Shown in pieces: positions 1-64,000 of a stretch of 64,000 nt of DNA. This stretch comes from Eudorina sp. 2006-703-Eu-15. Its lineage: Eukaryota; Chlorophyta; Chlorophyceae; Chlamydomonadales; Volvocaceae. The notes under the pieces were generated by a model that was not told the DNA's origin, searched no databases, and saw nothing but the letters and a program-made list of their open reading frames with translations. The DNA lies in NCBI GenBank assembly GCA_003117195.1, contig BDSI01000055.1:558001-622000 (forward strand). The letters are read 5' to 3'. The position numbers and the translations under genes were made by a program. Each line of letters starts with the position of its first letter. The stretch's first letter is position 1.

Positions 1-3000
1 TCCCCCGCCCCCACTCGCTCCGCTCCGCGCCCCCGTCGCCGCCGCCACCACTGCCCTGGCCGCAGCGCCGCTGCCGCCCAGCGCCATCCGAGCCGCCCAG
101 GGCGCCAGCTCGGGCGGCATCAACCCCGAATCCGGGCCGGTGGCGGACTGCAGCAGCTCGGGTGGCGAGCGCGGCCACGCCACCAAACGGCTGGTGGCCA
201 GCTCCACCAGCTGCACCGAGTCGGAGTCGGGGGAGGAGGACGCCAGGTCCTGAAGCGCAGCACGACCTGCGAATCGGCATATATGAGGAAGGGGGCGATG
301 GCTTGGCGTGTACATTGGTGAGGGGATAGTCAACCCACGCTGGGGCTGAGGCGACCCCCGTGTCTGGAACCCACCCCGAGAACCTTACCCGGAGTTCCAA
401 GACCCCAAGCCCAAGTTCGATGGAAGACGATCGATTCCCCGAGTGTGGGAAGGTGCAGCAGGACAACCAGCCCTGCTCACAGGCCGGACCGCAAAGTAAA
501 AATAGCCCAAGAAAGGGGTTCCAGACATCTCGAGTAAGCCTTTGTGTCGCGCTGCTACAATTGGGCTCACATATCTACACTGCGCTGCTGCCAGATCGAA
601 GGTCTGGTAGGCAGGGGGGGTACCGTCCTATAGGGTATACGGATCCGCATCCAGGTGTAGTCCAGAACCCTTCAACTGGCTGCATAGCGCCTCGCCCAGC
701 AGGGCCCGAGAAGATAAGGAGACAGTCACCGCACCAGGAGGCATCATCCATCCATCCATCCATCCACGCCATCCACGCCATCCATCCATCCATCCATCCA
801 TCCACGCCATCCACGCCATCCCCATTCATGGCCCTCCCCAGCAGCCCAAGTCCACACCCACCCGCATTCCGCCCCCTCCTCCATCCCTCCGCCCCCTGCC
901 CCCTCCTCCCTCCCCCTTTCTCACGTGTGTCCTCGCTGCCGCCCGTCAACAGCTCCTTGAGCAGCACCAGCGCCTCCTGGGCCAGGCGCACCCGCTGCGA
1001 GGGACACAGTACGACAACCAAGGGGGGCAAAGTACGGCAGCCCGGGGGGACCCCGGGGGCGGACAGGGAAGCCAGGGCGGTCGGTCGGTCATGCATGCGC
1101 GGTTGGGTACATGTGATACACACGTGTTTATTACGTATGAAATCGTACGTGATCAGGTACACGGCCGCACCTGGAGCCACTCAGCCGGCGGGACGGACGC
1201 GCTGGCGGCTATTTGGACCGCGGGGTTGGCGGGCGAGGGGTAGACCGGCTCCAGGGGGTCATCGCCGCCTGGGGCCCAGAGGGGAGGGTGTGTCAAATAA
1301 GACAGCGAAACCGCAGAAGAGCAACAAGCCGACAACCGCCGCGATGTTGGGATGGACGACGACGGCGAAGCGTTTTGACTCACAAGACGAAAGAATTAGG
1401 AGCTGGTGTGTTCAGACCGCGGACGGCTGACCACGTAGGAAACACCACAGTAGGGCTGGCGAGATGAGTGGTGGCGGTTAAAGCCCAAGACCGCTGTGTC
1501 CCCGCCTGCTCGCAGTACACACACCTACCCACACACCCGCGCCCTCACTTTCTCCTTACACTCGCACCTGGTGGGGCGCAGGCCGCGTCCGCGAGCGCCA
1601 TCAGCCGCAGCGGGAGGCCGTAGCCCTGGAGCGGGGAGGGGGGAGGGGCCCCGCACACGCACACCGTGAAACACACACGTGGACAGCCAGTAGCTTGGCA
1701 CGCAGCCGCCAAGTCTCGGCGCGGCATGGCAGCTTGGCAGGCGGCCCCGGCAGGGAGCGGCTCTGTGTCCCAAATCCACCGGATAGTGGATACCACCTCC
1801 GGTCGTTGAATAGGCGCCTAGCTGCCGCCCGCGCCCACAGAGCGCCGTCCAGGCAAGCAGTCCACCCCGGAGCGACGCAACCGACACTTTTTGACGCATG
1901 TACATACACACACATACATACACATACACGTTTTGCTTGCAGGTGGGTAACAACGAGAGGATTGCACGCACGCACAGCATTGTGGTGGGAGTCTGTGTGG
2001 ATCAGCTGGTAGTATTCCGCGACGCCGCGACACCAACAGCGCGCCAAATCGACAGCGTTCTTCCGACACCACCGCCTTCTATTTATTACTGGGTCGGACA
2101 ATGGGTATATTATATACGCATACGGGCAAACTATTGGGCGCCACTCGGCCCCTCGCATGTCACGCACTCCTGTTCTGCCTGCTTAAATAACACACCCGGC
2201 AGATATGTAACGATTCACACATACACATACACATACACATACTGGCTGGGCTTTCTGCTAAACACACACAACACATACTGTTTCCGCCACCCCATCCCAC
2301 CCCACCCACCTCCAGCCAGGGCGCACAGCACAACGCGCCCACCAGCGCCTCGTGTCCCACGTCCAGCAGCATCGCCAGCAACTCCAATACCCGCCTGGGG
2401 AGCTCGAACCGCCGCCGCTCAAATCCCCCTCCTCCTGCTCTTCCTGCTGCTGCGTCGCCGCAGCTGCGCCCCCGGTACCACACACTCGGTCGACCCAGCG
2501 CCGGTTCCTCCTCCTCCTCAGCCGCCGCTCCCGGAGCGTCGTCCCCCTTCCCCTCCTCCCCCTCCTCGAGCTCAAGACCGTCAAGCAGCCCGGTGAACAA
2601 CTGTACGGCAGCCGTACGACTGATTGCACCTCCAGCCTCACCACCCAGGCGCAGCGCCGCGCCGCCGGCCGAGGACTCGGGCCCGCCGGCGCCGCCACTG
2701 TCGTACCCCGGGACGCCCAGCGCCGCCGCCGCGGCCGCCACGCAGGCGGGGCATTCCAGCAGGCGGTGCAGCAGCGAGGTGGCGACCAGGCGGGGGCCGG
2801 GGGTGGGGCGGCCCAGGAGCGGCACCAGCAGGCACAGCGGGGTGAGCAGCGCCGGCAGCAGCGCCTGCGGTGTGGGCACGATTTGGGTGTGCAAGGGTAG
2901 GGTAGGGTAGGAGATTGGTAGACATTAATGGTTGCCAGAAGGGAAGGCACGAGTGGGGGGCATGCGGAGCGGATTGAGCGGCGCCCCAATGGAACATGCG

Positions 3001-6000
3001 GGCGGGCGGGCGGGTAAGCGGGTGGGTGGGCGGGCGGGCAGGCGGGCGGGCGGGTGGGTGGGTGGGGATACTAGTGCGATTGGGGGGCACGTGACGACGT
3101 GCGGGTCAGAACCCTGTCTTGACTGGCAAGAAAAGGGCGGGTGCACCTTGCAGCGCGGTGTAGAGCCCCTACACCCCCGCGGTGTACAGGGGCAGGGTGT
3201 TGCCCGGTGGTTTAGGGGCCGTGTGCCGTGAGGATGCCGTCCGCTGGGGCATGGGCCGGGGTTGAGACTTCTTCCCCCCCGGGTGGATCTTGAGGGTGGG
3301 CCCTGCCCAGAGGGGATCCGTACCGCCCGGGGCGGCCTGCCGAGGCGGAGCAGGACCCCAGGGGGGGAGGCGGACCGACCACCAAGCGACCCGCTGGGTG
3401 GTCGTTTGCCCCGCAGCGTCGACTGTCGTAACCTCCGCGTCGTGCATCCGCGTCATCACGTCCCCCCTTTTCCTCGACAAAGACAGCGAAATCGCAAAAG
3501 AAATCACCGAATGCGTAGTTGTTGTCCGGTTGGCTACGTTTCCCCCCTCCCCACCCCTTCGTCTGGGCCTTGCAAAGGTCGTTGCAACTGCCTCCTCCCC
3601 TGTTGCGGTACACCTGACGGTGTCCCCACCTCGCGGCCGATCGAGGGAGGCAGCAGGGCGGCGACCGCGTCTAGCGCCGCGGCGACGCAGCTCAACAGAT
3701 CCACCGCCGGGGCATGGCCCAGCACCGCCAACGCCGCTGCGCCGTCGCCGCCGGCCGCGCCGTCGACGGCACCGGGCCCCGTCACAGGCGCCTCCGCCTC
3801 CGCCGCGTCGTCGCCGAACGACGTCGCCACCGCCAACAGCAGCCGTACAAATTCAGGCAGACCCATGACCGACCCATGGGTCGCGTCCCACCGTCCCAAG
3901 CCGGCGGCGGCGGCGGCGACGGCGGCTCGGCCCGCCCCTGGAGCGCCGCCAGGATGAAACGCGAGGTCGCCACACCCAGCGCCGCTGCTGCCGTACAGGT
4001 AGCTTCGGACCTGGAGGCGCCTGGCAGCCCGCGCTGAGGCGGCGGCGGCGGCCGCCGCCGCCGCCGACCCGGCGCCGCCGGCGTGCGGCGGCGGGAGTAA
4101 GTACGGCAGGTCGCCCCGTCGCAGCGCGACGCCGCTCGACCCGAAGGAGTTCGCCGGAGCGACGGAGGCGGACGTGGACAGCGCCGATGAGGCGGCGGCG
4201 GGGACAGCCGACGCGCCGACTGCCGCCCTGCGAGCACCATCATGTACGGCAAAGTCAAGTACGGTTCGTTGTAGTACGGTAAGGCATCTGTCTGGCTGCC
4301 TCCCACGGTTCAGCAGCAATCGGACACCGGGCGGTGAGCAAGCTCCCCCTTCCCCGCATGGGCGACCCGTCGGACCGCGCGCGCAAGTGCCGTACAATCG
4401 TCTGACCGACCCCTCGGCCCCCACGCGTGACAGGTGCATGCACGGGCACCTGACGATGTACGACAATGTACGGCAAGCGGACATGGGCCAGTCGATCCCA
4501 ACACATGAGGTTTAATCAAAATCCTGTGTGCAAATCGACATCCTAGAGAAGAACCCCCACGATACGGAACAAAGAGAATTATTATTAGCGGGTAGCTGGC
4601 CACACACACGCGCCGGCACACTTTCACACGCACGCACCACAGCCTCGCCCAGCGCCCTGACCGCCCACCAGCGCCCACCTGCACGCCTCCGAGTGCTCCA
4701 TCAGCGCCGCCAGCAGGTCCACGCAGGGCCCCACCAGCGCCCACCTGCACGGCGACCGCTGCAGCGCCACAACCAGCTCCCGGTCCGCCTCGCCCTCCCG
4801 CTCCCCGTGCGGCTGTGCCTCAACATCCGGCATCGCCACGTCAGTGTCCGCCGCCGCGTCCGCGCCGGGAGTCATCGCCGCCGCCGCCGCCGCTGCCGCC
4901 GCGGCGGCGGCGGCGGCCGCTGGCGTGCCAGGATGTCCGGCCGCTGCATGGGCGGCGGCGTCTGCGCCGGTTCGGCCCCATGCCGCCGCCTGTATCGCGG
5001 GGCGGTGCGGGCAAGCTTTGGACCAAAGTACGGATGACGTACGGATCAAACACGGACAATGCACACACACACACACATATGCAGCCAATACACGTTTACG
5101 GACACATACCGCACATTGCGCGGGACTTGCGGCCTGGTAACACAATGTTTCATTGGCGGCTGGGGCAGGGGCAGGTCCAACGCATATTCATACGTTGGTA
5201 CGTTCGAATCCGCCCGCCGACGTGCACCCCCCTTGAAGACCCGCATCGGGCTCGCGACCGGGCTGTCTTCTGCCCCATACACGACCACACGCACAACACC
5301 GGTGGTGGCGCGGTCGTCTTCCTTCTTGTCTTGCGCCTTTGCACTTTGTTGAATCTAGGGTGAGGCCATCTGGTGAGGTCATTTGGTAAGTATCGTGGGC
5401 CTGGGCGGTTCGACTGGGTTCCCCTCTACAAACCCCACACGACATGCACACCTGCAAACACGCACCTGCAGCAGCGCCAGCACCGCCGCCAACACCCGCG
5501 TCCCGTCCCCGCGACCCGCCGCCAGCACCCGCAACTGAGACCGAACCGCCGCCGCCAGTGCCACGCAGCGGCCGCGCGCGTCGGAACCGGCGCCGTACTC
5601 GGCACCACCGCCGCTGGCACCGTCGCCGCCGCCGCCGCCGCCGCAGTCCCCTCTACCTCGCTGCCCCGGCTGAACACTAGCCAGCTGGCTGTACGGCGCC
5701 TGTTGTCCTGGCAGCGGCGCCAGGCCGGCGGCAGCGGCAGCAGCAAGCGAGCCGGGGCCGGGGCCCGCATCAAAGGCACCGTCGTCGTCGTCGCCGTCCT
5801 CATCGGCGGCAGCTGTTGACGCCGACGCCGCCGCGGCGGGGTGCATCAGAGAGGTCAGCGAGTCGGCGCAACGGCACCAGAGGCGCTGCCACAGCGACAA
5901 CCGCGCGGCGTTGACGCCGTCCAGCGCCGCCAGCAGCAGCGCCGCCGGCGGGCCCGCCGCCGCTGCCGCGGCCGCGGCCGCCGCCGCACCCGCCGTCGCT

Positions 6001-9000
6001 GCGGCGGCAGGGGCCGACCCCTGCCTTACCACCGCCGCCGCCGGTCCTGAAGGCCCCGCCACCGCCGCCTCCCCCATCGAATCATCTGCCGGGGGCCCCT
6101 GCGGCTGTGGAGGCGGTTGTAACGGCTGTGGCGGTGGCGGCGGCTGTAGCTGGTGCGGTTGATGATGCGTGGCGTGCTGGAGGTGGTGGGAGTAGGGGTC
6201 CTGCGCGGTGGGCCGGGACCGCTTCGCTCCACTGCCTCCGCCGGGCCCCCCGCCGCCGACGGAGCTGGGGCCCTGTTTGGGCGGCGGGGTACGCGACGCC
6301 ACCGCCGCGCTGCCGCCTCCGCCACCGCCACCGGCGGCTGCGGCCGCGGCGGCGGCGCTGGAGGAGCGCGCCTTGTGCAGCTCGGCCTCCAGCATCAGGC
6401 ACTTCTCAGCGGCCTGCTCCCCAGAGAGGGGGAGGGCGGTACGAGAAATACCGGCAGGCATACATCAAAAGGTGTGAGGACGAGGTCGAGAAGGGGACGA
6501 AAGCGGCCGCGCAGTCGCAAGGTGCGGGGCAGGGGCCACTGTTCATCCGGATGTGGTGCGGGGCAGGAGGGGCCCCGGACACGCGGGTCGTCCCACCGCT
6601 GTGTGTTCGCTGAGGTCAGCCCCTCAAGGGGGAACGGGCGCCCCGCTGCAAGACCCGCGGAACCCGGTCGCGGCGCCCGTTCCCCCACCCGCACTTGGGT
6701 TCGCTGACGGGTCGGTCGCAGGGCGCAGCACTGCAAACCCCGGACGTCGCCCCCGCACGGCACGGCTGGGGCTGAGGCTCGGGCCTGTTTGCGTGGGGCC
6801 ACCGCCGTTGCTGTTCAGGGCGCGCGCGCTCCAAGTCGAGCGAGGGGGGATGAGGCCCCTCACGCCCTTCTCTTAAATCTGCTAAGGGAGGAGGGTGCTT
6901 CGGCGGTACTTTGGTTAGGGCTGGGTTGGCAGCCCTTGGCCAGCGCCAGGCCCGGTCAGATATGTAACGACACACACACCCTTGGTTTGGGTCGGGCGGG
7001 CTTCTCATTAAACACACACACACACCTCGTTTCTTGCGGCTCCGGTTTTTAATACACAAACACACAAACACGCAAAGTCGGCCGGGACGGGCTGACTGGC
7101 GCGTTCTGGGTTTCTCGCCAAACTCCGAGGGCCGGCTGGGCGGCAGCAGTGGCCAGCTGCGCTGGCCGGCTGCGCCGTGGCCGCCTCTCCCTCTCCCTCG
7201 CTCAATCTCCACTGCCGCGACGCGGAACCGGCCCCGCTGGGGCACCCGCAACGGGAAGCAACGCGCCGCAAGACCGGCACCCGGGCACCCCGTCACCCGC
7301 CCAGCCACGCAGCCGGCCACCCACCTCCCTTCGCTCCCGCTCCGCGGACTCCCCTTTAGAGCGCTCCTCCTGAGGGGGGAGGGGCAGCCAGGGTGTGTGT
7401 GCTGCCCCGGGCGTTGCCGGTGCTGGACGGTGGCCCCACCACCATCATCATGACGAGAGACGCGTCCCCGAACCAGGGAGGGGGTGATGCCACCACCACC
7501 ACCACCACCACCACCGTGGAGGCGACAGTCGCACCCCCCACCGGATCGCAATTGGCCCCCGGGTCCCTCCCCGTCCATCCCACGCCGCCTGATGCGCCCT
7601 GCCTCCTAACGCCAAGTGAGTATACCATGCCACGGACCCAAGCCCAACCCAACCCAGACCAACCCAGACCGGCCACCACACGGGGCGGTGTCCGGCGGGT
7701 CGTTCCCCGACCCGACCTGCCCCGCCCTGTCGACTGTCACGGTCGTGAGCTGGCACCACTTGGCCCACCCAGCCACCCAGCCACCCACCTGCAGGCGTTT
7801 CGCGATGTCCCTTTGCTTCCGCTGCAGCTCCTGAGCCTGCAGGTGTGGGGGCAGGCAGGGCAGGAGTGCGTGACATGCGCGGGGGCCCCAGCAGTGCCCG
7901 GAGATGTCCGTGTGCCGCACGACTGCCCCCTGACCCAGCAGCCCATGAAACAGCGCGCGGGAGGTTCAGAGTACGGCTGAGCGCGATATGACATGGATCT
8001 GTGCTCACGGATGACTGCAGAGCCGCGCCCCCGCCTAATTAGGATGCCCCCGAACAACCTCCGCCTCCGCCAAATCCAATCCCCCGGAAAAACCCCGTGC
8101 TGGTTGCGGCAGGCTCCTTGCCCGGGAATCCCAAGATGCCGAAGCGGCACACCCCTCCCCTCCCTTGACACATGCCGATTCCCGAGTGCCCGCGTCCCGC
8201 TCGCACGTCCGCTACCAAGCCTCTCCTCTGGGCTCTGGCAGCCCCGGCCCCTCCACCGCACTCAGCGGGCGGAGCCGGCAGCCCCGGCCACCCCCTCATC
8301 GCCCCCTCCCCCCCAGGGCTGGGGGGGACCCGTCTCCGCCCACCTCGGCCTGCACGTGCTGCAGCTGCTCTTGGAGCTGCGGGGCGGGGGAGGCGACGGC
8401 GGCGGCGACGGGGAGGCAGCGCAAGCCATCAGGGCCACCATCAGGGCCACCACGAAACCACCTGGCCCCACATGGGGCCACATACATGTGCACACACACA
8501 CAGGGATCTTTGGCATTCGAGGGCATTTCTCTGTCGACGGCCACGCACTCCTGCCTTGCCACTGCCACCGACAAACACAGGAGGTGGTAGTTCCTGGGCA
8601 CCGCGGCGGCCCCCCTTACAGTGTCGCGCACTTTGCCATGCCACCGTGGACGCTTCCAGATCCTTCCAGACCCACCGAGTGCGCGCCCTGCGCCAACTTG
8701 ACGCTGTCCTCCAGCTGTCGCTTCAGAGCCGCCACCTGGGCCCTGCGCACGACACGACCGGGACACGCCGACCCAGGGGTCAGGCCTCCACGGCTCAAGC
8801 CTGCACAGCAACACCTCCGATCCCTATTGCTTAGGTGTTGTTCCATGTGCGCGCACAAGCGGACGACCCCACCCGCGTACAACCTCCCCCATCGGGTAAG
8901 AAACATCCAGACAAGCCCAAACGCATCTGTCTCTCCGACTACCTTCGGCCCCACCCCGACCCCACCAACGATCCCCTCAAGAGCACCGCCGACTGCCGAC

Positions 9001-10468
9001 CCGCCCCCAGACCCACTCGAGCGAGCTGTTCTGCCTCCGCAGCTGGTCCACCTCCGCGGGCGCCGGCCCCGGCCCCGGCCCGGGTACCGGTACCGGCCCC
9101 GGCCCGGGTACTGGCACCGCCAGCCCACCCTCGGGACCGGCACCTCCGAGGCCGCTGCCGCCGCCGCCACCCGCACCGCCACCGCCTCCGAACCCGCCCA
9201 TTCCACCACCCGCCATCGCGGTCGGCCCCGCGCCGCCCTGTGGCGGCGGCATCTGGCTCATGGGCTGCGGCGCCCCGGCGGCGGCGGCGGCGCCGCTGGT
9301 GTTCGACCAGTAGGGCGGCGCCGCCGCCCCCGTCCCTCCCGCCGCTGGCGTCGAGCCCGGCTGCGCTGTTCCGTACAGTACGGCATCAGGGTTCGGGTAG
9401 GTGCCGGCGGTGGCGACGGCCGGGCCCGACGGCGCTGCGGCCGTCTGGCCGCCGGCTAAGGGCCCCGAAGCCGCGGCCGTCGCCGCTGCATGGTGTGGGG
9501 CCGGGGGGGCCGGGGACAGCAAACCCATTCAGTGCAACAGGACTGCTCGAAAGGCGCCGGCGCAACTCGGCACTGCCCCACACTGGGGACCCGCATGGAC
9601 TGCGACCCAGATCGACCCAGATCGATGCAGCCGACAGAAAGGCATTTCGGTGCACACACTAGCGCAATCTGCCGCAGACACAGAAACAGACAGACAGACA
9701 GGGAGGTCGACGGACGGGCAATCAATGCGGGTCGGGCTAGGTTCTACTCAATTTAAACACACATATACACAGTAGTAAGTATCTCGGGCCTGGGGCTGGT
9801 TCGGGTGAGCTTCTCGCTGAACACATACACACACGCGAGGGCGCACCGCAGCCTTTCAACTAACGTATGGCGTCGGGCATTGGGGATATCACGCACGCAT
9901 ACGGGCAACCATTTGGGCACTGCTCTGCCCCTTGCATTTCAAGCACACACCTGTTCTGCCTGCCAAAGAACACACACACACACAGAGTTGGTAATGTTCT
10001 GCCTTGTGCAAACCATAGCCCCATCATGGAGCGCCCGACTGCATACCCGGACCCAGCAAGGCCTGACGTGTGCGAGACGCCTTACTCTGGCTCAGCTGGG
10101 CGGGCAGGCCTGCCGGATGGTGCAACCTTAGCCAGTAGGATCAGGTTGGGACGCGGGACCAGGTTAGTTTTACCGCACCGGGCAGGGGCACGCCTCCGAA
10201 CTGCCGCCCTGGGTGCTGCAAGGACTTGAGGAGGTTGAACAGCGGACTGCGAGGCGCAGACCGCCCGGGATGGGCCTTCGCCCAATCCCTTGAGGGGGCA
10301 CACCTGTCACCGATCCTCGGGGATCGGGCGCGCGTCCCTGGTTGAGAGCGAGGGGACAGAGGCCCCTTACGCCCCTCTCCCCCGTATCCGGGGGAGAGTG
10401 CTTCGGCGGTCTCCCGTATGGGGCGGGTTAGCGCCTCCGGCCAGTGTCGGCCCGGCAGATATGTAACG

Positions 10469-10505
<37 letters not shown>

Positions 10506-11998
10506 CGGTTATGGGTGGGCTTCTTGTTAAGCACACAGAGGCCGCACACATTTCGCCGACGTGTGCGACACCGCGCATGGGCCCCCCACGGAGCGGCCCA
10601 CCAGGGCGTGTGGACCACAGGTAAACTCGCAGATCCCAACAGACAAAGTGGCCTGATCCACCCGCCCGGACGACAGCCCTCAAAGGTACAGTCGCCGGGA
10701 CAGCAGTCGTAACTGAGCAGAGCAGGACAGCGTCCGTCCGTCCGTCCGCACGTCTGTCCATCCTTGCTACCACCGGCCCTTCAGGGCTCGTGCGCTTCAA
10801 GGATCCATTTCGTTATCCCAAGGGCCCCCACGGACCGTTCTGCGCCTCTGCTACTTCAGTTGCAAACCTGCGCCGACGGTCTTTTGTCCCCTCCTCCTAA
10901 CAACTTTAAATTTAGCTGTGCTGTACTTGAGCTGTAGCTGTAGCTGTTGCTGTCGTTTTGTCGTTTTTAACGATAACAGATAACAGCGCAACACCCGCCC
11001 CTGACCTCACCGTCACACAGCACCTACCAGCCTTACCGGGCGGCGCCGGCGTCCTCGCCCCAAGGCCTCCCCCTCCACCGGCTGGGCCGTACGCGCCCGT
11101 CACCTTACTCGCTCCGAGACCACCGGCCGGCGCGCCGCCGTACAAAGTGCTGTTACTGCTGTTGCTGAACGGCGCTCCGTAGCTGCCGTACGGGCCGGGT
11201 CCGCTCGCACCGGCGCCGCCGCCGCCGAGTGCACCACCGGCACCGCCGCCGCCGCCAAACCCTAGTTGCTGCCCCAGGCTGCGCGGCTTGCCGCTGGGAG
11301 GGGGACCGCCCGAAGTGGTGGAGGACGTCTGCGGGAGCTGATAGGCAGCGCCCCCCATAATGCCGCTGAGGCCGCCCCCTGGGGCCGCTGGTCCCCCCGG
11401 CCCATTCAGGCCGCCCCCGCCGCCACCACTGCTGTTGCTGCTGCTGGCGGCTGCAGCTGCATTGAGGCCGTATTGAGCAGCTCGTCCGAGCTGTGTTCCG
11501 CTGCCGCCTCGGGCCTGGAAGAGCGAGCCTCCGCCCGCCTGGCCGGGCTGTTGAGGCGGCGGCGGCAGCCGAGACGGAGGAGGTTGTCCGCCGTACGGGG
11601 CTCCGAGTTGGTGCCCGCCGGCTGCCGCTCCGTTTGGGGGGGCAGCGTTGGGGTTGGTACTGTACGGATTGGAGTACGGCGGCAAGAGACCGCTGGTCCC
11701 GCTGGGCCTGGGTGGCACAGCTGCCGCAGGTGCGGGCTCTGAGAGCCCACTCTGCGTAGATCCGATCTGAGATCCGCCCTGTTGAGAGATTATACATATA
11801 TGTGTGTGTAAGGACATGTGTGTGGGGGCTGGGGAGTTGTGACATGAGGGTTGTGCCGCGCAGGACGGCTTTCGGGAACCGGGTGCAAGGTGGTGTGGTT
11901 CTGCGTGAAGCCCGCACCTGCCCGACGCCGCGGGAGGCATGAGCCTGGACTATTTGGTCAATGTCGACGTCCACGTAGTCATCGTCGTCGTCGTCCAT
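1..11998 (-). CDS. Large coiled-coil/helical-repeat protein, candidate ATRIP (ATR-interacting protein) homologue; 3' end outside window
   Basis: Thirteen exons chain with matching phases: 11998-11918, 11778-11037, 9485-9017, 8742-8676, 8376-8344, 7836-7789, 6413-5466, 4989-4679, 4227-3630, 2864-2310, 1625-1560, 994-925 and 266 to beyond 1. They give at least 1418 codons with no stop. The start is the first ATG after an in-frame stop. Residues 2-15 are acidic (six Asp, then YVDVDID). Residues 28-415 are Gly/Ala/Ser/Pro-rich. Residues about 418-497, spread over five exons, form a heptad-like coiled coil (for example QVAALKRQLEDSVKLAQ). The rest alternates Ala/Gly linkers with Leu-rich helices suggesting HEAT-type repeats (for example RVRLAQEALVLLKELL). 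An acidic N-terminus, a coiled coil and a helical C-terminal half is the ATRIP plan, in which the parts bind RPA, dimerise and contact the ATR kinase. That identity is inference; any coiled-coil/HEAT scaffold would fit. The gene model is firm, the name is not. The 1.5-kb intron 2 and the 3630-2864 intron could hide further exons. Confidence 0.8.
744..830. repeat. CATC/CCATC microsatellite
   Basis: Reiterated catc units with interspersed cacgc units lie in the last visible intron region of the large minus-strand gene. Long open frames here on both strands are products of the repeat. Confidence 0.8.
2999..3066. repeat. GGGC/GGGT low-complexity tract
   Basis: A run of gggc and gggt tetramers lies in the intron between exons 9 and 10 of the large minus-strand gene. 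No coding signal is seen in it. Confidence 0.8.
4661..4757 (-). repeat. Short duplication carrying two identical splice-donor-like sites
   Basis: About 24 bases are repeated near 4661-4688 and 4730-4752, encoding CRWALVG twice in exon 8 of the large minus-strand gene. The same TGCAG|GTGGGC string is read through as coding in the copy near 4745 and serves as the exon 8 donor at 4679. Both donors leave the same phase, so using the upstream one would remove 22 codons in frame. Confidence 0.55.
6840..7026 (+). repeat. Dispersed intronic repeat, long copy
   Basis: This intron segment runs from a gagcgagggg-type start through ggcccggtcagatatgtaac and a CA-rich stretch to a gggcttctcattaaacacac end. 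The same order of blocks recurs at 10340-10535. Shorter pieces occur at about 2196-2273 and 9769-9834. Inverted pieces lie in alpha-amylase introns (about 46960-47034 and 49057-49140), and a related end lies at 13960-14000. It is a short interspersed family that looks intron-tolerated. Confidence 0.6.
7490..7515. repeat. (CAC)n microsatellite
   Basis: About nine CAC triplets lie in the intron between exons 6 and 7 of the large minus-strand gene. Confidence 0.8.
10340..10535 (+). repeat. Dispersed intronic repeat, second long copy with (CA)n core
   Basis: It is colinear with 6840-7026: a gaggccccttacgcccctctc block, a gtgcttcggcggt block, ggcccggcagatatgtaacg, then about 30 bases of CA repeat (10470-10501) and gggtgggcttcttgttaagcacac. 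It lies in intron 2 of the large minus-strand gene. Confidence 0.6.
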
Positions 11999-13545
11999 CC
12001 AGGCGTCAGCAGCGCTGGCCTCACGCCATTGTGAACGCGTCCAAATTGGCCAAAACTGTCAAGAAGAGTTCAATATCTGTCATAACATGCTAAAAAGCTA
12101 TCCTGTCAGAATGCCTAGAGAGGCATTATCCGCCTTGCATAATCAGATTGCCAAAGCGGCAACCTCGAGACGACAACGGGTCGCGCAATAGCCTCCTTGA
12201 CTCTGAGTCCCAGATGCCGGATCAAATTAGTTGGGTAGGTAAAGCTGCACAACTACGCCCTGTGGAAAGAGATCACAGGCAACCAACTGCCGTACACAGT
12301 TCGCGCGGGAACCGATGGGGCTATGGGCCCCTGAAAAGTGGGTCCTTGGTGCCATGATACCTACACACTTGCAAATTGCAATCAATGCTTAGATGTGAAC
12401 TCTTTTTTGCCTCCATTTTGCGGTCAGTTGCGTGTTCTTTCGCAGGAAAGGCGCACTGAAACCACACGTCATACGTCACAGGACAAAGCGGCAATGGGAC
12501 AAAATAAACTGGACTTGGTCGAACACCTTCAACGCTGAGAGTAGGCGTCGGCCCTCAAGCGGCATCCCACAACCCGACCACAACGCCTGCTGCAGCAGCA
12601 GACGTCCGCTTGAACCAGCCCCAAAACTGTGTCATCAACGCCTCGGGCCGCAGCTTAGCCTTCGTTTCCGCACATTCTGAATGCTTAAACGCCACCGCCC
12701 GCACTTTTCCTCGTCTTCCTCCACATACCCCTACATCGACAGACTCGCTGCCTCGGGGACTCTCTCCTCCGATCGTTGTCCGTCGTCCGGTGCCGTACAG
12801 TCCGTCTGGCTATCTGACGGGCGTCATGCCGCGTGTGCTGGCTGGCTCTTTGAGTTTCCTTCTCCCGTCTGGAAAGTTACTGGGGACGAGGACGAGCGTG
12901 AGCTCCGATTCAGGCAAGGAGCAGTCGTACAGGGCGCAGTCAACCATAAGAGCCAGCCTTGCCTTCACCATCGGGAGCGGCCTGAAAAGGCCTGAAACTA
13001 TCGATATCCGCGACCATCGGGGGCGGCCTGAACCTACCGATGCCCGCTATTGCGGGAATCATGAAACCAGGAAGGGGGAAACCCTAGCGTCATGTGTCCT
13101 GCCCCGCCATGTGCCTGGCCCCTCCAGGAAGGCTCCCGACCGCTGGCTCCCGGCCCTACAGCCCCATTCCCTCCCCCCCGCCCGTAGCTCCCCCTAGGAT
13201 CGCTGCCCCTGCAAGCTGCCGTACTATCATACCCCAACCCCTCCCGGCACCAGATCCACGGCACTGGGGTCGCAGATCCCCCCAAGCTGCCTCCAAGCCC
13301 CCAAGTTTCGGAGCTCTGTGCAGTTGCGGATGGAGAACCGGTTGCTGTCGGCTACGCCGCGTAACACCACCGTTATCAGAGATGTTACAGCGGACCCCGC
13401 GGGTCATCGGTGACAGCCGAAGTTTCCTCCACCGTGAAACGCCTTCCGGAAGTAACCAACCGGAAACCTCCGTCCTTGAGCTACACGCCATCCCACGCAG
13501 CACGACCACGGGCCACGTCCCCCTAGGCATCCGACCCCTCGCTAT
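11999..13545. other. Intergenic: upstream of the large gene, downstream of the LysM gene
   Basis: No gene is recognised. A 195-codon open frame on the plus strand (12610-13197) starts at TTG and resembles no family. The right side holds the 3' UTR of the LysM gene and the left side should hold the promoter of the large minus-strand gene. No clear TATA box was seen. Confidence 0.5.
13385..13389 (-). terminator. TGTAA poly(A)-type signal of the LysM gene
   Basis: TTACA on the plus strand reads TGTAA on the minus strand, 157 bases past the LysM stop codon. TGTAA is the usual polyadenylation signal in volvocine algae. Confidence 0.5.
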
Positions 13546-15395
13546 CTAGACGGTGCAGGGCGGCACGTTGATGGTCTGGCCGGGATACACGTAGTTGACG
13601 TTGGGGTTCACCAGTTGCAGCCCCTGGCAGGTGGTGGCGAAGAGGCCGGCCAGGTCGCAAAGGCTGCCACCCTTGGCGGGCGTGTACTGCCTGCCGACAG
13701 GAAGGGAAGGGATGCCGGCATGAGAGCGCGGTGCGGGGCATCGCGGCGTCGGCGGCGGGTGTGGGTGTGAATGGAGTGCGAATGCTACAGGCGTTGCAAG
13801 GTTCACGTGTGTGCTTTCTAATTTGTCGCCAAGTCGCGCCGACGACACGACGAGCGCCGCGCCCCTCCCCCCCCCCTGCGCTGTTTTTATTACCCCCCCA
13901 CCCACCCACACACACACACACTGTTCTCTTTTACACACACAGACACATACACACCCCACACACAGACACACACACCCGGGCGGGGCCCCCTTCTAAACAC
14001 ACCCGTCGTTCGAGCGGATTCCTCGCGCAGCACCCCAGTCGCACCCCAGTCGCACCCCAGTCGCAGCCCACCCACTTGCAAGACAGCGAGCTCGCGGTGG
14101 ACGACGCCTGTGCGCCGCAGCTGGCCAGGCTGCCCAGGCCCCCGCCGCCCACCGCCAGGCTGTTGGCACTCGCCTCTGGCAGGACGGAGGGAGGGGACGG
14201 GAAAGGGAGGGGAAGGAGGGGGGAATGACACCCGCAAGCGGGTTTAGGGGAAGGCCCCCGAACGCCACAACATGGTGCATGTACAACAGAAGAATAACAG
14301 ACGAGGCAGTTGGCACTTGGCAGCACCAGCGCGAAGAGGATCCGGAGCGCAACATCCACCGGGGCCCCTGTATCACACCCAATCGCACACCGGCCCGGTC
14401 TAAGGGCGGAGGCAGCTGCCCGGCCCGGCACGGCCCGGTCTAAGGGCGGAGGCAGTAAAGCAGGGGTCCTACACGGCCCCCGCACGTGTTGCTTGACCAG
14501 CAAGCTGGGGCCAGACGGGCGGTGCGGGGGCTTGCGAGGGCCTGCCTGGGCGGGAGTTGGCGGGCGGTGGGGAGCCGTGCGGGCCGCAGAGCGCTTCGAC
14601 CTTGGCCGCGCGGCTTACGTGCGCTCGAGGAGGAGGAGGAGGAGGAGCCGCCGCCCGACGCGAAGGACGATGACATGGCGTTGGCGAGGCAGTTGGCGCC
14701 GCTCTGGTCCAGTCCGAACTGCGGCGCGAACTGGCTTGCCACGCTGCCGGCCGCTGCGGGGGGAGGGGAGAGCGCGGTGGTGGCGGGTGCGCATGGGAGG
14801 TACGACAGGTGCTCGGCTGCCGCTGACGGCGAAAGCAACAGGTGGAAGGGTGGGCTGCCCCCGTCTTGCCGTCCATGCACGACGTGCACGGCGCGGCCTC
14901 TGTCCCGGTCCCTAAGGGGAGTCCTCTCTGGCCCGGTCGTACACATTACATGTACGGCAAGACGGGGCCAGACAGGCGTGCGGTTCGACGTAAGACCCGT
15001 CGGAGATCGGCAGGTGCGCAGGCGGGCAGGCACGCAGACAGGCAGGTGGGCAGGTGGGCAGAGCGTTCCTTGCCTGCGTTCGCGCTGGCACTGGACTGGC
15101 TGGCCCCCACATTGAAGCCCAGACCGCCGGGTCCCAGTCCGAACCCAAAGTTGAAGCTGGAGGCCTGCGCGTTGGCGTTGGCGTTGGCGCTGGAGGTCGA
15201 GCCGCCGGAGGCGCCGGGCCAGGTCCAGCCCCACTGGGACAGGCCCCGGCCCGCGGCGCGCGCGCCCTGCGGCGCGGTCAGGCAGACGAGCAGCAGCAGC
15301 CCCAGCAGCAGTCCCAGCAGGGCCAGTGTGCGTTGCGGCAGAGGTCCTTGGAGCGACGTGGCGGCGCGTCGTCCGTTCCGCTGCGTTGTAGCCAT
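13546..15395 (-). CDS. Secreted LysM-domain protein, 233 residues, four exons
   Basis: The exons are 15395-15074, 14753-14619, 14175-14076 and 13690-13546, and their phases agree (1, 1, 2). The ATG opens a classic signal peptide: basic residues 1-22, a Leu-rich hydrophobic core at 23-40 and a likely cut after ARA near residue 47. Residues 50-185 are Ser/Ala/Asn/Gly-rich with a few Cys. The last exon, residues about 187-230, is a LysM domain containing SLCDLAGLFATTCQGLQLVN and a PGQTINVPPC end. LysM domains bind N-acetylglucosamine polymers such as chitin or peptidoglycan, so a cell-wall or secreted sugar-binding role is likely. Intron 1 appears to use a GC donor (GCAG|GCAAGG). A TGTAA signal follows the stop. 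The LysM and signal calls are good; upstream non-coding exons cannot be excluded. Confidence 0.8.
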
Positions 15396-16669
15396 ACTTC
15401 GAGATTGTGGATCGATGGTCGGGGATGTGAGTCTTCGCGCTGTTATGCGCTGCCGCGCAAGTCACTGCACGCCCTGCAAAGATACCGTAGGTGTTGTGCA
15501 GCTGAGTTGTGTTGTGCTGACACCGGGTGAATTTGACGAGCTAATCTCTATTGAGACGATCGGCTGGCTCGTCAGAGCAGATGGCGGAACGTGGCGATCG
15601 GATGACCCACGGGTCGTTTCGGTACGGCGCGAGCGGGCCGGCGCGACCGGCCGCTGCTGCGCGCGCAGTGCGCCCCTCACGCAGCAGCAAGTGACCACAC
15701 GCAGAAGGACCGTGAAGCTGTCGAGGTTATGCCGATGCCATCATGTCGAGCTGTCGATCTCCGAGTGTCCTCTTCCTTCATCCCCGGGGGAGCCTCTCCT
15801 GCGTCGGAGGTCCGAGGGTCGCGGAAGATGTCTTGGACGATCGCTACCCGAGGAAAGCGCTCGTCTGGCGTCCCCGTGTAACAAAAGGAGGGGCCGCGGC
15901 CCGGCCGGCGGCTCGGGGAGGGCGCCCCACGCTGCCCGCGGTCGCTGCAGGCGGCCCAAATGATCGCGAGCTGCGGATGGGGGTTTACGAGGCAGGAAGA
16001 GAATAGGAATACTGCCCTCTGGGATATTTGCCCCCTGGGATATTGCGCCCTGGGATATCCTTCCCCAGCGGTCCTGCATGTGCCGGGGAGCGAGGGTGGA
16101 CCGTGACCGCGAGCCGGCCGCGTTCAACATAAAGGACCGATTACCAGCAACACAAGATAGAGAAAGCCTGGCAACGGAACAGCTTTCAACAGCCAACTGT
16201 TCTCAAAACGACCGCCCGCAGTCCGCCGCAGCACAACGACGTTGACTGAGATGGTTACCATGCAGAGGGATATGGAGGTGCCGCGACCAGGGGATACGGA
16301 CCATATGAGGAATACCGCACGAGAGCAATCCTCGTGTAAGCTCAATTGTACCCGCGTCTCATTGGAAGTTTCGTCGTTTTAGGAAATCCCTCGGTTAGAG
16401 CCAGGCAGAATGCTGCACCGTCCTCTTTTCCTTGCCCGGACACGACGCTTACCCATGAGTTGCACCGCCTATGGTCTGGTAGGTTGCTGTCGCAATTTCG
16501 ACGGCTCTGCGGTAGGTATTTCTGGTCACGGCGACCAAGATGTTTCATTAGGATTCACGGTTACAAGGGGGACCCGTTAGGATTCACGGTTACAAGGGGG
16601 ACCAACAACCAAGTTGATCGCTCGCCGTACAGGCGTAGACGGACTGTTCATCCGACCCCAGGGGCATGC
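15396..16669. other. Intergenic between the LysM gene and retroelement 1
   Basis: The left part should contain the LysM promoter. Three imperfect ctgggatat repeats lie at about 16018-16062. A tandem duplication of a ttaggattcacggttacaag-type unit lies at 16547-16604. No credible gene is seen. Confidence 0.5.
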
Positions 16670-17354
16670 TGTCGGGCCGTCCTGTCGTCATCGTCAATTT
16701 AGCGTCTAACTACTTTCTGGTAGTGTATTATTGTGCGGAGACAACCGTTATTTTGGTTAAACGTTTGCCTTTGAGGCGGCCCACCGTTGGCCGCAAGTGC
16801 CGGGTTGCGATCCGGTGCAAAGTAGTGTGACCATAAGTTGGCTTCAGTAAATCTTCGTTGGCATATTCATAGTTATCCGGCAATGCTGATTAAGTTTAGT
16901 TTTGCCGTTTTTGCAGTTGGTGAGGTTGGGCAACTGCCCACCTTCGATTAGGTAACTCGAGTTGGTTTCGTAGCGAGGACGCACTCGCTACGGCAGTCAC
17001 GTTTGGCTTCTCGGAACTATAACCAGCCGAATGCGGACCGGAAAGGTCGCTTTTCGGCTCTCTTTGGTGTGTTGTAACACTGTGAGCTAGGAAAGAAGCC
17101 CTGTGTGGTTCACGACCGCATAAGATCCAGCTGCATCAAGACTACGAGAGGACCTTCAGCACAAGCCCAATCATCTGGCACGCTCAGCAGGGTAAGGAAT
17201 CGCGACCTTGTCTTGCTGCTGTAACTGCCGGGACGGAAGGAGGCGCCTGAGATCTGCGCAGGGAAAAGGCTCGAGCACACGTGGAGTGTCTTCGAGTCCC
17301 ATTCCGATTCTGCTGCAGGTTATTCAGAAGCCTTACGTCAAGCCGTCACATCCC
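16670..17354 (+). repeat. Direct repeat A1 (LTR-like, 685 bp)
   Basis: It matches 27467-28151 base for base as far as read and begins TGTCGGGCCG. It contains a TGTAA signal near 17073, suitable for transcript ends. The sequence after it (agccgaaaag) does not resemble a tRNA primer-binding site. Confidence 0.9.
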
Positions 17355-17723
17355 AGCCGAAAAGCGGTGAAGTGCGTTGTTCTCGGGTCGGGGGCCTGCG
17401 GACGCGCGGGCAACTCAATAGGTGCAAGAGCGGGCGCCAAGCGTGCTTAGTACGCGCGTGCCACGCAACAAAATCTGTATTTTCTCTGTTTGAACGTTCG
17501 TCTCGGTTGGTTACGCCGGCCGCTTTCCGTGCAGCGCACGAAGTACCATTGGGTAACATTTCGCACACTTAGGCAGCTACCTAGGGTGCGCTCCTGTGGC
17601 TAACAAGTCACAAGGATATTTGCTGTTTTGTCTGTTTGTTTGTCTGCTTTTGCTTTGTCTTCGCTGGTGGCGTACCGTTAGGACGCCGCACAGATCCTGA
17701 GTCTTGCTTGTTCTTTTTGCCCA

Positions 17724-18254
17724 GTGAGCCGTCACGGTAGGTACCGTGATTACCCGGAGCTCGCTAGGGTCTCCTCGTCACCGTACCGAAGGGGCCGTGA
17801 CGACCATCGGCGTGACGACCATCGGCGTGACGACCATCGGCGACGTGAAGACCGGAGCCGCGACCGGAGTCGCAGCCCGCACGGTCGTTTTGACAACGAG
17901 CGGGAAGGCCGGAGACGTCACGACGACGCCTTGACTTCCACGCTCCTGCGGCTGTCCGAGGCTACGGAGCGTATACTTCAAGTCGTCGCTCCGCCGCCAC
18001 CGGCTCCGATCCGTCCTCTCTTGCCAACGGTGGACCCGTCCATCCCCGGAGTTCCTCTGGCAGAGGCCCTCCACGGCATCACGTTGCTGCCAGAGCGACA
18101 GGGGGATCCGCTACGCATCTTGCGACTCGCTCTGGTGCTGGTCAACGCCGACGCTGTGCCGCCAACGATAGATCGCCGCGCCGTCACCAGTGACAACGGC
18201 CAGTTCATCGTGGTGCCAACGTTTGACTTGAGTGGGGCGCCCATGCAGGGCTGA
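17724..18254 (+). CDS. Retroelement 1 ORF1: small basic RS/RD-rich protein
   Basis: This open frame has no ATG. Reading is open from 17682 after a TAG and the first usable codon is GTG. A good acceptor (ttctttttgcccag) sits just before 17726, so the product is probably made from a spliced leader or is fused to an upstream exon. The first 65 residues hold tandem RRDDH units and RS/RD pairs, giving a strongly basic RNA-binding-like segment. The rest is Pro/Leu-rich. No family is recognised; by position it is a gag-like nucleic-acid-binding protein. Confidence 0.5.
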   Translation: MSRHGRYRDYPELARVSSSPYRRGRDDHRRDDHRRDDHRRREDRSRDRSRSPHGRFDNEREGRRRHDDALTSTLLRLSEATERILQVVAPPPPAPIRPLLPTVDPSIPGVPLAEALHGITLLPERQGDPLRILRLALVLVNADAVPPTIDRRAVTSDNGQFIVVPTFDLSGAPMQG

Positions 18255-18303
18255 CTACGGGGTTGGAAGTGTGCGGTGCGACGTCTCTTCCTTGTAACGC
18301 AAG

Positions 18304-21300
18304 GTGGAGCCCGCCCCGTCCTCCTCTCAACTTCGTAGACAGCCTGCTAGATCAGCGACTTCGGCGCAACTCAGGTCCAACCAGGCCCGGGACGTAGCTG
18401 AAGTAAGTAGGGCAGCTGAGAGGGTTTCTAGACGGGCAACGGTTAGCTCATCTGGGCAGGGCAGTGCGCAGGGTCACGAGCCTTCCCCGGAGTCTGAAGG
18501 GGTCGGGAACGGGTTACCCCCAGCGGGCAATCCGGTCCCAACTCTTGAGCGATTTGCCGACCCGTCCGGCTCCGTAGGCACTGCGACGGTATCACCCGTA
18601 CGGTCTTACAGAGCTGTCTGGACTCGCTTGGTTTCGCACCTTAACTTGCCTAGATCTCGTCCGGTCCTAACCGATTACTATCAGCACTTCGACTCCATGA
18701 GCAGCTCATATCCGACCTTCGATTTCCGGGTCGGCACATTGAAGAAGTTCATCAGGGACTTCCGCAATGTGGCCTTGCTAGACATAGAGCAAAAGAGAGG
18801 CGCAGGCCAGGTGTCAGTGGCCACGCTGTACGGGGTTATCAAGAACGCCCCAGAGTCTGACACCGAGTTCTCTCGGTGGTGGCTCACCAAGGAGCCCACC
18901 TTCCTCGCGGATGCAGCCGCGTGGAAAGGGGCCGTACTGCCACAGGGAGTGGGAGGGGCAGGGGCGCCGCCGCCGGGATCGACGGTGCTCACCGCTCACG
19001 ACCTGTTGGATTACTACGAGCACTGCCTGAAGGAGCACTTCAAGCTGGAGCAGGAGGAGCTCGACTATCAGGCGTTCAAGGCGGCCAAGCAGGGCACCCG
19101 CAAGCCTTCAGACTTCTACCAAGAGCTGTTGGGTTTGCACGGGCGCCTCGCCGCCAGGGTCAGCCAGCAGCAGCTGGCTGAGAAGTTCGTGGATGGGTTG
19201 GATCCGGGATTGCATGCGCTGATTCGCGGGGAGGTCTTCAAGATAGGGCGTTCCCAGTGGTATGCGCACATGGCTAACTTCGCGGATCTCGCCCAGAGGG
19301 TCTGGAACAACATGCTCTCCGAGACTGGTCCCTCCACGAGCACCACCAGCGCCAAGGCGCCCGACAAGCCCAAGAAGGCGGCCGCTCCCGCTGACAGCTC
19401 GCCGGCGCTCAAGCCCAAGACGCTGTACTTGTGCAAGAACCACGGGTACAACACGTCCCATACGACCGAGAACTGCAGGCTCAACGCGCCCAAGACCGCC
19501 ATGATGACGGCAGACCCCACTGCAAGCCTCGTTCAGCAGCTGGTGGCCGCCCTGTCGTCAAGTGCGCAGGGATCCGGTGGGGCAGGATCAGGCGGCGCGA
19601 GCAAGCCCAAGAAAGGCGGTGAGCCGGGGGGACGAGCGTCGGGAGGTGGCTCCAGCTCGGGAGCGGGGCCCAGCGCTGGCGCAGCACGGGGTGGCAGGGC
19701 ATCGCAGAATGACAGGGAGCAGAGGGAGGATCGGGATACCACGTCTTGCAACTACTGCCGCCGGAGAGGGCACGCCGAGGACAGGTGCTTTATCAAGCAC
19801 CCCCACCTTGCCCCGCCAGGCTTCCGCCCCATGAGCCCAGTCCTGCAGATCGCCTTCGAGCAGAACCGGGCCGTCCGGCCCGCCCGGATGGCGGCGGCCG
19901 TCGTGGAGGATGACTTCGGCGAGGAGGATGACGACAAGCCCGTCTGCTTCAGCCTTGCAGTGAGCGGGTACAATGGGATGGAGGATGGGGACGACAGGGA
20001 CAACGGGATGGCAGCCGGGCTTCTGGGTGCAGCTCCGTGCACTACGGCCATGCACAAGGCGTTGGCCACCACGTCCCCGCAGAGCGTGCCACTGTCTTTC
20101 CAACCCAAGCCGCTGAACGTCTCTGCCTATCCACCGCCGCCAGTAACGCGTGAGCAGAGCGCCAAGCCCGCTGCCACACGCATCGGAAGGCCACCGTCCA
20201 TGGAGCTTTCTCGCGCGGACGACCTCTTCTTTGGCCAGCTTCTGGACATGCCGATTCGCCGCGTGTTCCAGGGGCTAGCCAGCCGCGCGAGCGCCCCGCC
20301 GGAGCAGGTTGCTGGGCCGAGTTCGCAGCCGCCGCAAGTGGAGGCGCCTGTCACGCAGGAGCCAAGTTCACGCGCGGAACCGGTCGCCGCGGTGACAACT
20401 AGCCGCGGCCTGCTCGCCAACCACGGCGCGCCGCAGCAACACGAGGGCCACGGGTTCAGTTACGCCGTGTACGGTGCAAAAGGTGAGCCGCCGCGTACGC
20501 TGTGCAGCATGACGCCGTCTGAGCGGGAGCGCGCACTCAGCACCAACCCCCAGGCAGCCAGCTACTTGCGCCGTCCCAAAGGGCTGTATTATTACCCGGC
20601 AGGGGCCTGCGCTGTAGCTCTCGACGGACGCAGCGTCTCTGTGATTACCCTGCGGGATAAGGCAGCCACGCCGAACATCATGCCAACCAGTGTTGCCAAG
20701 CAGCACGGGCTGAGCATTCGGCCAACCAGCACTCGCCTCTCCACCTCGCTAGAGCAGGGGTGCACCGTGCGGGGCGAGCTCGACCTAGATGGGGTATCAT
20801 TTGTCTTGCTGCCCGGCACACCGCACGAGACCCAAGTGCCGCTGACTCAGACGTTGGTGGCCGATGTTGCGCCTGACTTGTTTCAGCTGCTTGTGGGCAA
20901 CGAGCAGTGCAAACTGCTGGGGGATGCGCTCGAGTCATACCCAACCCCGCAACTCTCCTTCCTGCCAAACTTCATTGAGCGCCCGGATTACCGTGTCACT
21001 CTCCCAATGAAGCCCTTCCCAGCCGGTCCCCCACGGACCAAGGGCTCATTCGCGGTAGCTTGCGTCAGCGCCGTACTTCCCATCTCTCCAACCCCGTCGG
21101 AGGAGCTGGGGGGGGAGCGTCCGCTGACGACAACAGGCCTGCCCAGCCCATGCAAGAGCCGCAGGCCCAGCCCATGCAAGAGCCGCAGGTCAGGGTGGGG
21201 CCGCACGCTGAGGTGGAGCCGCAATTCAAGGCGGAGCCGCAAGCCCAGCCTATGCAAGGGTCGCAGGTCAGGTTGGAGCCTCAAGACAAGTCGGAGCCGC

Positions 21301-21384
21301 AGGCCAACGCGGAGCCGCAGGGCGGGCGTACGCAGACGCCAAGAAGTCAAGGGCCCGCTCGGAGCTGGACGGCACTCGTCATGA
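18304..21384 (+). CDS. Retroelement 1 gag with CCHC zinc knuckle and degenerate aspartic-protease-like region
   Basis: The frame is 1026 codons opening at GTG; the first internal ATG is well downstream, so the true start or an upstream splice is unknown. Residues about 120-340 resemble a retrotransposon capsid domain, with a helical stretch ending YQELLGLHGRLAARVSQQQL. A CCHC knuckle (CNYCRRRGHAEDRC) lies near 19749-19790. Residues about 760-900 look like a retropepsin, but the usual D-T/S-G-A active site reads DKAATPNIM. The final 90 codons overlap pol in another frame, and the relative at 37-44 kb reads through this region in one frame. The gag call is good; protease activity is doubtful. 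Confidence 0.75.
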   Translation: MEPAPSSSQLRRQPARSATSAQLRSNQARDVAEVSRAAERVSRRATVSSSGQGSAQGHEPSPESEGVGNGLPPAGNPVPTLERFADPSGSVGTATVSPVRSYRAVWTRLVSHLNLPRSRPVLTDYYQHFDSMSSSYPTFDFRVGTLKKFIRDFRNVALLDIEQKRGAGQVSVATLYGVIKNAPESDTEFSRWWLTKEPTFLADAAAWKGAVLPQGVGGAGAPPPGSTVLTAHDLLDYYEHCLKEHFKLEQEELDYQAFKAAKQGTRKPSDFYQELLGLHGRLAARVSQQQLAEKFVDGLDPGLHALIRGEVFKIGRSQWYAHMANFADLAQRVWNNMLSETGPSTSTTSAKAPDKPKKAAAPADSSPALKPKTLYLCKNHGYNTSHTTENCRLNAPKTAMMTADPTASLVQQLVAALSSSAQGSGGAGSGGASKPKKGGEPGGRASGGGSSSGAGPSAGAARGGRASQNDREQREDRDTTSCNYCRRRGHAEDRCFIKHPHLAPPGFRPMSPVLQIAFEQNRAVRPARMAAAVVEDDFGEEDDDKPVCFSLAVSGYNGMEDGDDRDNGMAAGLLGAAPCTTAMHKALATTSPQSVPLSFQPKPLNVSAYPPPPVTREQSAKPAATRIGRPPSMELSRADDLFFGQLLDMPIRRVFQGLASRASAPPEQVAGPSSQPPQVEAPVTQEPSSRAEPVAAVTTSRGLLANHGAPQQHEGHGFSYAVYGAKGEPPRTLCSMTPSERERALSTNPQAASYLRRPKGLYYYPAGACAVALDGRSVSVITLRDKAATPNIMPTSVAKQHGLSIRPTSTRLSTSLEQGCTVRGELDLDGVSFVLLPGTPHETQVPLTQTLVADVAPDLFQLLVGNEQCKLLGDALESYPTPQLSFLPNFIERPDYRVTLPMKPFPAGPPRTKGSFAVACVSAVLPISPTPSEELGGERPLTTTGLPSPCKSRRPSPCKSRRSGWGRTLRWSRNSRRSRKPSLCKGRRSGWSLKTSRSRRPTRSRRAGVRRRQEVKGPLGAGRHSS

Positions 21385-24300
21385 TGCTGTACTCGGCTCT
21401 CATGTCTATCGTCACGATGGTACCGCAAATGTGTCACGCCCGTGTATGTCGGCCGGCTTTGCAGGTGGTGGATTCCGTTGTCGCCCTTGCTTGTGTCGCT
21501 TCAGCTCCCCGTCACGGGCAGCGGGTGCAGTATGCCCGCAGGAATCGGGCAGGCAAACGAAAGCGCCCACAAGTGTCAGTGGGCGGCCGCGTGATCTACC
21601 CTGCTTCGCCGCCAAGGACCTGGCTTCATTGTGCGTCTTTCATGCTCGTGGTGTCCCTCCTGTTCACGCTTGCGGCAGGGGTGGGTGCCATGCAGGGCGC
21701 AGTGCTGGATGGAGACCTCGTTCGCCTGACGACTGGGTTGCAGGCAAGCTGTGTGGCATCGGGTCAGCCCGGTGCCCTTGGACCGTCTCCCTCCTACGTC
21801 GAATTTGGCTTTGATCCGCTGGCCATGACGGACATGGAGGACTACAATCAGTGGGTCACGCGGGGTCACGCCTCGTCGTTTGCCAGCGTGGGATCCTTCA
21901 CACCGGAGGGGCACTCATCGGCGGCGTCCTACAGTCGCTACGAGAAGGACCAGTCTGGTGGGTGGATATGGGGAAACAGTAGTGCATTTGATGATAAAGC
22001 CAAGTCCGAACTCCGGGAAGTTGTGCGCTCCCGCAAGGACAAGGCCTTTGCATACAGCATGGAGGAATTACCTGGGTATCAGGGGAGCCAGGGGCCTTTC
22101 ACGCTAGATCTTGACACTGAGCGACCAATAGTTCAGCCCCCACGCCGCTACTCGCCGAAGGAAAAGGAGGTCGTGGTGCAGAAAACGGCGGAGTTGGTCA
22201 AGGCGGGGATAGTGGTAGAGCATAACGGTCCAACCATTTGCGCGGTGAACCCAGTCATAGCGGCAAAGAAGGATCCAGACACGGGCATGTGGACGGATCA
22301 TCGCATGGCTCAGGATTACCGACCAGTCAATAAACACACCAAGGCCGATCGCTACGGCCTCCATCGTCCAGAGGACATCTTCCATCAGTGTGCGCGTGCG
22401 CAAGTGTTTTCTAAGCTTGACTTACGTCAGGGGTTCCTGCAAATCCCTATCTCGGCAGGAGATCAGCCCAAAACGGCGTATTGGGTTGGCAACAAGCTAA
22501 TGATGTACACTCGTATGCCGTACGGTCTGAAGAACGCGTCAGCCAAGTTCCAACGCGTGATGGATTACGAACTCGCCAAGGCGGACCTGGACCACTGCGC
22601 TAGAGCATACATTGATGACGTTCTTATCTTCAGTGCCACACCAGAGGAGCACGTTAAGCATGTGGCGGCTGTCCTTGATATGCTGCACTCGTGTGGGTTA
22701 CGTGCGCACCCTGACAAGTCCATCTTTGGCGCGGATGTTATCGAGTATTTGGGTCATAACCTCAGTGCGCAAGGGATTAGCCCCCACCACGCCAAGGTGG
22801 CGGCGATCTTGTCCATGCCCGCGCCCAAGAACGTTTCCGAACTGCGTGCACACTTGGGTTTTATCAACTACTACCGGTGCTATATTCCAAACATGAGTCA
22901 GCTCACTGTTGATCTGACTGTTCTGCTCAAGAAGGACCAGCCCTGGGTTTGGGGGCCTGCGCAGGAAGCCGCGTTTGCAGCTATCAAGGCTGTCTTTCAG
23001 AATGACGGGCTGATCTTGCGACAGGTTGATTACTCAAAGCCGCTCGTGTTACACACGGATTTCTCTAACCGTGGTATAGGTGCCGTACTCGGACAGTTGG
23101 ATGAGGAGGGGAACGAGTACATGTGCGCTTGCATCAGCCGGTCCTTGAACAAGCATGAACGCAACTACAGCAGTTACAAGGGGGAGATGCTAGCAGCAGT
23201 GTGGGCTGTGAAAATGTTTCGTCATCACTTGTTGGGTGGTCCTAAGTTTCGGCTAGTGACTGATCACCAACCTCTGACGTACTTGATGAGTTCGGATGGG
23301 CTCACGGGGCAGTACGCGCGGTTCGCCCTGGTCATGCAGGAATATGACTTTGAGGTAGTGCATCGCCCTGGTGTCAAACATCAGAATGCTGACATGTTGT
23401 CCCGTCATCCTCAGGCGTCAAGTGCGGACAATACAGGTGCCCGGATGGACGAGGACGCGCCTGCCCGTGTTCTCCAAGTGACAGCTGCGCTGTCCTATGC
23501 CCGGCAGGACTGCGCCCTGACCTCCCTTGCGTTGGCATCTAACATCCCTCTTGCCCCGTTCTCTGATGATTTCTGTTTTTCACAAGATTTACTTTTGCCT
23601 GGCAATTTGGGCCTGCCGTCTGACTTTGTGGACCACCCGCCCAGCGAGGGGCCTGAGCCTGAGAGAAGGGGGTGGGAAAGGGCTCGCGAACGGGCCGTTC
23701 ATGCAGTACGGCAAGCGTCCCAGAAGAATCCAGAGCTTTTCGCATCTTCTCACGTTGCACCCTCAACTCGTGCGTTTTTCACTCGTGCGTTGGGTCACGG
23801 GATCACTGTTTTCGAGCCCCTGGGTGGCATGTGCGCCGGTCTTGAGTCCTGCTTGCGTGCGGGTTTCAAGGTTGACCGGTATATTTGTTCAGAGTCTAAT
23901 CCTTCCGCTGTCAGTGTTGTGTCGGCGCGCTTGGACAAGTTAAGTGCCGAATTTCCCAAGTTGCTGTCCCCTGAGGCATATAAAAGAGTCTGGATCGACT
24001 TGCCCTCAGATCTTTGCACGATCGATGAGCAGGCCTTGCTTTCCGCAGGAGCCTGTGACGGTTCTCAGTGGTTTGTCTTTGCGAGCTGGTGCTGGCACGA
24101 TGTGGGAAAGGAGCCGGGTTCCCTGGCTCCAGGTCAGAGCGTCACTGATGAATTACTACGGGTTGTGCAGACCATGCAGCGCATACAGCGGCGTGCGCCG
24201 GCGTACATGCTGGTGTGCGAACAGCCTAGGGAAACTTGGCAGAACGCAACCGCCGCGCAGCAACGCATCACTTCAGTTTTGGGTCAGCCCGTGGTGGTGG

Positions 24301-26114
24301 ACGCCGTACAATGTGGGTCACTGGCTCATCGTCTCTCGGCCCATTGGACCAACCTGGCCCCAGCGGCCCAGCTGGAGGCTGTGCTGTCCTGCGTCAAGCC
24401 TGATCCAACAGTCGTGTTGCAGAATGTGCTCTCACCAGGTCGGGTTACCTCCGTTTCAACCGCGGTGGAGCAGGCAGGTCTGTACTCACGCAATCAAGTC
24501 GGTAAGCCCATCGTTGTCGCACCGAGTCTCAGTCGGCCATCATTGCGTGCATTAGCCGAGGTGGTTGAGGATGAGTCTAGTCCTTACGAGGGATCTTTGT
24601 CTATTGTGGAATGTGAGAAAATCATGGGGTATCTGCCAGGTGTGACTGAGGCACCAGATGTTTCTGAAGCAGATCGACGGGTCATCTTAGGTCTGGCACC
24701 GGATGCCACCCTGACGCTGTCCGTGCTGAGCATCTGCCGTGTCCTATCAAACACCTCGTCACACGATGTTGCAGCTGCATGCACCGGAATTTCTTCTGCT
24801 CCCCAGCCTGTTCATGGGCTGGCTTACTCCCTGTGTTCCGTCGAGTCCTTTTTCCCTTGGTCTGAAGTTTTTGCCGCCGCGTCTCGCGCGGAAGCGGAGG
24901 AGTCCTCTGGTGCAGCTGGTCGCTGCCCGGACATCTGGGAGGACGAACCGTCCATCTTCTTTATCGGTAACGGTGCTCATATGCCAGGATTGCCGCCTGA
25001 GGAGCAGCGGCGGGTTAGCCGTCGTGCACGCTCATACCGCATGCAAGGAGGCGTTCTCTATCGGGTGTTCAATGACTCTCGTGCTCGGGTTGTTCCTAAG
25101 CCTCCGGATCGTGTTGAGCTAGTGAAGCGCACACATGAAGAGACGGGCCATTTTGGCGTACGTCGCACTATGGCGCTGCTGCTCACGCAACATTGGTGGC
25201 ATGGCATGCACCGAGATGTTTCCAGTATTGTACGACACTGTTCGCATTGTGACCGTGTCAACTCGTCGTTTGCATCTGGCCCTCCAACCTTGCATCCTTT
25301 GCCTGTTCAGGGGTTGTTTTATCGTTGGGGTGTTGACCTATGTGGGCCGTTGCCTCGTACTACTCAGGGTAATACGTACGTCATGATCTGTGTAGAGCAT
25401 TTTTCCAAATACGCTGTGTTTATCCCCTTGCCTGACAAGGAGGCCGTGCACACCTCCAGTGCTTTCTTGAGTCAGATTCTTGCCCGATATGGGGCCTGTG
25501 CAGAGGTATGCACAGATGGCGGTGGTGAATGGAAGGGGCAGTTTGCGCAACTCATGCTTGACAGTCTGATTGACCACCGCCAGACTTCACCCAATCACCC
25601 TCAGGCCAACGGTCTGGCTGAACGGGTCGTGCAGACATGCAAGCGCGCGCTGCGTCGCATGGCGCGGCAGCGGGCTGATGGGCAGCAGTGGGATGAGTTG
25701 CTTCCGTACGTCATGCTGGGCTACAACTGCTCCAAGCACAAGGCGACGGGGCTCAGCCCGTACTTGCTACTCCACGGGGTCGAGCCGACTATCCCTCCTG
25801 CCATCAAGCCACGGTTTGACGGGAATATCTCGTTTGATGATGTTGAAACCGCTGCAGCCTCCCTTGTGTCGCGTGGCCAAGCCATGCGCCAGCGTATTTC
25901 TATCGCGGGGGATAATTTGTTAATAGCGCAGCACCGGGATTCGCTTCGCTACGCTTCCCTCAGGGGGGGCGGGTATCACCCAAAAATACGTCAGTTTGAC
26001 GTCGGGGACTATGTATATTTCCGTAATACTACGAGCCGTACTACCCTTGATCCGCGGCTCAGCCAACCATATTGCGAGTTGCTGAGGTTCGCCCTAGCGG
26101 GGTCATTATATTAG
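21060..26114 (+). CDS. Retroelement 1 pol: RT, RNase H, C5-methyltransferase-like domain, DDE integrase
   Basis: The frame is 1684 codons. Its first 95 codons overlap gag and are probably entered by a -1 shift. Two hydrophobic stretches lie at residues about 100-120 and 183-205. RT follows, with LDLRQGFLQIPI and YIDDVLIFS (Y517). RNase H has LHTDFSNRG near residue 667 and an LVTDHQPLTYL motif. Residues about 915-1240 follow C5-cytosine methyltransferase order: FEPLGGMCAGLE, ASWCWHDVGK, LVCEQP, AHRLSAHWTNL and ECEKIMGY. The integrase has an H-x4-H / C-x2-C zinc site (from HEETGH, near 1359) and a DDE core: D in GVDLCG, D in CTDGGGEW, E in GLAERVV about 35 residues later. The integrase C-terminal domain (FDVGDYVYFRN) begins before the frame breaks at 26114. 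It reverse-transcribes and integrates the element; the methyltransferase-like part is of unknown activity. Confidence 0.85.
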   Translation: MRQRRTSHLSNPVGGAGGGASADDNRPAQPMQEPQAQPMQEPQVRVGPHAEVEPQFKAEPQAQPMQGSQVRLEPQDKSEPQANAEPQGGRTQTPRSQGPARSWTALVMMLYSALMSIVTMVPQMCHARVCRPALQVVDSVVALACVASAPRHGQRVQYARRNRAGKRKRPQVSVGGRVIYPASPPRTWLHCASFMLVVSLLFTLAAGVGAMQGAVLDGDLVRLTTGLQASCVASGQPGALGPSPSYVEFGFDPLAMTDMEDYNQWVTRGHASSFASVGSFTPEGHSSAASYSRYEKDQSGGWIWGNSSAFDDKAKSELREVVRSRKDKAFAYSMEELPGYQGSQGPFTLDLDTERPIVQPPRRYSPKEKEVVVQKTAELVKAGIVVEHNGPTICAVNPVIAAKKDPDTGMWTDHRMAQDYRPVNKHTKADRYGLHRPEDIFHQCARAQVFSKLDLRQGFLQIPISAGDQPKTAYWVGNKLMMYTRMPYGLKNASAKFQRVMDYELAKADLDHCARAYIDDVLIFSATPEEHVKHVAAVLDMLHSCGLRAHPDKSIFGADVIEYLGHNLSAQGISPHHAKVAAILSMPAPKNVSELRAHLGFINYYRCYIPNMSQLTVDLTVLLKKDQPWVWGPAQEAAFAAIKAVFQNDGLILRQVDYSKPLVLHTDFSNRGIGAVLGQLDEEGNEYMCACISRSLNKHERNYSSYKGEMLAAVWAVKMFRHHLLGGPKFRLVTDHQPLTYLMSSDGLTGQYARFALVMQEYDFEVVHRPGVKHQNADMLSRHPQASSADNTGARMDEDAPARVLQVTAALSYARQDCALTSLALASNIPLAPFSDDFCFSQDLLLPGNLGLPSDFVDHPPSEGPEPERRGWERARERAVHAVRQASQKNPELFASSHVAPSTRAFFTRALGHGITVFEPLGGMCAGLESCLRAGFKVDRYICSESNPSAVSVVSARLDKLSAEFPKLLSPEAYKRVWIDLPSDLCTIDEQALLSAGACDGSQWFVFASWCWHDVGKEPGSLAPGQSVTDELLRVVQTMQRIQRRAPAYMLVCEQPRETWQNATAAQQRITSVLGQPVVVDAVQCGSLAHRLSAHWTNLAPAAQLEAVLSCVKPDPTVVLQNVLSPGRVTSVSTAVEQAGLYSRNQVGKPIVVAPSLSRPSLRALAEVVEDESSPYEGSLSIVECEKIMGYLPGVTEAPDVSEADRRVILGLAPDATLTLSVLSICRVLSNTSSHDVAAACTGISSAPQPVHGLAYSLCSVESFFPWSEVFAAASRAEAEESSGAAGRCPDIWEDEPSIFFIGNGAHMPGLPPEEQRRVSRRARSYRMQGGVLYRVFNDSRARVVPKPPDRVELVKRTHEETGHFGVRRTMALLLTQHWWHGMHRDVSSIVRHCSHCDRVNSSFASGPPTLHPLPVQGLFYRWGVDLCGPLPRTTQGNTYVMICVEHFSKYAVFIPLPDKEAVHTSSAFLSQILARYGACAEVCTDGGGEWKGQFAQLMLDSLIDHRQTSPNHPQANGLAERVVQTCKRALRRMARQRADGQQWDELLPYVMLGYNCSKHKATGLSPYLLLHGVEPTIPPAIKPRFDGNISFDDVETAAASLVSRGQAMRQRISIAGDNLLIAQHRDSLRYASLRGGGYHPKIRQFDVGDYVYFRNTTSRTTLDPRLSQPYCELLRFALAGSLY
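21108..21115 (+). other. Eight-G tract at the gag-pol frame change
   Basis: A run of eight G begins in the CTG of the gag frame. Re-reading one base (a -1 shift) here moves ribosomes into the pol frame, where residues continue ASADDNRPAQ in line with the single-frame relative at 37-44 kb. It could be a programmed frameshift site or a simple homopolymer indel. Confidence 0.5.
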
Positions 26115-27345
26115 AGGGGTACGATGGCAAGTTCCTGAAAGGTCATGTCAAGGATTGCGCTCCATGCCACCTGCCCATCAGGGATGAGGTGGTCGACCCT
26201 CGTTTAGCGCGTCCTGACGCTACGTTGTCTTGCCAAGTGTGTCACCTGCCTACTGGGAAGAATGGATGCTATTGTGCGATGGTTGTGGAAAGGGGTGGCA
26301 TACTTACTGCCTGAAACCGCCTCTCACGGTCATTCCACCGGGGACTTGGGTGTGTCCTGACTGCGTTGACAGGGGTATTACGCCCGAACAGATAGATGCC
26401 AACCCTGTTCATCCGCAAACTAAGGGTACCGCATCAACCTCTCTCCCTCTCAGGCCAAAAACACCACAGGTGCTGGCCAGCCTTCAAGGAGCAAGGGTCG
26501 TGCGTGTCAGCACTAGCCCGGAGTCGAACTCTACCAAGGGCGGTGTTGCTACGTATGTGGGGAGACAAGGGCGGCAGCACGTGTTCGAAGTGCTGTACGA
26601 CGATGGAGAGCTGGAGCAGGTGGACACAAATCGCCTTAGGGCGATGCTGGCGCCGAAGGCCGCTCGTCCAAAACGAGCGGTGCAGGCTGCCGCGGTTACC
26701 GCGGCGAGCCCTGACGAGTGGAGCATTCAAGCGTGTGCTGATGTTGCTGTTGCGTTGGCGACTGCCATGCCGGGGGATCATCCAATTGAGAAGGTGGCCT
26801 TGCTGGCCCGCGCCTGGGAAACCAGCGCCATCGAACAACCGCTCATTCCTCCGGATCATGTGGCGTCATTGACCGGTTCAATCAATCTCCAGCTTGTTGG
26901 GGAGGTGGTCTGTCCTTGGGCAGTCCAGCCGGCCGTACAAGTCGCTTTGGTCAGTCATGGTGTTCGTGTGTTGAAGGGAAAGCTGGGTGACGTACGGGAT
27001 CCTCTTTCGCCGGCATTTTACAAGTCCGTCGAAGAGCAGGTGTCGTCCATCGAGTCAGTGTTTTTGTCAGTCGCTGGGGCACCTCTGGATTTAGCAATTC
27101 CAGCGGCGCTCAAGTATGCCAAGAGCTTTGTGATCGCTCGCGTACCGCTGCATTATGTGTCGGCAGCTGACGAGTTGCGAATGCGCTGGCTCAAGTCGCT
27201 GCAGCGCCAGGGTCGTTTGTTGATGTTGCGGTGTCCATTGAAGGATGCCACGGATCAGTTCTTCATGTGGCTGATTGTCTTCGCCACTCCAGTCATCAAG
27301 CAGTTGATAGTCAAGGATTCGGGCCTAGTAGAGGACCTGTTGTGA
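26072..27345 (+). CDS. Retroelement 1 C-terminal part of pol: PHD finger, Tudor-like segment, conserved terminal domain (frame broken)
   Basis: Sequence colinear with the intact frame at 37909-39264 continues here in two other frames. The first, 26072-26314, carries HVKDCAPCHLPIRDE and the first Cys pair of a PHD finger (CQVCHLP). The second, opening within 26230-27345, carries the rest (LLCDGCGKGWHTYC, then WVCPDC), a C4HC3 pattern. One base appears to be missing near 26255 and another change lies near 26060. After the finger comes a Tudor/Agenet-like stretch (VLYDDGELEQV). The last 140 residues include DELRMRWLKSLQRQGRLLML and are strongly conserved between the two copies. The finger may guide integration by reading histone tails; that is inference. 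Confidence 0.7.
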
Positions 27346-27436
27346 GTTTGGTGCGCTCAGTCACGTGTGCACCCGCGCCCACCGGCTAATAATGCGGTGC
27401 CCGCTGGGGGGGGAGTGTTCCCTCGGCACATGCTTT

Positions 27437-27464
27437 GTTCGTACGACAGTCATCTGACCTGACA
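27437..27464 (+). repeat. Repeat B1 (28 bp)
   Basis: It is identical to 28161-28188. It ends CTGACA and is followed by GC and then repeat A2, giving the palindrome GACAGCTGTC at the junction. The same arrangement with diverged sequence is present in the second element near 37785-37812. Confidence 0.85.
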
Positions 27465-27466
27465 GC

Positions 27467-28151
27467 TGTCGGGCCGTCCTGTCGTCATCGTCAATTTAGC
27501 GTCTAACTACTTTCTGGTAGTGTATTATTGTGCGGAGACAACCGTTATTTTGGTTAAACGTTTGCCTTTGAGGCGGCCCACCGTTGGCCGCAAGTGCCGG
27601 GTTGCGATCCGGTGCAAAGTAGTGTGACCATAAGTTGGCTTCAGTAAATCTTCGTTGGCATATTCATAGTTATCCGGCAATGCTGATTAAGTTTAGTTTT
27701 GCCGTTTTTGCAGTTGGTGAGGTTGGGCAACTGCCCACCTTCGATTAGGTAACTCGAGTTGGTTTCGTAGCGAGGACGCACTCGCTACGGCAGTCACGTT
27801 TGGCTTCTCGGAACTATAACCAGCCGAATGCGGACCGGAAAGGTCGCTTTTCGGCTCTCTTTGGTGTGTTGTAACACTGTGAGCTAGGAAAGAAGCCCTG
27901 TGTGGTTCACGACCGCATAAGATCCAGCTGCATCAAGACTACGAGAGGACCTTCAGCACAAGCCCAATCATCTGGCACGCTCAGCAGGGTAAGGAATCGC
28001 GACCTTGTCTTGCTGCTGTAACTGCCGGGACGGAAGGAGGCGCCTGAGATCTGCGCAGGGAAAAGGCTCGAGCACACGTGGAGTGTCTTCGAGTCCCATT
28101 CCGATTCTGCTGCAGGTTATTCAGAAGCCTTACGTCAAGCCGTCACATCCC
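27467..28151 (+). repeat. Direct repeat A2 (LTR-like, 685 bp)
   Basis: This is the second copy of repeat A, with the same length as 16670-17354 and no difference seen. It is followed by nine bases and then repeat B2. Confidence 0.9.
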
Positions 28152-28160
28152 TCGTACGAC

Positions 28161-28188
28161 GTTCGTACGACAGTCATCTGACCTGACA
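28161..28188 (+). repeat. Repeat B2 (28 bp), right end of retroelement 1
   Basis: This is an exact copy of B1 at 27437-27464, followed by ATGC, which also precedes A1. Confidence 0.85.
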
Positions 28189-28192
28189 ATGC

Positions 28193-28726
28193 CCCGCACG
28201 AAGCAAGGAGCCATGCCAAAGAAAAGAAGCCAAGGAACCACCGGACCCAAGCCTTCAAAAGTATGAGCTGCCGAAGGGCAGGAGCAAACTGCGGCCAACA
28301 ACCAGCCGAAAGACACATAGGGCTGCCAACTTAGCACCCAGAACCAGGCCAACCTCCCGGCCCGGAAGACACAACGCACCGATGCAGCCAATCCCGAAGC
28401 AGAGTACGGGATAAATCAATGACTCATCCAGGGACCACCAGCACCAAGCCAAACAAAAAGAAGATTACGAGACCACGAGCGCCAACGCGAGGGTGGCGGG
28501 ACCAGAGGACCCCTACAACCCTCGTAGTTCAGTAAGTCCAGCACGGACACCGCGCGCGGAAGCGGACCCGGCCGAGCAGGCGGGGTGTATGACGTATCAC
28601 ACAGTGAGGTCATGCCACAGGCACTCAGATCACCCACGCGGGGACGCAGGGGGAGAGTCGACGAAAAGAAAATGGCCATCCGAACATTTTTGACGAATCG
28701 TAGAGAGTGATCATAAAGCCATTATA
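28193..28726. other. Intergenic after retroelement 1
   Basis: No gene is recognised. A short frame at 28189-28266 begins MPRTKQ, which recalls a histone H3 start, but it ends after 25 residues and has no other histone sequence. Confidence 0.4.
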
Positions 28727-29149
28727 ATGCTTCACGGAATACCACGAGGCTTATGTATCATGGCGTCGGTACAATTTGAAGGTTATTTTGATACTTTGCA
28801 TCATAGACCGAATGAGCGCTTAATCTTTTGGGCAATGGACTTGTCATCACAGCCCCGATTCGGCAACTTCCGGCAGCGGTCTCTATACGTGCACGATACC
28901 AGACGGCCGAACGGTTCCGCGCCTCAAGGCCCTGAAAACGCTTTCGAGAAAGCCAACGAAGCGCTGGAGACCCTACAAGCGGCTGACCGAAATGAAGTTA
29001 CTGAACGGCTGCTGCAGTGGCCTGATGGTGCGCCAGGCGTTCCACACGCAACGGGCGGAGCCTGGATGTGCGGACGAGTTTCTTTCTTTGTCGCCAGGAG
29101 TGAACAGCGAGGCCGATGGGAGCTGTTTTTGTGTGCCAATATATATTAG
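28727..29149 (+). CDS. Orphan 140-residue ORF, function unknown
   Basis: The ATG is preceded by an AT-rich stretch (cataaagccattata). The frame runs 140 codons to TAG with no tandem repeats, and base composition is lower in GC than the nearby genes. The middle is charged and helix-prone (AFEKANEALETLQAADRNEV). No motif, signal peptide or membrane segment is seen and no family is recognised. It lies between a retroelement and an F-box fragment, so it may be a gene remnant. Confidence 0.35.
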   Translation: MLHGIPRGLCIMASVQFEGYFDTLHHRPNERLIFWAMDLSSQPRFGNFRQRSLYVHDTRRPNGSAPQGPENAFEKANEALETLQAADRNEVTERLLQWPDGAPGVPHATGGAWMCGRVSFFVARSEQRGRWELFLCANIY

Positions 29150-29319
29150 AATGATATGCAATCAGAACGCACATCGTGCGCAACGTCCGCATTGTAATAG
29201 CAAGAAGGCATGTTGTACAGTTCATGTACTCTTCAAGTAACAAATAGCTTTCTTTTAGCTTTTTTATCCAGCATTTCGAATTTCGATGTCAAGACAAGAC
29301 AGGATCACATGAAAAGATC

Positions 29320-29716
29320 ATGGACCGCCTCTCGGATCTGCCCATCGAGCTAGTTGTTTACATAGGCAAGCATCATGCTGGGATCTGCAGCATCGCCGCT
29401 TTAGCCAGCACGTGTCGAAAGCTACGGAACGAGCAAGGACGATTTTGAAGAGTGCAGCGCACGCGACGACCGCGAGGAGTGGTGGCGCACACTCGTCTGC
29501 CACTACCTGTATGGCCCTCACGGCCCCAGGCCGTCGGCGTGGCAGCCGGTCCAAGACGGCTCCATGGACCTTTCTAGCGTGCCGGCCATGGATGCGGCCA
29601 AGCGGCAGAGCTGCCTGGAGGCGGCGTGCAAGTCCGGCGACAGCGTGCACCGTCATCAGCATGTTCCGGGATGCATACGCCACCGACGACGGCGTGCAGG
29701 ACCTCAGGGAGGGTAG
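29320..29716 (+). pseudogene. F-box protein fragment, frame broken after the F-box
   Basis: The ATG opens a typical F-box: RLSDLPIELVVYIGKHHAG, then IAALASTCRKLRN. F-boxes bind Skp1 in SCF ubiquitin ligases. TGA stops the frame after 42 residues (29446). Directly behind it another frame continues plausibly with REEWWRTLVCHYLYGPHG and ends at 29716. No intron consensus bridges the two, so an indel or an assembly error is likely. The downstream half has no clear substrate-binding repeats. Confidence 0.5.
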
Positions 29717-31300
29717 CCGCGGGGTGACTGTGAAACACCGACGAAGCACTCCTCGTTGACAACACGAGGCTGCGGACGCATCCTGGGGAAAGGGCCATGT
29801 ACGGCACCGCCAGTGCTGCCGTCGCCGTACGCGTCATGCCGGCTGCCGTCGACGCTGTCGACGTCTGCGGGCGCCGGAAAGACGCGGCTCGGCGGGAATA
29901 CCTGGACCACGGCTGCCGCCGCTGCCGGTGGTGCCGGCGCCGCGCCCTCCGCCAGCCGCTGCTGCTTCCAGCGCTGCCGCACCCACAGCTCGTCCTGCAC
30001 CTCCGGCGCCGATTGCAGGCTGCACATCTGCAGCAGGCGCTGCTTCGCAAACGCCTCCGCCGTCGCGGCGCCGGAGGCGGAGCTCCGCCGCTCTGCCGCC
30101 GTCGTCACCGCCGCATGCTGCTGCTGCTGCTGACGTGGCAGTAGCAGCGTCATCCTCTGCATCTCCATGGGGCCATACCTCAGTGATGAGAGCCTCCTGG
30201 GCAGTGCCGGCGCTGCCTCGCCGCCACCGTCCTGGGCCGCCGCGGCCGCGCCGGCCGCGGTGCCACTGAGCGCCGCCGGGATCACCCAGGCACCGCCGCT
30301 GCGGCCCCAGCCACCGTTGTCGCTGTGGTCGCTGGCATTGACTGGTGATGGTAAGACGCTTCTGAAATCTGGCTCAGCTGGTTTTCCACAAGCTCATTGC
30401 GGACAGGTGCAGTGCCCGAGGTCCAGTTAGGGAAAGATGTCTGCCCGTGGTTGAGGATAACGAGAGACGAAGAGCCCTCACCAACCCATGACACTGCTGA
30501 GGACGTGACATATTCTTCTTCGCCTGTCCGGTCCTGTCGCATCATCTGGCGAAGGAGCAGCGCTTGCGCGAGGTTCGGGTCAACCTTCGACACAGAAATC
30601 AACATAATTCGCGCATATCTGTATCCGCACACAAGACCCACATCAGGGGGCGATGCACACCCACCCAGCCCACCCACCCCCGCGATCCAGCTACACAACC
30701 CACCCAGCTGCCGCCGCACTTCTGACAGGCATCGGCGAGAGGGGTGCGCGTATCCGTACAAGTACACCGGTATCGCCTCCGCCCGACCCAGCACCCTCAA
30801 CGCCGGGCAACCGCCACTGCCGCCGCCGCCGGCCGCCGCCGCCTCCGTCCCGCTGCCGCCGCCATCATCGTCGTCCTGCGACAAGTGCCAAGCAATGTAC
30901 TGCACGCACGACGCCGCTACCGCCAGCCCCGCCAGCCCCGGCGGCGGCGGCTCCCATACTGTGGCGGTACCACCGACGGCAAACAATACATGGAGACCCT
31001 AATTGCGCACGCGGACCACTAGGTGAAGGCGAGGACCGTCGGGGTATAGTGGTAGGGAGGATGTGCGCGTGAGACCCCATCAGCCCCCAAACAGCGCGAC
31101 AACGACGCCAAAGGCGCCAACAGCACATGGCCATGGCTCCGCGCAACACCGCCTGGGGGCCTTTGGGCCCTCAGCACGATGACCACCCTAAGACGCCGCC
31201 GCCGCGAGTACCACGTCCATCCCCGTACGCTGTCGTCACGTGTCCGAGGCAGCAGCAAGCGGGCGGCCAAAAAACAGCCCACGAACAAAAGCTTCTTCTT
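29704..31300 (-). CDS. Poorly resolved multi-exon gene, function unknown
   Basis: The last exon is probably 30298-29704: an acceptor (ggccgcag) opens GGAWVIPAALSGT, and Ala/Gln-rich stretches surround a helical segment (EVQDELWVRQRWKQQRLAEG) before the stop at 29704. Further exons are suggested at about 30965-30750, with a hydrophobic [18 protein letters not shown] followed by Asp and Gly runs, and near 31300-31200 (REKKKLLFVGCFLAARLLL). Their splice sites could not be chained with confidence, so the start and exon number are uncertain. A small membrane-associated protein is one possibility. Its 3' end overlaps the convergent F-box fragment. Confidence 0.3.
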
Positions 31301-32020
31301 CTCCCTCTTGGCGGGTGGCGGGCTGTGTGGCGCGGCGCACATGCACGCCGGAGTCCTGGGTACCCACCCTGGAGCCAACATGGGCCCATCATAAGGACCA
31401 CGAGGCCCCACACAACCTGTCGGTGGTGCCGCACCTGACCGCCAAGGTCACCCGGACACACTCCCACACTTCCACACTTCGTAATGCTGTACGGTATTCA
31501 TCAGATGTCCCCAATCAAGAAGAGGACATGGCAGCACGGGGATTTACCTGCTACCTGTCCCTCGTGCTTCCCTACTGCGAAAGGTCGGCCATGCCAGGTT
31601 GCCAGCAATTGTTTGACACAGTCTGCGTGTCTGCTCCTGCTCGCTCCGGCTCGCTCCGGCTATCACCCGCTCCCACCCCCCGTCTTTAACACCTCACCCC
31701 CCTTGCAATGCGGCCCCCCTCCCCGCCAGCCGCCCATAAAGCTGCCTGCACCCGGCTGCACTTCTCCCATCATGCCTCCCCCATGCGACTCATGCGATCC
31801 TCCAACATCCTAGCCGACACACGGCCTCCTCTTCTTCACAACAGACCCACTGCCGTCCCCGTTCAAGCCCTAACTCATCCGGCCAGGCCCACTCCCCATA
31901 CGGTGAACGAGGATCAGTACCTCACACTATGCACCCCAGTACTGATGTTGCGGCCGCCGATTTATTGCTGCTGCTGTTCTGTGGCTGGCTTGCTTGAGCT
32001 TTCCTTGCTGCCGAGCCGCA

Positions 32021-32368
32021 TCAGTGCATCAGTGCGTATGTGCACGCCAAAAGCCCCACGGCAACTGCACCCCCCGCCACCATGGTTGCAACGGCAACCT
32101 TGCTCATCCCCTTGTCACATCCAATGGCCAGCCTGTCAGTAGCAGCACTGCCGGTGTTGCCAAGCTCCTTCATGGCCGCTCCGCTGCTGCCACCCAATCC
32201 ATCCAAAGCGCCAGCGCTTGCGCTGGACAGCGCATCCACAGAGCTTGACGTCCTGTGTCCAAAGCTCCCCACATTGTAAGCCAGGTACGCCACACTAATG
32301 GGCAAGGCGGCTGTACCCACAGCTGCAACCCACGATGCCATGATTGCCCCTGCGACAGAAACAAACAT
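32021..32368 (-). CDS. Small two-helix membrane protein, 115 residues, unknown
   Basis: The frame runs from ATG to TGA. Hydrophobic segments at residues 8-30 (MASWVAAVGTAALPISVAYL) and 90-113 flank a Gly/Ser-rich middle, giving a hairpin membrane topology. The bases before residue 7 (tttgtttctgtcgcag) also look like a splice acceptor, so translation may instead start at the Met of MASWVAA. No family is recognised. It lies near the helicase gene on the opposite strand. Confidence 0.4.
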   Translation of the reverse strand: MFVSVAGAIMASWVAAVGTAALPISVAYLAYNVGSFGHRTSSSVDALSSASAGALDGLGGSSGAAMKELGNTGSAATDRLAIGCDKGMSKVAVATMVAGGAVAVGLLACTYALMH

Positions 32369-32539
32369 TGTAGTCAGGAGAGCCGGCGTGTCCTTACCTA
32401 AGCTACGGATAAGAAATGCACTTTATATTGCAATTCATTTTCGATAGGCCCGCCGGGGGCACGCAACACTCTAATGAGCGACAACCTCGCTCCGCTAACC
32501 ACCACACCCTTGAAATAATACAGAAGTAGACTCGAAATA

Positions 32540-32812
32540 TTACGAGATGTGAAATTCATCTATCAACCGCCCTGCCGGCGGCCTCTGCGTGGGTACAGAT
32601 CCGTTCAAAGCAGCCCAAACCTGACCGAGCCCATGGTGAAACCATATCCATGAGAAACTGACCTTGACTTTATCGGTGAGTATATGGTCACCAGAAGAGT
32701 GAAGGACGTAGGCAAAGGGGCCTGGAGCTCCCTGCAGGTCAGATTCCAAGTAGAGACTTACAAACATCCAAAGAACGAGTATCGCCAAGATACCAACACT
32801 GCCAAACGGCAC
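32540..32812 (-). CDS. Short membrane ORF upstream of the helicase, unknown
   Basis: The frame is open for 90 codons and ends with TAA at 32540. It has no ATG at the 5' end: the first codon shown is GTG, and a ggtaag/tag pair just upstream hints at a spliced first exon. Residues 5-22 form one hydrophobic helix (VGILAILVLWMFVSLYL) and the rest is soluble. No family is recognised. Confidence 0.3.
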   Translation of the reverse strand: MPFGSVGILAILVLWMFVSLYLESDLQGAPGPFAYVLHSSGDHILTDKVKVSFSWIWFHHGLGQVWAALNGSVPTQRPPAGRLIDEFHIS

Positions 32813-32930
32813 CAGCTCTTGTGAAGCGCTACCTTACCGGACAACTGGGCGCTAATTGTCAGACAGTGCCCTGCATTTAGCAGAACAGGTAACAAGCAAA
32901 CACTGTGAATTCAGTAGAGCATCGTTGACT

Positions 32931-35210
32931 ATGGCACAACGGGGCATGCTCACGCATCCTATCGACAAATACTGTGCACGCCCTGCTTGCCTTCACCATA
33001 TCACATTTGTCGCGTACTTTAGGGATTACAGCATCGTCCCACCCAATGGCCGTCACCCTTACCCTGACTATACCCCTGACGTCCTGCATGACGAGCATGA
33101 CAACAACGCTGATCCCGCGCTGGATGCTGCTACGCATAACGCTGCCCTCATCCGCCACCCTGAAGTGCGGCCGCAAGGCCTTGTAAACCCGCGGCCGGAT
33201 GGCCTTGATGTGGTCCCTGAGACCCTGAACGATACACCTGCGCTACCGTCGCCTAATCTTCGTGCAGACCCGGACGCCGAACTCTCTGATGATGACGACG
33301 ATACCGCACCTGCTGCTTCCGCTGCTGGCAACTCACACCCGGGGCACGGCAACGGTACGGAGGTTGGAATTGACATGCTCGGGAACCGGGTCATCAAGCT
33401 TAACGCTCCAAAAATAGTACGATTCACGGACTACAATCCGGCGCACAACCTCGAGGGCTTCTGTTACAACTTGCTGCTCGAGCACTGCCCATTCCAGCGC
33501 GAATCAGACCTGCTGACAAATGGGTCGGACTCGTACTACCTTGAATGCATTGCACGCGGTATCATACATCAGGCTGATGACCTGGAATCCCTGGTGAGCA
33601 CCTATGCTGCCAGCCGCCTCCTAGCGCATGATCAGCACCAGGCCATGTTTGAAGCAGTGATGTCCAAAATCAGCAGCCTCGGCCACATGCTGGGCCATGA
33701 AGAGGACGCCGATGAAGCGACCACTGCCCCCCCTGGGGACATTGCTGCACAGCTGCAAGCTGCGCTTGACATTGCACATGACGACCCCGTTGCCGCGCCG
33801 CTGCAGAATGAGTTTGCAGATACTGCAGCAGTGGAATGCTCACCAGACCAGCAGCGGGTGCTGGACGCGCTCACGCAGCCAGGCGCCTCGGGCATTCACT
33901 TTGTCACCGGTGAGCCGGGGTCGGGCAAAACATTTCTGATCAAACGCCTGGTGCACACGTTCCGCAGTAGCGGACAGTGTGTGTTGCTATGCGCCTCAAC
34001 CGGGGCAGCTGCCAACCGCCTCAGCTCCAGTGCAACGACATTCCATTCCGCGTTTGCGATCAACCCGACCCGCCTCTATCTCACACCGTTCTTACCCATG
34101 ACCCCTGCACACGACAAGCTCCGCGAGGCAGATGTCGTCATCTGTGATGAGTTCTCAATGCTCACCAGTCACCTTCTCAACATTGCCATCATGCGCATCA
34201 GCCAGAGCACTCCCGGGCCAGTGACGGCGGCACAGGCCATCGCCAGGAAACTTATCATTTTTGTGGGCGACCCTGCCCAGCTGCCACCTGTGTGCAAGCA
34301 CAAGACAAACCCCAACGTCTGCACTGCTTGCCATGTCGCAAGGGGCCCTATCTGGCTCACTGCCAAGCACCATGTCCTCACCACTGTCCACCGCCAAGTG
34401 TCTGATAACGACCTGCTGTCATTCCTAAAGCACATTCGGACAGACCCGCCAACACAGCGCTACCTCGCTGAAACCTTCCAGGCATGCACAACAACAATTG
34501 CTGACCTCTGGACGGCATTACATGCAAGGCTGCCATTCGTGATTCTCTGCACCCATAACAGCGACGTCAACATGTACAATGCCATGGCCTTTAGCCGCCT
34601 CTTTTGCGTCGCCGCTCCCGGACAGCCTCTGCACCAGCAAAGGGTGCACTTGGTGCAAACCACCACTAACATGCCCAGCAGCATCACCGACAACAACGCC
34701 GATGCAGCTGCCTGGGCACTTGGCACCACTGACGACTTCCACACGCTGCCCTTTGTCACAGTAGGGGCCCGAGTCATCCTGAATACCAATCTCGACATCC
34801 CGCGTGGCGCAGTCAATGGCGCGACAGGCACGGTATCGCTGGTGGCTGTCACTCCAGGACCGGCTGGCGACCTGGTCCGCACCATTACGGTTTGCCTTGA
34901 TTCCACGGGTCAAAACATTGTCGTACGTAAGATGACTCGCGAGAGCAAAACATTTGCTGGCGTCAGGTATTATCGAGCCACCTTCCCCTTGTCGTTGGGA
35001 TATGCATTGACAGGGCATCGCTCGCAGGGTGCCACGTACCACTGCCTAGTCTTCATAAGTGTGCGCAATGCATTCTGTGCCGGCCTACTGTACGTCATGC
35101 TCTCACGCACCGTTTCGCGCAATAACCTGCGCATCCTTACTCCACTCACGCCAAATATGTTCATCCCCGTGCCCCGTGAGTTCATTCAGCCCCCGGGCGC
35201 AGCTTCGTAG
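32931..35210 (+). CDS. Helitron-type Pif1-like helicase lacking a Rep domain
   Basis: The frame is 759 residues from the ATG at 32931; it is also open upstream to about 32856 without ATG. Residues 10-30 (DKYCARP, then ITFVAYFRDY) and about 155-180 (FCYNLLLEHCPFQRESDLL) match the linker that follows Rep in Helitron RepHel proteins. The SF1B helicase motifs are in order: Walker A GEPGSGKT (about 327), CDEFSML (about 406), GDPAQLPPV (about 446), TVHRQ (about 486), LTGHRSQGATY (about 693) and LYVMLSRTVS (about 720). The protein should be a 5'-3' DNA helicase. The HUH nickase domain is absent and nothing resembling it was seen upstream. A TGTAA signal lies 60 bases past the stop. Confidence 0.75.
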   Translation: MAQRGMLTHPIDKYCARPACLHHITFVAYFRDYSIVPPNGRHPYPDYTPDVLHDEHDNNADPALDAATHNAALIRHPEVRPQGLVNPRPDGLDVVPETLNDTPALPSPNLRADPDAELSDDDDDTAPAASAAGNSHPGHGNGTEVGIDMLGNRVIKLNAPKIVRFTDYNPAHNLEGFCYNLLLEHCPFQRESDLLTNGSDSYYLECIARGIIHQADDLESLVSTYAASRLLAHDQHQAMFEAVMSKISSLGHMLGHEEDADEATTAPPGDIAAQLQAALDIAHDDPVAAPLQNEFADTAAVECSPDQQRVLDALTQPGASGIHFVTGEPGSGKTFLIKRLVHTFRSSGQCVLLCASTGAAANRLSSSATTFHSAFAINPTRLYLTPFLPMTPAHDKLREADVVICDEFSMLTSHLLNIAIMRISQSTPGPVTAAQAIARKLIIFVGDPAQLPPVCKHKTNPNVCTACHVARGPIWLTAKHHVLTTVHRQVSDNDLLSFLKHIRTDPPTQRYLAETFQACTTTIADLWTALHARLPFVILCTHNSDVNMYNAMAFSRLFCVAAPGQPLHQQRVHLVQTTTNMPSSITDNNADAAAWALGTTDDFHTLPFVTVGARVILNTNLDIPRGAVNGATGTVSLVAVTPGPAGDLVRTITVCLDSTGQNIVVRKMTRESKTFAGVRYYRATFPLSLGYALTGHRSQGATYHCLVFISVRNAFCAGLLYVMLSRTVSRNNLRILTPLTPNMFIPVPREFIQPPGAAS

Positions 35211-35269
35211 CACATGCTCGTTACCGTCCGCTCACACTGAACTACGTACTACCATGCATTCAACACTGC

Positions 35270-35274
35270 TGTAA
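35270..35274 (+). terminator. TGTAA poly(A)-type signal of the helicase gene
   Basis: TGTAA lies 60 bases beyond the helicase stop codon, the typical spacing in volvocine algae. Confidence 0.5.
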
Positions 35275-35357
35275 CTGCCAATGTCCGTAGCTTGCATCCG
35301 TCTGATTCACCTTTGCTGTGCTGCATTCATACGCATTCCCTGCTCAGTTTCCCGACC

Positions 35358-36498
35358 ATGTCCAGCAAAGCGACCGGGAGGAAGCGCGACTACGCCACCG
35401 CCAAGTCCAAGGTGAATATAAGCAGCCTCTTCACAGCCATGAAGGCGGCCAACCCCACCCTGATGGTCAGCCCCAAAAAGCCGCGCCTGGGGGGCGGCTT
35501 CCCAAGACGCCTCCGTGTCAAGGAAAGGATGCAGCTCAATGATGTTGGCGTCCACCCTAATGATGACCGCGTCACAAAATTGTACGAGTCCCAAGACGAG
35601 CTCGACAGCGTGCTGACGGAAGCAAAAGACGCCCACAGCGCTCTCAAGAAGGACAAGGCCAAGCAGGGCCTGTCCCTCGCAACAGGTGAGATCTCAGCCA
35701 ACCGCTTGCTCATCCTGCAACCACACTCACAACAGCTACCTAACAACCGCATGCTGCATGTAGGCGACCTCAAGTGGGCAGCAGAACTCGCAACCGGGGA
35801 GCCTGTGGAGGACACCATGTCCACTGCGGAGGCCTGGCGCGTGTACAACACCAACTGGCATGTCAAGCTGGCCACCCTCAAGCAGCTGGTGCTTGACTTT
35901 GGATTGCCCGCCAACGACGCCAAGGAGCTCAGTGAAAGCGCCGCTCAGGACCTGCTGCAGCAGGCCAAGGAGCAGATGAACAAAATGCAGGTCAGTGGTT
36001 CATATCTCAATGTAGGACAAAACACACAACATGGGTGGTGAGGGCTGGGTTCATTGCCTGACAGTTAACTGCTTTATGACTTGGTCATCACTCTGCTGCT
36101 TCATTTCCACCCTGCCTTGCAAACAGGATGACGGGCAGGACGACGCCTCTGACCCAAGCGCAGATGCCCATCCAGACACCGCGTGACTCGCGACTCACGC
36201 ACACCCACATCCGACCACAGCTAGCCAGCAACAGCCACGCCTGCATTATATCTACACCATCACGCACACAGCTGATGGACGGACCTACGTGGGGCAGACC
36301 ACAGATCCAGAACGCAGATGGAGGCAGCATCAGCAACGACCACCCAAGCTAATGTGCCGGGATGCAGCACACTATGACAACTTTACCAGCGGCTTCACCT
36401 TCAAAGTGGTGCAGACCACACCCTCTGGGCGTGCCGCCAACGACGCAGAGGCGCAACTCATCACTGCGCTGAGAGCGGAAGGATGTCACGCCGATTGA
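35358..36498 (+). CDS. Unknown basic/coiled-coil protein with downstream GIY-YIG nuclease domain, alternatively spliced or broken by TGA
   Basis: Exon 1 (35358-35990, ATG) encodes 211 residues: a Lys-rich N-terminus, then helices (QDELDSVLTEAKDAHSALKK) and a C-terminal helix. With donor CAG|GTCAGT and acceptor aaacag at 36126, exon 2 adds DDGQDD and 13 more residues and stops at TGA 36184. The same frame continues past that TGA into a GIY-YIG domain (36240-36498): HYIYTIT, RTYVGQTTDPERRW and a late Glu in DAEAQLI. A second acceptor at 36228 (ctagccag|CAA) joins exon 1 to the nuclease in frame and skips the TGA. GIY-YIG enzymes cut DNA. The domain call is good; which product is made is unknown. 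It may belong with the helicase in one mobile unit. Confidence 0.6.
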
Positions 36499-37052
36499 CT
36501 GCACCCGTCAGTTTACTGCTCCAATTCGGTTATTTGCGGTTATTGTGAGTTGTTGTGTGATTCGGTTGTCCGTTTCCTTTGGTTTCAGGACCATCACTGA
36601 TGGTAGAGTGTCGTACTTGTTTGTCTTGTGATTTAGGTCGAGGCTTTGCCTTGGTGCTTTGTCTCGATTTGCTCTTCGGCAATAGCCGATGAGCAACTAG
36701 TAGGCCCCTTTCGTTGGGTTATGGACCTGGCCTAGCGGAAGAGACATGTAAGGTCGTTCATCACATCATTCATCTTCTGGACCGAGCCCTTGCTCCATTG
36801 TCATCATTTGCACGCATAGTGCTTACATCAGCGTTATGGACAGCTGCGCGGCGTCGATTCTGCAACGGACCAGCCAGCTGATCCTACCTTCGGCCTTGCC
36901 TCCGGTGTCGCGAACCTACAACAGCGTTTCTGCTGCCTCCACGATGGCACGTTATTTCTGATCTTGTGTTGATGCAGACTTGTTTGAATGGAACAGCCAA
37001 CGTGCGCGCATGCGCTGAGGAGTCTCTTTTCTTCTTCGCGCATGCTTTCCCA
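36499..37052. other. Spacer between the GIY-YIG gene and retroelement 2
   Basis: No gene, repeat or structured element is recognised. Confidence 0.4.
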
Positions 37053-37788
37053 GGGATGCGGTGTTAAAAGGGAATGGAGGTGCAAGCGGACGACCACAAG
37101 CTTCGACGATGAAGAGCTGTTGCGAAGGCACACCACGTGCGCTCGCACAGCGCTGCAAAGCAGAAAGCTGTAAGTCCCCTTCTCACCGCGCCGGCTGTTA
37201 CAACAGAGCGTGAGGATCGCGAGTTCCCACGCGCTGAGCTGCCGGTAAAAGGTGCCAATGTGAGTAGTGATGTGATCAGGAGCAGAATACTTGTGCGACT
37301 GAAATGCACAGGGCCTTTAGTCTAGCTCAGAGGACGCTTACAATCATCCAGACAGAGCCGAAAAGCGATGCTTACCAGCACGCTTTTGGCTAATAAGCGC
37401 AAACGCAGACGTACGACCTCGCGGGTTCGAACGCCTCTCAAGTTCGTAAGGCCGACTGGAGTCTCGCCGCAACGCGGTGCTCCAATACACACGCAAATAA
37501 GACGCCAAGATATACGCAACGGAATAAACAACGCAAAGCAATTCACGGTTGCTACCTGATCCCAGCTCACGAATCGATCGATCACTCTTTCCCGCTCGAT
37601 TCCTCACACCTACGGGCCGACTACCGACTGGGCGGCGGTTACAACGCGCGCCATAACGCATCGCGACGGAACACCTCACTCGCGACAAAACGGTGGGCTA
37701 ATGCCACAAACTAACCAACATAAATCCGAATTAGGTAACTGCTGCTTGCTGCGCAGTAAAATGACGATGACACCCAAACGGCGCGACA
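37053..37788 (-). repeat. 3' LTR-like repeat of retroelement 2
   Basis: It starts TGTCGCGCC after the GACAGCTGTC palindrome and is colinear with repeat A of element 1. Shared blocks are tcgcttttcggctct, gagctag plus ggccctgtg, a gttgtaac block and cgcacgtgg. It is far more diverged than the A1/A2 pair. The right boundary (atccc at 37053-37057) is set by homology. Confidence 0.6.
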
Positions 37789-37908
37789 GCTGTCAGGCCG
37801 TATGACTGCTCTACTGACGTAATAAGTGCCTAGGGGAGACTCCCCCCCCAAGCGGTCACCCGATGCATGCAGGGTGATCCGCGGCGACTAAGCCACGAGG
37901 CACGAACT

Positions 37909-39264
37909 TTAAACCAAATCTTCCACCAAACCGCTATCTTTCACGATCAGCTGCTTGACCAACGGCGACGCGAAAATGATCACCCACATGAACAGCGCCT
38001 CCTCGGATGGAACAAGGGGGCAGCGCAGCATAAGCAAACGACCCTGCCGCTGCAACGACTTCAACCAGCGCATGCGCAACTCATCCGCCGTAGCGATATA
38101 TGACACAGGGACACGCGCCACCACGAAACTTTGCGTGAAACGGACTGCCGCTGGCAAGGCCAGATCAAGCACATGACCGGAAGCAGACAAGAACACAGAC
38201 TGGACGGCGGACACCTGCCGCTGCACTGACTCATAAAACGACGGCACCAACAGCCCCTTAGGATCGGCAGACTTACCTTTCATGATGCGGACACCATGCG
38301 ACATCAAAACCGACCGCACCGCCGGTGAGACCTCCCAAGGGCAAACGACCTCCCCCACCATGCCCAGATCCAACGCCGACTTCAACACATCGACATGCTC
38401 GCTGGGCACGCTGGACTCGGTGAAACTGCTGGACAGCGCATTGGAGATGAGTGCAACCTTGGACGCGGAGTGCTCCCCAGGCATGGCCATAGAGAGTGCA
38501 GCGGCTACCGCCCCCCCAGATTCCAAGCTCCAATCCCCTGACTGGACGGAGGTCACCGCCGCTGAGGCGCGTAGAACACGTGTTGGGCGTGGACTAGTGG
38601 GGGCAAGCATAGTGCGCAGCTGTCGTACCGTGACCATTTCGCTGGCGCCATTTTGATACACGACGTCAAACAAATGAGTACGGCCCTGAAGGCCTACGTA
38701 AGTGGCAATGCCGGAAACAGCACCTTGCGCACCCATCCCGGACCCTGTGTGAAGCACCCTGGCACCCTGCAGATGCTTTAGGTACGAAGGGGGCTCAGGC
38801 ACAGGCTTGGGGGACGCATCGGGAACAGCCACCTTGGCAAGAGGCCTGGCATCAATCTGCTGGGGAGTGATACCTTGAGCGACGCACTCGGGGCACACCC
38901 AGGTACCCTCGGGGATACGACGCAACGGGGGAGTGAGACAGTACGTGTGCCAGCCCTTCCCGCAGCCATCGCAGAGCAACATCCACTCGTCACCGGACGG
39001 GGATCGGCACACTTCACAAGGGAGCAAAGCAGAGGGTTTAGCAAGACGTGGATCCACAGTCTCATCCCGAATGGGCAGGTGGCAAGGAGCACAATCCTTT
39101 ACGTGAGATTTGAGTGTCAACCCGTTCTGACCCTGAAGAACCAAAACACCGGTGGGCCGCACCTCAATGACCCGCAGGATAGTGGGCCTGGCGGCGGGGT
39201 CCAGCGTCGTCTGAGAAGTAGTATTGCGATAGTAGACATAGTCCCCAACCTCGAACTCGCGCAT
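37909..39264 (-). CDS. Retroelement 2 C-terminal pol: integrase CTD, PHD finger, Tudor-like segment, terminal domain
   Basis: The frame is intact for 451 codons beginning MREFEVGDYVYYRN, the integrase C-terminal barrel, which normally follows the catalytic core without a stop. A PHD finger follows with CEVC, LLCDGCGKGWHTYC and WVCPECV in C4HC3 order. Next is a Tudor-like strand set (THLFDVVYQNGASEMVTV). The last 140 residues include VVCPWEVSPAVRSVLMSHGV and DELRMRWLKSLQRQGRLLML. This domain also closes the element 1 protein, so it is under selection. Its fold is not recognised with certainty; a degenerate N6-type methyltransferase is conceivable. In the ancestor this was one protein with the integrase; here a one-base loss near 39285 separates them. 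Confidence 0.7.
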   Translation of the reverse strand: MREFEVGDYVYYRNTTSQTTLDPAARPTILRVIEVRPTGVLVLQGQNGLTLKSHVKDCAPCHLPIRDETVDPRLAKPSALLPCEVCRSPSGDEWMLLCDGCGKGWHTYCLTPPLRRIPEGTWVCPECVAQGITPQQIDARPLAKVAVPDASPKPVPEPPSYLKHLQGARVLHTGSGMGAQGAVSGIATYVGLQGRTHLFDVVYQNGASEMVTVRQLRTMLAPTSPRPTRVLRASAAVTSVQSGDWSLESGGAVAAALSMAMPGEHSASKVALISNALSSSFTESSVPSEHVDVLKSALDLGMVGEVVCPWEVSPAVRSVLMSHGVRIMKGKSADPKGLLVPSFYESVQRQVSAVQSVFLSASGHVLDLALPAAVRFTQSFVVARVPVSYIATADELRMRWLKSLQRQGRLLMLRCPLVPSEEALFMWVIIFASPLVKQLIVKDSGLVEDLV

Positions 39265-39368
39265 TTTTGGATGGTAGCCACCCCACGAAGAGCAGCATAC
39301 CGAAGGGTGTCCCTGTGCTGCGCGATCAGCAGGTTATCCCCAGCAATGGAGATGCGCTGCCGCATGGC

Positions 39369-41203
39369 CTACCCTCGTGAGAGAAGCGATGAGGCGGCTA
39401 GCTCAGGGTTGTCGAAGGAGATGTTATCCGCGAATCGGGGTTTGATCGCAGGGGGAATGGTGGGCTCTACACCATGCATGATGAGGTAAGGGCTGAACCC
39501 CGTGGACTGATGCACGGAACAGTTATAACCTAACATGACGTACGGTAACAATTCATCCCAATCCCTGCCTTCAGCCCGCTGCCGCGCCATGCGACGGAGC
39601 GCCCTTTTGCAGGTCTGGACCACCCGTTCCGCCAAACCATTGGCCTGCGGGTGGTTGGGTGACGTCTCACGATGATCTATCAGCGAATTCAGCAAGAGCA
39701 ACGAAAAGGCACCCTTCCACTCACTACCCTGGTCGGTGCAGACCTCGGCGCAGGCACCGTAGCGCCCTAGGATATGGTGCAAGAACGCGGAAGCCGTGCG
39801 ATCGGCCTCCTTATCAGGCAACGGAACAAAAACTGCGTACTTAGAGAAATGCTCTACGCAAATCATCACGTAGACATTCCCCGAGTTGGTGCGAGTGAAC
39901 GGGCCACAAAGATCCACGCCCCAGTGATAGAACAAGCCCTGTACCGGCAATGGATGCAGGTCAGGCGACGGGGCTGAAAAGGAGGTATTAACACGATCAC
40001 AATGCTCACAGTGTTTGACAAAGTTGACTATGTCTCGGTAGACGCCATGCCACCAGTGACGGGTAAGCAGCAGCGCAACAGTGCGACGCACCCCGAAATG
40101 GCCAGTCTCCTCGTGTGTGAGTTTGATCAGTTCCACACGATCAGAAGGCTTGGGAACCAGACGTGCTTTGGAGTCGTTGAACACGCGGTACAACTCACCC
40201 CCTTGCATGCGGTAGGCACGAACCCTCCGCGTGACACGCCTCTGCTCGGACAGGGGCAGGTTGGACACGTGCGTGCCCGTACGAAGGAAATGCATAGATA
40301 CTTCATCATCCCAGATATCCGGCCATCGTCCCTGGGACCCCGAAGAGTCCTCCTGCTCCGCTTGGACAGCCGCGGCGAAGACCGTGGGCCAAGGGGAAAC
40401 AGGCTCGCAGGGAAACAGGGGATAGGCCAGGCCATGAGACGGCTCAGGCACAGCTGGGGACGAGTCACTCAGAGCACACGCAGCAACAACCTCATGCAGT
40501 GGCGTGTTGGAAAGAACTCGGCACAAAGACAACACACCAACGGTGGAGGCCAAGTCGGGCGCAAGACCCAGAATGCGGCGCTTCTGAGCCTCGCTTACCT
40601 CGCGAGCCTCTGTGGCCTCATCAGGGTAGCCCATGGCCCGGGCACACTCAAGGACTGTTAGACTGCCCAATTCCGGCTCACAGGGATCGAACACAAGATC
40701 ATATTGGTGCTGCAGCTCCGGACGACTTAGGCTGGGAGCCACGCACAAAGGCTCACCCACTTTGTTCCGGGGGTACGTGCCCGGGGGATCAGGCGCTTGC
40801 GCGAGACGCACAGTGCGCCCTGGGGAGAGCACATCCTGGAGCACGGCCGTGGTGGGCGGCTGCACCCCAGAGATCACCGCGGCAAGCGGCTTTGGCGGTG
40901 AGAGGTTTGTCCAATGCGTGGATACGCGATGCGCAAGTGCGCCAAATTGTACTGCATCAAACGTGATGGATGGGCTCACCGAACGCACTCGTGACTCGTG
41001 ACTGGGCAGCACATGCGTTCTTCCAGGACTCACGAGGCTGCTCACAAACAAGGAAATAAGCGGGCGAACGCCGCTGGATGCGCTGCAAAGTCTGAATAAT
41101 GCGAACGACGTGATCCACGACGCAGGACTCGGGTGCAAGGGAGCCCGGTTCCTTACCTACGTCGTGCCAGCACCAGCTCGCAAACACCACCCACTGGGAG
41201 CCG
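39369..41203 (-). pseudogene. Retroelement 2 pol, middle part: methyltransferase-like C-half and integrase, with frameshifts
   Basis: The methyltransferase-like region runs in two frames: 41190-40957 carries VFASWCWHDVGKEPG and LVCEQPRESW, then a shift near 40980 leads into ALAHRVSTHWTNL and ECARAMGY. The integrase follows with HEETGHFGV, C-x2-C, GVDLCGPF, CTDQGSEWKG and GLAERVV all present. A TAG replaces the Gln of the element 1 RGQAMRQ at 39371. Domain order equals that of element 1. Confidence 0.75.
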
Positions 41204-44102
41204 TCACAAGCTCCAAGTGGCCATGAGTGACTCCTCCGTTACTTTGCGGGGATCAAGAGGAAGGTCCAACCACACACGCTTGTAGGAGTCAGGGGCGAAT
41301 TGCGCGGGGTACTCAGCGCTCAACCGATCCAAGCGCGCAGACACGATTTGAGCGGCAACTGGATCTGGTTCAGACGAGATGTAGCGGTTCACCCGGACGC
41401 CGCACCGAAGCAGGGCCTCCAGACCAGCACACATGCCCCCCAAGGGCTCGTAAACAGTGACTCCCTTACCCAAGGCTTGAGAAAAGAATGCGCGGGACGT
41501 AGGATGTGAAGTGTTTGCGAAAAGCTCGGGATTGGCGCGCGCAGCTGAACGGACCCACTTGACCGCCGAGGCATGAACGGCGTCACGACGCTCCCTGACC
41601 AAGTCAGACTCCTTAGATGGAGGCATGTCTATCACATCAGACGGAAGGCCCAGATGGCCCGACAGAAACTGGTCAGGGACAAAGCAAAAGTCGTCGGAAA
41701 ACTTAGCGTGCGGCACGTGGGAAGACAGTGCGGTGCGCACTGCTGTGCACTCCTGAGATGCATGCGACAGGGCAGCAGACACACGCCGAACGCCGGCCAA
41801 ATCCTCCTCATCCAGCCGGGCACCGGTATTATCAGCGGTCGTCTCCTCAGGATGTCGCGACAACACATCCGCATTTTGATGCTTGAGACCCGGGCGATGG
41901 ATAACCTCAAAGTCGTATTCTTGCAGTACAAGGGCAAACCGGGCGTACTGGCCCGTGAGCCCGTCCGCACTCATGAGGTACGTGAGAGGTTGATGATCGG
42001 TGACCAGGCTGAACTTCGGACCACCCAACAAGTGATGTCTAAACATTTTCACTGCCCACACGGCCGCGAGCATCTCACCTTTGTAGCTGCTGTAATTCCG
42101 CTCATGCTTATTGAGTGATCTGCTGATGCAGGCGCACATGTATTCGTTGCCCTGGTCGTCCAGCTGACCCAGCACGGCACCCAACCCCTTGTTGGAGAAG
42201 TCGGTGTGCAAGATGAGAGGCTTGGAGTAGTCGATAGGGCGAAGAATCAACCCCTCCTTGGAGAATACGGACTTGAGCGCGGTGAAAGCTGCATCCTGAG
42301 CGGGACCCCATACCCATGGCTGATCCTTCTTGAGAAGCACCGTGAGATCGGTGGTGAGCAGGCTCATGTTGGGGATATAGCACCGGTAGTAATTGATGAA
42401 ACCCAAGTGAGCGCGAAGCTCAGACACATTGCGAGGAGTGGGAAGGTTCAGGATCGCGGACACCTTGGCGTGGTGAGGGCTGATTCCGTCCGCGCTCAGG
42501 TTGTGACCCAAATACTCAATGACATCAGCTCCGAAAATGGATTTATCCGGGTGCGCACGAAGACCACATGAGTGAAGGGCATCGAGGACAGCAGCGACAT
42601 GCTGCACATGTTCCTCGGGGGAATTGCTGAAGATTAAAACATCGTCAATGTACGCACGGGCGCAGTGGTCTAAGCCGGCCTTGGCCAACTCGTAATCCAT
42701 GACCCGTTGAAACTTGGCAGACGCATTTTTCAACCCGTACGGCATACGGCCGTACATCATCAACTTATTACCCATCCAGTACGCAGTTTTGGGCTGGTCC
42801 TGCTTGGCAATAGGGATCTGCAGAAAGCCCTGCCTAAGGTCCAACTTAGAGAAAACCTTCGCCTTAGCGCACTGATGGAAAATGTCCTCCGGGCGGTGGA
42901 GTCCATACCTGTCAGATCGGGTATGCCTGTTCACCGGTCGGTAGTCTTGCGCCATGCAGTGATCCGTCCACAGGCCCGTGTCAGGATCCTTCTTGGCGGC
43001 GATTACCGGATTGACAGCGCACACCGTGGGACCCGTATGCTCAAGAACTATGCCCGCCTTGACCAGCTCCGCCGTTTTCTGCATGATTACCTCCTTTTCC
43101 TTCGGCGAGTACCGGCGCGGCGGTTGAATGATGGGGCGATCCGTGTCCAAATCTAAGGTGAACGGCCCCTGCTCACCCGAGTAACCGGGCAGCTCCTCCA
43201 TGCTATACGCAAAAGCCTTGCCCTTGCGCATGCGAACGGCCTCGCGCAGTGCGTGTGACGCACTGGGCTCAAACAAGGAACTATTTCCCCAAATCCATCC
43301 CCCATCGCTGTCCTTCACGTAGCGCTGATAGGCAGCGGCGGCCGAATTTCCCTCAGGGGTGAAAGATCCCACACTGGCCATAGCCATGGCGTGACCCCGC
43401 GTCTCCCATCGCGCATAGTCCCTAGGATCTGTCTCTGCCCAAGGATCATATCCCAAACCGCCGTACTCTGGCAGACGAACACCCCCGTGTTGCAAGAGAA
43501 TGCCCCCGGAAGTCACGACATTGCAAGATATAGATGCAAGGTCACTGTCAAGCACGGCGCCGTGCATGGCACCAGCACCCGCAGCGAGTGTGAACAGCAA
43601 ACAAGTGACGAGCGCAAAGGAAGCAAGGCTGAACCAGGTCCGCCGAGCAGGTGGGGGACTGTTAACACTCTTCTGACGGCGCCCCAAACGAGCCCGCTTG
43701 CGCTTACCCTTGCGCTCGACGAATGACCGGGTCGAAAGCGGTGGTGTAACAGGGAACGAGGCAGTCGCCATGCACGCTGACTCGATCAGCCGATCCAGCA
43801 CCATCCCCACCGGCTTTGCCGCGGCGCAACAGAATGCGGTGGACGTGGAGATCAACGTGAGCAGGCTGGTGAGGAGGTACGTGAGGACGCCCTTCCACAT
43901 GCCCCAGCTGGCAATATGCCTTGGCAGAGACGTTACGCACTTGGATGGCTGAGCTCCGCCTGGTGAGGGAGATGCTGCTGGTGGCGGTGCGGCATCCCCC
44001 GTGGAGAAGTGCATGGGCTCGACTGGCATGCTGGCAGCGTTGGCTGGCTTTAGTGAGGGAGATGCTGCTGGTGGCGGTGCGGCATCCCCCGTGGAACAGT
44101 GA

Positions 44103-44190
44103 ATGGGCTCGACGGGCATGCTGGCAGCGTTGGCTGGTTCCCCCCCCAGATCGGAACCAGAGGGAGACGAGCTGTCCGTGGTCGCGCTAA
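44103..44190 (+). repeat. Arm 1 of an 88-bp inverted repeat at the 5' end of retroelement 2
   Basis: This segment recurs inverted at 44548-44635 with few differences. The two arms are separated by about 360 bases of protease-region coding sequence, giving a fold-back end. Confidence 0.75.
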
Positions 44191-44547
44191 CACAGGCAAC
44201 GGCCAGCTGCGCCGTTTTGTTCGTGCTGCCTATGACCGGTTGCATGGGAATGGTGACACGATATTCCGGGTACTCAACCAGGTTGGGGTGAAAGTGCAGA
44301 CGCGGCGTGGGGTAGGAATCCAAGCCATCGCCCCACAGCTTAGCTTGCTCGTTGCCAACCAGGAGATGGAACAAGTGCGGTGCCACGTCCACCACCAGGG
44401 TCTGGGTAAACGGCACCCTGGTGGCGTGCGGTGTGCCCGGCAGGAGCGTCAGGTAAAGACCGCTCACATCCAACTCGCCGCGCACACTGCATCCTAGCTG
44501 CGCAGAAGTTGACAGCCGGGTGTTTGTGGGTTTGATGGGCAGGTTGT

Positions 44548-44635
44548 GGGCGCGTGCCACCGACAGCTCGTCTCCCTCTGGTTCCGATCTTGGGGGGGAA
44601 CCAGCCAACGCTGCCAGCATGCCCGTCGAGCCCAT
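44548..44635 (-). repeat. Arm 2 of the 88-bp inverted repeat
   Basis: It is the inverted copy of 44103-44190. Because of it the open frame of element 2 begins with residues that are not ancestral protease sequence. It abuts the 22-bp terminal inverted repeat at 44646-44667. Confidence 0.75.
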
Positions 44636-44667
44636 GATATGTCAGAGAGCAGTCATACGGCCTGACA

Positions 44668-46058
44668 AGGAACCAAGTTGTACAACCGGATAACGGGCAA
44701 CCCGGCCAAGCGATCCGTCATGTGGGCGCTACGCAAGAAACCCCAGGCCAAGACCAACGACCCCTCCTAGCTGCTGTGTGTAACCCATGTAACCCGCCAG
44801 CGCCTCACAAGTCCGTGTCTCGTGTCCCACGCTCATATGTGAAATAGAATTAGGGTGATAACAACATGCGCCGGTGTCTCGCCTCAAGTATGTAGGCCTG
44901 TCAGAACCCGGTCACACAGCCATGCGAAACGACAAAAGACACCTGTGCTCCATTATCGACTCTAATGAGGCACCGTTTCCTGAAACTTCACAACGGCCGG
45001 CCTCACCTCAATCCAGCATCTAATCAGAAATTCTCAGAGATCTAATCGATTCATGCCGATGAACCCTTGAATTCGCGTATCCGATGTTTTCACTGCAGTA
45101 CAGCTGGGATTCACCTTCTGAGCCTTACATGTCGCGAATACATTCACTCCTTCAAATCGTATAACGGGCGCCAGGGGCTATGTTCGGCTTAGGGGTAAGC
45201 AACGGATGGCGCGGATGGCGGTTGGGTGGAATGCCCAACCGCACGAATCGCACCGATTGAAGACTTGTCATTTTCATTATCAATGGTTGTCGATGAGAAG
45301 GTTTAAATCATGATTACAACGGGCCAGCCACTTGAGCCATTGTGAGCAAATGTGGCTGTCTTGGAAAGCTAGCCATTACCAGCTGTCACCATCATAAAAG
45401 CAAGACATGTACGGCACACTGAAGCCCTTGTAAAAAGAATAAAATATTGACAGTCGTTCCGATAAGGTCAAACGAAAGTACGGTGTATATGGCATTGGCT
45501 TGCCGAAAAACAGTCTGTATTTCGGAACTGGTGCATACACGGCTGCTTCCTGAGTGACCATCTCCAAGGCAGAGAAAGCAGGGGGGAGTATTTTTATTAC
45601 GTATATAAACGGTCAGTATCCCAGCCATTTACTGCCCGCAACTGTGACGGGTGCCAACTGACGCCCAAGTTCGACACAACGCATCGGAGCAAAAGTCTGA
45701 ACCTGAACGCAATTTCAACTCCAGGTTGGTTCAAAGCAGTTTATGCAGCGGCCATCCGCGCTACGCCCGGCAGCTCGCGTGCCGTGTCGGTGAAATGGGT
45801 GTTGCTGCTGGCGATTCATGATGTTGCCGTGCCTTCCCTTGCGAGCTATCACATCCAAAGTACTACAATGCCTGCGTCTGGACTGGCCGATGTCTTGCTG
45901 GAGCGCGGTTCATTCCTTTCCAGGGACCGGCAGCTCGCATTCAAAGACCTCGCAGCGCTGCCCCCAGTTGCCGCTGGCTCTCATCCTCAGGCTATTTACT
46001 GAACCAAATCCATCTTCTTTTGCAACAGATCAACCAAAATAATTCAACCAAATTTCCT
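44668..46058. other. Intergenic, promoter side of the alpha-amylase gene
   Basis: AT-richer sequence with no recognised gene. Short hydrophobic frames on the minus strand at 45376-45628 are not convincing. Confidence 0.45.
45602..45610 (+). promoter_or_regulatory. Candidate TATA box for the alpha-amylase gene
   Basis: TATATAAAC lies about 450 bases upstream of the amylase ATG, on the right strand, in an AT-rich patch. The distance implies a long 5' UTR or a leader intron, so this is tentative. Confidence 0.3.
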
Positions 46059-49000
46059 ATGGCGTTGTCTCTTCGTCACCAAGCGGCGGTCTTTGGCCGG
46101 AAGCCAGTCCGGCGATGCGTGGCGCGTGCGCGGGCGCATCGGTCCCACACGTTGGTCATCCGGGCGGAGGCGCCGCCCTTCGTGGGCACCCACGACCCGG
46201 TGCCCGCGGACACCCAGCCCGCCTCCTCCGCCACCCCCACCCTGCCGCCGCCTGGCCAGTCCTACGCTGACGCACTAATGCTTCAAGGTGCGGGCTTCCG
46301 CCCCCACCCCTACCCCAGATCTGGGATGTTTGTTGGGTGTACTCACCTGGAGCCGCATCCACCGGTATCGGTTCCGGGGTCTTCCAGGGGGGAGGTAGCC
46401 TCGGGCTGCGGCTGCCGTCGCCGCGCGCAGCAGTTCACCCATCCGTGCTGCCCATGTGCATGCCGTCGTCGGAGCCCGGTCCAGAGGTCGGGGCTGGGCA
46501 TCACGCGGCTCGGCATGCATCCGAATTAGGAACAAATTATATGTTTGCGGCCTGCGGCTGGGTAGCGTGCACCCACGGCGCTGTGCCGTGTCGAACTCGG
46601 ATGGCCCTGGTCTCGGTTCAGGTGGGTTCTGGGTTGCGACGAATCGGTTCAGTCGGTCCAGGGTGGGTCGCGGTGTCGCCGCTGGGCGCGCGCTACATAA
46701 CCCCCTTGCCCACACACCCACACCCACGTCTCCTTTCGATGCCGGTGGAAGGACCCCCCCCCGTACGGTATCATCTCCGACCGGCTCCCTGTCTTTGACT
46801 GGCTGGCTCCGAAATCATCCATTCTTCCTACCTGCATGCGCTTGCCTGTGGCGCGACTGCCTGATCAGGATTCGCCTGGGACTCCTGGGTCCATGGCAAG
46901 GGCAACTGGTACGGCATCGTCCAGTCGTGCATCCCGGCCATGAAGGTGTGTGTGTGTGTGTGTGAGTTTGTATGGCGAAGAAACCCGCCGTGTGTGCGTG
47001 TTGAGTATTTGACCGGGCCTAAGGCTGGCCATGGGCTGCTTACCCACCCTGTTCCCGGCATATGCTACGACGTGCGTCGGACCCAACTTCGGCCCTCCTC
47101 TAGCCCGCCCCGGCGCCGCCCTGGTTCGCTTCCACACTTTGAACAGACGGGGGGAGGCGCAGCGGTCGGGTCGGCGCTGATTTTGGCGGGCGGTGTAGAC
47201 GACGGGTCGGTTGGAGGATGGTGATGCTGGTGCGGGCTGCGCCTCGTCCTTACTGTCCCGCGTCAGTTGTACGGTACAGTTAAGACAGGATCCGAGGGCA
47301 GCTACCTGCCGGTCGTCGAGCTGCAGGGGGACGAAGCGCGTCTCGCAGCGCCGGCTCCGACCCACATCGCTCACCCCATCGTCCACACCCCCTTTGACCC
47401 CTCAGGCGCTGGGCGTCACCCACATATGGCTGCCCCCGCCCTCGCACAGCGTGTCTAGTGAGGTACGTACGGCACGGTACGGCTGCGGGATGGGGCCGTG
47501 CGGACTTGGGCAGCCTGTGTGGGATTTTTCCGTACAACATCGTACACCTCGTACACACCTGGAATGTGTGCACAATGTGGCCCCAGGGGTACCTTCCCGG
47601 CCAACTGTACGACCTGAACAGTAAGTACGGCAATGAGGAGCAGCTGAAGGACTTGAATAAGGCCCTGCTGGAGGCGGGCATCATCCCCATGGCGGACATC
47701 GTTATCAATCACCGGTGAGCGTGCTGGTCATCCGTACACCGTACGGCATCCCGTACATACAGTTGAAATCTTTCCAGGATCCAATCCCGATACCATCCGG
47801 CTCCAATCCAGTCCGCGCCAGGAATGCCAGGTCATGGTCGCCGCTGACACCGCAGCCCACCGCACGATGTACGTCGTACATGCGAGTCACACCCGCCCTG
47901 ATAGGTATCTAAATGGTCGATAAGCTGACACAAATGTGTTGAAAATCGCCCTCACCCGGGGGCGATCCGGGGACCTCCTCCCGCACCGGCACACCGCACA
48001 CGGCAGCGGTGCGGCGGAGTAGTCATGCGTCGCGCGAAGTCGGGCGCGCTTGGCTTCCAGTGGGGGTCGGCGGGTGCAGTCGGCTGTGATGGCCGGGCCG
48101 TGCGCCGTGGCCGCCACTCCCAACGCCCCAACGCCCCAGCCGCGCACCTCGCCTGGATTGCTGCGGGGTGTACCCTTGACCCGCCCCGCGGCCGACCCGA
48201 CCCGTACTCCTGCCCCCACACGGCCCCCACACGGCCCCCACACGGGCCCCACACGGCCCCCACACGGGATCCGCTGATGTCACGACGATGCAGGTGTGCG
48301 GACGAGCAAGAGGACGGCGTGTACAACTCGTTCAAGGACAACAAGGATCACGTGGTGAGGGGGTGGGTGATCCGCGCATGCGTCAGCATAGTCGTACGGG
48401 TGTACGACTGCATCGGGCCCGCCGGCCGCTCTTCCTGAACCTCGGCACCTCGCGCGCCGCTTCGCCATTTCAGAATCGCTCGGATCCGCATCTTGACCGC
48501 GGGGCTGCCGCCGGAGCCCTCGTCTTGTGACGCGATCCACAGTCCATTCAGATGTACTGCAGCCCTCAGTTGTTACCGATGGGCGACTCTAGCGGGTCTG
48601 GCTGTTGCAGCGCGTTCGGCCATTCATTCACTTCTTTCGCCGGGCGCGGAGTTCTGCCCCGCTCCCCTCGCCTCCCCTCCACCCCACTCCGCCCCCATTC
48701 CACCGCCCGCCGGGGGCGCCACTTGCCTCCGCCTCAACGCTGATCTTGGCCCCAACGCTTCACACCGCCCCAAACGAGTGGAGGGGAGCCGATGGGCCCG
48801 TGGGGTGCACCAACCCGCTTCATCCGCCCGCCCGTTGGCACCCCTCCCTTGGCATCCCCTTGGCAATCTCCCCCTTGGCACCAACCCCCACCCCAGGGCG
48901 CCAGCATCGACTGGGGCCGGTGGGCCATCACCTCCAACGACCCGCACTTCAACGGGTCCGGGAACCCCGACACAGGTGCGGCGGGGAGGCCCGTGGGTCG

Positions 49001-51973
49001 CCGGGGAGCCCCATGGGTCGCAGTGAGAGGACGCTGCGGCCGCCCACCGTCCTCTCTCGCTTGTGTGTGCTTAGCTAAGAGACCCGCCCGACCCAAACGC
49101 TTGTGTGTGTGTCTGTATGTCTTGTGTATGTGTATGTGTCTGTTTGAGCCCCGCGGGCCTGCAGCGCCGAACACGCCGTTGCCGGGAGGCACGTCCTCGC
49201 TGGTCTGGTACGGCATGTGATCGCACGCCGGGCGACGTGCCCTCCCTGGAGGGCAACGAGTGGGCCCGGGGCAGCCTCCCGGGTGCGTCGATGGGCTGCA
49301 TGCATCTGGGTATTCCAGGTTTCGCTCTTCTCTTCCCTGCGCGCTTCTGCGGGGATCAAACTGCCGGAGGCGGCCATGGCACGCTGCACCCGGCTCGGGC
49401 CTGTGCCGCGCATATACCTGCCATCACCTCCCTCCCCCGCCTCCGCCCGCCTGCTCCGCGCTGCCCCCGCCCTCGCCCCGCCCCCTGCCCCTGCCCCTGC
49501 CCCCTGCCCCCTGGCCCCAGGCGCCGACTTCCCCGCCGCCCCCGACCTGGACCACGCCAATCCGGAGCTACGTGCGGCCCTCAAGGACTGGCTGAGCTGG
49601 CTGCAGCAGGAGGTGGGCTTCAAGGGCTGGCGCTTCGACTACGTGCGAGGGTGGGTGGGTGGGTGACCTGGGTGTAGATGGGCGGGTGGGTGGGGGGGCC
49701 GAGACCTAGAGGCAAAGGCGGATGTCAGCAAGGGTGTAGATATACGCACATTGGATTGCGAATATAACGTACTGATTGTATGGCACGGGTAGAGGATTGG
49801 ATGGGATGAAACCAAAGCGGCCCCGTCACCAATCGGTACGCCCCCCCCCCCTTAACTTGTGGAGGCTCTCTCTGTGTGTGCCGCCGGCCGGCATCATCAC
49901 CCCGAACTCCCCTGCCTGGTCGTGTCGTGTCGTGATGCGCGGTGACGTGGCGCCGTACAGGTACGGCGCTGAGTTCGTCGGCGAGTACGTCGACGCCACC
50001 ACGGGTCCGGACGTGCTCAACGTGGGCGAGCTGTGGACGGGTGGGCGGCATCGGGGGGCCGCGGCGGCATCGGGAAGCGCGTGTGTGGGGGGGGGGGGAA
50101 GAGGGCGCAAAAGGGTGGAAAAGGAAACGGGCTGTGGGAAAGGAAGGACAGAGCAGGGTTTGTCAAGTATTTCGGTGGGGTAACAGAGGCACGCTGGGAG
50201 TCACAGCTGCGGGGCCCGGCGGTCGCGGTGACCCACGGGTTGCTCAGCGGACGTTGACAGGGGGACGAGCAACCCTTCGCCTGCTCCTGCCCTAGCCTCA
50301 CTTTTCCCCGTACCTCTCCTCCCCTCCCCCCAGAGGCCAACTGGAACGACGGCCACCTGGACTACGACCAGAACGGCCCCCGCCAGGCGCTGTGTGACTG
50401 GATCAAGGCCACGCGTGAGAGGTACGGCAACCGTACGGACACCGTGGCCAGGACTGGGCGGGGAAGGGCGCGCAGGAAGGAGTGCGGGAGGGCAATGGAA
50501 AGGGACCTGACGTCTTTCCTTGCACGCCACCATCGATACCATAGAGCAGATCAGTTCCTGTTTCACGACATCCTCAATTTCTCATTGCCACGGCCACCGC
50601 CGCTGCCACCGCTGCCTCCAGGTCCTGCGCCTTCGACTTCCCCACCAAGTCGATCCTGCAGGAGGCCGCCAAGCACTGCCAGTACGACAGGCTGCGGGAC
50701 AGGGAGGTACGGCACTCAGGGCAGGGGCGTGCGGCCGTGCGCTCTTTGACCTGTCCCGAGCTGGTCCTCTCACATGCGCCTCCCTCAAACGAAACACCTG
50801 ACACACGCCGTACACGCCGCACGATGCCGTACACGCCATCCTCCGGCGCAGGGCCGGGCCCCGGGTCTGCTGGGCTGGTGGCCGGACAAGGCGGTGACGT
50901 TCATCGAGAACCACGACACGGGCAGCACCCAGCAGCACTGGCCCTTCCCGTCCAACCACGTGGGGCTGGGCTACGCCTACCTGCTCACCCACCCGGGTGA
51001 GGCACAGCCTCCAGGGTGGGGAGATGGCGGTGTGCGGGGCGGCGGGGGGGCGGCGGGGCAGCGGGGTAGCTGCCCGGTGGGGTCAAGAGCCAGCTGGCGC
51101 ACCGCCGTCATGGTGGGGGTCATACCACGTCAAAACCACGTCAAACCACGTCAAACCACGTCAAACCACGTCAAACCACGTCAAACCACGTCAAACCACG
51201 TCAAACCACGTCATATCACGTCAAACCACGTCAAACCACGCCGGATCAAAGCACGCGGGGTCAAACCACCGGGGCCCGGTCGGCGCGGCTCCTGGGGTCA
51301 ACGAACGTGGCATGGTCGGTACCGTAGGCTGGTGACTGCGGTAGAGGACGGCCCGGTCTCTTCTCTTTCTCTGAACACGCAGGCATGCCGTGCATCTTCT
51401 GGGACCACTACTTCAGCTGGGGCGACACCCTCCGCGGGGAGCTGTTGTCGCTGGCGGCGCTGCGGCGGCGCTGCGGCATCCTGGCGGACAGCCCCCTGAC
51501 CATTCTGGCGGCGGACCCCGACTTGTATGTGGCCCTGGTGGATGGCCGGTGAGTGGCGGGCGGGGTGGGGGCAACTGGGGGGCGACGGAAATGCGGGGAC
51601 TGGGGGGTGGGCCGCTGCCTTCTACTGGCATCAGGGGGACTGGCGGGCTGTGGACGGAGGGAGGTGGGACCGCAAGAGGGGCTCGCCCAGCTTGCCAACT
51701 AACCAACCAACCAGCTGACAGAAGTACCGGAGGTATACTCGCACTTGGAGAACCCGACGTGGCGTAACGTGGCACCCGCGCAGGTCGGGCAGCTTGGTTG
51801 TGAAGCTGGGCCCACGGGTCGAGATGGGCGACCTGCTGCCGGCGGAGGCGGACGGCTGGACGTTCGTACGGTCGGGGAGCGATTGGGCGGTGTGGGAGAA
51901 ACCCTCCGCAGCCGCCCCCGGCCCCCCGCCCGCGTCCGCGTCCACCCCCGCGGCGGCCCAGTCTTCTGCTTGA
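46059..51973 (+). CDS. Plastid-type alpha-amylase (GH13), 504 residues, 13 exons
   Basis: The exons are 46059-46287, 46869-46945, 47406-47462, 47587-47714, 48294-48354, 48897-48975, 49521-49650, 49961-50040, 50334-50421, 50622-50706, 50852-50996, 51383-51548 and 51784-51973. All phases agree and the sum is 1515 bases with stop. Residues 1-70 are Arg/Ala/Ser-rich, like a chloroplast transit peptide. The barrel starts at LQGFAWDSW. GH13 motifs are complete: DIVINH (region I), GWRFDYVRG with nucleophile Asp (II), VGELW with acid/base Glu (III) and FIENHD (IV). A domain-C-like end follows (LYVALVDG, then [14 protein letters not shown]). It hydrolyses internal alpha-1,4 bonds of starch, probably in the plastid. 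The closest relatives by motif are plant AMY3-type and algal amylases. It looks intact. No TGTAA signal was seen within 450 bases of the stop. Confidence 0.93.
46960..47034 (-). repeat. Dispersed intronic repeat, inverted copy in amylase intron 2
   Basis: On the minus strand it reads ggcccggtcaaatactcaac, CA-rich, then ggcgggtttctt, matching the family at 6840-7026 and 10340-10535. Confidence 0.55.
49057..49140 (-). repeat. Dispersed intronic repeat, inverted copy in amylase intron 6
   Basis: The minus strand reads CA-rich, gtttgggtcgggcgggtctc, ttagctaagcacacac. This is close to the 3' half of the 6840-7026 copy. Confidence 0.5.
51124..51246. repeat. Tandem 10-bp repeat (ACCACGTCAA) in amylase intron 11
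   Basis: About eleven units of accacgtcaa with few changes fill part of the intron between exons 11 and 12. Confidence 0.85.
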
Positions 51974-54626
51974 TGGGGTCGACCCGGTACGGCGCCTGGA
52001 AAGTGACGCGGCACGGCACGCAAACAGCGGCCGCGAGTGTGCGCGCGTGCGGGACGGGTATTGGGATGGTGGGTGCAATGGGGACATTCCTCCGCGCCGT
52101 GAACGACGTGATGGCGGTGTTTTGGAAATAGACCCCCGGGGGAGGGCGTCGTGTGCGGCGTGAGGTGTGTTTGAGCGTTGTCGGGTGCTCTTGTGTGCTC
52201 ATTCCGCATCAGTCTGAACACTGCAGGCATTTGGCGAAATAGTAGTACGGTTGTAGTAACCGTTACAGGGTGGACCCTAGAGTCGCAATAATGCCTTTGT
52301 GTCCTGCACAGTGCTATATCTGCTACGTAGTCCGGTATACGTGATGGTGTACGTGGCGCGCTGTGCGGTACAGCGCAAGCCGTACATTACAAGCCATAGT
52401 TGTACGCTACTGTGGCTCAAGTAATGGGTGCAGCAGGAGCGGGCAAAGGGCGGTGGTATCCTTGCAGCTGGGGTGGTTTAATAATTGATATCTTGGGACC
52501 CCGTCTTCTGTGGGTGTGCGTTTGGGTGGGAGGCGGGCGCGCCGGGGGTTTCCCGGTCCCACCCGGGTCGGTCCCCTCCCTGGAGGTTCGTCTGGCGGAC
52601 TGGCAGCCGCCGCCGCACCGGCCGTGTGCGCGCCTGCCGCCGTGACAGCTCCCTTGCCGCGTGCACGCCCTGCCGTAGCGAGGGTGCCGCCGAACAGCAA
52701 ACGTGGCCGAGACCTTGTCTTGATCTATCTGCCCCACGTCCTGGAGTCCCACGACTCGATCCCCATCGCGCCAGTCGAGTTCTGCTCTCCCGCCGTCCCG
52801 CGGGTTCCTTGATGGTGGGTGCCTTGATGCGGCCCGGTGCCCTCGTCTCCGGGGGAGGCACGTCGGCGGGCAGTGTCTCCATGCCATGCCATTCGGCGTC
52901 ATTGCTCGTTGGTATCACTGTTCGTTGGTATCACTGTTCGTTATGTCGTTGTTCGTTGGTGTTGATAACTTGACATGTGCGAAGTTGGTAAGGGTTTACC
53001 GAAGAGACCCATGCTGCTCGTCCATGACCCGTCCCAGGGTCATGGATGGCACGGATGGGTCCGTCGCACTGCCCCACCACTACATCTCACTCGAAGGTCA
53101 ACCTTTTCGCGTGACGGCGACGCGGAGGCGGCAACGTGCTCCTTGAACAGGGTTTTATTCATTTGGTCCGGGGGCTGCGCACATGCGCTTCCTCCGTTTC
53201 AGGGTGAGCCTGTGAAATAATAAGTGAGTAATATTAAGTGTGCCGCGCCAGGCGCGGCTCTGCTAGGAGGAGAGCGAGACCGGTGTGTTTCCCTGTGGTG
53301 AGCATCACATGCCGTACCCTTAGTCAGAGACTGCACGACAACAGTGTAAGGAATGTAGTACCGCGCTTAGCTCGGCTGTCGGCACGGCGCGCGGGAGTCC
53401 ATCGGCGCAGATGGCCCCCTCGTGGCTGGTGCTGGTTTCGTGTCGGGGTCGAGGGAGGGAGGGCGTCATGATGTTGAGGCATGGTGCTGTAGGAATGCTG
53501 CAGGGCCCGCTTCGCGCCTGCATTGGGAGCTCAACCCTTCCAAGGTCCAACCCGCTTAGTAAACTTGACGGGGTGTCCCGTACGATTTCCTGACCTGACG
53601 ACGCCAAAGGCGCGCGTCCCTACAAGCGTGGCCCTCCCTGGCGTCCCCCGCTGTGTATGTGCGCGCGTACCTTGTAAGCGAGAAGGCGAACCCCGTGCGG
53701 TCACCTGCAAGCGTCCGTCGAAATCAGAGCCGACCACCGCACCCCTGCCGACATGGACGGGGGAGCGGCCACCCAACCACGCACCCACCCACCCAAGGAG
53801 AAGGACCCCGGACCTGGGAAGCCGAAGCCCGTGCCAACGTCCCCCGCCACTGGGGGAATCCCAACGCGTGCGGAGGAGACGCCGGCACGCCGCCAGGCGA
53901 AGCGACCTGCAACGGCCTCTGCAATCACGACGGACGATCCGCCGCCGGCCGATGACCGCCGCCAGCCGAAGGCACCACCCGCTGTCGTTGCGGTGAACAC
54001 AAGCGGCCTCCCTCTCACCGGATCGAAAGCGGATTCGCCCTCGAGGGAGGGCGGAGGGATGCACGCGCCGGCCAGCCCACCAGACCGGCGCCGGCAACCG
54101 GCAAAGCCGAGGGCTGCGCGGAGTACGGTAGTACGGCATGCGGTACGGAGCCCTACGCTCACTCTAAACCGACCAGGACACCGCAGTCCGACCCGGGCGA
54201 ATCAGGGTGAAGTGCCTGTGGCCATGAGCACGGATGACATACAGAAAACAAAATGCGTCACAGCAGCAGAGCGTTTTCGACTGCTTGCCCGTTGCTGCGG
54301 AGCCAAGGCTCAAAGCTTGCGGACACGTCGTGCCGGTTCTGGTATATTCCCTTGCACCATCAACGTACACGTAGTATCCGCGACCGCTGTGACATCCGTT
54401 CGTCCATTCATTCATTCAGTCATTCATTCAGTCAGTCATTCATTCATTCATTCAGTCATTCAGTCATTCAGTCAGTCCCGCCGGTGCCAACAAGCATACT
54501 CCGGGGCGTGGTGGGGGCAGGCGGGGATAGCGGTTCGGCGGGTTTTGTGGTTTCTCTTGTGTCACAGTTCATAGGTAAAAATTCCGTGGCGCGGGTGCGA
54601 CGATGCCGTTCGAGGCTCCTCCAAAT
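51974..54626. other. Intergenic between amylase and the tyrosine-recombinase element
   Basis: No gene is recognised. The longest forward frame (53753-54574) is Pro/Arg/Thr-rich without motifs and runs through the tetranucleotide repeat at 54402-54480. A perfect small hairpin, GCCGCGCCAGGCGCGGC, lies near 53242. Confidence 0.45.
54402..54480. repeat. CATT/CAGT tetranucleotide repeat
   Basis: Mixed cattcatt and cagtcatt units over about 80 bases, just left of the tyrosine-recombinase element. Confidence 0.85.
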
Positions 54627-54792
54627 TGAATGAGACTGAAATGCTCGGCCTTGGGGTACGACACTGTACGGTGTGAGCAAATTGCATAACTCAGGGCGAG
54701 CCCAGGTGCAACCCTCGAAATTACTTTACACGTTCTCTCTAAAGCGCATTAGAGTAAGCGCCTCACAGTGGCACGCTACTTCCGCAAAAACT
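54627..54792 (+). repeat. Split direct repeat A1 (166 bp)
   Basis: It matches 57568-57733 over its whole length, from tgaatgagactg to gcaaaaact; flanks differ outside. Confidence 0.9.
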
Positions 54793-55427
54793 AGGAATTT
54801 GATATTCATTTAGCTAACAGAATCTAGCCTACCAAACTTTCTCAAATATCAAGTATATTAAGATACAACAGACAACAAACATCTTCATGGAGAGCTGCCG
54901 CACAGCGGTGTCGGTTGGGGAGCTTTGACGTCGTTTGACCAGCCGAGCGCCCATCGCATTCAAGTCCCGCTGTCAGCCCGCCCTGAAGTCACAGGATCGC
55001 CAGAGCGCAAAATATGCCCGCGATATTTTCAGATGATGATGGCAAACCCGGTAGACGCACCAAGGCCGACAAGGAAGCCATGAGCAGCGGACAGCCAGCG
55101 TATGAAGTTCGGGAAGCTCAGCGTGTGGCGGCAGGAACCCCGAAGCGGGACGCCATTTGAGGCGGAGGCCCCCAGCAGCGGGATGCCATTAGGGGCGCGG
55201 GCGGTCGATGGATAGCAGGGCCAGCCACCAGGCGATAGTGCCTGCCACCGCGGTAGCTACGCACGCGAAGGGGTGGGGCTTGGGGCGCCAAGCTGCGCCG
55301 CTAGGCCCCCAACAGCCCACCCCGGAGGCGCGGCAGATTGTGTATACCAGCCGCGCCTCCACCACCCTGGCAGCCACCGTCGCCGGTAGCTGGTCAAAGA
55401 GATCCTCCAGGGAAATGTTCGGGCGGA
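54793..55427. other. Left internal part of the tyrosine-recombinase element
   Basis: AT-rich at first, then GC-rich. No coding domain is recognised. Confidence 0.4.
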
Positions 55428-56155
55428 AGGCTCCCTTTCGGCGAGAATGCACTTGCGGGGGGCCTTTCGGCGAGAATGCCACTTGCGGGCGGAAGGCCCC
55501 CTTTCGGCGAGAATGCCACTTGCGGGCGGAAGGCCCCCTTTCGGCGAGAATGCCACTTGCGGGCGGAAGGCCCACTTTCGGCGAGAATGCCACTTGCGGG
55601 CGGACGGCCCCCCTTTCGGCGAGAATGCCACTTGCGGGCGGAAGGCCCTCATTCGGCGGGAATGCCACTTGCGGGCGGAAGGCCCACTTTCGGCGAGAAT
55701 GCCACTTGCGGGCGGACGGCCCCCCTTTCGGCGAGAATGCCACTTGCGGGCGGAAGGCCCTCATTCGGCGGGAATGCCACTATCGGGCGGAAGGCCCCCT
55801 TTCGGCGAGAATGCCACTTGCGGGCGGAAGGCCCTCATTCGGCGAGAATGCCACTTGCGGGCGGAAGGCCCTCATTCGGCGGGAATGCCACTTGCGGGCG
55901 GAAGGCCCCCTTTCGGCGAGAATGCCACTTGCGGGCGGAAGGCCCGCATTCGGCGGGAATGCCACTTGCGGGTGGAAGGCCCCCTTTCGGCGAGAATGCC
56001 ACTTGCGGGCGGAAGGCCCTCATTCGGCGAGAATGCCACTTGCGGGCGGAAGGCCCTCATTCGGCGAGAATGCCACTTGCGGGCGGAAGGCCCTCATTCG
56101 GCGGGAATGCCACTTTCGGGCGGAAGGCCCTCATTCGGCGGGAATGCCTCCTCCC
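55428..56155 (+). repeat. 37-bp tandem array, about 19-20 copies
   Basis: The unit contains GGCGAGAATGCCACTTGCGG followed by GCGGAAGGCC and a variable ccctttc or ctcattc end. The period, 37, is not divisible by three, so stop-free units give long frames in three phases. These frames are artefacts of the array. Two variants (pyrimidine tract versus ctcattc, gagaatg versus gggaatg) are interspersed, which suggests conversion or expansion of multi-unit blocks. Confidence 0.9.
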
Positions 56156-56159
56156 TCGG

Positions 56160-57465
56160 CGCAATGTCACCCTAGGCGGCTCGTGGTCGTAAGGGACCGG
56201 CCTGGCAGGTAGCCACCCGAGACCACGGGAAGGGCATCCCAGGTTTGGTTAAACCCTGGGGGGATTCGCGGGCGGGGAAGCCCATTGGCTGGGGGCCATT
56301 GGGGAGCCGGAATCCCAATGGCCGGGGGCTAATCACGTGTGTTTGAAGGCCGATGGCCGGGGGCTAATCACGGGTGTTTGAAGGCCGATGGCCGGACACC
56401 GTCGTGGACAGCAAAACTCGTGCGAAGGGGGTGGGCAACCCCGTAGCAGAAGGCCGGACCGGGAGGCCGGCGATCGGCGCGAGGCAGAGCACAGGAGAGG
56501 CGCTTAAGTGTGCCAGAGGGGCCTCATGCCCGTGGCCCTCTGAACACCTTCGGAGACCCGAAGGCAAATCACAGATGGTGCCATGTGAGCAAGCAATGCC
56601 CATCAGAGGACTGTTAGGAGCAGGGCGAGCCAAAGGCGGATGGCCGCGTGCGACCTACCTAGTTCGACCCGTGGGGAAGCCTGATCTGGAACGACGCTGA
56701 AGGCGATGTAACGTACTATGGGTGTGAAACCGTGCGGCGAGAGCAGGCGTGAGTTTTGGACCGCCACAGGAACGCCACAGCTGAAGGTTGTACATGACCT
56801 TGCCGGCTGCCGCATCCCCTCGCAGGCAGTGTTTGGCAGGGAAGACTAACCGAATATTGAGAAACAGGCAAAGGGAGCCCACGGCAGAATGTGTGTGACC
56901 ATGGGTGGGGAGCCCCCCGGGTCGGCTGACGGCTTGGTAAAGTGGGCGGGGCCTGACGGCAGAGCCGGTCCACCCTGAGCGGGAGGCTCGACGGAATCTA
57001 CCGGTGCCGGATGAGAACCCAGGCGCTCAGAGAACCATACCTCCTACGTGAAAGGTCGCCGCAGGCGGTGTGTGATTGGGTATTGGTCTAAGACGGCAGT
57101 GGAGACCGCTTCGCGGGTAAGAGGGCTGCGAGATCGCAGCTTCCCACTCGGTTGGGACGAAGCCTGGAGGCGCAGGGTGGTGAAGCTGGACGCCCGGGGT
57201 GCGACAGGAAACAGTCGGGCCAGCACCGTTTCTATTTCGTCCCGAAACCGGGAGGCGCTGCGAGAGGCGTCGAGACGCCTCGAGCTCTTCTAAGCCCGGG
57301 TCAGGGAGTTGTCAGCCCGATGCAGCGAGTGGAGTAGGAGTCGCGAGCACGCCCATGCGGCGTGCGCGACTCGTGCGCAAGTGACCTTTGGGTACCCTGG
57401 CAAGCCGAGGGTCTAGTGGTTGGCGGTTGCACGTGTGTATGCCGCGGGACGCGGTGTGGGTTGGG
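56160..57465. other. GC-rich non-coding interior of the tyrosine-recombinase element
   Basis: It contains a direct duplication of gatggccgggggctaatcac-type units (56310-56395) and many short self-complementary stretches. No reverse transcriptase, RNase H or gag motif is seen. A structured RNA is possible but unproven. Confidence 0.4.
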
Positions 57466-57567
57466 CTGCGTTCGATAGAGCATGGGTACGGGTGTACCTG
57501 GCGCCAACGGGCGCCTAGCCAAACTCACTTTAGCCCAAGTACGGCGAGAACAGTTGAACTCCAGCAG
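57466..57567 (+). repeat. Split direct repeat B1 (102 bp)
   Basis: It matches 60138-60239 and abuts repeat A2 at 57568. Confidence 0.9.
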
Positions 57568-57733
57568 TGAATGAGACTGAAATGCTCGGCCTTGGGGTAC
57601 GACACTGTACGGTGTGAGCAAATTGCATAACTCAGGGCGAGCCCAGGTGCAACCCTCGAAATTACTTTACACGTTCTCTCTAAAGCGCATTAGAGTAAGC
57701 GCCTCACAGTGGCACGCTACTTCCGCAAAAACT
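57568..57733 (+). repeat. Split direct repeat A2 (166 bp)
   Basis: This is the second copy of 54627-54792; the recombinase gene begins on its right. Confidence 0.9.
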
Positions 57734-57928
57734 CCCACCCGCCCTCCCTGTTTCGCGGCAAGACAGCCGTGTGATTGGGCGTGGGGCCCTTGACACCTAG
57801 CGAGCAGCGGACGCCTGCATCGCTACGCCAGACTGACAGACACCCGTTCACAGGAGATGCTCTGTGGAGTATACCCCGCGCCACCGCATCCGTGTCCCAG
57901 ACACAAGCCGCGAACATCCCACCCGCTG

Positions 57929-59095
57929 TCACGCCACGCGCCGCCGTTGCAATGGCTGCTGGGCCCCCAAGTGCCTGTGCTCATCGGTGTATCGCCCTAA
58001 CACGGCCGTGCTCTTGATCTGCCCCAGCGACTTCAACTCTGACTGCTCTAGACCCCGCTTAGCCGCCGCCTGGAGCGCCCCGCGGCGGAAGCTGTGGTTA
58101 GTTTCGCCCTCGTAGAGCTCGGCATCGCGAAGGTGGCGCCGGATGCGCGCCCCCAGCGCAGAGCTGCTCAGTGGCTCCTCCTTAAAGGACCGGCGGTCGC
58201 TGCGGAGAGGCCGGAAGAGGTAGCAGCTGATGGCACAACCTTCCGCATCCGGCTGACTAGCCCGCCAGACGTAGTAGGCGAAGGTCTGCGGGAAGCATAC
58301 CGCCGGGCGTGCCAGGTTTGGCTCCAAGAATACAGCGGGTGCCCGTTGCGCCCGGTAGGTCTTGGTGCCGCGCTCTCGAACGCACATCCGGTACGAGTCC
58401 CCAGGAGCCCACTCCCACGGTGGTGGCAGTGGGAGCCGCGGATCAGCCTCGTCCGGCTTTTCGGGGTTGCAGAAGTCAGCCCACGCCAGCTTGCCCGTGT
58501 CGAAGCCCCGGTACGTGCTTTGCCACATGAACTGCGCGCAGAGCAGGTCGCGGGCGAAGAGCAGTGCATCCACCGCCTTCTGCGCAGCCAGCAGCTGGCC
58601 CATCAGGTACTCGCACAGGCGCTCGTACTTCTCCTCAGACAGCGGCACCGCAGACAGTTCGTCGTAGCCACCCAGCATGCGCAGCCGGGTGTAACCCGCG
58701 CGATAATCGGTGACCCACGGAGACTCACACGGGTTGCCCCGACCGGTGGCTGGATCGTAGGGTCCTACCCTCCCGGTACGGGTAAAGTAGCCGCTGAGGG
58801 CGGACAACATCCCTTTCACGGCCTGGGGCCCGGCGTCCTCCTGCTTCCGCCCGGGATGGTTCGGTAGCCACCATTCTTCCGTGTAGACAAGAAGGGACTC
58901 GGGGCCCACAGTGGCCAACCCGATGTCCTCCCCCGTGCTGCTGAGCCAAGCCGCGAACTCCTTCGCCGCCGAATCCTGGCGCTCGCGAGTGGCGTTGGCC
59001 AGGGCCTGATCCATGACGGCCTGGGCCTTCAAGAGGCCACGCTGGTAGAAGCCCGCTTTAGGTGGCGGGGGCTGATAGCGGGGTATCTGGGCCAC
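57929..59095 (-). CDS. Tyrosine recombinase of the kangaroo/PAT-like element
   Basis: The frame is 388 codons from a GTG; it is open further, to an acceptor-like ttgtcccgtag near 59136, so an upstream exon is likely and the real start is unknown. The catalytic set is present: Arg196 in YRGFDTGKLAWADF, His334-x-x-Arg337 in NHSFRRGALQAAAKRG, and Tyr369 in LGRYTDEHRH, with Lys and Arg residues between. The N-terminal 150 residues resemble the helical SAM-like DNA-binding half of phage-type integrases. Such enzymes insert circular cDNA by strand exchange without target duplication. It is opposite in strand to the A-B repeat reading direction, as in Volvox kangaroo. No RT accompanies it. The frame is intact, so the protein may still be made and act in trans. 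Confidence 0.8.
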   Translation of the reverse strand: MAQIPRYQPPPPKAGFYQRGLLKAQAVMDQALANATRERQDSAAKEFAAWLSSTGEDIGLATVGPESLLVYTEEWWLPNHPGRKQEDAGPQAVKGMLSALSGYFTRTGRVGPYDPATGRGNPCESPWVTDYRAGYTRLRMLGGYDELSAVPLSEEKYERLCEYLMGQLLAAQKAVDALLFARDLLCAQFMWQSTYRGFDTGKLAWADFCNPEKPDEADPRLPLPPPWEWAPGDSYRMCVRERGTKTYRAQRAPAVFLEPNLARPAVCFPQTFAYYVWRASQPDAEGCAISCYLFRPLRSDRRSFKEEPLSSSALGARIRRHLRDAELYEGETNHSFRRGALQAAAKRGLEQSELKSLGQIKSTAVLGRYTDEHRHLGAQQPLQRRRVA

Positions 59096-59139
59096 ACGAG
59101 CAGCCCGTAGCGCTGCGAACCCCGGGCGAGCCTACGGGA

Positions 59140-60137
59140 CAAGGTGATCGTCAGCATGTCGAGGTAGCAATCGAGTCGAGGTAACGGCCACTCACCAAGC
59201 CCGGTGGCGGAACCAACGGGGATGGCCCACCCGAAAGAAGGGGGCGGATTCCAGACGAAGCCGTGTTCTCGGCCCCGAGTTGCAGCACACCGGGAACGTT
59301 CGGTGGTCGCGCCTGCACGCACACCGGCGATTTATGAATAGTAGGACGGCTCGGCCAACGTTCACGTCGGCGAATAGGCACCCACCGAGAGCGAACGGTC
59401 GGAGGCCAGGGCAGGCCCCTCCGGCCGAGGGGCTTGGGCCCCCGGCAGCAGCCCCTCAATGCCGGACCCGAACGGAAGCCCTCCGATCGAGTCCGTTGGT
59501 CGCGCCTGCAAGAACCGCGAGGCTTCAGCATCAGCACACCAACGAGAGATATCGACTGACACGATGTACGTCAACTTACCAAGCTTGGCCAGGTGAGGGC
59601 CCGCCCGACAGACGCGTCACCAAGAACGGCATCGACACTCGGCAGGCCCGCGGCCCCCGCCGCAGAGCAAAGCACCCCGAGGGGATTAGGGGCTGACGAA
59701 AGGGCCTGCGCCAATGGCAAGGGTTCAGTACGGCGAAAGGCTGGCAGCTCTCTGCGAGGCGAACCTACCCGCATGACCAGAGACGGGCGAGATTCGCCCT
59801 CAATGCTTGTTGGACGCACTTGCAGCCGCAAGCCGACGCCAGGGGTGGAAAGATCCAACACGAATGGCGCAGGCATATCGGACAGATCGACTCCTGCCCA
59901 TGCAGTCGCTGCTGCCTCGCGCTCAATGTAGTTGATTTCTTCCTGCTTAATGAATCAGGATAATTACTAGCAATGAACGCCATCAACCGTTGTGTTACAT
60001 TTCTCCCTTACCGGAGCAGCGCGAGCAGGCGGCAACAGGAAATCGTTTGAGCGGTTACCCAACGAATTACTTAACCCGCCGTATAAGAGGCTCACATTCC
60101 CACTGGAGCCAGGCCCACCCACCCCACCCGTTACGGA
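59140..60137. other. Region upstream of the recombinase gene, inside the element
   Basis: Open frames exist on both strands, without recognisable domains. It should contain the promoter or first exon of the recombinase gene. Confidence 0.4.
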
Positions 60138-60239
60138 CTGCGTTCGATAGAGCATGGGTACGGGTGTACCTGGCGCCAACGGGCGCCTAGCCAAACTCAC
60201 TTTAGCCCAAGTACGGCGAGAACAGTTGAACTCCAGCAG
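60138..60239 (+). repeat. Split direct repeat B2 (102 bp), right end of the element
   Basis: It matches 57466-57567, from ctgcgttcgatagag to ctccagcag. Confidence 0.9.
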
Positions 60240-62384
60240 AATAAGTAGTTTAATCGAAGGCCGAATGCGGTAATGTTCTTTACCGTTGTGATAGTTTGTT
60301 ATGGCAGTTATTATTTGAGCACGAGTTACGAGCGCCTTTAGTGCGCTGCCTGAGTTGGCCCATATAATGCTTTGTTGTTGAAGACTTAAGTTGTTGTGCA
60401 TTCTGAAGTGTGTGAAGTCGGCTTACGCCATTCGACATCAGAGCAGAGAGCTGGGCCACTGACCCCTCGCCAGAAAAAATGTGTTGTTTTGCGCCTTCGG
60501 CCTGACAAAGTATTATAAAATGTTGTTATCTATCAAAGTTCTTATGGGCAAAAGACCTGATATGTAGTGGATAGGAAGCTCGTCCAGACCATCCCCTCGC
60601 ATTACCGTTATGAGGTCTGCTGGCGCCTCTGGCCGCTCGCAAGCAAGGCGCACCCGCTGACATCTATTCTCATACATAAACATTCATTCCAAGCAGCATG
60701 GGTTTGGCTTGGGCGCTTCCAGGAATGTTGGTAGTGGACATGCACAGAGCTTTTGAGCCACGCGCGTCAGAGCGCGTCACCTCGGCACCAACGCTCGCCA
60801 TAGGAAGTCAGTATAAGTCACTAAGGTCATTTTGGCCTAGGGGTTCCTAGGGATTCGCTACTTTCGGGCGAGGAGCCCGTCTGGTACTCGTTCCCGTAGT
60901 CGGCTGTCCCGCCAGCCCTGACGCGTGCAATTTCGGCCCCACGCCCAGCCCCCAATCCCATCCCCTGACCCGACCCGTTTTAAGCTGCTGGCAAGAACTC
61001 TGACACACTTCGTATGAGAACTTGAGTGCATAAATGGAATCCGGCGCCGCAGTGGCAGCGAAACCCGGGGCAAGCACTCCCGTCGTGTCGCGACTCGCTG
61101 GCCCTGCACGTGCTGCCACGTCCTGCCGGGATTCTGCCAGCACCGGTTCAGGACTGCCCGCCTCCTCAACCAGCTTCGCGCACTCAAAGCAGATATTCTG
61201 CGTCTTTGATTTGCAAGCTTCGTTCATTTTCCAGCTGGAAAAGAAAGAGGGAGAAAAGAAGCGTGCCTCCCCCTTCATCCAGACGAAATGACTGGACGAC
61301 TGATTGTGCAACGGGGCTGGCACCTGCTCCGTGGCGTCATTGACGGCATAAAAACCCCTTGCTCGAATGGTTCTGCCATGGCCAGCACACCATTGCCTGG
61401 TGTACCCCATGGTAGCCGGTCGGTGATTCTCGCGAGGAGGACTTGGCGAGGTAGCCACGCCGCGGATACTCACCTGAAGGGCGGGTCAGGGACGGAACCG
61501 GGTGTTTCGTCCCGACCCAAATGACCAATTGGCCAATCTCGCAATATCTGGGAGTACTGGCGCATTGGTTAGCATGACACTGAGATATTACGTGCTCTGG
61601 GGCCGGGACCGTGCACTTCATTACTGCTGCTGACAAAATAATGGACTACGGCGACTCATCTGTATAGCTAAGCTTAATAATGGTGTTATACTGGACATTC
61701 CCTGGCTATTAGTTCGCAAGGCACTGAAACATTCCGTGTGCGGGTTCCGTGACATGTCACTTCATGGACGCTGCTGGCAAAATACAGCACTGCTATGACC
61801 CATGTGTATGGCTTAGGATTACACTGACATAACACTGGAGGGTAATAGGCCATGGTTTGTCAACCCATTCAAGCAGAACGTCCCGGGGGGCCACGACATG
61901 GTGCATCATCGTCGCTCCTGGCAAAACGGCAAAGCACGGAGAGACGCCTGACCAGCTAAAATTGACCCATGCGTTCATCTTAGCATTCCTGGACATTTGG
62001 ATGTGGTATAACCCTCTCACCGAGAAAGCCCAAACCAGCACCAGCAGATATCCACGTGTGCTCCACCCCTTTTTAGCCATCTAATAAAAGCCAAGTACTA
62101 CTTGAGGCAATTTAAAGCTTTATACCGGCGTTCAGTATGTTCAAATTGAAACTTGACCCGTCACGCTCATGTACGCAATGTTTGGTCCATTCTTCAAAAT
62201 TCCTCCATGTATAACTATATCAATTGGGTAAGAATCACTGCCCGAAGGAGCAAATCACGCTTGAAAGTGGTCGTTGCTCTGCCGTACAGGGTCAGTGGCC
62301 CAGCTCTCTGCTCTGTTCGACATTACAAGTGTGTAACACCCTTTGAGCTCCCAACTTCTAGAAGCCCTATTACCTTTCAGTTCC
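60240..62384. other. Gene-poor stretch
   Basis: No gene is recognised. The longest frame (61473-60847, minus) lacks motifs, and the opposite strand is open over part of it. A 95-codon minus frame at 62080-61793 has one hydrophobic stretch and is not convincing. Confidence 0.4.
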
Positions 62385-62614
62385 TGTAAAGAACTGGCTC
62401 CAGTTTGCGACTGGAGGAAGCATTAGTTCCTAGTTTACCCAGCCGCGAGGCCCGACGTTAGCCATTGGCTCCAGAGACAGAGAAATGAGGAGACTAAGCT
62501 TACAATGGAATGGAACAGGAGTTCTCAAATAGCCTTTTGGAGGCTTGCACGGCAGATAAACGTACGGCACGAAGCACAAACTATTCGCGCCTCAACGACA
62601 TCCAATATCTTACA
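62385..62614 (-). repeat. TRIM 3' LTR (230 bp)
   Basis: It is paired with 63388-63617 and has the polypurine tract at 62615-62624 next to it. Confidence 0.9.
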
Positions 62615-63387
62615 CTTCCCCGGGCTTTAAAAATTGCAACGTCCTCGGTGCTCACATACTTGCAAACTATCAGGTAAGCTGTGCACGCGACACTTGAGAA
62701 CACAGCCAGGCCATAACACTCTCGCAAAGTGAACAGCCCAGGTCCGATCCATCAGGTGCTGACCAGCAGGCATACGGGTGCGCATGCAGCTCACTCTGCG
62801 GCACACCATGGTAGACTTGCAACACATGAAACCCGGACAACATCCTAACACAGTCGCAACATCCAAGAAAACGGCCTTGTCGTCGATGACAGGATTGCGA
62901 ACGCTGCACGAAGGGAGCGGACGCGTGCACATGTAATGAAAACGGAAACGGAGATGGCGTGTGCGGCGCACGAGCACTCACAGCGGCACACTCAGCTGCG
63001 ACTCCACGGTGACACGAGCCAGACCGCAAAACCCACAGACAAGCAAGCTGACAGTAAGCCGTAGCATGACGAATGATGATGGGCTCCCGCGAAGAGATGA
63101 CTCGCTGAACGACGATAAACGGTAGACGACGACGATAAACGCGAACTGACAGGGCGAACCATCAAGAGCAGGCAGGCAAGGCCCCGAACTTGGCAAGCTG
63201 CAACAAGAAGGTAGTCAGAACGATTCTTGTGCTGTATGGAAGCATCAAGACGACGAGTAGACGACGTGCGGCGCATGGCGGCTGCGAAAACGATCTGTCG
63301 AAAATGGCGCGAACGGAAAAGTGATGACGATGGTCAAACAGCTCCAACACGGACCGAGGTAGGATCGAACCATAACTCGATACCATA

Positions 63388-63617
63388 TGTAAAGAACTGG
63401 CTCCAGTTGGCGACTGGAGGAAGCATTAGTTCCTAGTTTACCCAGCCGCGAGGCCCGACGTTAGCCATTGGCTCCAGAGACAGAGAAATGAGGAAAGTAA
63501 GCTTACAATGGAATGGAACAGGAGTTCTCAAATAGCCTTTTGGAGGCTTGCACGGCAGATAAACGTACGGCACGAAGCACAAACTATTCGCGCCTCAACG
63601 ACATCCAATATCTTACA
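63388..63617 (-). repeat. TRIM 5' LTR (230 bp)
   Basis: It is paired with 62385-62614 and is followed on the minus strand by the primer-binding site at 63385-63366. Confidence 0.9.
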
Positions 63618-63787
63618 GTTCCGGTCGCCCAGAACGCCAGAAGGCGAGTCGATTGGCAGTAGTCTTGATGTCGTACTCCGTACTCGTCCAGGTTAATGAC
63701 GCAACGCGTCCGCCAAGCGGCCATGGCATTTTCAAAAATGAGATAATGATGGCCAAATTTTGATTCGCATTGCGGAAGTCTCGCACA

Positions 63788-64000
63788 ATGGATGCTATGG
63801 GGTGCGAACCTGATTGCACCACGCCGTCGGGTGCCGACATTAAACCAGACGCGCACCTTCCGCGTGCTGACCATGGATCTCGCTTGGTTCAACGAAGCCG
63901 GCTTGAGGTCAGCGACGTGGTGTTGGGCTGGGGCCGCAGTAGCACCGTGAGGCTGGGCCGCTATGTGGAGCAGAAGCCGGACGGCAGTGGCCCGGCAACT
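63788..64000 (+). CDS. Start of a possible kinase-like gene, cut by the window end
   Basis: The ATG at 63788 opens 71 codons without a stop to the end of the window. The last third reads LEVSDVVLGWGRSSTVRLGR, in which G-x-G-x-x-x-x-V resembles the glycine-rich ATP loop of protein kinases. Nothing further can be checked. The first 40 residues have no motif, so the ATG could be internal or non-coding and the real exon may start later. Confidence 0.35.
   Translation, partial: MDAMGCEPDCTTPSGADIKPDAHLPRADHGSRLVQRSRLEVSDVVLGWGRSSTVRLGRYVEQKPDGSGPAT

What the first reader, a model, noticed from the sequence alone, without database searches (positions are those of the whole stretch)
23800..24780. 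C5-cytosine-methyltransferase-like domain inserted between RNase H and integrase of a Ty3-type retroelement
Seen: after RNase H and before the integrase zinc site, pol carries VFEPLGGMCAGLE, SESNPSA, FASWCWHDVGK, LVCEQP, AHRLSAHWTNL, ECEKIMGY and a final ILGLAPDA stretch. Known: C5 DNA methyltransferases show the order motif I, II, IV (PC), VI (ENV), VIII (RxR then WTN-like), IX and X. Inference: a methyltransferase was captured into pol and could mark or mask element DNA, or act as a DNA-binding scaffold. Captured cytosine methyltransferases are known from retroelements of other eukaryotes; a position inside pol ahead of the integrase in a volvocine alga would be notable.
Basis: partly seen in the sequence, partly recalled or inferred. 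Interest (0 to 1): 0.9.

Follow-up and report, generated by a model that had tools for sequence, protein, structure and literature searches.

The report
Dead DNA methyltransferase inside algal retrotransposon
A jumping gene in what is probably a volvocine green alga carries, inside its copying machinery, a protein shaped like the enzyme that chemically marks DNA; its relatives look able to make the mark, but this lineage seems to have lost the working residues and kept the shape, which suggests that a tool for writing marks became one for holding or reading DNA.

Summary

The nucleophilic Cys (40 of 41 relatives) is Trp, the motif VI Glu-Asn (41 of 41) is Val-Cys, and the second motif VIII Arg is Ser, in 6 of 6 clade rows. 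A sister subfamily in the same genome lacks the motif IV loop. Yet the domain stays constrained (pN/pS 0.13, CI 0.10-0.17, between two dead subfamilies). The pol C-terminus carries a second, apparently dead class-I methyltransferase fold. The element (16670-28188, TSD ATGC) has A-coding-B-A-B repeats. Best reading: methyltransferase turned non-catalytic DNA/chromatin-binding module. Inactivity and that function are inferred.

The parts
16670..28188 (+). complete LTR-type element (subfamily A); TGTCGGG...CTGACA ends, 4-bp target site duplication ATGC at 16666-16669 and 28189-28192
16670..17354 (+). terminal repeat A1 (BLAST reports 16668-17354; the first two bases belong to the target duplication)
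27437..27464 (+). short repeat B1, directly before A2; junction reads CTGACA-GC-TGTCGGG, i.e. the two element ends joined by two bases
27465..28151 (+). terminal repeat A2, 100% identical to A1 over the 687 bp aligned
28161..28188 (+). short repeat B2, right end of the element; nine bases lie between it and A2 in this copy
18298..21384 (+). gag-like ORF (weak Retrotrans_gag match, E 0.16; zinc-knuckle-like CNYCRRRGHAEDRC by eye)
20979..26114 (+). pol ORF; the frame ends early in this copy, matches on C14 and C171 lie in open frames of 2122 and 2126 aa
22290..22763 (+). reverse transcriptase (PF00078)
23028..23345 (+). RNase H (PF17917)
23757..24770 (+). DNMT3-like C5-cytosine methyltransferase domain without the usual catalytic residues
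23805..23846 (+). motif I TVFEPLGGMCAGLE, conserved
24084..24110 (+). motif IV place, SWCWHDVGK; the Cys position is Trp (24093-24095)
24210..24227 (+). motif VI place, LVCEQP; Glu-Asn replaced by Val-Cys
24324..24356 (+). motif VIII AHRLSAHWTNL; second Arg replaced by Ser
25107..25601 (+). integrase, H2C2 zinc site and rve core with D, D, E places
26257..26364 (+). PHD finger in the pol tail (PF00628, E 4.8e-9)
26548..26649 (+). Tudor-like stretch (weak Pfam matches, E 0.034 and 0.061)
26707..27318 (+). C-terminal class-I methyltransferase-like domain; DPWAGTG and SPWF of P0010 read CPWAVQP and SVAGA here
37909..44641 (-). second, diverged copy (subfamily B) with the same domain order; its methyltransferase motifs lie in three different frames

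Best explanation
A DNMT3-family cytosine methyltransferase was taken into the pol polyprotein of a Ty3-type element lineage found in green algae, between RNase H and integrase, where most relatives still look catalytic. In the ancestor of this (volvocine-type) clade the active site was lost, the domain went through a burst of change, and it was then held again by purifying selection as a pseudo-methyltransferase. It most likely works without methylation, as a DNMT3L-like DNA- or chromatin-binding module of the RT/integrase complex, together with the PHD finger, the weak Tudor-like stretch and a second apparently dead methyltransferase fold in the pol tail, helping to hold the cDNA or choose the insertion site. 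Shown by computation: homology, predicted fold, placement, loss of the catalytic residues, constraint among subfamilies that share the loss. Inferred: lack of activity, DNA binding, role in integration.
Against: No binding, expression or activity data. The domain evolves faster than RT and integrase, as a partly relaxed relic would. Against subfamily D the ratio is 0.64 (0.56-0.73), weak constraint, and a few near-identical pairs gave ratios above 1. A Cys one residue before and a Glu two residues after the expected places leave a displaced active site thinkable. Synonymous sites are saturated between subfamilies, so ratios are rough. The two trees are quick searches with SH-aLRT support only. 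A host DNMT3, which a strict DNMT3L model would need, was not found: PF00145 gave two exon matches, by eye DNMT1-like and DNMT2-like; introns limit that search. Whether this genome also holds copies with an intact motif IV is not known (and the P0010 requests unanswered).
Confidence: 0.68

Rival explanations
1. The domain is still an active cytosine methyltransferase with a rearranged active site (Cys shifted by one residue, Glu by two), and methylates the element's cDNA as proposed for other Dnmt3-bearing retroelements.
For: WCWHDVGK is invariant in 6 of 6 clade rows, and a Cys and a Glu sit close to the lost places. Motif I Gly-Gly and motif X Asp are kept. Retroelement DNMTs of other lineages methylate CG de novo according to de Mendoza 2018 (abstract and Discussion read).
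Against: Cys, Glu, Asn and the second Arg are all replaced together; three residues after motif IV are missing; the model is under pLDDT 50 at 127-137, just after SWCWHD; subfamily D kept the domain with no motif IV loop; CpG o/e of the element (0.92) is like the flanks (0.87-0.95).
Confidence: 0.1
2. The domain is a passive spacer or fading relic: the polyprotein only needs an open, soluble stretch between RNase H and integrase.
For: Faster change than RT and IN; weak constraint between window and subfamily D (0.64); 9 of 25 loci did not pass as an open domain of at least 90% length (two of these, L010 and L011, are nevertheless open over 306 codons).
Against: pN/pS 0.13 between L004 and L005 at saturated synonymous sites; commonest residue unchanged at 50 of 67 family-conserved columns, with the catalytic positions among the changed ones; WCWHDVGK, VCEQPR, AHRxSxHWTNL and VAPSLSRP invariant in the clade rows that cover them.
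Confidence: 0.15
3. The dead domain acts in trans on the host: it pairs with a host DNA methyltransferase and stimulates, misdirects or blocks it, shielding new copies from silencing.
For: Fold matches come from DNMT3A-DNMT3L and DNMT3B-DNMT3L complexes. A host DNMT1-like exon exists (by eye).
Against: No host DNMT3 found (limited by introns); polyprotein context argues for action in cis; interface residues not tested.
Confidence: 0.12
4. Chance resemblance or a different fold.
For: Single-sequence searches are nearly blank: no Pfam hit, best PDB E 0.78, DNMT3A only at 1.2.
Confidence: 0.01

Closest known systems
KnitGypsy-Dnmt3 of Klebsormidium nitens (de Mendoza et al. 2018, PMC5890265, section on charophytes read)
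   Same: Dnmt3-family domain inside the Pol ORF of a Gypsy element; A-coding-B-A-B (DIRS-like) repeat arrangement (Fig. 4 legend; the A-B-A-B wording is in the Fig. 1 legend); domain under purifying selection; green-lineage host
   Different: Its key functional residues are conserved according to the authors; here they are replaced. Its position relative to the integrase could not be read (figure not held), and no Klebsormidium protein was among the named hits here.
SymbioDIRS-Dnmt3 of Symbiodinium (same paper)
   Same: Dnmt3 domain in Pol, retroelement-borne, under purifying selection
   Different: DIRS elements with tyrosine recombinase, key residues conserved, dinoflagellate host, judged unrelated to the charophyte element by the authors
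DNMT3L (vertebrate; recalled, no call)
   Same: DNMT3 fold without a working active site, with a PHD-like zinc domain in the same protein, regulatory rather than catalytic
   Different: Host protein; here part of a polyprotein nested among retroelement methyltransferases, with the PHD after the integrase
Related Ty3-type pol proteins P0004-P0043, including Chlamydomonas eustigma P0040 and P0042 and Cymbomonas P0043; most from unnamed metagenome sources
   Same: Same order RT-RH, methyltransferase, integrase where detected; many with PHD; C-terminal class-I domain found in 13 rows, the window tail among them
   Different: Motif IV Cys, motif VI EN and motif VIII RxR kept in nearly all (exceptions P0043 for Cys, P0041 for the second Arg); in P0010 and P0017 the C-terminal domain also keeps DPWAG and SPWF

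Membership tests
C5-cytosine methyltransferase, DNMT3 family | Rossmann-type DNMT fold | tested here: met
C5-cytosine methyltransferase, DNMT3 family | Sequence profile relationship | tested here: met
   Family profile including the window hits DNMT3A at 2.7e-20; the window alone does not reach significance
C5-cytosine methyltransferase, DNMT3 family | Motif order I, II, IV, VI, VIII, IX, X | tested here: met
   Collinear alignment over profile positions 6-355; several motifs altered, see next rows
C5-cytosine methyltransferase (catalytic) | Motif IV nucleophilic Cys | tested here: not met
   Trp in 6 of 6 clade rows, Cys in 40 of 41 other rows
C5-cytosine methyltransferase (catalytic) | Motif VI Glu-Asn | tested here: not met
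   Val-Cys in 6 of 6, Glu-Asn in 41 of 41 other rows
C5-cytosine methyltransferase (catalytic) | Motif VIII R-x-R | tested here: not met
   First Arg kept, second is Ser in 6 of 6; Arg in 40 of 41 other rows
C5-cytosine methyltransferase (catalytic) | AdoMet binding and transfer of methyl to cytosine | not testable with these tools
   Motif I Gly-Gly kept, motif II Asp is Glu in 5 of 6; no assay
Ty3/Gypsy LTR retrotransposon | RT-RNase H before a DDE integrase with HHCC | tested here: met
Ty3/Gypsy LTR retrotransposon | Terminal repeats with TG..CA ends and short target duplication | tested here: met
   Repeats identical over 687 bp, ends TGT/ACA, TSD ATGC; TTGG at C14 and ATCT at C114 read by eye
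Ty3/Gypsy LTR retrotransposon | Aspartic protease | not tested
   No separate search made; Pfam listed none
KnitGypsy-Dnmt3-type element | DNMT3 domain in Pol of a Gypsy element | tested here: met
KnitGypsy-Dnmt3-type element | A-coding-B-A-B repeats | tested here: met
   Window, C14, C114; C111 has A repeats but no B of 20 bp or more; C73 and C32 not resolved
KnitGypsy-Dnmt3-type element | Conserved catalytic residues | tested here: not met
DNMT3L | Orthology to vertebrate DNMT3L | tested here: inconclusive
   No DNMT3L row in the trees; the clade nests among retroelement methyltransferases. Works-like claim only.

The most novel reading that the evidence does not exclude
A retroelement lineage that once carried two DNA methyltransferases (a C5-cytosine one before the integrase, an adenine-type one at the end of pol) lost catalysis in both and re-used both folds as readers: an integration complex that senses base modification or DNA shape through dead methyltransferases and histone state through PHD and Tudor-like parts, to choose where to insert or to escape silencing.
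Probability: 0.27. Interest if true: 0.86.

Novelty: new variant of a known kind. Interest (0 to 1): 0.7.

Why it matters
Why retrotransposons carry DNA methyltransferases is open; the explanations in the papers read here rest mostly on enzymatic methylation. Here is a lineage, with a catalytic-looking family around it and a dead-looking clade under continued selection, that lets catalysis and the rest of the domain be pulled apart. If the dead domain does a job, the captured enzyme has a structural or targeting role that may be independent of methylation. It would also be a DNMT3L-like conversion inside a mobile element.

Tried and rejected

Rows dropped before counts: P0044 (Closterium, methyltransferase before RT, motif VI EH), P0047, and near-copies L008, L010, L012; also P0042, P0043, P0045, P0046. 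L016 was not among the 25 loci, and 9 of those 25 failed its test for the whole domain. P0043 is the one row outside the clade without the Cys; the stretch looks like a gene-model problem, not checked. The protein searches did not see proteins outside 0.55 to 1.75 times the query length, nor any but the 8000 candidates sharing most words.

Papers: PMC5890265 read in part (parts 1, 2 and 4 of 7 of the text, its section on charophytes, and passages); PMC6338049, PMC12344493, PMC8226300 passages only; others only as listed rows. Searches for prior work (PMC open-licence library only; rows listed of papers found): 20 of 53, 5 of 5, 20 of 34, 20 of 61, 0 of 0, 15 of 81, 5 of 5, 1 of 1. No listed title or abstract start named an inactive methyltransferase in a retroelement. 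Passages of PMC6338049 say that methylase-bearing Ty3/Gypsy and DIRS elements occur in green algae among others.

Full report
What is there. The frame 20979-26114 (+) is a Ty3-type pol with RT, RNase H, H2C2 and rve integrase domains (rve alone below Pfam's cut-off). Between RNase H and integrase lies a stretch that Pfam does not recognise. A protein search found P0002 (Pleodorina starrii, 58% identity over the region), P0003 and the more distant P0004, and P0004 led to 41 proteins including itself, many with PF00145 and Ty3 pol domains. In these the stretch shows C5-methyltransferase motifs. A profile built from the 41 rows outside the window's clade finds the window domain at residues 900-1237, window 23757-24770, with 258 bits (E 5.7e-78 for the 1000 sequences searched); 997 shuffles reach 3.3 bits at most.

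The active site is changed. An alignment holds 41 rows outside the clade, 6 rows of the window's clade (P0001, P0002, P0003, P0046, L004, L005) and one of a sister subfamily (L009). In it 67 columns are conserved at 80% or more in the rows outside; at 50 of them the clade's commonest residue is the same. The changes include the motif IV Cys (Cys in 40 of 41, Trp in 6 of 6), the motif VI Glu and Asn (41 of 41 each; Val and Cys in 6 of 6) and the second motif VIII Arg (40 of 41; Ser in 6 of 6). In the sister subfamily (C114, C29, C228 copies) the motif IV loop is missing, motif VI reads GC and motif VIII C-x-Y. The two lineages share Cys at 1053 and Leu at 1180, and Cys at 1185 in L009 and 3 of 5 clade rows. 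They form one clade in the RT tree (100) and in the methyltransferase tree (98) (quick searches, SH-aLRT only). One loss followed by different further changes is the simplest reading, but two losses are not excluded.

It is kept all the same. The own genome (181 Mb, 3033 contigs) gave 32 matches to the pol, a lower bound, some of them pieces of one copy. In 16 of 25 loci that I examined the domain is open over at least 90% of its length. Between dead subfamilies B (L004) and C (L005), raw pN/pS in the domain is 0.132 (95% 0.102-0.169), against 0.063 in RT and 0.032 in integrase; window against L004 0.358 (0.308-0.418); window against L009 0.639 (0.561-0.727). Synonymous sites are near saturation, so these raw ratios if anything overstate the true ones. 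The state WCWHD is shared by subfamilies A, B and C and by P. starrii, so the divergence measured among A, B and C most likely came after the loss. The stem of the WCWHD rows is 1.13 changes per column in the methyltransferase tree and 0.11 in the RT tree, while the tips of P0001, P0002, P0003 and L004 differ two- to fourfold: this suggests a burst, then renewed constraint. Against this stand the weak constraint toward subfamily D and a few recent pairs with ratios above 1.

Architecture and element. In 27 of 27 proteins (window included) where RT-RNase H, methyltransferase and integrase are all detected, the order is the same; 8 more with only the last two and 7 with only the first two agree; P0044 (Closterium) has the methyltransferase before RT; in 4 only the methyltransferase was detected (47 proteins). 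The window element runs from 16670 to 28188 with long repeats identical over 687 bp and the target duplication ATGC. A short repeat lies before and after the right long repeat (28 bp in the window, 52 bp in the C14 copy, 30 bp in subfamily D at C114), and the inner junction reads ACA-GC-TGT, the ends of the element joined by two bases; C111 shows the same inner junction. This is the A-coding-B-A-B arrangement that de Mendoza et al. give for DIRS and say KnitGypsy-Dnmt3 shares (legends). The outer B copy was not found at C111, and C73 and C32 were not resolved.

How it may work. Shown by computation: homology, fold, placement, loss of the catalytic residues, constraint. Inferred: the domain binds DNA or a partner and serves the RT/integrase complex without methylating. 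The tail with PHD suggests a tie to chromatin. A strict DNMT3L role would need a host DNMT3, which I did not find. The rivals are a displaced active site, a spacer, and action on host methyltransferases.

Known and new. DNMT3 domains in Gypsy and DIRS pol are known; a 2025 survey still names streptophytes and dinoflagellates for them (passages). The rows listed gave no report of an inactive one; only an open-licence library was searched. I therefore call this a new variant of a known kind.

Noticed in passing
window 26707-27318 (+): Second methyltransferase-like domain at the pol C-terminus, class-I fold, motifs I and IV of relatives replaced.
   Followed up: partly
window 16670-28188: A-coding-B-A-B repeats in an element with DDE-type integrase, with inner junction ACA-GC-TGT equal to the ends joined by two bases.
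   Followed up: partly
window 37909-44641 (-): Second diverged copy of the same element family, methyltransferase motifs in three frames, other copies of its subfamily open.
   Followed up: partly
L009, L010, L011 (G000 C114, C29, C228): Sister subfamily whose methyltransferase domain is open but lacks the motif IV loop.
   Followed up: yes
L029, L030 (G000 C171 202001-216716): Copy with extra terminal-repeat pieces, one of them inverted, at its right side.
   Followed up: no
P0044 (Closterium sp.): Methyltransferase stretch before RT instead of after RNase H, perhaps a separate capture.
   Followed up: no
window 32856-35210 (+): ORF of 784 aa that reads like a Pif1/Helitron-type helicase (GEPGSGKT, by eye).
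   Followed up: no
window 57929-59131 (-): ORF of 400 aa that may be a tyrosine recombinase (HSFRRG...LGRYTDE, by eye).
   Followed up: no
window 55193-56212: Tandem-repeat ORFs (GGRPSFGENATCGRKA-like units), open in three frames.
   Followed up: no
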